From Henricia sp. BOLD:AAB3569 (taxonomy: Eukaryota; Echinodermata; Asteroidea; Spinulosida; Echinasteridae), in the NCBI GenBank assembly GCA_037783545.1, contig JBBELK010000305.1, forward strand, positions 124,001-188,000: a DNA stretch of 64,000 bases, in the 5' to 3' direction. Both the position numbers and the translations under genes were made by a program. Under the pieces are notes generated by a model. It had not been told where the DNA came from. It was given only the letters and a program-made list of their open reading frames with translations, and did not search any database. This document shows, piece after piece, positions 1-64,000 of the stretch. How positions within the stretch are numbered: the first letter of the stretch is position 1; the number at the start of each line of letters is the position of its first letter.

Positions 1-706
1 GCATTTGGTCACTCGTGCCACTTGAGACAAATATTTTGGCCTCGCGTGGCCAAAATCTCACGTGTGCGGGGGTGATGAGCCAAGTGCTGAGCTAAAATAA
101 ATGTAGCTGGCCAATTAAAAACCATCCCCATATTCACGTGATATGAATACAGTGCGCGCGGGCACCGCTGAGGTCACCAAACTTTTGCTAAAGTGTGGTG
201 ACCTTGGCGGGTTTAACGACAACTTTAACTGTTTGGGTTGGCAACAAATCCACATCGCGTATCAGAATTTACTGAATAATGTTTAATTTATGGTAGCTAA
301 CTCCATATGGTATAGGGGTGGACCACACTAAATAAATTAAAATTAAATAGCTTATTCCAAACTCTCCCGGGACATGGCGCCAGGTAAAAAAATGAATATT
401 TAAGACTCGCACTTTCGTTTTATTGTCAATTTTCACTAAAGTTGATTTTTGTTTATAACAAAAAATGGCTCTAAAGAAGGCTACCCACCCGTGAAATAAG
501 CGTATTCAAAATCAGCCATGCCCGGAAATTATCCTTCCACTACTAACAGGGAAAATTAGAGCACTTTTCAACCTTTATTTTCATCTACATTTATACAATT
601 CTCAGAGTTGCAAAACCTCGAATCAGGCTTAAAACATTACATTTAGGGCCCCACGATGCTTTACGGGGGTGTTCAATTATTACAATGAGCTTGGCACACG
701 GATCTG

Positions 707-1962
707 GGGCCTTATTCACAAAGCCCCCTCAACGATTTGCGGGCACGCAACTACCCCGTAACCCCCACTTAAGCTTTTGCGGGTTATTCACAAAACCGAC
801 TTAAATCTGCGTGCACCCGTAAACTGCCCGTAAATTTGCGGGAACTCCAGACTTCCCGCAACGGGCCCACAACTTGAGTGAGTCGTCTTAAGCGTCAAAA
901 TGGCGGCACTCATGGCAGTATATTCGATTCAAGAAGAACTGAATCGACAGTAAAAAAAAATAAGGTACTGTAAAAATATTTGTACCCTTGTTTGTGATAA
1001 AACATATGTATTGTGTAAAACATATGTATTGTGTAAAACATATGTATTGTGTAAAACATATGTACAGTAAATTACTGTAAGAGATTACAGTTTTAAAGGT
1101 ACTGTAAAACAATTACAGCTATTGTTTACAGTGTAGTATGGACACAGTAATGGCGGATAGCAACCGTTGTCAAGCCAAGTGAAACCCAAGAATACCGTAA
1201 ACCGGGTCACATTACATAGCAACCACATATTTAGTCTGCTCATCTAAGTGTGCAAAGGTTTATTTTATAACGACACCATCCGCTGATGACAGATGTATTT
1301 GTCATTGTGTGATTTTATGAAGCCCCGCATTAGTGTCATAGGCGGGTATTTATTTCACGAAGTTGTGCATGTCTTTTAAATAAGGGTGGGTTTCTTACTA
1401 TAATTTGCGGCCGCACGATAATAAATTGTGGCACTATAAAATGGAGCTTCATAATGATTCGGATTGGCCACAGAGAACATACTTAACTTAAAGGAATCTT
1501 TCTAATAGTTTTTTTTACATGCCGTTTTTTGTTTGTCCTTTTTCTGGTGTTATGTATCCCTTAATCATATTTGTAGAGTGTGACTTGCTCGATAATCAAG
1601 TGTTTAAACGGTGAGTTGATGTGCAAAATTACACTCATTTCGACAATTATGTTTCAAACTGATATTCGAGATATAATTTTTGTTGGCATTAAACTACTGT
1701 ACATTCATAAATTTCCAAGACAGTTTACGCATCCTCATTGGCTGAGTACACATCACGAGGCCGGATTTAAACGAACGATAATAACCAGTGATTAAAACTT
1801 GCTCTTTGCGTTAAGTTGCCGGTGCCCGCAGTTTGCGGGTCTTCAAAGGAAACTCTCAGGGTGCTTCGTGAATAACACTTAACGCAAGTCTTACGTGCCC
1901 TTAACATCCACTTACGGGCCCCGAAAAACGCAAAATTTGCGGGTGCTTTGTGAATAAGGCCC
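707..1962. mobile_element. Non-autonomous element, GGGCCTTATTCAC ends, CTG target duplication
   Basis: The ends are inverted: GGGCCTTATTCACAAAGC at the left and its complement at the right. CTG flanks both sides (704-706 and 1963-1965). The right arm of the large repeat has the empty site with a single CTG, so the boundaries are exact. The motif TTATTCAC(A/G)AAGC recurs inside near both ends (about 784 and 1862). The interior holds an 18-bp tandem repeat and a piece of another dispersed repeat (about 1130-1195). No transposase frame is visible. Confidence 0.88.
999..1063. repeat. 18-bp tandem repeat
   Basis: About 3.6 head-to-tail copies of AAAACATATGTATTGTGT lie inside the 707-1962 element. 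The copies are identical apart from the last partial one, so the expansion is young. Confidence 0.95.
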
Positions 1963-2613
1963 CTGACCCTTATTTTGTGCGGTGAACCCATATATAGCCG
2001 CGTATGCGTACCGGATAGGACGAAGGATATTGCTTTTTTAGAATTTGCGCACGGTTCAAAATTTGCAGCGAACCCACCTTGTGCAGTAGATTGGTTCCCG
2101 ATCCCTATAGATTGGTTCGCTTATTGCGAAAATATAGGGATCGGTAAAGGGCAGCCATGACGGGCAGAATTCTGCCCGTCACGTGGTTATTATTATTTTT
2201 ATATTTTTAGTAAGTGCGCAGATTTTGCATTGACATTTGTAACTTGGCCGTGCGTGTCGAACATATCCAATTATGTAAATAAAGTACATTGCCTAAAGCA
2301 AAGGGCGCACGCGCAAAGACGACCAATTACAGATCAAGATGAAGCGCCCTTTACCTGTCCTTATATTCTCCTGTGTGGAATATGTGGACGGGAACCAGTC
2401 TACCTTGTGCAGATTCTAAAATTGCGCCCGCAATCTAAATTTGCGCTGCGCAATCTTTGAACTCGGGGCATTTTAAAATCTGCGCGCGCAATTTAAAAAA
2501 TTGCGACGAGCATTAATATTGCGCCAGACAGAGCAAAGGAGCCAAAAGGTTCTTTTTGATTGCTTTATTGTGGTCAAAACAGTGACGAAGGCTTATGTGC
2601 GCGAAATGTTATT

Positions 2614-2720
2614 ACTCGAGAATAGTTGAGGTTACCTCGGTCCTAACTTTATCATGTGGTTATTTGCAAATAACCCCATGATAAAGTTAGGGCTGAGGTA
2701 ACCTCAGCTAACTCGAGAAT
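2614..2720. mobile_element. Small palindromic element
   Basis: A near-perfect palindrome centred on TTATTTGCAAATAA, with arms containing CTCGAG, GAGGTTACCTC and CTAACTTTATCAT. The same palindrome is in the right arm at about 17910-18015, so it predates the duplication. It is typical of a miniature hairpin element; no coding capacity is seen. Confidence 0.75.
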
Positions 2721-2853
2721 AAACCTGTCGATCAGAGGTATACGCCTAGTTCTTCTATAAATTTCTAAATCTCTTTTAATGCTTGATTTGTTTTATTACA
2801 GCAGCAAAATACTGATTTTTACATTCCTTTTCGGTTTTGTCTGCTTCATTCAG

Positions 2854-3052
<199 letters not shown>

Positions 3053-3246
3053 TAACACGACTAAGCCGTTCAAAACGGCATGATTTCCACTCTGAAAACA
3101 TAATGTACTTTTCTCGTAGGGCGTCTGTTTTATACTTTTAATTTTTCAAGAGATAACGTTGTTTTAATAAATACGTCCGTTCACAAAGTTCCATTGACAT
3201 TATGCCAGTTATATTTAATACATGTACTACTAAATACAAAAACACA

Positions 3247-3476
3247 TTGGTTGAATTCAACCAATGTGGTTGGTAGATATGTGTCAACCAATCTATTGGT
3301 TAAAATAACTAATCTTACATGTATATGGTGTCCTTTTTTAACCAATCCATATTGGTTAAACCAATATGGATTGGTTGGAAAAAGGGTTCCTAACCAATAT
3401 GGATTGGAAACATTGGTTATTTTAACCAATAGATTGGTTGGACACATACCGACTACATTGGTTAAATTCACCAATC
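3247..3476. mobile_element. Long palindrome rich in ATTGGTT
   Basis: An imperfect palindrome centred near 3362, built from ATTGGTTAAA / TTTAACCAAT units. Both strands translate to almost the same peptide, which is what a palindrome gives and not evidence of a gene. No target duplication is clear. Confidence 0.85.
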
Positions 3477-3503
3477 TGCGTTTAGTGTGTTTCTAAACAT
3501 CTG

Positions 3504-4126
3504 GGACCTTATTCACGAAGCGCTCTTAGGGCTTAAGAGCTCGTAAACCGCTCGCAAGTCCCTCTTAGTAATTTACGTGGTATTCACCATCCCTTCGTAA
3601 ATGTTAAGAGCGTGCGTAGAGTCATCGTAACTTGCGGGAGGTATGAGCTCCCTTAACGTCCACTTTCGTCTAAGAGATTGTTCATCGCGTTTATTTTTAT
3701 GCACTTCAAAGTTGCTGTGTCGCAGAATTTACTGACAAGTGTTTTGTAGTTAACCTCAACGAGGCCAACCAGCTTGTCCACTTCATCTCCGCTAAAGTTT
3801 GCTTTGCGTGCATGTTTCTGCTTTTTCTTGGACTCTGCCATCCTTTCAGTGCTCACGTCCCTTGATCTGTGGAGAATGTGTCCGTGCACGGCAGTCGGGC
3901 GCCGCCCTAAATAACTTTACATTGCGTAACACCGTCAGCGTAAATAATGCCCCGGACCATCAGATCTTATTTAACGACCACGCAAGTTAATATCCCGGTA
4001 AGTGCATGTTATGAAGGCTTCATGAATACCACTTAGTACGCTCTCAAAGCCCTCGCAAAGTCCTCGTAACTTCTTCGTAAGTCACTCTTAGTGAGCAAAT
4101 TTAAGAGCGCTTCGTGGATAAGGCCC
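3504..4126. mobile_element. Non-autonomous element related to 707-1962
   Basis: The left end reads GGACCTTATTCACGAAGCGC and the right end is the complement of GGGCCTTATCCACGAAGCGC. The flanks are CTG at 3501-3503 and CAG at 4127-4129. GTATTCA motifs recur inside near the ends. No transposase frame is seen. Confidence 0.8.
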
Positions 4127-4420
4127 CAGTAGGCTACCTTTACCATCTTGATAACAAGTAAGCTTAGTGATAATTTAGAGGTAGTAATTACCAAACAGGT
4201 AGACTACCTTTAAACACGACTGTATGAATGTCGCACAATCTTTTTGTAAGAAACTTGAAACCAGTATGAAAGAATAATATTATAATAATGTGCTATAATA
4301 ATAAATATATAATATAATATAAATATACTTATAACTAATCATTCTACCAACTCGTTCATCTGCAATGACCCAACATTTTAAACACAACATCTGGTACCGG
4401 TATGGTGCCTGATCACTATT

Positions 4421-4762
4421 GAAATGGAACAACCAAACTTGGAATAAGAGAAAAATGGTCTTATCGGGATTCGAACCCGATACCTCTCACTCACTAGGCA
4501 GATGCTCTATACCAGCTGAGCTATAAGGCACAGTTGGTACATTCTCTCAGGTTTTCCCCCTATGTACCCAATTCGGTGTTGCATGGTGGCGCAACTGGGC
4601 AAAGTAACGAACAAAGTAACGAATAGGGGAGACCTGAGGGAGTATACCAACTGTGCCTTATAGCTCGGCCGCTAGAGCATCTGCTTAGTGAGTCAGGGTT
4701 CGAATCCCGATAAGGCCCTTACGATATTTCTCCCATCTCAAGTTTGGTTGTTCCAAAATTTC
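4421..4762. mobile_element. Inverted-repeat element carrying two tRNA-derived arms
   Basis: The outer ends are inverted (GAAATGGAACAACCAAAC and its complement). Inside each end is a tRNA-like sequence, 4457-4530 on minus and 4654-4717 on plus, facing each other. Each has a recognisable A box (TAGCTCAGCTGGT in the first) and B box (GGTTCGAATCC). The would-be anticodon is AGT, but the anticodon stem does not pair well and the second copy lacks the variable loop, so these are tRNA-derived rather than working tRNA genes. Confidence 0.8.
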
Positions 4763-4837
4763 AAATTAGGAGTTGACGAGAGAAGAAAATTCACTGAAAT
4801 GTTGATAGGAAAAACAAACACCACATGAAGTTATTCT

Positions 4838-5050
4838 TGGGTTTCACTTGGCTTGACAACCGGTTGCTATCCGCCATTACTGTGTCCATGCTATGGCACG
4901 ACAAAGCGAACAATAATTCAAGCCAGATAATTTAATGTTAACCCATATTTTCGCAAATGTTGCGCAAGAAAAAAAGTTAGCATGACTTTTAAATGTTGAT
5001 AGACTGTTTGAAACTGGCATACCGTACTTTTGTTGGCAAGTTTTTAAAAC
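4838..5050. repeat. Dispersed repeat, copy 1 (inverted copy at 13125-13325)
   Basis: It contains the block TATCCGCCATTACTGTGTCC and downstream AAATGTTGATAGACTGTTTG. The same block sequence occurs inverted at 13125-13325 and in part at 1130-1195. It abuts a related element at 5124. Confidence 0.7.
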
Positions 5051-5123
5051 TGTTGAGACTTGTTTTTTCAGGGTTGATGGCAAAATTATCAGTGTTGAAT
5101 TATTTCCGCTTTGGCGTGCCATA

Positions 5124-6151
5124 CGCGTGACGTCAACAACTATCATATCCGCCATTACTGTGTCAATACTATGCTGTACCAGAATTCCTGTCTATGATCA
5201 TGGTACTTCCTGTAAGAAATTTTAAACCATTCGCCTAACGCAAGAAGCTGGGGATTTTCTGCAGCATTCCTGCATCTGTGTAGCTGAAATTTCTGTATAT
5301 AGGTTAGTTTAACTAACATTTTCTTTAGATATTTTATGCCCTGCAGTCTGTCCAAACTCTCAAAGCCCCGGTTTTTTTTAATAGAACTACCGGTGGTCAG
5401 ATTAGCAAAATACCGAATCTGAAAGTAAAATGCATGCTGATTGTGACCTCGAAATAGTAATTAATATGCGGTTGGAATAGTAATATACGACTATACAATT
5501 TTTAAATGCCTCTCAGTAGGGTACTTATTTTACATATTGTAACGTGCAAGGGCGCCCAGTAGAATAGTGCCACCAGGCGAGAGGAGTACCGGAGGATCTG
5601 TGCATAATTACGCATGCGCGTAGGGGACGTACAAAGTCCTGTTTCTACGGCGTTCTGTGCTAACCATGGCTGTTTGTTACGTTGCTTAGGTTTGAACACC
5701 TCGGCTGCAAGCACTTTTTGGGCAAACTCACTTAGGCTCTCTTGTGGTAAGTTCTGATTCTCTAGATTGGGGCGACCCTTGGGTTCTAGGTTGAATCTTG
5801 AGACATATGCTGGGGGCGAAGACCGTTAGGTTCACGCAATTGGCGTCTCTGTTTGCGGAACGGATGAAGAGATAGTAGCCTTTGGTGAATTCGCAAGTAG
5901 TCTAACCGCGAGAGATAAGCCACGAGGTTTATCTGTCTTGGGTGCGCGGCTCATTACGGAGAACCGTGATTTCATCACAGTAAGGTATCTGGTGCCATGA
6001 TCGTGAGAGGGCCTCAACATACATCGTGTGAAAGGAAGCTGTTGTCCACGCACTACCAAGCAGCACACTAGCATCGTCACGTGGGGGCGGCTTTGACGTG
6101 CCATTGTATCGACACAGTAATGACGGATATGATAGTTGTTGACGTCACGCG
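5124..6151. mobile_element. 1-kb terminal-inverted-repeat element
   Basis: The ends are 41-base inverted repeats beginning CGCGTGACGTCAACAACT, with one mismatch between them, and share the CCGYCATTACTGTGTC block with the neighbouring dispersed repeat. The interior shows no transposase; the long minus-strand frame at 5832-6314 has no recognisable domain and runs through the terminal repeat. Confidence 0.82.
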
Positions 6152-6452
6152 AAATCCATTTTCTGGAAAAATCTGAACACGCTCCTTTAATGGGTATTTT
6201 GTATGCAAACAAGTAACAAACATTTAACAAAGCAGAAACCATGCATAAAATAATTGAATTTAGAAGAAAAAAATATTTGGACACAACACACGCGTAGTTC
6301 TCACAAAATATCAATTTATTACACTACAGCTGCGCTTCATTCTGGTATAGCTTCAATTTAACTAAATTTAACATTATTTTTACGAAGTGAAATTTGAACA
6401 AAAATGTGACCTAGACATAAATTAGTCTCATGAGACGAATTTATCATACTCT

Positions 6453-6600
6453 TTATAGCTCAATAATTGGTAGGGCGTCTGCACGTTAAGCAGAAGGTCC
6501 GCGGTTCAAATCTCGGTGTAGCCAAGTTGCTTTTCACTGCATCCAGATTTCCAAAACTCCAGGACATTTGTCCATATTTGTAAAGTCGAAATTATTTACC
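6453..6600 (+). mobile_element. tRNA-derived SINE, Asn(GTT)-like head
   Basis: The head (6453-6523) has a TAGCTCAATAATTGG A box, a five-pair anticodon stem TCTGC/GCAGA round the loop ACGTTAA (anticodon GTT, but C instead of U at position 33) and a GGTTCAAATC B box. The tail TTTTCACTGCATCCAGATTT recurs after the second copy at 7085. Probably a SINE. Confidence 0.65.
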
Positions 6601-6822
6601 CCGGCGGTCCCTGGGTCATAATCCCTAAAAATAATAACTTATCCATATACTTAATAATTGGGGTAAGCCGGGCAGGAGTTTTGGGGCGTATCTTATTAGT
6701 GAGCTCTGGGAGGGGTGGTTATCTCATTGAAGGGTTTATCCCTCTGTAGGGCTTGTTAAGCTCACGTGATAGCCAATCCTAAGAGGAACAACTGCACTAC
6801 CGTGATTCGAGACCACCATTGG

Positions 6823-7150
6823 CTTCATAGCTCAATAGACCAGTTGCGTGATAGATTTGCATAAATCCTAGAGTCCCGCCTTCATGCTATGGCGCTCGCA
6901 TGCGAGTGAGTCAAGCACCAGACTACCTGGCAAATCAGGCCGTTTCCAGTGGGTGCAAGCTGGTCCATAGTAACCGGCGCGAAAGTCTCCAGGACTTATG
7001 CAAATCTATCACGCAACTGCTCTATTGTTATGGGGTCTGCACGTTGAGAAGAAGGTCCGCGGTTCGATTCCCGGTGGAGCCAAGCTTTTCACTGCATCCA
7101 GATTTCCCAAACTCATATGGACATTTGTCCACATTTGTATCGAATATTAT
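6823..7150 (+). mobile_element. Second SINE copy, split by a hairpin
   Basis: The same tRNA-like head and tail as at 6453, but the head is interrupted after TAGCTCAATA by a 186-base hairpin (6838-7023) and resumes with TGGGGTCTGCACGTTGAG. The shared tail ends near 7150. Confidence 0.62.
6838..7023. mobile_element. Hairpin element nested in the SINE head
   Basis: The arms CAGTTGCGTGATAGATTTGC and the complement at 7000-7020 pair, followed by CTAGAG / CTCCAG. It lies exactly where the intact SINE at 6453 is continuous, so it is an insertion. Confidence 0.68.
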
Positions 7151-7448
7151 TACATGCGAAGAGTGTCTAAACCGAACAAAAATTAAATCTAAAAATTATT
7201 TACGTCAAACCTTGTTGATTTTTACTAATGAAATATTAATTTAATGTCCTTGGGAATTTCCTAAATAAAGTTTTCACTTTCTCCCACGGGAAAATAGAAC
7301 CGAAATGAATTTTCAGGTTTTAAAATTTTGTTTTAAAATTGTGGCATTAATTCCATTGTTTTTATCAAACGTTTAAAATCACTCAATATTTCTATAAGGC
7401 AAGGAAGGCAGCAGACGTGATTATTCGGCATCATATTTTCTTGCAGGG

Positions 7449-10400
7449 CTAGGGACGGGGGCGACGGATGCGACCTGCAAAGAAGGTAACAAATTAGAGT
7501 TATAGGCTTAGTCACAAAAAAGACTTGAAGGGCCCATGACATGCTAAACAACTTTATGTCTAGTCTTTGCTGCATATGATGGATTACTTGTTTAGCAAGA
7601 CATTACTATTGTTCGTTTTAATGTAAAATCAATAAAAGTAGGGGTTTTTTTAACTTTGGAAATTTCATTGCAGTAAATCACAGAAAGAGGGCGCTGTTTG
7701 GAGTGCATCACTTCAGGAAGACACGAGGAAAAGTTAAAAAAAACACAGACTTCTAGTTTTAGCAAGTTTGAGAAACAAAAAGTGGAATCTTGTGTGCATA
7801 GTTGAATGTGATTTTCCTGCGTTTGGCTCTTGTGACATCACAACCTTGCTCGTGAATATGCATATTACATTTGCATAAAAGCTAAAAACCTTTCTTTTAA
7901 CGCCCAAAACAAGCTCCAAATAGGATTTTTATGACTCTAAACTGATGAGTAGAATAGTTTCATATCATAGATTTCATTGATAAAAATCCCTAATCATCGG
8001 CCCTTTAAGGTATAATGACGTCATCCTTTCGTTTACATGTGTGACATCACTCTTTGTTGTTAATGCAATGCGAACAGTATTTTGGGTTCTTGGAGAAATA
8101 ACGCACATGTAAAGAAAGAGTGGCGCCATTTTGTCTTGTGTCTAATTATTGAGTCTCGCAGTTTCAACTTTGTAAAGAGCATGATCTTGCAAGCATTGTA
8201 AACGGACGTCATTTGCCATGTTCTGTAAATACTGAGCATGCTTAACGATAACGTTTAATACCGTTGTAATTTTCCCACAACGCCAAGCGAAACTCCGCGT
8301 TACACACGGGTCATTCTAGAATACATGACCCGTGGAGTCGAGTCTCCAATAGGGTATACCCATCGATATATATACACTGGATGAAGTATACAATAGACTG
8401 CCGAAGTGAATACGTCAGCTTTTGTTGGTTGCCTAGGCAATTGGATCTAAACTAAAAATCACTCAACCGCGTCCCAGTGCTTTTCCAATGGTACTTTTCC
8501 CGACGGCCATGATAGTTTGGATCCAATTGCCATGGCAACGCACGTCACACTTCGGCTGTCTATAGACTATGTAAGTCTCGCGGCAAAGGTCAAATCTGAG
8601 CTTCCGGGCACAACACGACTAAAACGTAAGTATACAACCGAGCCGAAAGTGATTCGGGTAACAAAAATGTTTTTTTACAATATATAATACATGCATAATT
8701 ATCTCTAAAAACGATAAAAATTTATTAAAATTTCGTGACCTGAATACATTTCTCTGCTAGCATATTCTTCATCCAATTTGGAATGGATGACCCAAGTGTG
8801 GATTCATGTGAAAATGAATGCTTCGAACTTGGGCACTCTAAAAAAAAGTCTGCAAGCTCTACTTTTGGTATATGGCATTTCGCCTATCGCTAGCGAGGTC
8901 TGTATGTACACTGTAGGCCTACGTACGTCGGCTGCTGTGCGTGTTGCATATCTTTTGCTGCATGTAGTTTACGATCTTCAAATATTGACTTGTCGGCTCA
9001 GAAAAGATCGTTAATTTTTACATTTCGATTGCTTATTTTTGATTATATACCCCACTTCATCAATTGGAATGCAAGATTTTATTTAGAGATACGCGTTTTG
9101 GGCTGTCTGAGTTTACAAAAACCTGCGTAAACAAAATAATCCAAGAATTTCGCTCGCGACGTGCGTTGAAGAGATAGGGTCTTGTGCCCGGAAATAACAG
9201 TGGTCTCGCGCGGTCTCGTACGTTCGCGAGGTCAAGTTACAGGCTGCGTTCGGGCGTGCAGTTCTCGCTACTCCGGAGTATCTAGTAATGCGTGCGCATT
9301 GCACTCGGGTCACATTACGCGAACGGCAAATTCACAGTCCGCCTGCGCGAATGGCCATCAGTCAAGATGGCCGTCTCTTGCCATGACTACACAAAAACGC
9401 CGTTCCACTGCTCACAAGAAATTGAAGAAAATACAGGCCGTAAGTCGTGAGAACCTTTGATGCCGTGTAAAACAAACCTTAGTGAGTTGTTGTTTCAGTT
9501 ATCCAGTGGACACGTTTAGCAAATTCACCAAAAATCCAACCTATATCCCGCCATCTTCGTACTAATCACATGGCATTCGTCGGGAGTAAGAGCACACTCC
9601 CCATTTGTTGGGGAGTACTGAGAGCATACTCTCACTGACCCGAGTGTCGTTAATCTTGCCGTTCGCGCGCGCAGGAGTATGCTCGTGTTAACACGAGTAC
9701 ACGCCCGAACGCAGCCACATAGTCTATAGCAGTTGCATGGCTATACGAGAATTGAAGCCATGCGCCGGCCGCCATTGTACCCCACGAACGATGCTTGGCC
9801 TAGACTGCTCCCCTGTCCATGCGATCGCTTGCATTCCACTTAACACGTGTAGACCATGATGTAGACTAGTGAAGACAGCATGACCAGTCTAGGCAAGGCA
9901 TTGGCGCTTTTCCAAATCTCGACTTCGTCTCTAACTTAGACCTTTCGCAGATACTGCTTGAGTGAACTTAATTGGACAAAAGACAGAGCTGCAATGTGGG
10001 AAGGTTGTTGAATCGCTATACTTTCCACATTGCAGTTCTGTCTTTTGTGCAGGAGTATTTGCAAAAAGGTGTATGGCCACATGGAGCCGGAGACGGAGAC
10101 GGAGACGAAGCCGAGATTTGGAAAAGGCCTATTGTATTAGGTAGGGTACAATGGCGGACGGTGGCTTCAATTTTAGACGTCGTTGCTTCATCCAGTGTCT
10201 AATATCGATGGGTATACCACACAGTGGTATACCAGAAAACTCGACCGGGAAAGCACACCCATAATGGACATAACGCGCCCTCAACAAAATATTCCTTCTA
10301 AAAACAAAAACTAAAACAGTCAAGTGACATAAAACAGTCGATTTCTTTACATGCAAAGAACAAGAAGTTGTAAGAACGGATAATTAAAATGGGCAGATAT

Positions 10401-13400
10401 AAATAACAGTTTAAAAGAAGGATTACTTACTGGTCTCACACTGTTCTCCGTGGGTGCCCGGTAGGCAGTTGCACCGAAAAGAACCGAACCGCGTATAGCA
10501 CGTGCCGCCATTGTAACACAGTGCCCATTCTTCCAGGCAGGCGTCATCTGAAATGATGTAAGACAATTCTATCATTATAGAAAACGTTAACTTATATGGC
10601 CTTAAAGATAGTATACATGATTGGTAAACTGTTACAAATAGTTTTATCCCCCTGTGTGATTGAAGATAGTATACATGATTGGTAAACTGTTACAAATAGT
10701 TTTATCCCCCTGTGTGATTGAAGATATGCATGATTAAAACCAACCTGAGCAAAAACCAGCTCCGTACTTCGTCTAACTTTTGAGAAAATAGTCCAAAAAG
10801 GGTTTGCAGTCATTTTGCCCCAAAACCACTTCGCCCTGAACCACGGCCTGTGCACGAAGTGGTTTTGGGGCGAAGTGGCATTTGGGCGATGTAGTGTTTG
10901 GATGAAGTAATTTGGGGCGAAATGGCACTCGGGCGAAGTGGTTTGGGGTGAAATAGCACTTGGGTGAAATGGTTTTGGGGCGAAATGAATTTTCGTCTCA
11001 TGAGACGAAAACTAATTGTTTCACTCATTTCTCAAAGACTATAGCACTTCAGACAAAATCATTTCAGGAAAGTTTTCTACGGTCATCATGTTTATATTGT
11101 GTAAGTTAGGCGTAAATCTGTGAACATTTCTGATTTTCGAGATTACCAACGATGTATAGGCCTACTGCCTTTAAAACCCAGCGAGATTTTGTGGAAAATG
11201 TTAACAGACGACAATCACACGAAATAGCTGTGCTCCGTTTTCGCCATCATGACCAGATGAATGTTTGTATGGCACTGAAATGCATTCAACCAATGATCAC
11301 AGTTGCAACTTAACTGAAACCAATAATATTGTTTTGGTCGAAGCCGTCAGAAACATATTTCTGATTATGGTCGCGAAAACAGGGCTGCGTGAACATTGAA
11401 AACGTTTGCATCGTTCGCCAACAACTGGTACCCGGCTTTCCATAGACGAGTGCACAAAAGCACTGTAACCAGTGGCGAACGTTAATTGGCAACGTTTGCG
11501 TATGTGGAACGCACCCCAGGCCCCTGTGCTTACACAAGCTGAAATGGTAGATGACATCCTGTGACTTATCCGGGTTCAGCTGTCCTGAAAACGAAAACAG
11601 AATCAAAATAATTAAATTGATAATTTCGTTTTATGCACGGGAACCAGCAAAGCGTGACGTCACTGTGCTTTGGCAATATGGGCGCCGCCATTTTGAATTG
11701 AACGTTATGGTGCAAAATGGGCAAAAGTGCCCGTTGTTGGTTTTCTTTCTTTTTAAATTTCTTACAAACCATCGTTGACTAGATTGCGTTCGAGTCAGAA
11801 ATGGTCGAACTATACATATTAAACAGTATTTGAATTGCTTTAAGAGAAGCTCAGTGATTTTAACAACTTGGCCACGGAGGCATACACAACAAACGTTGTA
11901 GCTGTGTGTATATTGCGATGTATGTGTAAAGTGCGTGTTGTAGTCGAGTCCTCCTTACGTGTCCATAAGTACAGGTCCTAATCAATTGAAAGTACAACAG
12001 TCCGCAACAATGACGTCATTATGTGCATTTTGTTGGGGTACCGTGGCCGAGTGGTTTAGATCATTGACTCGCAATACTCGCTTGGAAACTTAAAAGATCC
12101 AATAACTCTCTTTCGTGAGGAGTAAAGAGCATGATCCAAAACTGGTAAACACTGGATGAAGATTTCAAAATCTCTTAAATTAATTAAAATAAAACTTCGA
12201 TCTGTAAAGAAATGTCCATAATATTTTACAATCATATTACAAAAATTAACAGAATAAATTTGACTGGACACACTGTGCCATCACATTTTCAAGAAATAGT
12301 TGAAAATGCATGTACAAAATTTCCCTTTTTGTAAATGTTATTGATTATCTGTCCCTCACGCATAAAAACAACCTCCGCATAAAACTGTAAAGTCAATTTT
12401 AACATGTGATAAACTGGGTGTGTGTATTAACATTAGTAGCAGGTAAACAAACAGGTTCACTGTAGTTTGCATTTGTTGTTGACTTAGGAAAGGCATTTTT
12501 CTCCTGATTGGATCACGCTCTAAAAGGGATTCCCTGCGGCCTCTGGCCGTCGGCTGCCAATGGCGCCACCCACATATGTATCTCGATGTTTAGGTGGAAC
12601 ATACTCGTAAATTTCTTGCAATTAATCCTACGAGCTATTGATTGAAGTCCATTAAACCCATTAAATAAAAAATGTCCAGCATTTGCCTCCAGAATAAAAT
12701 GAGAATATAATAAAATATTTGCCAGCGGTGCTCACCGGTGAACGAGTTGACACACAACAGTCCGCACCCGCTGTAGCAGCATATTTCGTCTGCTGCACAG
12801 TCGTTGTTGGTGTCACATTGGTGGTAACACAGTTCGTAATTCTCTTCCTCAAAAACGGGGCACCAGTTTGCATCTCTGGTCAATGTTTCTGGAATTGATG
12901 TGCAATGATATATTTAGAATTGAAAAACGCTATATTTTATTCATTGTACATCAAAATAAACAGGATCTTGCTAAACGAATGGGTAATTCCCAAAATTAGG
13001 TGTCCAAAATGTTTGGTGTCCCAGTTACGTACGACACTCTCTGCTTCAAAAATCACCACTCGTGACCACAAATTATAATGGACTGTGGCCTGTGATTATA
13101 GGGGGCAGCATCATTTTCTTCAATATTTTGTTTACTGATTTTCAAACAGTCTATCAACATTTAAAAGTCACGCCAACCTTCTTTTTTTTGCGCAACATTT
13201 GCAAAAATATGCGTCAACATTAAATTATCAGTGTTTAATTATTTTCGCTTTGGCGTGCCATAGTATGGACACAGTAATGGCGGATAGCAACCGGTTGTCA
13301 AGAAAGTGAAACCCAAGAATAAGAACGTACTCGTCTCACAATGTCGTCCGGTGTAATTTTTTGGGCAGATACACATGAAGTCATCTTCACCGATTTTTCG

Positions 13401-16400
13401 GCAAGTCCCGCCATTTTGACACTCGACATCAGGGTCGCAAAATGCTTAGAAAAGAAAACGTGCCATGGTTAGTTTGCGCATAAATTAAAGTAGAACACAT
13501 GATTGGTATCTCGAAAATCAGAAATGTTCACAGATTTACACATAACTTACACAATATAAACATGATGACGGTAGGAAACGTTTGTCTGAAGTGCTAAAGT
13601 CTTTGAGAAATAAGTAAAACAAAAATTTTCGTCTCATGAGACGAAAATTCATTTCGTCCCAAAACCACTTCGCCCTGGACAACTTCGCCCTGAACCACTT
13701 CGCCCAAAAGCCACTTCGCCCAAACATCACTTCGCCCAAACATCACTTCGCCCAAATGCCACTTTGCCCAAATGCCACTTCGCCCCAAATGCCACTTTGC
13801 CCACAGGCCGTGGTTCAGGGCGAAGTGGTTTTTGGGCGAATCGCGAAGTGACTGTAAAGCTTTTATTTTTGGTACTGTTTCCTCAAAAGTTCGACGAAGT
13901 ACGGAGCTGACTTTTACTCAGGTTGGATAATCATGCATATCTCAATCACACGAGATGAAACTTTTTGTAACGGTTTACCAATCATGTAGACTACCTTTAA
14001 AGGACAAGGTATAGGCTCGTCAATGCGCGCGTGAGGCCAAATTCGTGCCACGAAATACGCAGCTTCATGCCTTTGCTGTGGAGCTGCGTATTTCGTGGCA
14101 CGAATTTGGCCTCACGCGCGCATTGACGAGCCTCTAAAAACAACAAAAACATATGGAAAAACAAAACCCCGCTAGAAAAAAATATATAATTGAAACGCAT
14201 GACCCTTTTAAATTGAAGCGAATAAACTGGAAACAAGATCAAGAAATTGTAGGAGTTCCCGGATGTTTGTGTCAATTTTGCTGCAAATGTAACAAAATAC
14301 AGCTGAACCGCTGTTCAAAATACAAGATTTTTCGACAAAAAAGGAAATCCATGAACCAAACAAAACCCAGGGTTGGACATCATAAAAACTTAAATTTTGC
14401 AACGGGGATCGCAATTAATCAGTAATTGATTTGGCTTGCGTCGGGGAGAATGTATGTTAATTGGGGTTTGTTTTTGCCCTTACCCGACGTCTGCCTTGTT
14501 TGCAAGGTCGTGGGTTCGAATCCCGCCCGAGCACGCCTAAAGTTGTTCATAGTGTCTCGGGAAAGCACTGAGTATACAGCGCTAATATACGTTGGGTAAG
14601 GGCAAAACAAACCCCATGCAATTAACTTAATGTTGCTGTTTTATGATACTTACATTTTTTCGCTGTACAAATCAATCCACCTGAGAACAAAGTAAAAAGA
14701 CATGAGAATGTCACAACAAGTTAGGGATATTGTAGAGTGTACGCATGCAGATATTTTGACGGTATGCATTGCGCTTGAGTGATTGTGTATATGATTATAT
14801 CTGCAGGACAGATACATCTTGTTTTGTCATGTCTGAATTCTGGAAAATGTGCTCAATTCCAAAATAGAACTACACCCACATATATGTAAATATAGTGTAT
14901 TTATATAAATTTATATAAAAGTAACGAAACAAAGTGCCCTATACACATCGTTTAAAGAGGAAGAATCCCCCTTGACGAAAATCCAGCATTGAGGCTTTTT
15001 TCGATAGTCCAAACATCCCTCTTGCCGACGTGGATTTTTATTATTTTTTATTTGTCGGTTTTAAGTGGATAAATTGCAAGCAAAAGTGCGCTTTTCGAAA
15101 ATGAGATTTTCGCGATTTCTGAAACGCTCATTAGGTATTCATGATATGCGCATGACACCGTGACGCAATCCTGAGAAAGAAAAGTCAACACGATTGTTAG
15201 CTCCATACGTTTACACGCAAAAAACTTGGAAAACCTTCTCTGTAATACCCCAGTCACAATTAGCTTGCGGTGGGTTTGCGAGTAGTTTGCGACGGATTTT
15301 TAGGCATTTTCGGCCGGCGCCCCACGGGACTCCTTGCGGCTGCCGGGTCATTTTTTGGCATCGGGCGGGCATCGAGTTACTTTTAAATCGGATTGTAAAC
15401 CTGGTGCGGCGTTTCGCATCGCAAACTGATCGCCACTAAATCGGTCGATGCCTGACCGATGTCCGGCAGGGCATCGCACACATCGGGCGGGCTCCGGGCC
15501 AAATTTTTGACAACCCAGACAATCCATATATCGGCCAGGCGCCGCCCAGGCGCCGCCCAGACGCCGGCCGGGCCCCGCCCGGCGTCCGGCCGACTTGGCG
15601 GTGCCCGGCCGGAAATCGGCCAGACATCGGCCGGGGTATCACAGTGAAATAGGCAGGACATCGGCAGGACATCGGACGAGTGCCTGCCGGACATCGGACG
15701 AGTGCCTGCCGGACACCGGCCGATAAACGGGCCAAGAAATCGACCCCATTCCGTCATGGCAGCGTGCGGGGCACTTTTAATTGTGACTGTGACCGCCCAA
15801 TCGCGCGATCTTTTGCCGACCTCTACACGCCGGCCGATGCCTATAAATCGCACACGCCGCCCGGCCTCCGCTTTAAATGTGACTTAGGTATTAGATGGTG
15901 TTTTTTGAAGAATTGTTTTGGTCCAAAAAGCCAGAGATATGCCCAGTTGCGTGGTTGTATGTTTTACCAGACATCATGAAAAAAAAAGAGCAGAAGCTAA
16001 GATCCTTTTTTATTACGAAGAGAGAGAGAAAAATGAGTCGCTCATTCTAACTTGTACCGGCCGATGTGCATATACCGTGTGCCAATTTCAAACACGTGGG
16101 AACTACGGCGCGGCCCGCAGGCACCATTCCCACTGCTGTACACGGACCGCTGTTCGTTCCGTGACAAACACCGGTCGCAATGCACCAGTGTTTCCTTCAA
16201 AAGACTCGACTTCATTGTGAGCCACAATTTTACGGGTTTTTTTCACAAAAAAGGTAACAGTAGATTTTGTCGTTTTACATCAGGTGTTTTCACGTTTGTA
16301 TTTTGAATTACAAGGACAAAACAGGCATGATGAACATACACTTCGTATATTTTCCATTCAATACTGCACAGGCCGTTTTGTGTGTTTCTCAGGATGACGT

Positions 16401-16723
16401 ATCGCCCCTGTTTGTAAACAAACCAAGTGACCTCGAGCGTTTCAGAATTTCGGGTGAAGAGGGTCGGAACTGAATTGCGTTTTAAACAAATACTGTCGGT
16501 TTTTGGCGGAAAACACGTTGTAATCGCGTTGTAGAAACATAAACCTCCATGATAAACAGGAAAACTAAAAAAATGTGGATGGGTGGATTCTAGCTGTTTA
16601 ATATAAAGCAATGAGACTATTGAAGAGGGAGCAAATTACCCCCTCGCATTCTCATCCCCCGAAGTACTTACCGAAGAGAGCTATCCCATGCAGGTAAAGA
16701 AGAACGACGTGAATGTTCGCCAT
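7449..16723 (-). CDS. Secreted EGF-WAP-EGF protein, six exons
   Basis: Assembled by eye from GT/AG sites, all introns in phase 1: 16723-16672, 14680-14654, 13444-13331, 12888-12736, 10547-10431, 7474-7449; 489 bases, 162 residues. Residues 1-17 ([17 protein letters not shown]) look like a signal peptide. Residues 29-63 are an EGF-like domain with six cysteines and the CQNGGTC motif. Residues 74-110 are a WAP four-disulfide core with all eight cysteines (CP...CYHQC...C...CC...C...C). Residues 119-153 are a second EGF-like domain (CYNGGTC...[12 protein letters not shown]). The tail SRIRRPRP is basic. WAP domains often inhibit serine proteases or act on microbes; EGF modules mediate contacts. 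Function here is inferred only as extracellular. The last exon is the weakest call: if the intron after 10431 is retained, translation stops after four codons. No named family member with this order is recognised. Confidence 0.78.
7475..8390. other. Intronic DNA without recognised features
   Basis: This is the 3' side of the last intron of the EGF-WAP-EGF gene. I see no domain, no clear repeat and only short chance reading frames. Confidence 0.4.
8391..8566. mobile_element. MITE, CTATAGACAGCCGAAGTG ends, copy 1
   Basis: Inverted ends, (CAATAGACTGCCGAAGTG at the left, complement of CTATAGACAGCCGAAGTG at the right) enclose GGTTGCC and CCATGGCAAC motifs. A second copy lies inverted at 37949-38125, with matching internal segments, so this is a family of about 176 bases. 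Confidence 0.85.
8567..9241. other. Intronic DNA without recognised features
   Basis: A+T-rich sequence inside the last intron of the EGF-WAP-EGF gene. Only short open frames, none with a recognisable domain. Confidence 0.35.
9242..9716. mobile_element. TIR element, GGCTGCGTTCGGGCGTG ends
   Basis: The ends are 17-base inverted repeats. The flanks share ACA (TTACA before, ACATA after), a possible 3-base target duplication. The interior has GAGTATGCTC and GCGCGCGC stretches and no transposase. Confidence 0.8.
9750..10172. mobile_element. Long hairpin with nested inner hairpin
   Basis: The outer arms (AATTGAAGCCATGCGCCG... at 9750-9780 and its complement at 10146-10172) and an inner pair (ACAAAAGACAGAGCTGCAAT at 9975 and its complement ending 10047) make one palindrome of about 420 bases. 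It also includes GACGAAG and CTTCGTC blocks pairing around CCAAATCTCG. Confidence 0.75.
10604..11175. mobile_element. Element with CTTCGCCC minisatellite core, copy a
   Basis: The left end carries a tandem duplication of an about 58-base unit (GTATACATGATTGGTAAACT...). The middle (10806-10990) is a degenerate minisatellite of GGGCGAAGTGG / CCACTTCGCCC. The right part has TTTCGTCTCATGAGACGAAA and ends near CTTTAAA. Copies b (13487-14003, inverted) and c (29020-29398) share the order of parts. Confidence 0.85.
11401..11496. mobile_element. Hairpin with ACTGGTACCCGGCTTTCC core
   Basis: The ends pair (AACGTTTGCATCGTTCGCCA and complement GCGAACGTTAATTGGCAACG). The core GGTACCCGGCTTTCCATAGA is found twice more at 42155-42245, inside a different element. 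Confidence 0.65.
12035..12090 (+). repeat. Truncated tRNA-like sequence (Ser/Leu type)
   Basis: GGTACCGTGGCCGAGTGGTT resembles the 5' half of a class II tRNA with its A box. No B box follows within the expected distance, so it is a fragment. Confidence 0.45.
12126..12521. mobile_element. AGAGCGTGATCC family element, copy 1
   Basis: Starts AGAGCATGATCCAAAA and ends GGATCACGCTCT, an inverted pair. A direct-orientation copy at 47582-47938 matches across most of the interior, including GAATAAATTTGACTGG and GATTATCTGTCCCTC. Confidence 0.85.
13125..13325. repeat. Dispersed repeat, copy 2 (inverted to 4838-5050)
   Basis: Contains CAAACAGTCTATCAACATTT followed by GCGCAACATTTGCAAAAATA and ends in ATGGACACAGTAATGGCGGA. 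It directly abuts the exon at 13331-13444, leaving the splice donor only a few bases outside the repeat. Confidence 0.7.
13487..14003. mobile_element. Element with CTTCGCCC minisatellite core, copy b
   Basis: Inverted relative to copy a. The core (13649-13850) is a minisatellite of CACTTCGCCCAAACAT-like units. The outer ends read TTAAAGTAGAACACATGATT and the complement of CCTTTAAAGGTAGTCTACAT. It lies in the intron before the first EGF exon. Confidence 0.83.
14013..14133. repeat. Perfect 52-bp-arm hairpin in an intron
   Basis: Arms 14013-14064 and 14082-14133 are exact reverse complements, with a 17-base loop; the stem begins AGGCTCGTCAATGCGCGCGT. No mismatch is seen. It sits in the intron between the 27-base exon and the first EGF exon and would be transcribed with that gene. 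Confidence 0.92.
14456..14626. mobile_element. TIR element with a tRNA-derived core
   Basis: Inverted ends (GTTAATTGGGGTTTGTTTTT and its near-complement) flank a core with the 3' half of a tRNA (B box GGGTTCGAATCCCGCC at about 14511). This is the second element here in which inverted ends enclose tRNA-like sequence (compare 4421-4762). Confidence 0.78.
14951..16600. mobile_element. Composite element A filling intron 1
   Basis: The ends are inverted: TTTAAAGAGGAAGAATCCCC at the left and the complement of TAAACAGCTAGAATCCACCC at the right. It occupies nearly all of intron 1 of the EGF-WAP-EGF gene. Parts recur elsewhere: 14951-16250 inverted at 36490-37103 (without the nested insert) and 16265-16600 direct at 37490-37830. 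Confidence 0.8.
15244..15893. mobile_element. GC-rich element nested in composite A
   Basis: The ends are TAATACCCCAGTCACAAT and the complement of TAATACCTAAGTCACATT. The interior is a GC-rich degenerate repeat of CGGCCGACATCGG-like words. The copy at 36490-37103 is continuous across this point, giving an empty site. Long reading frames on both strands come from GC content and repetition and are not genes. Confidence 0.8.
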
Positions 16724-16792
16724 TTTTACTGTCAGTGCCACTCGCAACGTATAGGCCTAAATGTATATGATCCGAGAATATGATCGTTCTGC

Positions 16793-16799
16793 TTTTATA
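16793..16799 (-). promoter_or_regulatory. TATA box of the EGF-WAP-EGF gene
   Basis: TATAAAA on the minus strand, 70 bases upstream of the ATG at 16723. A start of transcription about 30 bases downstream, near 16765, would leave a 5' leader of about 40 bases. Confidence 0.55.
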
Positions 16800-16839
16800 G
16801 GGTTTAGTTGTTTGACAAACAGCTTGTGAGTTTAACATG

Positions 16840-17310
16840 TTTGAATAAATTAAGAAATTTGGAAATGACGCATGATATTGTTAACGACTAAGTAGAATTT
16901 TGTCCACTAAAAACCAATATACCCACTCCTTTTAAAGGTATATACTTGTTTGGCAAAGTGTTAAAAACGACATGATTTGCACTGGTATCTGAAAACATAG
17001 GTCGAGAAAACTACCTTGTAGAAATTTCAGCCACATGAATATTTCGATGTCAACTCATAACATTCGTTTGTGAAGAAAATTTTCGTTTCCTCTGATGCTC
17101 GGTATAATCATACTGACGTTGAGACGATATAGAACATCACTGCATAAATGGTTTGCATAATTAGACGTTTTCCCTTTGAACTGAAGTTTCATAAAATTGT
17201 ATGGAAACGCCACGGAGCTCATGTAGTTGAATAAAAAGGCACAAATGGCGAGGTTCGCTATAACTCACTTCATGTCTGTCACTGTGTTTTATTACACGTC
17301 TTAATTTCTA
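16840..17310. other. Upstream region of the EGF-WAP-EGF gene
   Basis: A+T-rich DNA between the TATA box and the AP-1 cluster. I see no repeat and no reading frame of note. Confidence 0.35.
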
Positions 17311-17321
17311 TCTGAGTAATG

Positions 17322-17489
17322 TGACTCATTTATGATGACTCAGTTAGAAAGTAAAATTGAGTCAATAGACCCACATATAATTCCGAGTCATTTGACTCTT
17401 TTTAAGTGAGTAAAGTGACTCACTTGAGTCCAACAGTGTGTCACTACACGGACAAACTGATGACTCACCCAAATGAGTCAGTTGACTCA
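17322..17489. promoter_or_regulatory. Cluster of six TGASTCA (AP-1) sites
   Basis: Perfect sites start at 17322, 17336, 17416, 17461, 17474 (TGAGTCA) and 17483, with more one-off variants between them. The cluster lies about 550-725 bases upstream of the predicted start of the EGF-WAP-EGF gene and just inside the right arm. TGASTCA is the AP-1 consensus; whether it acts as an enhancer or is only part of a repeat is not known. Confidence 0.5.
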
Positions 17490-17568
17490 GTATTTATTTT
17501 CTGTGTACCGAAGGTCGCGGTAACTTCCCGCGAGGCAGCGGAAAAGAAAGTCCAATGGGAACATGCCT

Positions 17569-19412
<1,844 letters not shown>

Positions 19413-19649
19413 TCACGTAAGTTGCCCGCACACGAGAGCTATCTCCTTACGCCATCGGCCACGAATGAATTTTGGCTCAGCACATAGCTCTCGTGTGCGG
19501 CGGGCTTGAACTGAGTTGAAACTTTTCAACTTTGGGCGTTTGCCGTTAACGGCTAACGTTTATCGTTTCTGTAGACGTCCACACTGTGAACGTCAAAAAT
19601 TGGGCGCGCGCCCGAAATACAACGGCAGCGGAACGGCAAAATGACCTTC

Positions 19650-19830
19650 CTTCCCCCGGCCGCCTTTCACCTCTGGCGTCCCGGGTTCGATTCCGGGGCG
19701 TGTATGTGGCTAGCAATTCACCAGTCCACCAGTCTCCTGTATAGGGTTTTCCTTTCTCTGCAGGTTTTCCCTCCAACTTCTAAAACTGCACCTCCCTCTT
19801 CGTCATTTCAAGCTGAAGTTGATAATAAAA
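19650..19830 (+). mobile_element. Probable SINE 3' portion with tRNA B box
   Basis: CCCGGGTTCGATTCCGGGGC is a good B box and T arm. It is followed by a TTTTCCTTTCTCTGCAGG-type tail. The A box side (GGCCGCCTTTCACCTCTGG) is degenerate. Confidence 0.4.
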
Positions 19831-20500
19831 GTACAGTTAAAAGCTATACGTTGATGGCATAAAGGTCCTTAGTTGCCGAAGATGCAACATTTTCAGCGTT
19901 AGAAACACAGAATAAGAAATACGAGTGGTAGAATGACCACATCAACTCCATCGCTTCAAGTGCCTGTTTTTCTATACAAAGACTGTTGTGACAAATGTTT
20001 TGTTTGAACTGACATTGACAAGTAGACGAGTTCGTCCGGAAATGGGAGAGGCTATAGTACCCACTGATATATGTGCGCTGAGCTCATGGTAACCCGCTCT
20101 AGTGATACAAGGGAAATATTCAATTTGTCCGCATTATTAGCCCGATTAGATTTCAAAAGAATTAATGGAAAGACGATCATTTTCATACCAATCACTATAT
20201 GCTATCAATATTAGACTGCAAGACCTGGTTAACCTCGTTAATATCATTCCCAGTTGTGTAAATAATAACATCATTAGCAAATATATTACAAGTGCATCTA
20301 TAGAATTAACATTCTGAGTGATGTCGTTAATGTAAATTTAAAAGAAAATTGGTCTAAGAGCACTTTGTCCCTGCATGTGGTACACCAATAGAAATATCAT
20401 TTGAACTCGAAGTTTCACCATTACAACTTGTTTTCTGTTTATAATATAATTATTGAACCACTCGTGGTTCAATTTTACAAACAATGTCACAATGTCACAA
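19830..20500. other. No recognised features
   Basis: A+T-rich sequence with only short frames and no clear repeat. Confidence 0.35.
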
Positions 20501-20690
20501 TTTTGTCTGTCCACGTTACATACGTAGCCTATAAAGGGGAAATTTGTACACGAGCTTTTCAGAAATGTATGTTGTGGCAGCATTTTCTTACCTTTTTGGG
20601 CAAAAGTTATCTCCTGAGAACAGTACAAGGGAATTAATTTAAAGACAGTATACATGATTGGTAAACTGTTACAAATAGTTTTATCCATAC
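20500..20690. repeat. Fragments of two dispersed families
   Basis: 20500-20637 matches one arm of the hairpin at 27969-28163 (CTCCTGAGAACAGTACAAGG). 20638-20690 matches the end of the CTTCGCCC-core family (ATACATGATTGGTAAACTGT). Confidence 0.7.
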
Positions 20691-20699
20691 ACTCCTTTT

Positions 20700-21150
20700 A
20701 ATTAGCAGGTGGCCTTAATAGCAGGTTCCACTGTTTTTTAACTTTCTAAGTTACTTTAAAATGTTAAAATTAACAATAACACATAATATAATGTGGAGAT
20801 TTAGATTCTAAACTTTACATTTTGAAGTTTTGATCTTCCTTAACTTTATCTTTTAACAGTAAAACATCGTCATAGCAGCCATACATGCCTCTTTTTCGAT
20901 AACATATGACACAAAAACCTTATTATAGGTAACATGAGTTTTCCGACGGGTAAGAATAAGTACTTGGACGTCACTATTGTTTCCTTCAAATGACTTATGA
21001 GCATCAGTAAGTGAAAATCTGATAAAACATTCAAAATTTAGAGGGGAAACAAACTTAGAATTCTTCATAGTCTGTTGTCCCATAGGTTTAAGGAGAGCTT
21101 ATGTGACGTGTGTCCGACTTGTAATTTTTGTATCAGAAAATCAGCGCCAC
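20700..21150. other. No recognised features
   Basis: A+T-rich sequence; nothing supported. Confidence 0.35.
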
Positions 21151-21159
21151 TATGCAAGC

Positions 21160-21340
21160 AGCGATGATGCGCTTGTTCTCCCAAACAATCGTGGACGTTT
21201 TAGGGAGGTCTAACAAAGAGAACAATATCGTCCGCGATTCGCTCCTGTACAAAACCAACGAGAGTAAGGAAAAATAGACTATGTCCAAACAAAAGAGGAA
21301 CAAAGGGACGTCCGCAATTGTAAGTGAGTTCACACCTGGG
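21160..21340. mobile_element. Dispersed repeat, nearly identical to 57480-57678
   Basis: Shares GCGCTTGTTCTCCCAAACAA through CAAAAGAGGAACAAAGGGAC with the copy at 57480-57678. The main difference is about 20 extra bases there. The high identity implies recent activity. It contains a minus-strand frame, but the two frames differ by an indel and show no domain. Confidence 0.85.
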
Positions 21341-21821
21341 TGAGTGTGTTCCTCCCAAAGTGCCTAGCCAAATACAAGAAACTTAGGACCAGAACAAAAG
21401 TTGAGAGCCCTCACCCTGCAAATGACAGCTGCTGTGGTATCTTGAGGCGATACATGTACAGGAAGTAGATGTTGATGGTGGTCCTCTGCACTGCAGTTTT
21501 GGCAACAGAATCGGAACAAGTACTCTGATTTCAGCAAGCTGGCCCTTTCCCTACTCTCTGCACCAACTTTAGTGCTCCAGTTGGGCGCATTTTAGTGCAT
21601 GGGGGAATTATAATGCTTCCCCACAGAGCCAGGATTTCATCTCAAATGCTGGAAACAGTAATGTTTCTCAAATGCAATGCGGGTCTCTCTTGTTTTAAAC
21701 AGGCTTAAAGCCCCGGGCCATTACATGGTTGGAAAACCGGTACAATTTTTTTTATCTTTTGAAAATTTGAAAAGTGCCAGGAAAACTACCTCCGACTTAT
21801 TGCATATTTGTCATGCAATTA

Positions 21822-21995
21822 AGGTCTCGGTCTCGGTCTCGGTCTCAGTCTCGACACCCTTGGTCTCGGTCTCGGGGTCCCAAAGTCTCGGTCTCGGTGG
21901 TGTTGGTCTCCCCGAAACAGCTGGTCTCGGTCTTGGTCTCGGTCTAGGTCTTGAATGCTCGGGTCTCGGTCTTGGTCTCGGTCTCGGATTTACAG
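21822..21995 (+). repeat. (GGTCTC)n simple repeat tract
   Basis: Degenerate hexanucleotide runs of GGTCTC/GGTCTT with short interruptions. The open frame across it (Val-Ser and Gly-Leu runs) is a product of the 6-base period. Confidence 0.95.
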
Positions 21996-22019
21996 GTCTC
22001 GACTACAACGCTGACAACT

Positions 22020-23110
22020 AGACACATGCAGCTGTATGCCGCAAAGTGCACTGTTCATCGTGCGCGAACGCCAGCTCTTGCCACGGCAAAACATGGCTGC
22101 CGCTCTCTACATGCGGGGCCGGCAAAACGTCCGAGTGCGCCCTCTAGCTTTACGGCTTATACAACTCTATGATTGAATAGACTATGACATAATGACGTCA
22201 CGCAATGTTTACCGCGGTGCATTATGGGTGAAATGTGGGGACGAAATCTCTGCATCGCTAGTTTGCACAATTATTATTGCAGGGCCAGCCGCCTTTTGGG
22301 CCTTAACAGTTAAAACCATAGTTCCGGCGTCCGTCGTGGGCTTAAAACTCACGCAGGCACAACTAAGTTGACACGAACCATTTTATAAATTTGCGATCTT
22401 TGTTTTTGACGTTTTTTTGCCAGCGAAACGGTTAGTAAAGTTCACAAAGTTACGTGCAGAATAGTCTGGTCAATTTACGGGAAAATTGTGCCTGACCTAG
22501 AATTAATTGCAATATAATGCATTACAACACTGGCTGGTGTATACTAAAAATATAATATTTTCTAATGAGTGGAAATGTGATTTTTATTTCACGTCAATTC
22601 GCGGTACATTTTGTAAGTTTTTTAATCATTACATTGAGGGCGCTAATTCGTCTGTTACCTATCAGGAATATGTGCACATTATGTAACAAGTTTCGGGAAA
22701 CACGACTACTCGTAGCAGACGAAATATTTCCCGTCGTCTACTAAAAATGAGGCATTATAAACGAAACAGACATTTTATTTTCACATTTCGGAATTTTGTT
22801 CGCAGTTAGTGGTCAAACAACTGCCCTACCTGTTATTCCTTCTTGGTTTGTAATAATTGTAAATGTTTGCTTGTGTGAATAAAATAGCACAGTGTTGTGT
22901 AGAAAAATTATATAATATGGAGATGGTGATAAGGTCTATGCCAAAAAGAAAAAAGAAAAATATTTCTTAGATTTGTTCAATTAAATTTTTTTTTGTTAAA
23001 ACACATGTACTTCTTGTGTTGTAAATGTGCTTATTACAAAAATAAATCCCAAAATTCGGCCATCCTCATAGAAATAAGAGCGTTTTTCTTAAGCGAGCAC
23101 CTGATTTGGA
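22020..23110. other. No recognised features
   Basis: Over 1 kb of unassigned sequence; no domain, no repeat copy elsewhere in the window and no convincing exon. Confidence 0.35.
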
Positions 23111-23117
23111 CACTGCC

Positions 23118-23295
23118 GTCTGCTCGCAAGTGGTCGTGATTACCATGCACATACCATCGCGAAACATGTAGGTTGGAGTACGTTACCAGACTAGTTTCTG
23201 AGACGTCGTCGTCTGCTCGCAAGTGGTCGTATTACTACGCATCCACTATTACGAAACATACAGACTGAGGAACGTTGCCAGACTAAACTTTAATT
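23118..23295 (+). repeat. Tandem duplication of an about 90-base unit
   Basis: Two head-to-tail units beginning GTCTGCTCGCAAGTGGTCGT (23118 and 23210), both containing CGAAACAT and GTTNCCAGACTA, and diverged by scattered changes. Confidence 0.8.
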
Positions 23296-23462
23296 CTTAA
23301 TGTTCGTCTTAAAAAACTGCTTCAAAAACGCCTTTCCACGTAAAAGAAACAATTATATTATTAATATGTTGTTTATTGAATGTTGCGGCCTAGATTCATG
23401 TTAGAATAATTTCTATTGCAATTAGTTCTAGGTCAAATCGTAAATTGACTAGACTATAATAC

Positions 23463-23707
23463 TGTAACGATTGTGCCAATCGGCCGGCAGAGGGCGCCAG
23501 CACGACTCAACGGTGTGGCTGCCTTCTGCCGGAGGATTTAATAGTGGGACACGTCCGCCGGGAAACGCATGGTCTGCGTTCTGGTGTTGTAAGCATGAAG
23601 AGGTGATGAATAAAGGCTCGTCAAAAGTCAAGTCAGAAAGCGAGTTTGTGGTCTTTGTCCGACTCCGAGTATTGTGTTCGAGACTCGCGCACGGCAAGAA
23701 CGCTACA
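23463..23707 (+). repeat. 5' LTR
   Basis: Begins TGTAACG and ends GCTACA (TG...CA), 245 bases, with an AATAAA signal at 23609. The end is set by the primer-site-like TGGTGGCAGC just downstream. No second LTR exists in the window to confirm it. Confidence 0.65.
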
Positions 23708-24055
23708 CTGGTGGCAGCGGCGGCACGATACGAGCGGAAAAGAGGGAGAAACTCCGAGCTTTTTGCGGACAGAAATGACTACACGAGGTCAAAGAAGCAT
23801 GCAACTCGTTTCGCCATGCGGAGGGGGCGTGGCCGGGGACGGTGAGTCCCCCAATGGTCAACCTAGCCATTCCAACTGTAGTCTTTTTGTTACAGTTGAT
23901 GATTTACTGTCCCCTTTTGGTGAAAGCCCAGGAGAAATTACCGAAGGACAGAGATATTTTGGCAGGATGCTTGAACCAGAAATTGTGGAGCAGCCCGGAG
24001 GTGCTCGTGTTCACGTGGCTGACGCGTGGTACCAGTCGGAACCGCCGGAGCAACC

Positions 24056-24830
24056 AACACGCCGCGGATGTACATTACCAGACGGAACCGCCCCGAGGCG
24101 TTCATGAAGCGCACGCTGCGGAAATAAAGTACCGACCGGAATACCGTGACATCACGGAACATTCCCGCGAGGCAGGCGCTCGTGACTTGGGCGCAGGTCC
24201 CTATCCGGAACCGCCCCAAGCCACTCACGCCCGCGCCGCGGAGATACAGTACCGACCGGAATCCCGCGACATCATGGAACATTCCCGCGAGGCAGGCGCT
24301 TGTGACTTGGGTGCAGGTCCCTATCCGGAACCACCCCGAGCCACTCACGCGCACGCCGCGGAGATACAGTACCGACCAGAACATCGCGATCGCTCGGAAT
24401 ATTCACGCGAGGCAGGCGCTCGTAACTTAGGCGCAAGTTCCTATCTGGAACCGCCCCGAGTTCACCAGCACACCACGGATGTACATTACCGGACGGAACT
24501 GCCGGAACGGTCGGAGCATCCCCGAGCCACTCGCGCGCGCGCCGCGGAGATACAGTACCGACCGGAATACCGCGACATCTCGGAACTTTCCCGCGAGGCA
24601 GGCGCTCGTGGCTTGGGCGCAGGTCCCTATCCGGAAACGCCCCGAGCCACTCACGCGCACGCCGCAGAGATACAGTCCCGACCAGAACACCGCGATCACT
24701 TGGAACATTTACGCGAAGCTGGTGCTCGTGACTTGGGCGCAGGTTCCTTCCCGGAACCGCCCCGAGTTCACCAGCACACCGCGGATGTACATACCGGACG
24801 GAACCGCCGGAACGGTCGGAGCAGCCCCGG
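24056..24830 (+). repeat. 120-bp coding minisatellite in gag
   Basis: Five 120-base units start near 24111, 24231, 24351, 24541 and 24661; three shorter related units of 60-72 bases lie near 24056, 24471 and 24776. Each long unit encodes 40 residues with the signature AAEIQYRPE...SREAGARDLGAGPYPEPP. As 120 is a multiple of 3, every frame stays open on both strands, which explains the many overlapping reading frames. Confidence 0.9.
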
Positions 24831-24986
24831 ACCACGTATCCAAAACAGGATTCTAAGCCAGACAACGGGAAGGTACATTTTGCACATGCAAATAATGTGG
24901 GACCGCATCTTGTCGGAAGTTTCCACCCATCACCGAAAATTCAAACTGGCGAACCTGGGGCTCCATGGGGCAGTCGGAGACGGGTG

Positions 24987-25929
24987 ATGCTCCCGGACAG
25001 GTTTGACGGAGTTTCTTCATGGGACGATTACTTAGTCCACTTCGAGAGTGTTGCCATAGTCAACCAGTGGGGCGAGGCCGAGAAAGCAATTAATATTCCT
25101 TGCTTCACGTCTGAAGGGCTCAGCGCTAGAGGCCCTGGCTGACATGGAACCAGAAGCGCGGAAGGAGTATTCCACCGTCCTGCAGCCGATTTCACGAAAC
25201 TTTACGCAATTGCGCAAGTCCACTTACGCCATTACTTGCGCAATAACTTATGGCGTAAGTGGACTTGCGCAATTGCGTAAAGTTTCGTGAAATCGGCTGC
25301 TGGAGTATTTCGAACAACGATTTGGGGTCTCTGCCCAAATTCTGTTGCACCGGGTTCAACTGTCAACGCGCACTAGAGGTCGCGACGAGTCAATCAGTGC
25401 CCTTGGACATTCTATCCGACGATTGGTAACCAAGTGTTACCCGACATTGCCCACGCGGGCTCAGGAAGACTTGGCATTGGAGGCTTTCCGCAGTGCACTT
25501 GGCAATGAGCGATTGCAATACCATGTGTTTTCAAGGAAGGTAACAACCTTGACTGAGGCAGTTACCCTAGCGACCGACATGGAGGCGTTTCTGGAGTGTC
25601 AGATACACAAGGAGAAACAAAGGGGTAGAGACGCTAGGTCGAGCAGCGAGAGTGTCGGTTGTGTGCTTGGGTCATCTGACCGATCGAAAGAGTGTTTTTG
25701 TTGCCACGAGCTTGGTCATTTTTGGCGGGATTGTCCACATAGGAGGCGCAAAAAGGACCAGCGTTCAAAAGCCGCACAAGGAACACAACAGAAGACGCCT
25801 CTAGTTGGAGCTGTGACGGGGCAAATGGGACTTAAGCGGGGCAGGAAAAGGAAGAGACATATGTCACCTGCATGCATTGTGGGAGGGAATTCTCCAGATC
25901 CGGCAACTTGGGCGACACTATATAGGTAA
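24987..25929 (+). pseudogene. gag core and zinc knuckle, broken
   Basis: A capsid-like core begins LPDRFDGVSSWDDYLVHFES and continues past a frameshift near 25110. It is interrupted by a 116-base MITE (25184-25299) and resumes in frame with the reading interrupted there (LEYFEQRFG). The C-terminal CX2CX4HX4C knuckle CFCCHELGHFWRDC is at about 25695. This is the nucleic-acid-binding structural polyprotein of a Ty3-type element, inactive here. Confidence 0.8.
25184..25299. mobile_element. CAGCCGATTTCACGAA MITE inserted in gag
   Basis: A near-perfect palindrome with ends CAGCCGATTTCACGAAAC. It is flanked by CTG on both sides (25181-25183, 25300-25302); removing it restores one continuous gag frame across the site. 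A longer relative is at 46673-46836. Confidence 0.92.
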
Positions 25930-25935
25930 TGCTGG

Positions 25936-26270
25936 CCGTGTCCGCGTCGGCGATTGACTGCTATTTTAAGCATACAGCTACAGGGAAATCCGTTCCATTC
26001 ACATGGTCAGCATGCATCACTGTTATTAATTTGAAAAACAGCGGAGTAAATAATATGATCGTCGCCAAAAATGTTGGTAGGAATGGCACAGTCATAAGGA
26101 ACAGAACCCAATACAATTTCCGGAAAGTATAGAAATCGTTTCTTTTCGGCATAACAGGACCAAATGGATTAAATTACATGAAAATGACCCGGGCGTGTGT
26201 TTGCTGAACGCAACAGCCGCCTTTCTTCACAGATTTTCGTGGATTTCCTCAGGGCATTGTAACGTCGCTT
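25936..26270 (+). repeat. Dispersed repeat, copy 1 (copy 2 at 52808-53097)
   Basis: Both copies run from GCTGGCCGT through TTGAAAAAC(A/T)GCGG and AGAAAT(C)GTTTCT to GATTTCCTCAGG-like and GTAACG(T/G)CGCTTA. They are in direct orientation with many substitutions, so this is an old family. It terminates the LTR element on its left. Confidence 0.78.
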
Positions 26271-27006
26271 ATGCCGGGGTCACACAGTGCCGATTATGGC
26301 TCCCGTTTGAGATCAGACAGCGCTACGACACGAAAAGTGAAAAAGTCGGATTACTATCCTCAATGATCTGGAATGTCCTATCATTGTCCTATCATTGTCT
26401 GAACGTAGTCGTATATACGTTCGTAACAGAGTCCCACGGATTGGGAATGGTTCGGAGAGGTCCGGAGAGGTCGGCTAAGCACTCCCGACAGTTAGGTGTG
26501 TCCCGTAACATTCGGGAAACTCTGCCAATTTTGTCTAGTCGGATTACAATCGTGACTATGTCGTGACCGATTCTGCTGTATCGGATCAAAATCGTAACAA
26601 TGTCCTGTGTTGCCTGGACAGTGTTTGGACGGTGTCCTGTGGATCGGGACGCTGTCGTGATGAACGGGCATGTAACGAGAAATTGTTCATTGCCGTTTCT
26701 TGCCGATTGAGTCCAGATTGCGTCCAGAGCGTCGGGTCACTGTCTGCTCTCTGTCGGATCGCATTCGGGAGAATCAGGACGCTGTCAGGACAGATTCGGT
26801 GCGAAAGATATAAATCGGATCAGAATCGAATCGAGAACTGAAGAATCGGGATGAATTCGGCTGGGAACGGCTTAATCGGGACGTTTCCTGAACAATATCT
26901 GATTGTTTAATAAAAAGTTTGAATTTCCCGTCACGAATCACAGGATCTTGATCAGACTTTTGACAAATTTTAATCGTAAAAATCCTGAATGTGTGACCGC
27001 CGCATA
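26271..27006. mobile_element. TIR element, ATGCCGGGGTCACACA ends
   Basis: The left end ATGCCGGGGTCACACAGT matches the complement of the right end (TTATGCGGCGGTCACACATT). The interior is rich in CGGATCAGAATCG-like words. It resembles the nested element at 15244-15893, which also has AGTCACA near its ends. No transposase is seen. Confidence 0.72.
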
Positions 27007-27030
27007 AGCAGAGTGGAAATTACAGCTACA

Positions 27031-27655
27031 CATTCGAAAATGATGGAAACTCCAGTATACACTGCGCAGAGGATGTTTACCACATGGGGCTTTAGTCGGA
27101 ACAATTTCATCATTTTCCTGACATGTCGGAACAGAATCCTCAACTTAAAAATGCTAATTGATTCTGACCCAGGACACACCTAATTTTTGTTTCAGCTTCA
27201 GCCCCTAACTAATAAGTACCTAATTAAGGATTTAAAGGGACCCCTCCCCAAAGAGTTAAAAAGTAAAAAAATATCACAAAAAAATATTCAAACGCACATC
27301 TTTAAAACAATTTGTTCCCTTCATGTTGTACAAATTAACAACTTTTAATGCGTTTTCTAATTGATTATATAGTCCCTGGCACACTAAATTTTGGTTTCAG
27401 CTCCAGCTGCACATTATATTTTGTGCCTTAACGAGTGAAATTAACAAAAATGTAGTGTGCCAGGACTTTATAGAATCAATTAGAAAATGCATTAAAAGTT
27501 GTTAATTTGTACAACACGAAGGGAACAAATTGTTTTAAAGATGTGCGTTCGAATATTTTGGTGAAAAATCTTCTCATTAGCTCCTTGGGACATGAAGGAC
27601 AAGTAGGAAAATGATGAAATATGTATAATTATGGATTTTCCATCATTTTCGAATG
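27031..27655. mobile_element. Long hairpin with about 140-base inner arms
   Basis: The inner arms run 27279 to about 27417 and from about 27440 to 27561 (from AATATTCAAACGCACATCTT to its complement), with few mismatches. Outer paired segments CATTCGAAAATGATGG (27031) and complement (27640) suggest the whole stretch is one foldback unit. Confidence 0.78.
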
Positions 27656-27756
27656 TGCACGCATGCTGAATCGGCGGGCCGCTCAGTGTTTCGGCTGAAT
27701 CGTTGGCTCACTTCAACTGGCCGGGTGAAATGACGTGGGTTATGTGAGACTCAGTC

Positions 27757-27888
27757 GTTTAAAAGAGATAAAGTCGTTTAAAAGAGATATAGCTATGTCG
27801 TTTAAACGAGATAGCTAAAGTCGTTTAAACGAGATAGCTAAAGTCGTTTAAACGAGATATAAGTAAGTCGTTTAACCGAGATAGATAT
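27757..27888 (+). repeat. Tandem repeat, GTCGTTTAAACGAGATAGCT units
   Basis: Six degenerate units of about 22 bases. The internal GTTTAAAC palindrome is in most of them. There are no unique spacers, so it is not a CRISPR array. Confidence 0.92.
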
Positions 27889-27968
27889 GTGGGTCTTTCC
27901 ACGCAAATGGGCATATTAATAAGTCAATAATTCCTTTCAGATGTCTTCAATTTATCTCAAACTTAAAG

Positions 27969-28163
27969 AAATTCCCTTGTATACTGTTCTCAGGAGATAA
28001 CTTTTGCCCAAAAAGGTAAGAAATTGCTGCCACAACATACATTTCTGAAAAGCTTTTGTTCAAATGTTCCATATACGTAGCCTATGTATGGGCTAACGGT
28101 GGACAGACAAAATTGTGACCTTTTGGGGAAAAAGTTATCTCCTGAGAACAGTACAAGGGAATT
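27969..28163. mobile_element. Hairpin with CTCAGGAGATAACTTTT arms
   Basis: ATTCCCTTGTATACTGTTCT at the left pairs with AACAGTACAAGGGAAT at the right, followed inward by the AGGAGATAACTTTT pair. A partial copy is at 20500-20637. Confidence 0.8.
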
Positions 28164-28164
28164 T

Positions 28165-29015
28165 TACAGTGTATTATTATTGTATTATATGTTGTTGTAT
28201 ATCACACATTGAACATATCTGAAAAGGGGTCATCTACTTATCCATGCATTCTTCGTTGTGTATGCAATGTTATGTATAGCCGGCATTTTACTGTTTCAAA
28301 ACTAGTGCCTGACGGCACTATTCGATCCCCCCCCGAAAAACTCGCTGGTTACGGGCCTGTTATGTACACTGTATTACAATCGTCGGGTGTTCTACTAATT
28401 TTGCTAAGAACACAAGTTGACATTTTTTACAAAGCAAATGTTTGATTAAGCAATTTTTTTCTGCTAAAAAAAGCTTTATGAAATTCGCCCCGGGACACTT
28501 TGAGCTCAGTGCGCGCTTGACACTATAAGGAGGGTGGATTTTCCAAAATAAACGAGAAACATCCAGAAATACCATCAAGCGATATTTTCGGAAAGCGTTG
28601 CAAAATTTATTTTCCGCTCATAGGCCTACCCCGCTGGCAGAGTTATTCCTATGACGGAAGCCAATTCCGAATTAAGCCAGCTAAAAACAAACTCTTATAC
28701 AGCGCGGCCAAAATGAGCATTGTGCGCTGTTTGTAAATAGTTTGGAATGTTATTCACGCGATATAAACAACACCGGTGTCTATAATTAGGCCCACACGAC
28801 CTACATTTTTCTGTTTGTCAAGCGAGACTTTGTTTTTAAAGGTTTGAATTTTACGTAGATATACAATTTGTTACGAGTTACGAGGGTGGACGTATTAAAC
28901 AAAAACTGTATGGGACCATTATGTTCACATTTATTATTCAATGAAAGAAACAAAAGGTGCTCCTGCCGCGCCCTGGAGGCTGGACAATATTTTAAAAATT
29001 AAGTATGCAGCATTA
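28165..29015. other. Mostly unassigned sequence
   Basis: 28460-28495 matches one end of the GGGGCCAATTTCATAAAGC family (GCTTTATGAAATTCGCCCCG). The rest shows nothing recognisable. Confidence 0.4.
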
Positions 29016-29019
29016 AAAT

Positions 29020-29398
29020 AAAGATAGTATACATGATTGGTAAACTGTTACAAATAGTTTTATCCCTCTGTGTGATTGAAGATATTCATGATTAAAACCA
29101 ACCTGAGCAAAAACCAGCTCGGTACTTCGTCTAAATTTTAAAAAGTTTACAGTAATTTCGCCCCAAAACCAATTCGCCCTGAACCACGGCCTGTGCACGA
29201 GGTTGTTTTGGGGGTGAAGTGGTGAAGCGGAGTAGTGTTTGGACGAAGTGGTTTAGGGACAAAATGACACTTGGGCGAAGTGGTTCAGTACGAAGTGGTC
29301 CTTTCAGGGGAAGTTTTCTACCGTCATCGTGTTTATATCGTGTAAATCTGTGAACATTTCTGATTCTTCGAGATACCAATCATGTGTAGACCTTTAAA
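29020..29398. mobile_element. Element with CTTCGCCC minisatellite core, copy c
   Basis: Same orientation as copy a, with a shorter core (29158-29305) and one end unit. It starts GATAGTATACATGATTGG and ends AATCATGTGTAGACCTTTAAA. Confidence 0.82.
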
Positions 29399-29399
29399 T

Positions 29400-31947
29400 C
29401 TGTTTTTACAATTAAAACGACAAACAGGGCAGGACTAAAAATTGTGAACTCGTTTATCAGGCTAGCGGTCGGTCATTTTCCTCTGCTTATACAATTAACA
29501 AGCACCAGTTCTCGTGATAATTTGATCACGAGAGAAAAAAGTCAAAGATGGCAAAGACGAGGCATGCAAGGTTAGTCCGACAACCGTAACGTCACAGTCT
29601 GCAGTTTGCTAAGTTCATAGAACTGACATGATCGAGTGGACAGGATTGAAATATATGCTTCTCTGTGAAAAGGGTATGGGGGCCACTTTCATGGAGCTGA
29701 GCACAGAAATTTGATTAGCACAAAATTCATTTACTTTGCAAAATTAAAACGGGTTACCAGCAAAAATCGTTTATCATAATTTTTGTGTGTGTATAATGAT
29801 TGACTGGTATTCTGCGGCTGTTGCTAAGAACACAAGTAAAGTCAAATAATGTTGGCAATTTTCTGTTGCTCATCTTCAAAAACGAAAAGGTTTGCTATTA
29901 TATGCTGACGACCAATCAGCTCTCGGTGTCGTGCACGCCGTCACGGCTCTTGCCAATATCGGGCAATGGTATATAACAAACTGCAATTCATAGTTCCGAC
30001 CTGTCAATTATGCCGAACCCGCGTGACCATTTATGACCAATCACAACAGAGCTACGCAGACAGTGCCCACCTATTAGCATATTGCTCACAAACAAAGTCA
30101 ATACCATTGGAAACATTTTGTTTCTGATGGTTTCCCACTTTGTATTTGTTTTTGGCCAAATTCAATATTTATTTTAAACCACAGGAAATAACACTACAAA
30201 AACGGTTGTTCAGCAAATTACTGCTTTGTGAAGATTATGTTTTGAGGCAATGAAACTTCCCTCATGTTGTTTTTGACATGAAACAATACATTATTGCTAG
30301 TATGAAAACGCTCACTTCTTAAAAAATGTTTATTTCTTTATGTTAAACGCACGTGCTTGTAACTTTGTAAGCAGCACCACTTGTATTGATGCAGAAGCCC
30401 CGAGTGAATTTGTGTCGGGTTATTCGCTGTTCAAAGGTAAGAAAGCGCATATTTTATGAATATATGACACCCCTGTAGCTGGTCCTTTACTCAGTGTGTG
30501 CTAATCTATGGGTAAATTCTCCAACGAGTCTGTGCTTTCACGTCAGCCCCATTGCGATGGCTTGTGAAGCATAGCAACAGCAACTAAGTGGGCGGGGTTA
30601 ATTGGACAATCTCGGAACTTCCATACAATTAAAGTGTGACGTCGTTGCTAAATCTGTCACACCATTGCTAAAGCGCGAGAAAAGTGTATTAGTGTAGACC
30701 CAGTAACCTTGGCAACACACAAAGGGTGACGTTTGCTTTATTTGTGACGTTTGCTATATTGTCCAAACTCCACTATGACTGTACACCGTCGATCAAAACT
30801 GTTCTTGCGGAAAGAATATTGGATTTGATTAACATGTTGTAATTGATTAAAATCCAATAAAACATGGAATATTGACCTGTCACAATAATGTATATAAAAT
30901 GATGGATGATGGCGCCAGGATTAAAGAGACGTATTCGCCGACTTTTTTTTCTAGAGTTTCAATAGGTTAAACAAATAATCCAGGAATGTTATTTATGGAG
31001 GAAATAAATAACTCGGTAAGGTCAGAGGGGCCTTAAAGCATACGTGCATATTTTCCCCACTACATACCAATATCAATTTATTTTTCCGATGTAACAGACT
31101 GTGTGTATTCAAGTAGCTTACAAGTAGGCCTACACCGATACACACTAAGAGTAAGTCTCCAGAAGAAACAAAACGAAAGTCACGGGGCATTCATTCGTTG
31201 TCACGAGGCGAACATTCGTGCAAGTTAAAACCAGATAGCCTACATCTTTGTCACGTCAAATTTGCGTTCGCATTAATTCGCTTTAGCGTGAGGTATGAAC
31301 CGGCTCCAAGGCGGACCATGCCAATGAGGATTCCACCAACAAGGAGAAAAACTGTCGGCTAAGACGCGGTTGGCCAAACAATCTAAGATGGCAATTTTAT
31401 GTTTGACCTAGATGACAGACAACATATAAACGAACTTGCGGACATTTGCTCACGGAGACTCACGACTAATTCACGCAGCTAAAACGGTCACTATCTCTAA
31501 ACCTTCCACCCTCCTTCATTAATGGATGTATTTTCTCATTCAGGGAAATAGCGCTTTTTTTTTATATTGAAAACAAATGGGTGCAAATGCATTTTAAAAA
31601 GTGGATTTTCCTATTCGAATGGTAGCACCTATAGTGTTTATCGTACACTGCCAGATCGCATGTTCAGATAAAGCTGAAAATATATTCTATTTTCACTCAT
31701 ATAAAAATTGTCTTGAATATATTAAACCTTTTTTTCAGACGTCGTTTCTGTGGTCCAAAATCGTCGAGGATGAGCTGCTCAGGATGTCTACTTATGCCAG
31801 TTTTTACCCAAACCCCTATGCACACAACCGCAACATACTTGAGCGATAAGGAATATTTACCATGCACCATCTTCAGGTGCATGACTTCCCAATAATTATC
31901 CCAAGGTCAATTGGCAATAGAGGAAACTTGATGGACTATCCTAAATG
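29400..31947. other. No recognised genes
   Basis: About 2.5 kb of A+T-rich DNA. A small hairpin (TTCTCGTGAT...ATCACGAGA) lies at 29509-29540. No domain, no tRNA and no repeat copy elsewhere in the window was found. Confidence 0.35.
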
Positions 31948-32697
31948 TACACTGCAAAAACTCTGGTGTTAAATTTGTGACACCAGCCTGGTGTAGAACT
32001 TGACGTTATTCTTTTGGTGTTAAGGTAACACCAAATTATTCAAATCTTATTGAATATCTTGGTGTCAATTTTTCTGGTGTTAAAAATAATGCTTAAGTGG
32101 GCATGCGCGGAAATCAAGCTATTTGATTGGCTACAGGCATTTCTGATAATTTTTCCACGTTTGGCATACAAACTATAATCATCACGTTGTACTTATGGCT
32201 AGACTATCTGCACTGGTTTTTCTTATCAGATCATTATTACTGTACATTCCTTAGGGGGTTGTGACAGAAGAAACAATAAATAAAGGCGTTGCTCTGTCTT
32301 CCAAATCATAATGAGGACAATGGCAATTTGCCAATCATACTACTGTTCTACCACGAACGGAAAAGTGTGGGAAAAATTTAAGAAGAAAGACCAATTACTG
32401 TAAGTAAAAAGCGGTATATCAATGTGCTCATCATGAAGACGTTTCACAGCGAAACGTCTTAATTTTTAAGGGAAAGTGTCTTCAGTATTGACACCAGAAG
32501 AGGATCAAGAGACACAACGGAAGTGTTAAATTAACACTTATGAGTGTTAACTACCTGACACCAGTTAGTGTTTTTGTAACACCAGCTTTTTGTAACACCA
32601 CATTAACACCAATGTGTGTAGTCCTCTGATAACACTTTTAAAGTGTTAAAAGTAACACCCGTAGTGTTACTTTTAACACCACGTTTTTTGCAGTGTA
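31948..32697. mobile_element. TIR element, TACACTGCAAAAA ends with GTGTTA subterminal repeats
   Basis: The ends are TACACTGCAAAAACTCTGG and the complement of TACACTGCAAAAAACGTGG. (T)GGTGTTA and GTGTTAA words crowd about 150 bases at each end. A central hairpin AAGACGTTTC...GAAACGTCTT is at 32438. No transposase is visible. Confidence 0.87.
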
Positions 32698-32699
32698 CT

Positions 32700-33560
32700 T
32701 GCATGTTTTTGGTTGAACTCGTTTTACTGGAACCAAGAAAAGCTAACATATAAGGTGAAATTCGTGAAAAAGCTATAAGCAAAAAAGGGCAAAAGATGTA
32801 CCGACTTTCGGATAAGGATTTGCACCCATGATATTCTTTCCAAATACTACGATGTCAGTGCGAGAAAGGGACAGAGAATAGAAAATGGCTCTGCGCGTTG
32901 TTCTAATTGTGCATCTATATATACGCACAGAAAGGTTTATTACAGAAATCGATACAGAATATCTTGTTTTTGTGCCTTATCGGTGTTCGTCATAACGTTG
33001 ACATTTGAAGGATTGTTATTCCACGGTGCAAACACCGGAAAACTTACTGGGGTGTTGTGAAACTTGTTTTTGTCGCCAAATATGTTAATGCTGGGCAATA
33101 ATGGGCATTGGCTCATGAACCGAAAAACACGGTCGCACCCACTTGGGCCGAGTAGGTGATGCTCTTTTTGATCAGCTATTTAAAACCACTCGTGGTGACC
33201 CAAGGTTTTCCCTTTGATTTTTCACGCGAGGCTTAAAGTTCAGGACACATCGATCACGCAGGATTGTGTCCTCAGCACCGATCAAACACGGCGGGGGATA
33301 ATTTATCACAACGTGTTGCTTCATAATATTATTGCGATTTATTTGCGGGCGCGCATCTTTACGACTTTCCTCTTCCAACCGGAGTCTGCGTGATCGCTAA
33401 GCATGCGCAGTTGTCGCATAGATGTCACCGCTCAGAGGCGTGTGAACTACTATTTTCTCATGGGGACGCATTTTGGATTCGTAAAGTTATTTTTACAAGC
33501 AGATCATTTCGCTGAACTTAATAATATCGTTAGTTTCAATCAGGCGGAGTCGAGAAGAAC
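32700..33560. other. Upstream region of the PRSS23-like gene
   Basis: No repeat copies or domains are recognised. GCATGCGCAG at about 33401 resembles an NRF-1-type site. No convincing TATA box was found close to the start codon. Confidence 0.35.
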
Positions 33561-33565
33561 CTGCA

Positions 33566-35233
33566 GTGTTAGCCAACATCATCATGCTCAACATCATGTC
33601 CTGGAGAATATCACTATTCACATGTGTTGCATTGTTCTTCGTGTTTCCATGCATATTCTCCAACGATGTACTTACCAGCGCTGCCAAGTATGGGAGTGAC
33701 AAGAATGAACCGCCATCGGGGTGGGATATTTTATCCTTCACCAAACATCAAGATGCACCCACGGTGGCTTTGAAGTTGGAAAGCAGTGCTCAGAATCAGG
33801 TTCCCTTCCATCGGGGAAACTTGCAAACATTTATTTCGCCAACTGCTGATGAACGCTTGTACGACGTTCGGTCGGCAAACCACTGGCTTTTGGGAACCAA
33901 AAGGATCACGCGAAATTCAAGGGCGAAAACGACGAAAATGGAACGTAAACGTCACAAAGGGAAAGAGACGAACGTACGGGAAACTTCGAAGGGAGATAAG
34001 AGGGCGATTAAATTGGATGGGAGTCTTGGGGAAAGACTGGCACCCAGCGATGCCGATTTCACCTCACATTGGTCGCGAACAGGTCACTTACACCACATAC
34101 GGAAGACGCAACAAGTTGTCTCCAGCATCGCACGCCACCTCCAGCAGACCCTGACTGAAATATTCCCTCCTCCGCGGACTAAGCCCGAAGTAGATAGCAA
34201 AGGACCATCAACACGACATATCCTGACGACCGATCGAGCTTTTGTGGAGGATTCGACGTCAAGGATTTCACCAACGCTCGGATCTTTTCTTGAGATGACA
34301 ACCTCAGACGGAGATAGCACAGTTGAGTCTAAAAATGAAAATAAGAGGAACGAAAATTGGCAACAAGTGACCATAAATCAATCCGAGCGAAGCGAACAGC
34401 ATTTTGTTGACGTGGAAACGCGCCGTGAAGCCCCTTACTACAACATCGTCCGTCTGTCGCTTGGGTGTACGGGAACTTTACTGAGTCCCGTCCACGTGTT
34501 AACAGTGGCCCATTGTGTGCACTCTGGTGTAGGATTCCGACAGAACGTTCCAAGACTCGTTGTTGAAGTCCCAGCGTGGTACGGTTTCAGCGCGCATCGC
34601 GTTAGCAGGATACACGTCCCCACGGGCTGGATCAAGCTTGGCACCGGGACACGGCGCGTGGACGCCTTGCGTGCCATACACGATTACGCAGTTCTTACGT
34701 TGCAGACTCCAATCACCGGAGTGAGGCAATTCCCTCGCTTTGGCGTTCGTGGAAAGAGTCGCACCATGTCACATCCCAATTTTGCTGGTTTCCCGACGGA
34801 GAAGCGACGTCAGATGTGGAAGACGGCCTGTTCGATCGACGAGAACGCTGATTTCGTTCTTGGGGGCAATCTCCTCCTGACAAAATGCAGGGCGTCTCCG
34901 GGGCACTCCGGATCTGCCCTCTTTGTGTCCACTTCCCTGGACCCACCAATGACATCACTCAATCGCCATGGACAGCGCATTGCAGGTCTCGTGTCTAACT
35001 CCATGCTCGTCAAGCGCAGACAGTCCAAGTCCAAATCTCGCGTTACAGTCATCACCATCCTGACCAAACGTAAGAGACTGACCATATGTGCCATGATGAA
35101 CCGTGTATCGGATCTGTCTACCGCAGCTACGAGGCACATTGCATCAGCTGAGTCTTGCTCCGACGTGCAAGCCAGCGATGCTAGGGCAGTACGAGGCACA
35201 TTTGTGACTCTAAACGGGCTCCACAGTCACTGA
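33566..35233 (+). CDS. prss23: PRSS23/PRSS35-like secreted serine protease, single exon
   Basis: 555 residues from the first ATG; starts at 33584 or 33596 would give a more compact signal peptide (SWRISLFTCVALFFVFPCIF). A long, charged, poorly conserved region (about 35-280) is followed by REAPYYNIVRLSLGCTGTLL, the mature-domain start typical of PRSS23/35. The trypsin-fold triad is complete: His316 (TVAHC), Asp373 (HDYAVLTL) and Ser448 (PGHSGSAL). IHVPTGWIKL matches the family's HVPKGWIK segment. Human PRSS23 is about 380 residues, so the pro-region here is much longer. The Ser in GHSGS separates it from PRSS35, which has lost it. No introns, as is usual for the coding part of this family. 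Predicted to be secreted and probably processed at a basic site before REAPYY. Confidence 0.92.
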   Translation: MLANIIMLNIMSWRISLFTCVALFFVFPCIFSNDVLTSAAKYGSDKNEPPSGWDILSFTKHQDAPTVALKLESSAQNQVPFHRGNLQTFISPTADERLYDVRSANHWLLGTKRITRNSRAKTTKMERKRHKGKETNVRETSKGDKRAIKLDGSLGERLAPSDADFTSHWSRTGHLHHIRKTQQVVSSIARHLQQTLTEIFPPPRTKPEVDSKGPSTRHILTTDRAFVEDSTSRISPTLGSFLEMTTSDGDSTVESKNENKRNENWQQVTINQSERSEQHFVDVETRREAPYYNIVRLSLGCTGTLLSPVHVLTVAHCVHSGVGFRQNVPRLVVEVPAWYGFSAHRVSRIHVPTGWIKLGTGTRRVDALRAIHDYAVLTLQTPITGVRQFPRFGVRGKSRTMSHPNFAGFPTEKRRQMWKTACSIDENADFVLGGNLLLTKCRASPGHSGSALFVSTSLDPPMTSLNRHGQRIAGLVSNSMLVKRRQSKSKSRVTVITILTKRKRLTICAMMNRVSDLSTAATRHIASAESCSDVQASDARAVRGTFVTLNGLHSH

Positions 35234-35450
35234 CACATCGCTCTGTCACAGCATCGCTTCTAGGTGAAAAACATTTGCAAGACCTCGAAAACGAACTTAG
35301 GTTAAAATAGATCATATAAAGCAAGCAAAAGAATAATACAAAGACTCTTTTATTCTGTTTCTGCTTGGCATGCCGTGGTTTATGGGGGAAATGTGTATAA
35401 TTTCACATTATTTAATCTGCACAGAAAAAAGGTACTTCTGCATAATAGTC
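35234..35450. other. 3' flank of the protease gene
   Basis: Probable 3' untranslated region; no canonical AATAAA is seen close to the stop codon. Confidence 0.35.
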
Positions 35451-35451
35451 A

Positions 35452-35790
35452 GTTAAAGGAGCGTGTCCAGATTGTTAACAACATGGATTTCATTCCAACC
35501 TAACAATCATATAACATACCTCCCAAAAATACTATCCATGGGAAGAAAACAAGAAATTTACAGTCCCAAATTTGAATGTGGAAGTAAAAAGGTTGGTGTA
35601 GTCATGGTAATCACTGCACTGCTTTATGTAACTGGATACATTATTTTACTAAACTTCGGTGGATTTTTGACGATATCCCTGGAAATATACGGATTGAGGG
35701 CGCGAAATTTCAGAATGGTATAATGAGAAAAATATGACACTTGATATGGTATCAAAATCTCAACACCCTTGGGGAAAACGGGACGGTCAC
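35452..35790 (+). repeat. Dispersed repeat D, copy 1 (copy 2 at 37103-37440)
   Basis: Direct copies share ATCCATGGGAAGAAA, ATATACGGATTGAGRGCGC and AATTTTCGAATGGTATA-like blocks, with moderate divergence. Confidence 0.75.
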
Positions 35791-35799
35791 AAATGTAAT

Positions 35800-36485
35800 C
35801 TGGTCAACTCAAATGTATCTTAAATATTTTATTTATTTAAAATAAGCTTGAAAACATCGGATTGAGATTAAAACTATACTTACTTCTGGTTTGTCGTACT
35901 ACATTTGCATCAAATGCTAACTATTTAATTTGTCATAAGTCACGACAAATGATTTGTACAATTGTAATGAATTTTACTGATAAGGCCAGCATTTGTTTTT
36001 CCAGCACGGAATATCAAGTGATAAAATCTTTACAGATTTGCAATTGAGCTTGGGATAAGAGAAAAATCGTAATTGAAAACTGATAGGGCCTATGATTACT
36101 AGTACGTTAACAAAATGGAAGAGTGTGTTGAGGTATAGGGGCGTTAGGGGGAAGTTCCTTTGCCACATATCGTGCTGGGTATACTGTCCGTTTATACCCA
36201 CAGACATATATATGTGGTTATACAATGTACATTTGTCACACTCACCCGCGATCACGCTGGCGGTCCCAGAAAAGTATGAAAGCGCGATGCAAAGCGCAGT
36301 AAGGTCTCTGAGAACGATTTGGTGCACGCTCATAACAAGAACAATAACCAACTGAAAAGTGGATACGAATTTGACAAGTTGGGCGAAGAATGGTATTTTT
36401 GCGAGTAGCCTAACTCCTTTCGTGTATTCCCATGACAATATACACGAAAAAAGTTGTATGCTAAAAGTCCTTTTTTTCGCCTAGT
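35800..36485. other. Unassigned; fragment shared with 49470
   Basis: The segment near 36120-36200 (GAGTGTG...CATATCGTGCTGGGTAT) weakly resembles 49470-49510. A minus-strand frame at 35974-36438 contains a hydrophobic stretch but matches no family I know. Confidence 0.35.
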
Positions 36486-36489
36486 AGGC

Positions 36490-37103
36490 CTATTACCTGT
36501 TTTGTGGAAAAAACGGTGAAATTCTGGCTCACAATGAAGCTCTTTTGAAGTAAATAGCGGTGCATTGCGACGGGTGGTTTTGTCACGGAACGAACGGCAT
36601 TCACAGCGGTCTGTGTACAGCAGTGGGAACGGTCCATGTGAGCCGTAGTTCCCACGTGTTTGAACATCGGCCGTTACAAGTTAGAACGAGCGACTCATTT
36701 TTCTTTCTCTTAGTAATAAAAAAGAAAATCTTTCTGCTCTTTTTTTTTCATGGTGTCCGGTAAAGCCTTGAGCACACAACCACACAACTACTGGGCACAT
36801 CTCTGGCTTTTTGCAAGAGACGGATTCTTCAAAAAACATCATCGAACACAGACGGTTTTCGGAGTTTTTCCGTGTAAACGTATATGGAACTGCCGACCGT
36901 GTTTACTCGTGTTTCTCAGGATTTATACCTAATTACATTAATACCTAATGAGCGTTTCAAAAATCGCACTTTTGCTTGCGATTTATCCACTTAAAACGGA
37001 CAATTTGAAATAAACAGCTGTGTAATCGGCTGGAGGGATATGTCGACTATCGAAAAGGTGCAAATGCTGGATTTTTCGTCAAGGGGGATTCTAGCTCTTT
37101 AAA
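36490..37103. repeat. Inverted partial copy of composite element A
   Basis: Matches the reverse complement of 14951-16250 but is continuous where the GC-rich element (15244-15893) sits in copy A. It ends in GGGGGATTCTAGCTCTTTAA, the terminal motif of the family. Confidence 0.82.
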
Positions 37104-37440
37104 TGAGCTTGTTCAGATGTTTCTCAGAAAATTTGTTTCGTTCTAACCTAAATATCATATAAAATATCTCCCCAAAATGCTATCCATGGGAAGAAAGCAG
37201 GAAATTTGCAATCTCCAATTTGGATGTGTGGAAGCAAGAAGAGTTGGTATATTCACTGAATCTTGGACTGCTTTTATAGAACCAAATAATTTACAGAAAA
37301 ACTATATCCATAAAAATATACGGATTGAGAGCGCAGAATTTTCGAATGGTATAGAACAATATGACACCTGCTATATCAAAAACTCATCACAAAGCATGAG
37401 GTAAGTGGGCGGGTGGGAGGGTTGCTCAAAAAAGTAAGCA
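37103..37440 (+). repeat. Dispersed repeat D, copy 2
   Basis: See 35452-35790. This copy lies exactly between the two partial copies of element A. Confidence 0.73.
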
Positions 37441-37489
37441 GGCTGTACTGGGTATGTCATTTGTATAGACACGGCGCTAATAGTAGATT

Positions 37490-37830
37490 ATTGTCATATT
37501 ACATCAAGTGTTTTACACGTTTGTATTTTAAATTGCAAGGACAAAACAGGCATGATGAAAATTCACTCCGTGTATATTCTATTTAATACTGCACAGGCCG
37601 TTTTGTGTTCTTCTCAGGATGACGTCAAAACCTTGTTTATCAACAAACCAAGTGACCTCGAGCGTTTCAAAATTTCGGGTGAAGAGGGTCGGAACTGCTT
37701 TGCGTTTTAAGCAAAAGGCTGTTGATTTTGTTTGTGTAAAACAAGTTGTGATGGTGTTGTAGACACATACACCTCCATGATAAACAGGAAAACTTTAAAC
37801 ATGTTGACGGGGGGATACTAGCTGTTTAAA
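37490..37830 (+). repeat. Direct partial copy of composite element A
   Basis: Matches 16265-16600 through CAAGGACAAAACAGGCATGA, CAAGTGACCTCGAGCGTTTC and CTCCATGATAAACAGGAAAA. Ends GATACTAGCTGTTTAAA. Confidence 0.87.
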
Positions 37831-37948
37831 ACCAAAAATTCACAAACAGGCTATCCTGCGTAAGCCGACCAAGGGTCACATAACGTTGTTTTACTGCTCA
37901 TTGCAATCCGCTCTATAGGTCTCCTTTTTCATGGGTACATCCATGTAC

Positions 37949-38125
37949 AATAGACAGCCGAAGTGTAACGTGGTTGCCATGGTGATTGGCTCTAAACATC
38001 ATGGCCTTTGGAAAAAGTACCATAATATTGCAAAAGCACAGGGACACGGTTCAGTGATTTTTAGCGTAGAGCCATTGACTATAGGCAACAAACAAAAGAT
38101 GACGTATGCACTTCGGCAGTCTATG
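37949..38125. mobile_element. MITE, CTATAGACAGCCGAAGTG ends, copy 2
   Basis: Inverted relative to 8391-8566, with the same TIRs and internal GGTTGCCATGG, TTTTTAGCG/TTTTTAGTT and TGGAAAAAGTACCAT segments. Confidence 0.85.
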
Positions 38126-39237
38126 GTATACTTCCATATTTGGACGGGCGGCCATGACAGGTGGCAGTCATATTGTCACCGTGCGTCATGCACGAGTAGG
38201 CATCACTTTGTGGTTTTATTGTCACATCATTTCAATATGAAAACGTGCCCTTGTCTTGGCCGACACTCAATCCTACAAGTAAATACGATTTACATACATC
38301 CTATGGAGTTATAGTGTTAAATTAAGAACGAATTTACTAGTTTTCAAGTGATCACCACATAACTTGATTTTCAAGCACTGATCAGCAGCATCTCTCTCAC
38401 GGATGCTATACTGACTACATCATTGGTATAACTATATACAAAATCCTCTCTAGCCAAGCGTTTCTTCATATAATGTCTTATTTGTGGTGTACATGCATTA
38501 TAGCCCTACGATTTTGGACCATTGGAAGTTTTCATTCCCCAAACTCATGGCTAGTCTCACTTCAGTTGCGACATTCACATGACAGATCACGTACGTTCTC
38601 TATCTCGTACGCTACCAGCATTTGTCCCAGGCTCAACTTGTGTACGTAGCGCTCCGGCACCAGCTGTGGTGGCAACCCATGTGGTGGGTATTATGTGCAT
38701 ACAAGTGAAGCTTTTATGAGATAAACATTTACCGATCTTATTTAACAATTACAAATTAAAGAAATTAACTACATAATGTATATACAGTGCAGTACAAAAA
38801 TCACAAGGATGCAACCGGGAACGTACCACGCAGTTTCGAGGTGTCAACAGGGCACCAAGACACGATGGCCCCGGGAATTATGATTTCAAATCCAATATTT
38901 CATTCGGTTTAAGATGAATGATCTTTGAACCCGAGGTTGTGTACTTAACGCGACCCGATCAAAGCGGTTTAGACACCCCTTAACACAAGGACACTTTTCC
39001 GGCATAAATTATTCCAGCACATGTCAACGGCTGAGATTTATCCCTCGGTATCAGACAAATATCTTCATCATGTGGGGTTGTTTAAATACACAAACGTTGT
39101 CCATATATCAAAATGAGGATTTTACGGTCTGTCTGTAATGGGAGCAGACTGTATAATATACTGGCGTTCTGGGTCTTTCCATGAAGAGCACTGTGTGCCG
39201 CGCCGGATCCGAGGTGGTGCACGATGCTATTCTAATT
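38126..39237. other. No recognised features
   Basis: About 1.1 kb without a recognisable gene or repeat. Confidence 0.35.
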
Positions 39238-39365
39238 TCAACAGAAATTAATCAGCATTTTGCGTGTAACAATTGATGGCTGGCGCCCCTAATTCTCCAC
39301 GGGAGGTGCAGTTTAGAAAGTCACATGCTACACTGTTGTTGCTACGTGGTGCATGCCATTGGATG
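39238..39365 (+). repeat. Dispersed repeat, copy 1 (copy 2 at 49051-49190)
   Basis: CAACAGAAATTAATCRGCAT through ATGGCTGGCGCCCC, GGAGGTGCAGTTTAGAA and CTGTTGTTGCTA is shared in direct orientation. Confidence 0.8.
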
Positions 39366-39387
39366 TCACAATTCTGTGTCCGTTACG

Positions 39388-39910
39388 TTTAACAGATCTG
39401 CTAACAGATCTGTTAACACGGCAGTAATCTCGACCTCTAATTGAATGTCCAGATTAACAGATCCGTTAATACGGTGTTAAAACCATGTTAATTCTCTACA
39501 ATGTACACAATTCTGTGTTACGTGTTAGTGTAACAGATCTGGGGCCAATTTCATAAAGCTGTTAAGCAGAAAAATTAGCTTAATCCAAAATTTGTTCGCT
39601 TTATAAAAATGGTTCAATAGTCAATTTTACCTCAATAGCAGAACACCAGTCAATTGTAATACACATCACAGAATATTTTGACTGCTAACCCATTTTTATA
39701 AAGCAAACAAATTTTGGATTAAGCAAATTTTTCTGCTAAACAGCTTTAGGAAATTGGCCCCTGTTAACTTAATTGTGACCTCAGAACAAACACCGTGTTA
39801 ACTCGATGTTAACATGGTGTTAACGTGTTAGTGTTACATGTTATGTTATTTTTCAACAGCTCCTGTTGCAGATCGTGTTAGTATAACATATCTGTTAACG
39901 GATCTGTTAA
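39388..39910. mobile_element. Element with TTAACAGATCTGTTAAC repeats
   Basis: Repeated inverted words (TTAACAGATCTG, CTGTTAACGGATCTGTTAA, GTGTTAACRTGGTGTTAA) crowd both ends. The organisation is like 31948-32697 but the sequence differs. It hosts the nested MITE at 39542-39760. Confidence 0.65.
39542..39760. mobile_element. GGGCCAATTTCATAAAGC MITE, copy 1
   Basis: Ends GGGCCAATTTCATAAAGC and complement, flanked by CTG on both sides (39539-39541, 39761-39763). Removing it rebuilds AACAGATCTGTTAAC, a word that recurs in the host element. Arms pair over most of its length. Confidence 0.9.
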
Positions 39911-41065
39911 GTGAATCTGAACGAAGTGGGTGGTGTTAATTTTGATTATTTTAGAACTTTCGTAATTCTTGATAAATGAAGGTTCAGTTTTCAGCACAAG
40001 TTATAAATGCGTTTGGTCCTGCATTTGAGACATTTTTTGGCTCCGTGAAGATTCTGGAAATTTCATAGATGAAGCATGGAGGACGAAAACACAGTGTTTT
40101 CTTCCTCCATGGATGAAGTAATACTGCAACCGTATGGAGGATGAGGCTGTGCAGGAAAAAATGAACGGTGCACCAATATCTCCTTATCGCACCGCCACGA
40201 CCACAAGTATGTTTTTCATGCAAACACTTGAAGCTTAACCCAGGATAAACGGTAGTCTGCTAAGCAATAGACCCTCAGCATATCTATTTAACCCATTTCA
40301 GATAACGATTAGATTACATTCATCGTGTTTACAATGAAAACAAAATCTGTCTCGATAAACCATAAACAAAGAAGGTTAGAATCGTCCATTGCTTCCCAGG
40401 GGATGTTAATGGCGCGGAGTTACAATCGGAAAAATTATTGGCGATTCATTTGACAGGGAAACTTAGAGTAATACGTTGATACAAAATTTCATTTAAATAT
40501 TATGAACATAGTTAGCTGATTTTAATAAAGACAATAGTGTTACGTTTTAAATAAAATCTACGTTCTTACAAACTTTTTGAAAGAGCCTAAACAGTTGTCT
40601 AGACGACGTTGCCGTCACGTGATCAGAAACACGTCAAGCAAGCACTCGAGTCGAGTGTGCTTGTGCGGGTGCGTGGGGCAAGCGGGTTATCTTCGTATTT
40701 TCCTTCATTTATCATAAGTTGAGCATAATATACATGTAGAAGTTTCTTTCAAATACAAACGACAAGGTAGTCTCTGAAGCATTAAGCGGGTAAGTAAACC
40801 CAAGCATTTCTCCCCCTGTGAAATTGTATTGAATTTCTCCCGTGGGTCGCGTTCCCGCGGTCCCGTACCCGCGGTCCCGTACCGTGACGTACCGGTACTG
40901 ACGTTTCATCGTTCATTTCATTTCTTATTTCTCAATAAACTTTACAAAGTACAAAAACACAATAAAAAGGTAAGATAAAAATAAACAGAGGAAGTAGGCC
41001 CAGGCCTACATTGTACACGTTTTTTTTTATCTGTGGAGGATTTATTACTCTAGTACTAGTACTAG
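39911..41065. other. No recognised genes
   Basis: Contains a short local tandem (CCCGCGGTCCCGTACC units) at about 40850-40890. Otherwise nothing is supported. Confidence 0.35.
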
Positions 41066-41070
41066 TAGGC

Positions 41071-41710
41071 CTACGTACTAGCGGTTTCGAGTCAACTCGG
41101 TCCCAAGTCAACTCGGTCTCGGTCAACTCGGTCCCGAGTCAACTCGGTCCCAACGAACTAAGGCCCAGGACAACTCGACCGCTCCTGAAAATGTACAAGA
41201 TTTCTAAGCAGCCGATCTTTTCCGATTCATTTGACGCAATATGCCGAATTACTTTACATTTTTGTTCATGAAAAATTAATACGCGAGGCCGAGGGCTTGT
41301 GAAAGCGAATTTGACAGTTTGCGCCACAAATTTGCTTAGGCCTTAGTTCAACTAAATAGGCAAATTTTCACTGCAAATTGTTTGACGTCAGATTTACGGG
41401 CAATTTTGGTGGGGCGCGGATTGCATTAAACGGTATATATACATTTTGGGTTGTACTCTCGTTTTAAGCATGAACCGTGCCGGCCTGCCGCAAACCTTGA
41501 TATTTTCTTGGGCCCGATGTCGTGCGCGTGCGGCGTAAGGCGTTCCTTTTATTGGCGACTACGCCGATTATGATCTTCAAACTTTTATTTACGTAGGCTA
41601 CATTTATTTGCCAATGACGGTCGAGTTGTCCTGGGGCTTAGTTCGTCGGGACCGAGTTGACCTGGGACCGAGTTGACCTGGGACCGAGTTGACCTGTACC
41701 CGTACTAGCC
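41071..41710. mobile_element. TIR element with CAACTCGGTCCC repeats
   Basis: The left end has tandem GAGTCAACTCGGTCCC units and the right end the complementary GGGACCGAGTTGACCT units. AACTAAGGCCCAGGACAACT pairs with its complement at about 41630. No transposase is seen. Confidence 0.78.
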
Positions 41711-41745
41711 TAGGGTAGCTACCGGAAATGTTACCTTAGCCCTAA

Positions 41746-42901
41746 TGCACCTATCAATTGTATGACGCACCTTCGGACCCCCGGGAAAGGTGCGTCAATG
41801 TCCACAGGAGCGTCATCTTTTTGGGTAACATGACGCACCCTCGGTCACTTTTTGTGACGGACCATTCTGGTCAAATGACGCTTCAAACTACCACATTTTG
41901 ACGCACCATCTTTGGAAAACGACGCACCTTGACGGACATATATGACTGACATACCTGTATACAAAATATAAATGTACACGGCGAAAATGAATATCGAAGG
42001 CGAACACCCGGCAAAGGCGCCGCTGGCGATGGTTATTCCCATTCGAAAAATCCAACCAGAGCCGTCCGGACGACGGGCGTACGCATACGATCGATCACGA
42101 ATGTTTTCAGCCGGCGCGAAAACATCTCTGGCATGCAATGTTGGCCAACAACACTGGTACCCGGCTTTCCATAGACGCGTGCACAAAAGTACTGAAACCA
42201 GTCAACAACCGGTACCCGGCTTTCCATAGACGAGTACACAAAACTAATGTAAACCAGCGCGCTTGGCGACCATCTTGCTTTCAGAAGATACCATTAAGCA
42301 GTAAAGGGGTAGTTTCATTGATTGCGTAGGAGGTTTTTTTTTAGTAGGCCTGCCCTAATGAAATGAGTATGAACGCAAATAAACCGTTTAAATAAATGGG
42401 ACACTAACATTTATTCGAATTTATATGAAACAAAACAACAAAGACATTAAACAGATGTACCTCGGAAACAGTACGGTCACCCCTCCTTCCAAAATGGTAT
42501 TATTCCACTCGGCAGTATTTTTGACGTGTTTCGTTTTTCCTCCCGTTTTTCATGCATTTTTAGAAAGTACATGCACATGCAAAGGGAACTAAAATGATGT
42601 TTCAAATCTGTTGAATTCCATTTCACTCTGTGGGTGTACATTTAGGGGGCTTAAATATTTTTTAACGGGACTTTTTGAACGCCGTGCCGTCGTGGTTTTG
42701 TTTGATCGGGCGCTGTGGAAAACCAATGGACACTGTTATACTGACGCACCATTGACACACCTTGACGCACTAGTCATGGTAATCGTGACGGACCAATGTG
42801 TACTTTGACGCAATACCTTCGTCAAAATATGACTGGACATTCCGGGACATGACGCACCTCTCCCGGGGTTCTGAGGGTGCGTCATACAATTGATAGGTGC
42901 A
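41746..42901. mobile_element. TIR element with TGACGCACC subterminal repeats
   Basis: The ends TGCACCTATCAATTGTATGA and complement are followed inward by more than ten TGACGCACC / GGTGCGTCA words within about 200 bases at each end. A duplicated GGTACCCGGCTTTCCATAGA unit (42157 and 42210) lies inside. No transposase frame is recognised. Confidence 0.87.
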
Positions 42902-43117
42902 TAACTGTGGTTATTTCATATCTTATACCCTTTTTCGTTTGTTATAGATAAACTCCTAGGCGCCCGAACGAAACTAGCTGAAAATATTCGTGCGTGGATA
43001 TTTCTGGCTGGTCCACAACAAGATGGGTCGGAATTTTTTTATTTCCCCCTTTAAAAGATCGCAGAATAACTAAATTCTTTAGAAAAATATGACCACATTG
43101 TTTCAGTGAACGAGGAC

Positions 43118-43303
43118 GAACACTTTAGTTTTACTTCGCCCCCGGCAACCGTGACTATCGTCATCATTTCGTTCACCAAACGTCACAATCGTCATGATGT
43201 GTACATTCGAACACTTTAGTTTTACTTCGCCCCCAACAATCGTCATCATATCGTTCACGAGACAGAATGATTCTGTCCCTACGGGGTTTCCCGTAGGGAC
43301 AGA
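43118..43303. repeat. Tandem duplication and adjacent hairpin
   Basis: About 50-base units beginning GAACACTTTAGTTTTACTTC start at 43118 and 43208. A hairpin TCTGTCCCTACGGG/CCCGTAGGGACAGA is at 43272-43303. Confidence 0.8.
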
Positions 43304-43920
43304 AGGAACCCCTTTCATACAGTGGATTGTTGTAATTTTGCCTCGAAATTAGAATCACACCCAAAAATTTCCTCCTAGTTGTGTCCTGCAGTGGTTTGAG
43401 ATGTCCATGATTGGAAATGATTGGAAACAAATACTTACAACACCGTTTTTAAAGCCAAAATGTTCTCCAACGTACAAACTGAACAACTGCTTCCGTTGTT
43501 GCCGTGTTAATAAGTCTGGACGTGAGAGAGGGCGCTTTCTACGTGAAAATAAATTACAGTTGGGCATGCCAAATTGCGGACAGACTGTATCAAGCCTGAT
43601 CGTTAATCGGGAAAAAATACATTTACACGTACGCAGTCCTTTCCGTGCCGCTAGCGCTGTACACACTGAGGAAATGACTTGGCTGCGCTTCCCGACGGCT
43701 GTTTCATTACTTAACACTTAATGTCAACCATGTCCATACTAAAATGTGGAGAAAACATTTTTCTCAGCAGCGCTTGTGTACTACCAGTTTTTGTGATATT
43801 TGGGGCAGAACATCTCACTCAGCAACTGTAGTGTAACTAATAACATGGTAAAATATGATTTACTTTTGTCAGGCCCTAGTGCCCCATGTGGAGTAGCTGC
43901 TGTCAGACCCCGCCGGCAAC

Positions 43921-46900
43921 ATGACAACATTGCCAAGACTAGCGCCACAAGAAACATCCATCGGTGTCCTACCTGCCTCAGGGCCTACGACACCCTGCAT
44001 GGTGCGTCGCTCCAGCTCCAAAACCTTCATTGATGATGGTGGCAGCAGACGCCGACAATTGTCGCGGTCCTGGGATGAGAGATTGTTGCACACGGCCGGT
44101 GGCAACAGGTCTCTACCCCGACTCAACCCACTAAATCCCCCACGATTCAGCAGAACCGTGACACTGGAAACTGCGGACTCGCACTACCAGAATGAGCTAA
44201 GGAGTCTGTTGATGAAACGTGAACAGTATCACAAGGCACACAACCAATGGATGAAGCCTTTTTATGGATCAAATGTGGAGAAAGAATATTACAGGTACAC
44301 CATGTACATTGTACAATAGACCTTTATCACGGTGTGGCCATCTTCCCTTTCCCCTATTAAAATGAACGTAACTAAAGCGAGGCTTGCCGAAATAAAATAG
44401 TTTGGCCCCGTGTTGAAAATGTTCATTGTGTGCATTACAATGAAATGCGCGCTGTGTGATCAAGAAAACGCGCAGCGCGGACAGTGATTCTCTCAAAACA
44501 ACAACGGAAGACTGCACGCGCTATCGTGCTGACACGCACATGCACTGATCATGCCTGACATGTACTATGCAGTGGGGAACAAGACAAAGATTGACGCACC
44601 GTGATAAAGGTCTATTGCATTGGTTAAATTGGCCTTTTGGGTGTTTCACACAAATAGTGTCTGGTGTATTTACGAGAGTAAAACAAATACAACATGGTTT
44701 GCTGGATAATAGTGTACAAATATTGACTGCAATGAGGGGCATGGTCATGCCCCGAGAGGCATTGTCATGGCTTCGAGATCTCCCAGGACCTATATACCGG
44801 TAGTCTTAATCATGACTTTTTTGTGTATGGAAATAAATTGAAATGAATTGTTTGTTTCAACAAACCACACATACATGTATCCCTATTCCAGGCTTATATA
44901 CCGGTATCAACATTTCTTGAACTGTCCTAAAGTAGTTAAAATACAAAAAAAATACACTTCCCCAAGAAACATTCTTCCAATTTCTTAAACAATCATTGCC
45001 TATTAATCAGTGCATGACCCTATAATTCCACTCTGGTCCATATAGTTTTTTGTATAATTATACATGTCCACGAGATGCAGCTAAAATTGTATGTTTATAA
45101 TAATGCATCATAACTAAAAAATTAGTAAAAAGCAATAACAAATTAACTACTGCATGTTCATGCCTGATTTTTTTTCCCCCTTTTGTTATCCCAAAAACAC
45201 TCAATGTGGCAAACGACCTCACTCCAGTATTTATAAACTCAGTATACCTAAAACATGTATGTTTTATTTGAAGCGGCATGTGTTGGCATGGCTACTGTAT
45301 CATGCATATTACTATGTACATGTATTGTACGTGTATTTGCAATTACAGTAAAGTGCGCAATAAGTGTTGTGACATGTCTGATCACCAGCCACGGTAGCAA
45401 CATGGACATAGCATTTACTGTATAGCCCACTAGAACATTAGCTCAGCGGGCACAAGTGTATACATGTACAATGTACGTACATGTATGCTATAATGCTGTA
45501 GTAATCCAAGTTATTTAGTGAAGAACTTCTGTCCTGTGTCCATGCTACATTGCGTATGGATGACAGCGTGGTCTATCTGCACATATGCCGCACAATACAA
45601 TGTATGTAATATACATTAATATACAGTGCTGACCTAAACTTTGTTTTTACCATACGTCATACTGTATTCATGATTGAGAGCCAAATGGTCCACTCACAAT
45701 CACATGCCATAACCTACATGTATCATCTACAGTACGCATGCGTAAGAATGTGTAGTGTAGGTATGTGAAAATACAAATGGCACATGTATAATGTTGCTCA
45801 TTATTTCTTTGCACTCAATGGATGCCAAAACATTGAGGAAATACTTTTCATATATCTTGCATTAGTTTTTGGGGCACTTTTTATAGCCCAAAATTGCTCA
45901 ATACCCCGGTACCTTATACTTAAAATATACTTTAAAAGAGTGAGTTTGTTCTGCTTTTTATAGGAAGGGCACGAGAGATGTTTTGAAGAACCAGATGTCG
46001 GACCATGAGACTGCTTACAGACAATACCTAATGGAGAGGATGGGGGAGAGCGATCGAGCCATTAACTACGATCAGAAATGTCTGGAGGATGACCATAAGG
46101 CTTCGCAGAAGAAATCAGCATTCCTACGACAGTTTAGAGATGAGAACAAAAGGGTGGGTTTGGAGTGTACACAATGTAGATGTAACTGTTTAGAGCCAAA
46201 CTGACTTGAGTAACACCCTGTTTGCACTTGATCCCGAGGTCGAACACCGAGCTCGGGATCAGCCACGGATCACAAACTGAGTGTAAACGCTCTCGGGACC
46301 AAATTGGCCCCGAAACAGACCCCAAGATTTTGGTCTCGCATTGGTGGAGGGTTTGATCTGGAGCTCGGGATCAGTTTGTCGTTAGATAAGCAATCTGCAA
46401 CACAGCCGTAGCGGGGGAAAAGCTCGCGAAATTCAAGTGTCCTTGTACACTGTACTAGGCTTGGGCAACTCCAGCATTTTCGGAGTCGACTCCGATTCCA
46501 TTTGGGGGGGTGGGGGGGGGGGGGGGGGGGGGGGGGGGGAAGGAATCCACACAGTGCTGCTAAATGCACTAGCTGATAAGGTATGCTTATTTAGCAGAGC
46601 ATCAAAATACGGTGACAAAAAGTACTAGCACGACCAATGTTTCTTCTGCCATTGTATGCTTTAATTGATTTGCAGCTGATTTCACGAAAAATTGCGTAGC
46701 TTGCGCAATGTTTGAAAATGGCATAAGCCCCATAGGCCTGCGTGTAATTATCACAGAAATGTTGCGCAGTGTACGCAATAAAAAGTTACGCAAGCGGGCT
46801 TACGCACACGTGCGTAAGGATTCGTGAAATCGGCTGCTGCAACCTACATGTAAGTCCAATGTTTATTATTGACCCCTTTCCAATGACGTCATTTTGGGAG

Positions 46901-47414
46901 TCAAATAATGCCGTGTCACTGTGGAAACAATGTGCGTGCACGTTGTGTGTCCACAGCATGCGTAACGCGCTATACCAAGGCTCCCATTGGTGAATTAAAC
47001 GCGTTACACCCACCAGAGAGACACAACGCGCACGCACATCGCTTCCACAATGACTCAGCTTTATTTGACTCCCAAAATGGTGTATTCGCACATGTTCGAA
47101 AGGGGTCAATAGATGTACTAAATGGCCGCAGCTAAATGACCACTTGAGGAATCTATTATATCGGTTCGAAAATTTGTAGTAACTATTCATGCACTTTTTA
47201 AAAATTTTTACTGGATTGCATTTTGGACTAGCAATATGGATACCCGGTCATTTTCAGATTCGGCTAATTTTCAGTTGTTTTTTTCCCTCGTATTTTTCCA
47301 CAGCTAATGGAGCAGAAAGAAGAACAGCAAAAATTCAACCGGCTACGAGAAAACCAGAGCGAGGGCGAACTGCTACGTTACAATCCCATTAACTGGAGTC
47401 AGACATTACGATAA
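43921..47414 (+). CDS. Unrecognised charged, probably coiled-coil protein, three coding exons
   Basis: Exons 43921-44294, 45964-46153 and 47304-47414 join in frame (phase 2, then phase 0) to 224 residues ending in ...NPINWSQTLR and TAA. An AG acceptor at 43871-43872 and an in-frame stop upstream of the ATG suggest that a 5' non-coding exon exists upstream. Residues 1-75 are Ser/Thr/Arg/Pro-rich with arginine clusters; residues from about 80 on are rich in Lys, Glu, Gln and Arg without Pro and look helical (QNELRSLLMKREQYHKAHNQ; DENKRLMEQKEEQQKFNRLR). I do not recognise the family. Small helical proteins of this kind include axonemal microtubule-associated factors, but that is only a guess. 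Donors GTACAC and GTGGGT and acceptors TATAG and CCACAG are ordinary. Confidence 0.75.
44316..44616. mobile_element. MITE, AATAGACCTTTATCACGGTG ends, copy 1
   Basis: 301 bases with 20-base TIRs, starting 22 bases after the splice donor of the first coding exon. A copy in opposite orientation is at 56366-56662, sharing CATCTTCCCTTTCCCCTATT, ATTTTCAACACGGGG-type and CGCGTTTTCTTGATC blocks. Confidence 0.93.
44617..45960. other. Intron 1 remainder
   Basis: A+T-rich, with several ACATGTAC words (e.g. 45466-45485). No repeat copy or domain is recognised. Confidence 0.4.
46455..46540 (+). repeat. Dispersed repeat end with a 28-base poly-G run
   Basis: GGGCAACTCCAGCATTTTCG and GAGTCGACTCCGATTCCATT match the complement of 59513-59556. 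This is followed by G7 T G28 (46504-46539). Confidence 0.88.
46673..46836. mobile_element. CAGCCGATTTCACGAA MITE, copy 2
   Basis: Ends CAGCTGATTTCACGAA and complement of CAGCCGATTTCACGAA; right flank CTG, left flank TTG. Same family as the insertion in gag at 25184 but longer and less perfectly paired. It lies in intron 2. Confidence 0.82.
46870..47112. mobile_element. TIR element, TTGACCCCTTTC ends
   Basis: TTGACCCCTTTCCAATGACG... pairs with ...GTTCGAAAGGGGTCAA; inside, CATTTTGGGAGTCAAATAA pairs with its complement at 47067. Lies in intron 2. Confidence 0.8.
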
Positions 47415-47581
47415 TTCAATCGCAAACCATTAATTGCTTCTTTTAAGGTCGTTAAAGTTGTGATGGTGAAAAGCTCAGCTTGTCCCAGGTATTTTCTCAA
47501 AAACAATGAACTGATGATAAAAAAAATGTGCAATCCCCTTCTTTTTACAAACAAATGCTCTGGGAATTTTAGGTTTACTAC

Positions 47582-47938
47582 AGAGCGTGATCCAAAATAA
47601 TACCTTGATCTGTAAAGAAATTTCCATATTTTACAATCCTATTAACAGAATAAATTTGACTGGGCACACTGTGCCAACACATTTTCAAGAAATAGTTGAA
47701 AATGCATGTAAACAAAATGGCCTTTGTTGTAAATTTTTATTGATTATCTGTCCCTCGCGCATAAAACTGTAAAGTAAATTTTAACATGTGATAAACTGGG
47801 TGTGTGTATTAACATCAGTAGAAGGTAAACAAACGGGTTCACTTTAAAATTAGTTATCATTTGTTGTTGACTAAGTAAAGGCATTTGTCTCTTGTTTTCC
47901 GTCCCTCACGCGTGAGGGACGGAAATGGATCACGCTCT
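47582..47938. mobile_element. AGAGCGTGATCC family element, copy 2
   Basis: Direct-orientation copy of 12126-12521; begins 167 bases after the stop codon of the coiled-coil gene. It contains AATAAA at 47650, which could serve as that gene's poly(A) signal, and a hairpin TCCGTCCCTCACG/CGTGAGGGACGGA near its right end. Confidence 0.85.
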
Positions 47939-47942
47939 ACAC

Positions 47943-48560
47943 AACAAGTTTCAAATCCCATCCAAGGTTAAAGAGGAATTATACCCAAGAAACAAAAGAC
48001 CCTGTGCTCAACACAGGGGTGTGAGTGGAGAACCCAAACAAAATCTGCAATCGAGAAGCTGAAATTGCGAGCCCGGAGCCCTAACGGCGTGGGGTCCGGG
48101 GCCCGCTTAAGTTGCACTGACATCTTGATAAATTATAATGTCCCCAGTTAATGCATTTTAGGCCTATGGCTTCGAGAATGAAATTTTGTACTGAATGTCA
48201 GGAGAAAAAAAATAAAGCAGAAATTAAATTTTGGCACATAAAAAAAAAAAAGCTGAAATCAGCTAAAAATCTGAAATTTCACACCCCTGTCAACAATCGC
48301 AACTTGTAAATTATTTTTATGTAAAGAACAAATATCCCCTGAAAAGCGAATGCAAAGTTCAGAAAAAGACCGGCAATTGAAACTATGCCTCGCAGTAAGG
48401 GTGCCACCATTTTGTCAAAATACTGGGCAAAGAATGACACATTTGATATGTGCATTAATAACATGTTTTAAGTGATTGTCAAAACAACAATTGCAAATTG
48501 TATGTGAATAGTGCACTAAGTTGTGTTTCCAAACTGGTAGTTTACACTATCCGATATAGC
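47943..48560. other. No recognised features
   Basis: Short A-rich runs only. Confidence 0.35.
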
Positions 48561-48565
48561 CGTAA

Positions 48566-48967
48566 TATAGACTGACGCACTTTAGAGACGCAAAACTGGT
48601 TTGGAATTTAATAATATCACATGGACATTAAAGGTTCTTGCAAATGTGTGATGTTCCTGCCAGCACCATACCCAAAGCTCGTTCTCTCTCACCTTCCGTT
48701 AACCGTGGCATGATGGGAGTGCATGGCATCTCGTGATTGTGTCTTGCTTTTACATGTAATACATCCAGGTAATTGTGCATGCCTGTGACAGCTGCACAGG
48801 ATTTTCTGCGTTTTGTCAATTTTCATATTGGGAACATGGATGAGATTCAAAACAGCCTTATTGACAAAATTGTCTTTGCCACTCACAAATGTTTTTTTGG
48901 GCCTTATTAAATTATCACCTGCATTACATAATATTTATGTTTTGCGTTTCTAAAGTGTGTCGGTATA
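48566..48967. mobile_element. Deleted Tc1/mariner-like element
   Basis: Ends TATAGACTGACGCACTTTAG and complement of TATACCGACACACTTTAGAA, flanked by or starting with TA. Inside on minus (48711 to about 48628) a frame begins MPRLTEGERERALGMVLAGT, which resembles the N-terminal helix-turn-helix start of Tc1-like transposases. The catalytic domain is absent. Confidence 0.72.
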
Positions 48968-49050
48968 TGTACATGTATCATAAACTGCATTCAATGTCAT
49001 GCAAACACAATTTGTATTGTTCTTTCTGACAAAATGCTATTCTATAGTTA

Positions 49051-49190
49051 CAACAGAAATTAATCGGCATCTTGCGTGTAACATTTACATAATGGCTGGC
49101 GCCCCAAATTATTCACTATGGAGGTGCAGTTTAGAACGTCACATACTACGCTGTTGTTGCTATGTGGTGCACACCATTGTTGTCTGGTTG
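49051..49190 (+). repeat. Dispersed repeat, copy 2 of 39238-39365
   Basis: See 39238-39365. This copy continues past the shared part into unrelated sequence. Confidence 0.78.
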
Positions 49191-49696
49191 CTTTTTGCCA
49201 TTCTGTACATAACACAATGGAGCAACAAATTTAGTCTCAAGTGGATACTGTGTGCATGTGAAAGGAAAAATATGTCGGTACACCAAATGCTATTCATGCA
49301 AAACACGCAAAAGGCTAATTGAGTCGATAAGAAGATAATTTGGTCATATGCCTGACAGACAAGGTACCCCCCTCCCATTGTTCCTCAATTGTGTCTCAAA
49401 CATCAAAGGAATTCCTTTCAGGTTTTAGGGGGGCGGTGGGGGCGTTAATGCATAGTTAACAAAAGAGAAGAGTGTGCGAGTCCCTTTGTCTCATATCATA
49501 CTGGGTATCGTAGCAGAAGGGCATATAAGCACTCTGGTGCCAAACATCAGTTACGACCTTCTGCCAGGCACAACGATTTGTAACCAAGTATCCCACAAAG
49601 TTTTTTTGAAGCGCAAAGTTTTAGACATAACTGGGACCCCATATTTTAGGAATGATTCGCTTACGTCAGTCAAAAGATTAATTATAATTAAACTAA

Positions 49697-50120
49697 ACTG
49701 CTCAAAACAAGTTTGGAAAGTCAAGTTTGATCTCTTGTTGCAAAATAATTTCCCTTGAATTTTATATCATTGGAAAGCCCTGTTATTCATCTTTATGATG
49801 ATGTGTCATTTGTTATGATTAAGCAATTGGAGGATGTGCAGCACAGCTGAATACGGGGGCGGTTGTAAAGTGAAATGTCACAAAATGCATTGCTATTGTC
49901 AAAAAGTGCATGACAATAGCAGTGAATTTTGTGACATTTCACTTTCCACCCACCCCTGTATTCCGCTATACTGCACATACCCCAATTGATTAATCAAAAC
50001 AAATGACACATCACTGTAAAAAGGAATAACAGGGCTTTTCAATGATACCAAATTCAAGGGAAATGATTTAGTAACGAGATAAATCGTCGGTCAAACTTGA
50101 CTTTCCGAACTTTTTTTGAG
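49697..50120. mobile_element. Long palindromic element
   Basis: CTGCTCAAAACAAGTTTGGA at the left pairs with the complement of TTCCGAACTTTTTTTGAGGA; pairing runs through AATTTCCCTTGAATT, ATAACAGGGCTTTNCAATGAT and a near-perfect core round GACAATAGCA. Probably a foldback element of about 425 bases. Confidence 0.85.
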
Positions 50121-50124
50121 GAGT

Positions 50125-52800
50125 TTATATGCAGAACTGACAAACTAGGATGTTCATTATAGTGTGTAGATATGAAGTATTAGGCCTTCAAATAACCCAC
50201 GGCAAATTGCCATCGGTGCCCTATGCTGTTGCCCTTACAACACAAATTTTTTATTTCCTCATTCAGGTGCCCTTTACTAAGGGAAAATTGTCGTGCCCTT
50301 TTGAAAATGAATTTCGAGGCCTGAAGTATACTAAACACTATAGGGCTTCATATGGGTATAAGTTTCAGGGTACCTGAATGTGCAAGTGTTCAAACTGTGG
50401 AAATATTAATGAATGTAATGATTTTTATGGAAAGGTCTGAGCTTTTTGCCATCTCTCGAGAACAATATAATCATGTGCTTCACCAGTAATTGAGAAACAA
50501 TTTCCATATTATTTTGTATGAATAATAACATGTTAAATACATGTATGATTGTGTTTTTTTAGATTATTTTTATGCAACTTTGGAACAAAGATTGGCCTTT
50601 CGCTGAACTAGGGGTCCGTGTAAATACACACTTGTGGTTTTACTTGTATATTAAACTTGTGCTTTATGAATTGTGCCTTTTGTCGACGTCATTGGCGATA
50701 GGGTCTTTGTGTAATTCCTTTAAAAAAATTCATTCTGTTAAATAGGTTATTTCATTTAAATATACCACCTTTGAGTAGCTCCTTGTTACTTGATTGTGGG
50801 TCACATGTTTAATAGTACGCTCATTTTCATACTATTAGTATTACACACTGCATCCATGTTCAGTGCCTAATAACCATTCAAACAAAACAACCAAGTTTGA
50901 TTGTTCAGTGTAGTATGTAAATGGCCACTGAACTTTTTCTAAAAGTTTGCAAAGATGTGGAGACATTCTCTTAATTATACATCTGGTAGACAAATTTGTA
51001 CTGGTTGTCTATAATGCAGCGGTGGGGGCCCTTATGTTCTTAAATGTCCAGAAACCAGATGACAAAGATTTCCCTGCAGTTATGGGCAATATATAAAAAC
51101 AAAAATTTCCATTCGTTTAATGGTACAAAGTTTCAGTTATGAAACTACATGTATTCATACCACTGAACTTTAATATACACATTTGTATATTCGCTGGCAG
51201 AGTCGTGACGTCACACTTTACTCTATTGTGTTTGCACACGGTCTTAAAAAAAAATTATTTTAGAAGAAAATATTAGAAAATAAGGACAATGACGTGCAAT
51301 AGTTTGCTCATACCTACTCTCATAGTGATAGTACACTATCCTGCCTCCTTATTTTGTGATGGTTGTAACAGAAAATGTTCCCCTTGTGGCTTCTGTGCAA
51401 AACGAATGAAGAAACGCGTTGCTATGCAAGTAGCGTGAACCTTTGTCAAAGAAGTGAATGCATCCGCGCGGAAATTGACGTGTCACTCTGCCATATCAAA
51501 TACCATGTTCATTGCTTTGCCCGATTTCTCGTCCATGCAACACTAATCTGAGAAAGTAATATACAGTCGGTAGAACATCTGCCTGGTGTTGCTGAGGTCT
51601 CCGGTTCAAATGCTGTATGGTGACGAGGTGGAATATATGTACCAAATACTGTACAGTTACTAAAAATGCCAGGGTAGATACCGGTATGTATCCGGTTCGA
51701 GTTAACCAGGGTTTTAGATTATGCGTACATATATACCTGACACTGTAAGATAAGAATGGGGATTAAAACACAGATTTGACTTGAGAGTCAAACATGATTA
51801 TTTAACAACAACTTTTTTTGTTGCTCATGCTCAGTGTGTAATAAGTGCAAATAAATTTTATTTAAATATTGCATGGATTGATGCAATTTTATAATTTCCT
51901 TTATCTTTAAAAGTCTATAAACATAGTTAGCTTGATGTTTTTACTTTTTGGTTACATGTTTTTGTTGAGTACATACATACATGGAATATGCATGCATACA
52001 GAACTATAAAGTCAGCATTTTATGCACAGTACATACTTTACGGATGGCACCTTTAGGCTTCCACCTGTAATTTGTAAAATAAATAATCAATACATTTCAT
52101 GAATGGCTTTTAAGAAAGGTCTGTTGGTTTCTTAAAATATCATGTGCCACATATAATCTCTGTCGAAAACAGCATGTTTTTGCATCTACCTCACTCACAC
52201 ACACACTTGACTTTAAATGACATCAAGGCGCCACTGTTCAAGCAGAAAAGAGCGACAGCTCTTGAAAATACTGGTCAACTGCGGTAGCATTTCCAAGAAA
52301 TCTTGTTACTCAAAGGTCGAGGTATTGACAGAAATGCATTTGCTCGCTTTAGCACGAGTGTTGTAAAAGCCAAGCAAGATTATGTAGGCGTATTGTTTTC
52401 AACCTTGGGTCTGTCATTAATGTTTTCCCCTCTGTCACACTAAGGTGGCAGTCAACACTTACGCTTTTTCTGATTATGGTAGACAAATATAGTTGTTACT
52501 TAGCTCAGTTGTGCATCCATGCAAGAGAAAACTTAGGTTCTATTGGAAAACTTGAGGGAGTATATCCCTGTGTCTCACACAGCTCAGATGGTAGATAATC
52601 TACCTGTGGTCATCCTCTTGCAACAGTGCCTCTTTAAAGCACTCCCATCTTCTACTTGTGCGTCCCGAGGCCCTGTTGAAATTGGCCACATTTCGCCGAG
52701 GAAGCAGCGACAGAAATCTTGGGCCGCTTGGTAGTACATTGCGGGCACTCAAATACACGCACGCAGATCTGTATGTGTAAGTTTACACAGTAGTGTAATA
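50125..52800. other. No recognised genes
   Basis: 2.7 kb of A+T-rich DNA. A tRNA-like A-box/B-box pair (TCGGTAGAACATCTGCC, GGTTCAAATGC) at about 51567-51620 is too degraded to call. A short (AC)n is near 52196. Confidence 0.35.
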
Positions 52801-52807
52801 CTCAGTT

Positions 52808-53097
52808 GCGCTGGCCGTATCCACGTTTGGCGATTAGCTGCTAACTATTTAAAGCATACTTGTCATTATGCATCCGTGTTATAAATTTGAAAAACTGCGG
52901 GGTAAATAAAAACGTCGCTAGAAAAAACAAAAACCCAATCCAAATTTTGGAAAACATAGAAATTGTTTCTCTTTAGCAGAACATGACAAAATTAATTAAA
53001 TTACTCATGTGTGCGTTCGCTTAGCGTAACAACCACCTTAACTTAACAGATTTGCGTGTATATGTATTTCCTCAGGGGATTGTAACGGCGCTTAGCA
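52808..53097 (+). repeat. Dispersed repeat, copy 2 of 25936-26270
   Basis: See 25936-26270. Confidence 0.78.
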
Positions 53098-53133
53098 GAG
53101 TGAAAATTCCCCGAGATCTCAGGATGCTACCAG

Positions 53134-53368
53134 GGGCCAATTTCATAAAGCTGTTTGCTTAATATTTGCTTAATCAAAAATTTGTTTGCTTTATAAAAAT
53201 GGGTTAATAGTCAATTTTATGTCAACTTGTGTTCTTAGCAAGAATAGCAGATATTCTTGCGAAAAACACAAATTGGCATGCAATTGTGACTACTGACCCA
53301 TTTTTATAAAGCAAACAAATTTTTTATTAAGCAAAAATTTATGCTAAACAGCTTTATGAAATTGGCCC
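53134..53368. mobile_element. GGGCCAATTTCATAAAGC MITE, copy 2
   Basis: Ends as in 39542-39760; the left flank is CAG (53131-53133) and the right flank CTG (53369-53371). The arms pair through TTTATAAAAATGGGT and its complement. Confidence 0.88.
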
Positions 53369-53371
53369 CTG

Positions 53372-54790
53372 ATGTGTCAGAGGTCTTGGGTTTAAAACCC
53401 GATGAAGACAATACAGTGTATTGATAATTTTTTCATCGCGTTTGTTCCTTTTCTTAGTTGAGCAACCACGGAAAACTCCGGAAAGATCAGAGGGAGTTCG
53501 CAAGTTATCTCATAGCTCAGCTGTAAATGCTTTTCTTATAGTGCGAGTGATAATGAATAAAATGTACACTGACTGGCAATATTCATCGATTACCATTTTC
53601 ATATTGTGGATATCTTTAAAGCAACATCCTCATTAGTCAGAAAATCAATACTGAAATATTCAATGTCACAATCCAAATATTATATAACGCCCAATATCCC
53701 CGTCATTTGATTGGACGATAGCAGGTCACATGGCATTAAATAATTTAACCATTCAATGCTACGTTACCAACATGTTTAACCTTCTTTTGTTAGTCTTAAG
53801 TATTCCGTTTCATTGTTATGCGCCATGAGCGTCATTTAATGATTTATGACGGATACCGGCGCAGTATAAATATTCGTTCTCAATGTTCACTGTTGTTCAG
53901 ATTCAAACTTGATATTCTAAAATTTGGATTTAAAGGGCAGGCTCATTGTACCATTTGCAATGACCGGAAATTCTACTTCATGCGTTGGCAAGAAAAATGT
54001 GAATAGCAATGGTAACAAACACTACTTGTTTTTTTTTCTGTCAAAAATGGTAACTTTCTGTGCACCAAAACCATGTATGGATTTTAAAAGCTTTCTGATT
54101 TGCTGAATCTACATAATGTAGCTGAAATTTCTGCAGGCTTGTTCACCACTCTCTATAATTATGCCATTGTATCCTGGTATATCTACTTACATGTATAGTG
54201 GCATGACATGTGTATAAGGTGCTGTAACACATGGTGCTGGAGTATATAGTAAATAAATGTGTGTGAATCATTAACCCTGTGTGATGTCGCTTTATTTCAA
54301 TCCATCTGTAAACAGCCTTTGGATAACACAAGTACGTTATTTCAGCCAGTGCCAGTTAGCACGAGTCACATATGTCTCACAAAAACTAAAACATAATGAA
54401 ATTGTATTTTGTTATTGTGTGCACTTTCCGATAGCAGCTTAAGGCAGACTTTGAGTTCTGATTTTCAAGGACTTGGACGGTAAGGACTCCGATCCGACAT
54501 TTAGGCCGAGTCCAGTGAAAAACAAAATACATAGAATATATTTTTTACAAAAAGGATATTCTTACTATTAAGTGCCGGATATTATTTCAAGTGTCTATTT
54601 TAAATTATGTTGGTGCCAACAAATCTTTTAAACATGTGAAATAAAATTTTGAGAATGTGAATGATTTTGAGCACATGGTTTTTTTCACCTCCCAAATAAA
54701 TACATGTACATTTCTCGGCCTAAAGCAAACTTATGAGGTGCCAGAAATCATATGCATGATCACTGGCACTTGACAGCAATGCACTAAAGA
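53372..54790. other. No recognised features
   Basis: A+T-rich; nothing supported. Confidence 0.35.
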
Positions 54791-54798
54791 TTGAAACA

Positions 54799-54866
54799 GG
54801 GACTCGGAACTCAGACTCGGACAGTGAAGACTCGGAACTCAGACTCGGACAGTGAAGACTCGACTA
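54799..54866 (+). repeat. Tandem GACTCGGAACTCAGACTCGG units
   Basis: Two units of about 32 bases (GGAACTCAGACTCGGACAGTGAAGACTC...) plus a partial third. Confidence 0.85.
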
Positions 54867-55094
54867 CAACCCTGCAGCTAGGTGTGGACAAGGAAAACAC
54901 ACATTTGAACAAATCACGATGTACTGTTTTGGTCTATTTGCAAACATGCTCTATTATGTACAGGAAATGTCCAATAGTCATTTGTCTTTTATTAAATTAC
55001 TTGGGGATTAAAAGTAGGTTCAGGCTGGGGCCATTATTATCAGCGCCCAGGACCCTAGCCGGTTTTTAAACGTATGTTTAAGACTGGCCAAATA

Positions 55095-55475
55095 ATCCCA
55101 TTCATAAATACCTTTTTGTGTAAATCGGTAAAACTCACCAAAATTAGTTTATCGTTTTGCATTCACTTTCTACCGCGTTTGTATATGAACTGCTAGCTGT
55201 GTGTCGAGTTGTTTTTATTCGATCGCGCGCGTTACGCATAATGCAAGCGTGTTGTACGCGCACGCACACGATCGGGTACTTGTCACAGTGCACAATTTCC
55301 TTTCGGGAGCGTGTAATTTCTGTGTGCATGTTCCATACGCGCCGACTAGGGCGCAGGCACAAACGCTGGCCAACCGGTCTTAATCACTGGTCTTAATCGT
55401 CCATTTAAAACTGCCCACGTGATGTGCTTTCAGCCAATAGGGATGCGTAAACTGTCTAAGGTATTTATGAATGGA
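55095..55475. mobile_element. Probable TIR element
   Basis: CATTCATAAATACCTTTTT at 55101 pairs with AAGGTATTTATGAATG at 55459. The interior is GC-rich in CpG words (GATCGCGCGCGTTACGC). Boundaries are approximate. Confidence 0.6.
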
Positions 55476-56365
55476 TATTTAAAGTCTGCATACCATACAA
55501 AAGCAATACTACCAAATTATTTTGAAAAACTTGCTTTTGACAAGTCAAAAATGCAGCATATATTAAAGCTGTTTAAATGAAAGTGGAACTGTATACTTCA
55601 AACACCCAACATTTTTTCCCCAAATGCAAATGTCTGTAGTCCGCATTTCCCCCTTTGATTCATTAAGTATTTCAAAATAATTTAGTAGAAGTAGCTTTAA
55701 CCATTATTAGCACAGTTACTATCAACAAAATATACATAAAACAGAGTAAAAAAATATAATCCCACATAGTATCCAAATAACGTGCTTTGCACATTAAATA
55801 AAAATGGCCTCTTATGCGACCTAAAAACAACATATAAGCCATTATAATACATGATGTGATCAACTGAAGTTAACTTACAGCAGGTTATTTGTTCTTTTGA
55901 AAACTTTTGTTTTTTTTATAAATGTTATCTAGATTTGGATGACCTCAAATAACCCACAGTCCACAGTGTACATGTATCTATCGTACGGTAACTGATCAGT
56001 TGTTTCCACTAATAAAAGAAAAAAGCAAAAATCCGACATAAAAAAGACATACATGTTCAGCTCTACGTACCATCCCTACGTACTGACCTATATACGTACC
56101 GACATATTTTGGGCCAGACAGATCAAAATCTCTAAAATAAGTCAATGTGCCTAATCGCATAATATTTTTTTGTACTGCAATATTAAAAAGAAAATGGTGC
56201 AACTACATGTATACGGTAATAAAGGAACAAATTAAACAATTATTTTAGTACACATTTCTTCCGATTTGAAAACCACAGGCATGTTGTTTAACCTGGCTTT
56301 CGATAGCTTGGGAAACCTCAGCATTCTTAATTTTCTCGGGGACACTCACCAATAGCACGAGGGTG
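55476..56365. other. No recognised features
   Basis: A+T-rich; nothing supported. Confidence 0.35.
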
Positions 56366-56662
56366 AATTGACCTTCATCACGGTGCGTCCCTCTTTGTCT
56401 TGTTCTCCACGGTACGTGTCGGGCACGATCTGTGCGTCTGCGCCACCGTGCAATAGCGCGTGTAATCTCCCGTTGTTTTCAGAGAATCACTGTCCGTGTT
56501 GCGCGTTTTCTTGATCGCGCTACGTGTGTGCCATTGTCATGCACACAATGAACATTTTCAACACGGGGCCAATTTTTTTTCCTGCAAGCCTCGCTTTGCT
56601 TTGGTTATGTTCATTTTAATAGGGGAAAGGGAAGATGGCCGCACCATGATAAAGGTCTATTT
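56366..56662. mobile_element. MITE, AATAGACCTTTATCACGGTG ends, copy 2
   Basis: Reverse orientation of 44316-44616; the left TIR here is AATTGACCTTCATCACGGTG. Confidence 0.92.
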
Positions 56663-57047
56663 CCAAACAGATTTTTGATCCCACATTTGCCCTAAATTTC
56701 CACCTGGTCTCAGGCTCAGGCTCCGGCTCCATGTGGTTAGCCCCTATACCAAAACCTACTCAACAAAAAACGTGTATCGACTAAGCACAATTGACATTTT
56801 TGAAATGGTTTGGTATCGTTATCCTTCTACATACAGCAGAAACGGCCTCAAATTTGCAAATTTTTTGCCAGTGTGAGCAATATAATGGCAAATTAAAACC
56901 TGATTGGAGAAGGATTTTGCCTATGCACGCAATGGTACTTTGGCAGTACAAACAGCCGATAATGCTTTTTAGTGGGGCACGTCATTTTAACTGAGTATAG
57001 AAACAGCCAAGGTTACGATTTAAGGCACTGCCAAACGCATTGGCAAA

Positions 57048-57383
57048 TTGGAAGCAACATTGAAGAAAAACAAAACTTTTAAGCAATTTCCATCACAATA
57101 TTCACCAACCGATTCCATTTTCCCAAAAAAACAAATTGAAATACCCATGCAATTACAGTGTACTAGCTGGCCAAATAAGGCATTGATGTGCCGGATGGGA
57201 TCGCGGTATGCCTCTAAAGGAGCGAAAAGTAATGGCCACTCACATGCTTTCGCTCCTATAGATACCAGGTGCCAAGAAGTTGACGAGTCTCGTGGAATCC
57301 CACAAGTTCTTGAGGTCAACTTACAGTCTTTTGAATCTAGCATGGACATGCCAAGAATAAATGCAATAACATATTGCGGATAG
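57048..57383 (+). other. Open frame sharing a peptide with 62960
   Basis: 111 codons from ATG to TAG. The segment VDESRGIPQVLEVNLQ (from about 57268) resembles VDESRSVPHVLEVNLQ at about 62961, and the base differences fall largely on third codon positions. No family is recognised; it may be a fragment of a mobile or duplicated coding sequence. Confidence 0.35.
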
Positions 57384-57479
57384 GTGACACTTCATTATTA
57401 TTTTATAAAATGAAGCTTTTGCGGATACCGTGCGTTTCTGGTACTGTGCTGCACAGAGCCCCAATCCGATGTGTGCGTG

Positions 57480-57678
57480 TCCACGATGCGCTTGTTCTCC
57501 CAAACAATCGTGGACGTTTTAGGGAGGTCTAACAAAGAGAACGCGAACGTCCGCGATTGGCAAGCGAACGTCCGCGATTCGCTCCTGTACAAAACCAACG
57601 AGAGTAAGGAAAAATAGACTATGTCCAAACAAAAGAGGAACAAAGGGACTTTCGCGATTGTCAGTGAGTTCACACCTG
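57480..57678. mobile_element. Dispersed repeat, nearly identical to 21160-21340
   Basis: See 21160-21340. This copy has an extra GAACGTCCGCGATTGGCAAGC-type duplication, so CGAACGTCCGCGATT occurs twice. Confidence 0.85.
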
Positions 57679-57699
57679 CATGGGTGCACTAAAGCACAT

Positions 57700-58350
57700 A
57701 CGGTATTTTCCTGCGGATAAGACGCTCGGCGGACAAAACGCAGGACCCTAAAATGACCCAAAAAAATTCAAACGTCAGCAGACAAGGCGTACCGCCGCAT
57801 AAGGCGCAGGTTTAACCGCACACAGAAGAACACCAGGCGCCACCCGGTGTCGGTACATTGACACAAATACGTCATTTTGTTGCCTTTTGGAGCGTTCACA
57901 CTTTTTTTTCGAAGCATGAATGAAACCGTAACCACATGGGTGTGTATAGAGCCATGCAGAAAAAAACCAATGTAAATTGATACCGACCATATCCATTCAG
58001 CCAACGCTGTCCGTTGTTAATAATATGAAGTCCGTCCCAATCAGCGGCCAGAAACGATGGTCCATGCACTGTCTGAAGAAATGAAGAAATTGCAACACGA
58101 ACCCAGGCCCTCCTAGCCTGAGCATCCGACGTCCCACAACGAGGATCCTTGCAGGTACGTACGTGCGCGTCGTGCATCGAGTGAATGCACTGTGCATGTG
58201 CGCGCAACAGTACAGTAAACAAAAATACTGTACAACAGTAACAAAAGCACATGCCGTTGTAAACGCTGAGAAAGAACTGAAGTCTTCAACACCAAACAGA
58301 CAAAAATCTTGCAGAAATCTTACAAAACAAAGAAGATATAAGCTTCATTT
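57700..58350. other. No recognised features
   Basis: Several overlapping minus-strand frames, none with a recognisable domain. Confidence 0.35.
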
Positions 58351-58357
58351 TATATAA

Positions 58358-58512
58358 CAATAATAATATTGGATGTCTTTTCGGGTGATATGAGAATATA
58401 CTGCACTCGTCGTAAAAATACCGAACTCGCCTTCGGCTCGTTCCGTATCTTCATGACTGCGGTATATTCTCATATCAACCTCAAAGCCATCCGATATTAT
58501 ATAATTCTTGTT
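58358..58512. mobile_element. Palindrome downstream of TMEM43
   Basis: GATATGAGAATATACTGCA pairs with TGCGGTATATTCTCATATC, with outer ATTGGATGTC / CATCCGATAT and a central CTCGCCTTCGGCTCG. It starts 63 bases past the TMEM43 stop (minus strand) and probably lies in the 3' untranslated region. Confidence 0.78.
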
Positions 58513-58574
58513 CTTTTGGCTGTTGTTTTGACTTAATATCAAACTTTTGCACAGACCCTATGACATTCGTTATA

Positions 58575-61500
58575 CTAAACGTGTGAGTTTTGTTTCATCT
58601 TTGAGCCTCTGATGTATGAAAATGCTAGTGGTGAAAGGCCTAGGGCTAGGAGCACCATCGACAGCAAGGGGCGGTACCACAGCCATGCCACAGCGATGGT
58701 TATTAGACTTAATGAGATGGAGATGCAAATGTTGAATGCCATCAGGCCGATGCTCACCAAGGTTCGGAGGATAGGGAACCAGTCAACTGTTGGGTAGGAA
58801 AAGAAATATTTTTATTACCGCATTAAACACAAAAAAACTGCGGCCAATAATTCACTGCTGCGTTACCACGTCTGTTTCACAGTTACAATTGGTCTGCTTT
58901 TATAATGAAAAAAAAAAAAAAATCCTAACGTCCAAAATGTTAAAAGTATTTTTGAAGTACCGTACATCTTTGCCTCGTATTTGGTGAAGAAGGCCAGTTT
59001 GTTTTTTCTTAGTGCGAGTTGATGCAAACTGAGTTCCGACTGAGACCAAGTGCCATTTACCAGCATAGAGCAACCCTGGTTGTCAGTAGGCTTGAGTGAT
59101 TCCACAGCGGAATCGAGTAGAATCGATAATTCCACTTTAGGAATCGAAATCGCGATTCCAGACTTTTGAGGAATCGATTCCCAGTAGAAATTGATTCCCT
59201 TTCATTTAGATTCAATTCCCAGTGATAGCTTGCCGATTCCAGAAATTACCTAGCAATTCCGAAGGCAAAACTCCAACTTTTGTAAGAATATTTAGCCTCT
59301 GATCATTTCCACATTATTAAGAAAGTGTGTGTGGTACAGGCCGGCATCATTTATGAGACGTTTAGTGCCACTCGGTGCCAATAATTGGGTTGTCGTTGGC
59401 TCAATAAATAGTATCGTCGATGTACATGTACTTAAACACGCTCATTTTACCTATTAAACACGCTCAGTATATTTAATGTTTTCCCGCAAAAAAATGGAAT
59501 CGATTCCGAATGGAATCGGAGTCGACTCTGAAAATGCTGGAGTCGCCCAAGTCTAGTTGTCAGTCGGTGAGCGTGTTTTTATTGGGAGACAATTTTATTT
59601 GTTTTAAAAGTACCTTCAGTTGGCAATTTCTCCCACAAAGTTGCCATTTTACACGGGAAAAAACAATCAGGTGGTTGTTACCATTGCTATCAACACTTTT
59701 TGTCGGGTTTTTCTTGTCAACTCGTGAAGTAAAATGTTGGGCAACTGCAAATGATGTAATGGGATGTAATGGCTTTGTACCATGTTTTGTGTCCTACACG
59801 TGAATATTGTTGACCCTCGTGACATACTGATCAGTGTAGCTAGATGTATTGCTATTTGTGTATAGGCCTAACTGCACTGATTTAGTATGCGTTCTCTTTA
59901 CTCACCCATTGTGTAGATGATGTTCGTCATGAAGCTTAATCCCAAGAACATGACAAGCCAGCCGCCACCTCGCAGAGTCCATGTCAGAACGCTGCTGGCA
60001 TGCAACTCATCTGCAATCATTTCCTGCCAGAACAGATGCACATCAAAACTGGATTTATCTCAGAAGATGAAAAGACTATACAGCGTGTCCGAAAAGAAAT
60101 GTCCCTCTCATGAACCCCTAAATAATTACCAAAAAAGTATTGTCCTAAATTTGGTGTCCAAATATGGAAAGCTACAGTGAAAATTTCATCGGTCTCGCTT
60201 AATTGGTTTTTAATACACAGGCTGTTACAATGTATGTAACAGCAGTGCTTTTCAGACAATTCCAAGTTTGATAAGGAAGTTCACACCTCACAATATTGAC
60301 CCCATTCTCACTAGAGAAATCGCTTTAATCATCGTTAGTTAATCAAGCGTGCATTCACATCTGACTTAACGATGAAGATTATCGAATGAAGATCAAATGA
60401 AGAGCGGTACCGTTTACATTCGGCAATCGCTAACGAAGATCTAATGAAGCTGTGTGACACCCCCCATCTCTTTACGTGTCAAATCGGTTCGTCGAATGAA
60501 GGGTGTATTCACATTACAAATTGCTTTGTCGAATCAAGCTGTTTGCTTCATCGAATGAAGTGATTCTAAGGCTAAAATGAGGCAACTATTTCATTATTCA
60601 TTATTCATTATTTTGTAGCAACTTAGCCATTTGTAGCCATTATAGCAACTTTCCATTGTAGTGGTTGAAGTGTATGCTGGAATGTTTAGTTCCAATTACG
60701 ATGGTAATAGCAGTGCATTGTGTTGGTGTTCTCTAAATGAAATTCATTACAAACTGTGCAGTCAGTTTGTTAATTACTATCATCCAGGGTTGTAACGAGT
60801 CTCTCCCTGCTCGAGTCCCAAGTCAAGTCAAGTCAAGTAAAACTGCCCCCGAGTCCCAAGTCATGACAAGTTAAATGGCCTCCGAGTCAAGTCAGGCATG
60901 TTGGTCAATTCGGTTCAAGTCAAGTAGTATTTGTTCAAATTAATTTGAAGTGTAAACCATGAATCTTGCATACGTGTAGGGTATTTTTGTTGTCCTGGCC
61001 AAAAATGTTATATGTTAAAAGAAAGCTTTAGTTAAAAAAAACAACTCGGTCTTCAAAATGACAAAAAAATGCATAAAAGTTCAATTTCATTTTTTGGCAG
61101 ACCCAAGTCAAAAAATGTACAATTAAGTCCAAGTCTCAAGTCAAGTCAGTAAAAATCGGGACTAGTGTCCGAGTCTCGAGTCTGATGCAATACATGCAGC
61201 CCTGCTATCATCTGGTCTTGATTTACCTCGGGTGTTTTGTCTCCCATGTGAACAAGCTCCAGGGAGTCTCCGGCCTCAGTCTGGTACTTCGTAAGCTGGT
61301 TCCCTGACTGCTTTCCTATTATACTGACCTGGAAAAGCAGATTCAAATTCCAAACTCTTATTTAAATTCCTGCCGTTATTATCAAGGTTCGTTTGTACAT
61401 GCACCGCCATGTCACTCCCCCTCCCTATACACCAATCCGGTAATAAGGTCTTCTTCCCTGTACATCCGCCATAGCTGGGTTGCTTCCACTGAATGAACTG

Positions 61501-63728
61501 TATGTTTTTGCCGTTGCTGAAGCTGCATTTGTTTACTTCGAACAAGTTGCGCGTCTTTGTAGGGTTGTGTGCATTGATTTACATACATATACTGGATACG
61601 CCATCTGGGAGTGTTTGTGTAGAAATGCGCGGCCGAACAATAGCGGCGCGTCGGGAGGGTAAACGCATGTAGCACTGCACGGCCTATTAACATTGCTGTT
61701 ATCATAAATTCAAGAACCGTGAAATATTATGTTGTTACCCTACTTCGAAAACGCACGCGCGGACGCGATTCCAGCCAGATGCCGTCTCCAGTTATATATA
61801 TATAGCTTAATGGTTGTGTGCGCGCAAAGGCGGGCGCGTCGCGTGTACGCAAAGGCGGGCGCGTCGGTGCATGTAATGGATGAGCGCTTTTCGTTCTAAC
61901 AGCAACACAAAACGCACAGCCCATGCACTGGACGCCCCCCAGCTATGGCGGATATGCAGGGAGGAGATATTAGTTACCGGATTGGTGTATAGCACACATC
62001 GATTTACAAATTTCAAATTGACACTGGCAGCCTCGTTTCAGATGTTGAGCCATTGTATTACGTCACGCGTCTTTTCATTTGCAAAAGCATTGAGAAAGCA
62101 TTGAGACCCTCGATCGTTTTCGATGACAATTTGAAATTCGTCAATAGAATATATGTATGTGAAATGAGCTATGTATTAAAGAACATAACATTATTATTAC
62201 TATAGACCGTGTAAGATTCGTTTCGGGTCACACTTCCGGAGACCAGTCAGGGAATGGCAATGAGGTTTTAAGGTTGTGACGGTATTCTTTGAATCGTCAC
62301 TTTACCATACCACGTTTGTAAGCGCCCAAACTGCAATAAATGGAAAAGGCACCTTAAAATCTATTGATTCATTAAATAAATGAAGAAAATGTTGTCCGAG
62401 TTTGTCACAAACAAATAAAAATGTTTGACCTTTTGTTTCCAGTTTGCAAGTACCTTTACAAATGGCAGGCTCACTGGCTTGGGGCATCTCAGAAATATTA
62501 ACGTGGCTAAACAAATACCTAGTTTAAATGACAACTTGAACGTTCAGTTCTGTTGAGAGTAGATAAAACCACCACCAAAAACTTAAACAAATAAAGTACA
62601 CAATGTCAGGACGGAAATCGCAAAGACCGTCTAAAGCCGAATCAAGAACTTTTGAAAACGGCCATAATACATAATATTCGCACCAACTACACTGTGCCAA
62701 AATATTCGCGCAACTTGCAGACTACCAGCGACGCGCTGTCATGGCTGTGTGGTTTTTATATAACGTGTAAGGTTAAGGTTAAGGTAAAGGTCAGATTTGA
62801 AATTTCATGAACTTTTTGCTCAATTAACTTTTCGCACAGGTAATAAATGGGATTTTAAGAATTTTTACAGTGGACCCCGAATCGGTGGGTGAAACTACTA
62901 ATTTTGACGTGGTGTCAAAATTGTACTGTGTTAAAGCTCCTATACGTGGTCTCCGGAAGTCGATGAATCTCGCAGCGTCCCGCACGTTCTCGAGGTCAAC
63001 TTACAACCTCTATTCGGTCTGCAAAAGGAAGTGGTATGTTTTTATTTTTGCTGTGCTTTTTTCTTTTGTAATATAAACATAAAAAAATAATGTAAAAGCA
63101 ACACTCCCCTCCACCACTTTTTGATTTGGTTGTTTTCAAGTTTGGATTTGGTGTACATACCACTGCCTCCTACAAACTGCTGAAAATATGTGTCTCACTT
63201 GTTACCCCTTGCAAAAGTGATGGATACACTGACTCAACAGTGAAAGCAGCCATCAACAGCAATTTTACAGCATTTATTCTGTCAATGGAAAGACACCGTG
63301 GCCGCCGCCGCTGTACCGATTTTTTTACAGACATTGATCGCGCGTGCGCGATGCCAAATCAAACAAAGGCACGCAACACGATGTACTATGTAGTTGAATT
63401 CTGCGTATTATAAACACTCGAACACACACTGCCCATGCAGCACGTGCTAAGTACACGATGTACATTTACGCACACAAACCAATGGCGTTGTGTAACGAAA
63501 TTGCAGTACATTTATCTGAGCACGCACGTATGTCAAAAATTGAAAGAATTTGGCGGCCCTTTAAGCAGCTAACTGGCTTTATGAAATTAGCCCTAGTGCT
63601 TGATAAAAAGTTTCCCTGAAAGCAAGGGGCTTACTGAGCTGGTTACTTACTGTATCAGGAGGGCCTAGTGGGGAGTCTTCATCACCGCTCACTCCAGCAT
63701 AGCTGAACATCACTCGCATGTCCCCGAC
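58575..63728 (-). CDS. tmem43: TMEM43 (LUMA), 3' four exons; 5' end outside window
   Basis: Exons (minus): 63728-63651, 61328-61227, 60023-59906, 58786-58575 with stop at 58577-58575; phases 0, 0, then 1; 169 residues. The first reads VGDMRVMFSYAGVSGD, matching human VGDLRVSFSYAGLSGD. Next VSIIGKQSGNQL; then EMIADELHASSVLTW followed by GGGWLVMFLGLSFMT (membrane segment); then VDWFPILRTLVSIGL and WLWYRPLLSM, matching human VDWFPVFRDLVNIGL and WLFYRPLW. This covers the C-terminal about 40% of the protein, with three or four of the membrane segments. TMEM43 is an inner-nuclear-membrane/ER protein that binds lamins and emerin. The last tail (SKMKQNSHV) is specific to this species. Introns carry a TIR element and other repeats. 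No damage is seen. Confidence 0.93.
59085..59560. repeat. Element with GAATCGATTCC words
   Basis: Starts GGCTTGAGTGATTCCACAGC and ends GGAGTCGCCCAAGTCTAG, an imperfect inverted pair. GGAATCGATTCC-like palindromic words recur inside. The right end matches the complement of 46455-46500. Lies in the last TMEM43 intron. Confidence 0.68.
60290..60590 (+). repeat. Degenerate CGAATGAAG-rich stretch
   Basis: TCGAATGAAG, GATCTAATGAAG and similar words recur about every 30-60 bases. Probably a decayed element. Confidence 0.5.
60787..61203. repeat. Element with CAAGTCAAGTC tandem words
   Basis: Starts CAGGGTTGTAACGAGTCTC and ends GAGTCTGATGCAATACATGC followed by AGCCCTG, roughly inverted. GAGTCCCAAGTCAAGTCAAG words crowd both ends. 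Lies in a TMEM43 intron, ending 24 bases from the exon at 61227. Confidence 0.7.
61422..61996. mobile_element. TIR element in a TMEM43 intron
   Basis: TATACACCAATCCGGTAATA pairs with TACCGGATTGGTGTATA at the right; CATCCGCCATAGCTGGG pairs with CAGCTATGGCGGATATGC. Near the right end are two GGCGGGCGCGTCG units. No transposase is seen. Confidence 0.82.
62000..63640. other. TMEM43 intron, mostly unassigned
   Basis: Contains the VDESRSVPHVLEVNLQ frame (about 62961-63008, plus strand) and a 95-codon plus frame at 63126-63413 without recognisable domains. Near 63565 GGCTTTATGAAATTAGCCC is one end of the GGGCCAATTTCATAAAGC family. Confidence 0.4.
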
Positions 63729-64000
63729 CTAACAAACCAGCAAAAGGTGAACAAACCCAAGCAAAAACGTTACTAAAATTGTCCATATAGTGGCAGTGAT
63801 TGGTAGTTGTGTGGTTGAGCTCTTAATAAAAAACATGTCCAATATGATAATATACAAATAATGAATGTTTATAAAGTTCATTGAACGAATGAAAAATATT
63901 CATTATTTGTTTTATATAATGCCCAAAGAGATCATTGTCATTTGATTGGAGAACATCCGACAGCCTGAGAATATGAAAAAGTACTTAAGACCCCTTCCCG
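63729..64000. other. TMEM43 intron sequence at the right edge
   Basis: No further TMEM43 exon is recognisable before the window ends. Confidence 0.4.

What the first reader, a model, noticed from the sequence alone, without database searches (positions are those of the whole stretch)
7449..16723. A small secreted protein with EGF-WAP-EGF order, enclosed by near-identical inverted repeats
Six exons with all-phase-1 splice junctions join into 162 residues with all 6+8+6 domain cysteines in place. I do not know a named protein with exactly this order. It is the only intact gene inside the 14.5 kb flanked by the inverted arms. Short cysteine-rich secreted proteins with WAP domains are often protease inhibitors or immune effectors; that role is inference.
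Basis: partly seen in the sequence, partly recalled or inferred. Interest (0 to 1): 0.75.

Follow-up and report, generated by a model that had tools for sequence, protein, structure and literature searches.

The report
Small secreted EGF-WAP-EGF protein gene
The window carries what looks like an ordinary but intact animal gene for a small secreted protein built from three common disulfide-rich modules (EGF, WAP, EGF); the order may be unusual, and nothing here shows what it does.

Summary
Six minus-strand exons with GT-AG introns, all phase 1, join to 489 nt and 162 residues. Pfam finds EGF, WAP and EGF on exons 3, 4 and 5 taken singly. They are the only EGF/WAP cysteine patterns in 64 kb; 100 shuffles gave no WAP and 0.04 EGF on average. 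A TATA box 76 nt before the ATG and a signal-like first exon support the start. The arms are real: left arm from the window edge to 3064, right arm 17569-19412, 14 substitutions in 1782 aligned bases. Both carry half an SRCR domain and differ by indels there.

The protease-inhibitor/immune idea is weakened by the WAP module itself: C2-x3-C3 spacing as in anosmin-1 and nawaprin, SLPI and elafin matching only downstream of C2, acidic with no Lys or Arg. A matrix, mucus or adhesion role seems likelier, but is inferred. Whether the domain order is new is untested: no animal proteome was available, the genome search did not complete, and three phrase searches of open papers found no such protein named. 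A sound, modest find.

The parts
16794..16799 (-). TATA box (TATAAA), first base 76 nt upstream of the ATG
   Evidence: joint rarity with a signal-like first exon
16672..16723 (-). exon 1: start codon and most of the signal peptide ([17 protein letters not shown]), donor GTAAGT
14654..14680 (-). exon 2 (27 nt): end of the signal region, strong acceptor and donor
13331..13444 (-). exon 3: EGF-like domain 1; O-fucose consensus CQNGGTC; N-glycosylation sequon NYT
   Evidence: Pfam EGF 1.3e-9; motifs
12736..12888 (-). exon 4: WAP four-disulfide core, cysteine spacing 10-3-5-5-0-3-3, acidic
   Evidence: Pfam WAP 1.1e-7
10431..10547 (-). exon 5: EGF-like domain 2; O-fucose consensus CYNGGTC
   Evidence: Pfam EGF 1.2e-4, just above its cut-off
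7449..7474 (-). exon 6 (26 nt): basic tail SRIRRPRP and stop codon TAG
   Evidence: acceptor in the top 0.13% of AG sites
7240..7245 (-). possible polyadenylation signal ATTAAA about 200 nt after the stop
   Evidence: hexamer match only
1..3064 (+). left inverted arm (reaches the window edge), with a 1.26 kb insert
17569..19412 (-). right inverted arm
17576..17800 (-). open stretch with a truncated SRCR half-domain (profile 2-47 of 100) in the right arm
   Evidence: Pfam SRCR 3.3e-15
2850..3064 (+). the same SRCR piece in the left arm, frame broken; borders approximate
   Evidence: translations and arm alignment; not sent to Pfam
704..1962 (.). insert with inverted ends (GGGGCCTTATTCACAAAGC), a DNA-transposon-like element in the left arm; empty site in the right arm

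Best explanation
An animal gene assembled from class 1-1 modules encodes a small protein that is probably secreted: after removal of a signal of about 24 residues (site inferred), 138 residues (15.7 kDa) with EGF, acidic WAP, EGF and a short basic tail, and 20 cysteines that can all pair. Shown here: exon structure, domains, cysteine patterns, promoter-like and signal-like start. Inferred: expression, secretion and role. The likeliest role is a small matrix, mucus or adhesion protein whose WAP acts as a rigid acidic docking module, as has been modelled for anosmin-1, rather than as a canonical protease inhibitor, with two possibly O-fucosylated EGF modules as stable spacers or ligands. The inverted arms are a separate event: a duplicated piece carrying a broken SRCR half-domain, perhaps partly homogenised by gene conversion, which could let the interval flip by recombination (inference). 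About 0.9 for the gene model, about 0.4 for the role.
For: Exons, phases, open frame. Domains. Chance control. The 12 candidate cysteine-rich 1-1 exons on the minus strand 3000-17600 are all versions of exons 3, 4 and 5. TATA and signal-like exon. Joined exon GC 0.507 (single exons 0.333-0.731) against intron GC 0.36-0.465; GC3 0.558, close to 0.543 of the trypsin-like ORF in this window. Each of 6 exons matches only itself in the window at E up to 0.01. WAP spacing as in anosmin-1 and nawaprin, SLPI and elafin matching only from two residues before C3. WAP residues 73-113: pI 4.05, Lys+Arg 0, Asp+Glu 8 (Arg69 lies just outside); two O-fucose consensus sites; no calcium-binding EGF consensus. 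Arms: 2 substitutions in 1436 outer bases, 12 in 346 inner bases, Fisher p 1.5e-7 with the split chosen after seeing the bins. WAP or EGF proteins in adhesive mucus, footprints and shell matrix: PMC7333891, PMC9382459, PMC3374290 (passages). Docking model of the anosmin-1 WAP with FGFR1-FGF2: PMC8874799 (passages).
Against: No transcript, protein or relative was seen. One donor and three acceptors are middling. An alternative signal-like first exon at 14200-14116, without TATA box, exists. The PDB matches of the WAP are all weak (best WAP row E 0.19). Authors of the mucus and footprint papers themselves mention defensive, inhibitory or antibacterial roles for WAP proteins. Patchy arm divergence could come from two duplication steps instead of conversion.
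Confidence: 0.55

Rival explanations
1. A secreted WAP protease inhibitor or antimicrobial effector: the residue after the second WAP cysteine (Tyr86) would be P1 and the EGF modules would position the inhibitor.
For: The WAP of elafin does this; its inhibitory region runs from Leu20 (P5) to Leu26 (P2') with Ala24 as P1 (PMC10098471, passages). Authors of adhesive-mucus papers suggest defence for WAP proteins. A Tyr at P1 could suit a chymotrypsin-like protease (inference).
Against: C2 and C3 are 3 residues apart, so on elafin's scheme P3' would itself be a cysteine; SLPI and elafin match only from two residues before C3. The module has no Lys or Arg and pI 4.05, unlike cationic antimicrobial WAPs (recalled).
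Confidence: 0.25
2. The exons are part of a larger modular protein whose other exons lie outside the window or were missed, so EGF-WAP-EGF is a fragment.
For: EGF and WAP modules occur together in larger proteins such as UMODL1/olfactorin (PMC8874799, passages). Exon 6 is short and weakly constrained. Exons with few cysteines or unusual donors would escape the scan.
Against: A signal-like ATG exon with TATA box on one side, a stop-bearing exon with a strong acceptor on the other, no further cysteine-rich 1-1 exon found between 3000 and 17600, no other Pfam match above cut-off in the ORFs sent.
Confidence: 0.12
3. A recently decaying or unexpressed gene copy in a rearranged interval.
For: It sits beside duplicated, broken SRCR pieces, and its introns hold several repeats.
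Against: No stop or frameshift in 489 coding bases, 5 of 5 introns with GT-AG and 20 of 20 domain cysteines kept.
Confidence: 0.08

Closest known systems
Anosmin-1 (KAL1), WAP module
   Same: Gap-free alignment from C2 to C8 with C2-x3-C3 spacing (1zlg); extracellular.
   Different: Anosmin-1 continues into four FNIII domains (PMC8874799); the match is weak (E 0.24).
UMODL1/olfactorin
   Same: An extracellular protein with WAP and EGF modules, an EGF-like domain lying in the linker after the WAP (PMC8874799, passages).
   Different: Large, with EMI, FNIII, SEA, ZP and a transmembrane part; no EGF-WAP-EGF unit described in the passages seen.
Nawaprin
   Same: Same C2-x3-C3 spacing, gap-free from C2 to C7 (1udk).
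   Different: A 51-residue chain without EGF; match weak (E 0.19).
Elafin / SLPI
   Same: WAP four-disulfide core.
   Different: Match only from two residues before C3 (E 1.9, 2.6 and 9.3); here the inhibitory segment is shortened and the module acidic.
WAP proteins of adhesive mucus, footprints and shell matrix (Patella P-vulgata_12, sea star Sfp8, Lottia WAP proteins)
   Same: Cysteine-rich proteins of secretions or matrix with WAP modules (PMC7333891, PMC9382459, PMC3374290; passages).
   Different: Their WAPs are combined with antistasin, FAMeT or further WAP domains, not with two EGFs, in the passages seen.

Membership tests
EGF-like domain proteins | six cysteines in the EGF pattern and a Pfam EGF match above cut-off | tested here: met
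   exons 3 and 5: 38.6 and 22.7 bits against a cut-off of 21.5; pattern scan
WAP four-disulfide core proteins | eight cysteines with C5C6 adjacent and a Pfam WAP match above cut-off | tested here: met
   32.4 bits against 20.8; spacing 10-3-5-5-0-3-3
canonical WAP protease inhibitors (elafin/SLPI) | extended inhibitory loop around C2 with a long C2-C3 segment (segment length recalled) | tested here: not met
   C2-x3-C3; SLPI and elafin match only from two residues before C3 (ranges only, alignments not shown)
canonical WAP protease inhibitors (elafin/SLPI) | inhibition of a serine protease | not testable with these tools
   needs purified protein
class 1-1 shuffled modular proteins | each module on its own exon with phase 1 introns on both sides | tested here: met
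   5 of 5 introns phase 1, one module per exon for exons 3, 4, 5
anosmin-1 family | WAP followed by FNIII domains | tested here: not met
   no FNIII match in the joined protein; only the WAP spacing is shared
UMODL1/olfactorin | WAP and EGF with FNIII, SEA and ZP domains | tested here: not met
   only EGF-type and WAP families found by Pfam in the joined protein
secreted proteins | N-terminal signal peptide and no membrane anchor | tested here: inconclusive
   one hydrophobic stretch, residues 1-24, none later; no signal-peptide program was run

The most novel reading that the evidence does not exclude
A lineage-specific extracellular regulator with a previously undescribed EGF-WAP-EGF order, in which an acidic anosmin-type WAP held between two O-fucosylated EGF modules binds a growth-factor receptor or matrix partner, sitting in an interval that can flip by recombination between near-identical inverted arms.
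Probability: 0.08. Interest if true: 0.55.

Novelty: new member of a known kind. Interest (0 to 1): 0.3.

Why it matters
If the order is truly undescribed, it adds a compact natural example of module shuffling and a small test case for what a WAP without a full inhibitory loop does. The flanking arms offer a testable case of gene conversion or inversion between inverted copies around a single gene. Neither would change how the field thinks.

Tried and rejected
Chance alignment of exons: rejected. Additional domain exons between the arms: none with five or more cysteines and 1-1 phases on the minus strand, within the donor patterns and exon lengths (60-390 nt) scanned. Other genes between the arms: 29 of the 31 ORFs of at least 70 aa that overlap 3065-17568 were sent to Pfam (27); none reached a curated cut-off (best: Myb/SANT-like 0.0027, Leptin 0.015, zinc finger 0.028, all below cut-off). 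Elafin/SLPI-like inhibitor: disfavoured. Arms as a simple sequencing fold-back: disfavoured, since they differ by a 1.26 kb insert, eight smaller gaps and 14 substitutions. Arms as a coding transposon: one arm stretch was sent to Pfam and gave SRCR only; not tested further. A relative in viral contigs: 2 stretches matched a pattern, none confirmed. In the PDB search of the joined protein the 51 rows are EGF-type matches as far as the aligned ranges show; none spans the WAP as best stretch. Naming the species: not possible; TAGGCCTA occurs 9 times against 0.87 expected, which I recall as common in some marine deuterostomes, but no call supports that.

Papers: 11 were opened, all only as passages found by term: PMC9382459, PMC5460417, PMC8874799, PMC7333891, PMC3374290, PMC8902148, PMC3927609, PMC8626000, PMC10098471, PMC5094078, PMC12549020. 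None of the passages shown names an EGF-WAP-EGF protein; PMC5094078 and PMC12549020 show WAP in other architectures of sea anemones. The rest of the listed papers (for example 3 of the 9, 10 of the 12, 13 of the 15, 4 of the 5) were seen as listings only.
Full report
Observation. All five introns are GT-AG and phase 1; the joined 489 bases read as 162 residues to a TAG. Pfam finds EGF-type and WAP families in the joined protein, though PF00008 itself reports one stretch only and the second EGF shows through hEGF and EGF_2. Exon by exon it gives EGF (exon 3, E 1.3e-9), WAP (exon 4, 1.1e-7) and EGF (exon 5, 1.2e-4, 22.7 bits against 21.5), all above the curated cut-offs. A six-frame scan of the 64 kb for loose EGF and WAP cysteine patterns gave 2 EGF and 1 WAP hit, precisely these three; 100 first-order Markov shuffles gave a mean of 0.04 EGF (maximum 1) and no WAP.

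Is the gene complete? The first exon has an ATG with A at -3 and G at +4, a hydrophobic stretch and a GTAAGT donor, with TATAAA 76 nt upstream. In the 4.1 kb upstream of exon 3 there are two signal-like first exons against 0.077 expected; one with a TATA box 40-140 nt upstream arises in 1 of 300 shuffles. I set those criteria after seeing the exon. The other candidate, at 14200-14116, has no TATA box and remains a possible alternative start. At the other end exon 6 adds eight residues and a stop after a strong acceptor; if intron 5 is read through instead, the frame stops after CETSK, so the domain content is the same. ATTAAA lies about 200 nt after the stop. Between 3000 and 17600 on the minus strand the scan for phase 1-1 exons with at least five cysteines listed 12 candidates, all versions of exons 3, 4 and 5; exons poor in cysteine or with unusual donors would be missed. 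Splice-site strength is uneven: donors rank in the top 0.25 to 6.7% of GT sites, acceptors in the top 0.02 to 10.3% of AG sites, with frequencies recalled rather than fetched. Each of the 6 exons matches only itself in the window, while the introns carry several repeats.

Is it alone between the arms? Of 31 ORFs of at least 70 aa that overlap 3065-17568, 29 were sent to Pfam as such; none reached a curated cut-off. Of the other two, one is the WAP exon read on into its intron and one crosses the arm border. A weak tRNA-Thr-like match lies at 4457-4529. Spliced genes of short exons without many cysteines are not excluded.

What the protein looks like. After a signal region of about 24 residues (cleavage site inferred) the mature protein would have 138 residues, 15.7 kDa, pI 4.8 and 20 cysteines: 6, 8 and 6. 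Both EGF modules carry the O-fucose consensus C-x4-[ST]-C; there is one N-glycosylation sequon; calcium-binding, O-glucose and beta-hydroxylation patterns are absent, and a loose O-GlcNAc-like pattern occurs in the second EGF (the patterns are recalled).

The WAP module. Its cysteine spacing is 10-3-5-5-0-3-3. Against solved structures 8 rows came back at E up to 10. Nawaprin (E 0.19) aligns without gaps from C2 to C7 and anosmin-1 (E 0.24) from C2 to C8, whereas SLPI (E 1.9, 2.6) and elafin (E 9.3) match only from two residues before C3 (for these three only the ranges were shown). All these E-values are weak. The two best rows are conotoxin structures (E 0.11, 0.15) and one more is a DNA glycosylase (E 0.91), which I take as chance. 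In elafin the inhibitory region runs from P5 to P2' with the scissile bond after Ala24 (PMC10098471, passages). Placed on that scheme, with the residue after C2 as P1 (recalled position), the present module would have Tyr86 as P1 and a cysteine already at P3'. Residues 73-113 have no lysine or arginine and a pI of 4.05.

Role. WAP- or EGF-bearing proteins occur in adhesive mucus, footprints and shell matrix (PMC7333891, PMC9382459, PMC3374290; passages), although the authors of the first two also mention defensive or antibacterial roles for WAP proteins. WAP modules in anosmin-1 and olfactorin are proposed, by docking, to contact FGFR1 and FGF2 through acidic residues (PMC8874799, passages). 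On this basis I put a matrix, mucus or adhesion role first, at about 0.4, inhibitor or antimicrobial at about 0.25, and leave the rest open. None of this was tested.

The inverted arms. The left arm runs from the window edge to 3064 and the right from 17569 to 19412, with 14,504 nt between them. They align over 1782 bases with 14 substitutions; 2 lie in the outer 1436 bases and 12 in the inner 346, Fisher p 1.5e-7 (the split was chosen after seeing the bins). This fits partial gene conversion or a two-step history. The left arm holds a 1.26 kb insert with matching inverted ends, and the right arm has the empty site. At the inner end of the right arm lies the first half of an SRCR domain (E 3.3e-15, profile 2-47 of 100); the left arm has the same piece with its frame broken, and the two copies differ there by indels, so neither is an intact SRCR domain. 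The arms therefore look like a duplicated stretch that carries part of a decayed SRCR gene and need have no functional tie to the EGF-WAP-EGF gene. Whether they are multi-copy in the genome could not be asked: the genome search was busy on all eight tries.

Novelty. Phrase searches for 'EGF-WAP', 'EGF and WAP' and 'WAP and EGF' in 5.39 million open papers gave 0, 1 and 0 papers; in the passages shown, the one paper lists EGF-bearing and WAP-bearing genes separately (PMC8902148). Proteome databases were not available, and many modular proteins are never named in papers, so this says little. Modules, phases and size are typical of shuffled extracellular proteins (established knowledge, not tested here).

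Verdict. Real, well read and probably a working gene; the order may be uncommon; the function is open. Interest 0.3.

Noticed in passing
33566-35233 (+): A long open frame of 555 residues with a trypsin-like match (Trypsin 2.4e-4, just above cut-off; Trypsin_2 1.1e-5, just below), in one reading frame without interruption; from memory it resembles PRSS23/35-type proteases.
   Followed up: partly
23842-24987 (+): An open frame of 381 residues with 40-residue repeats (120-base unit nested in a 306-base unit) and an open antisense frame of 197 residues; no Pfam match for the sense frame.
   Followed up: partly
25345-25929 (+): A frame with weak SCAN and zinc-knuckle matches, both below cut-off, perhaps a retroelement gag piece.
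   Followed up: partly
10663-11155, 13497-13997, 29019-29301: A repeat family with a 15-16 base minisatellite (TTCGCCCAAAAGCCAC and similar) in introns of the gene and elsewhere.
   Followed up: no
14009-14130: A near-perfect hairpin with arms of about 50 bases in intron 2, perhaps a miniature inverted-repeat element (seen by eye).
   Followed up: no
4457-4529 (-): A tRNA-Thr(AGT)-like match, 37.4 bits in Rfam, possibly a weak gene or a tRNA-derived repeat.
   Followed up: no
3653-3889 (-): A 78-residue frame with a sub-threshold Myb/SANT-like match (E 0.0027), perhaps a transposon relic.
   Followed up: no
whole window: TAGGCCTA occurs 9 times against 0.87 expected from base composition.
   Followed up: no
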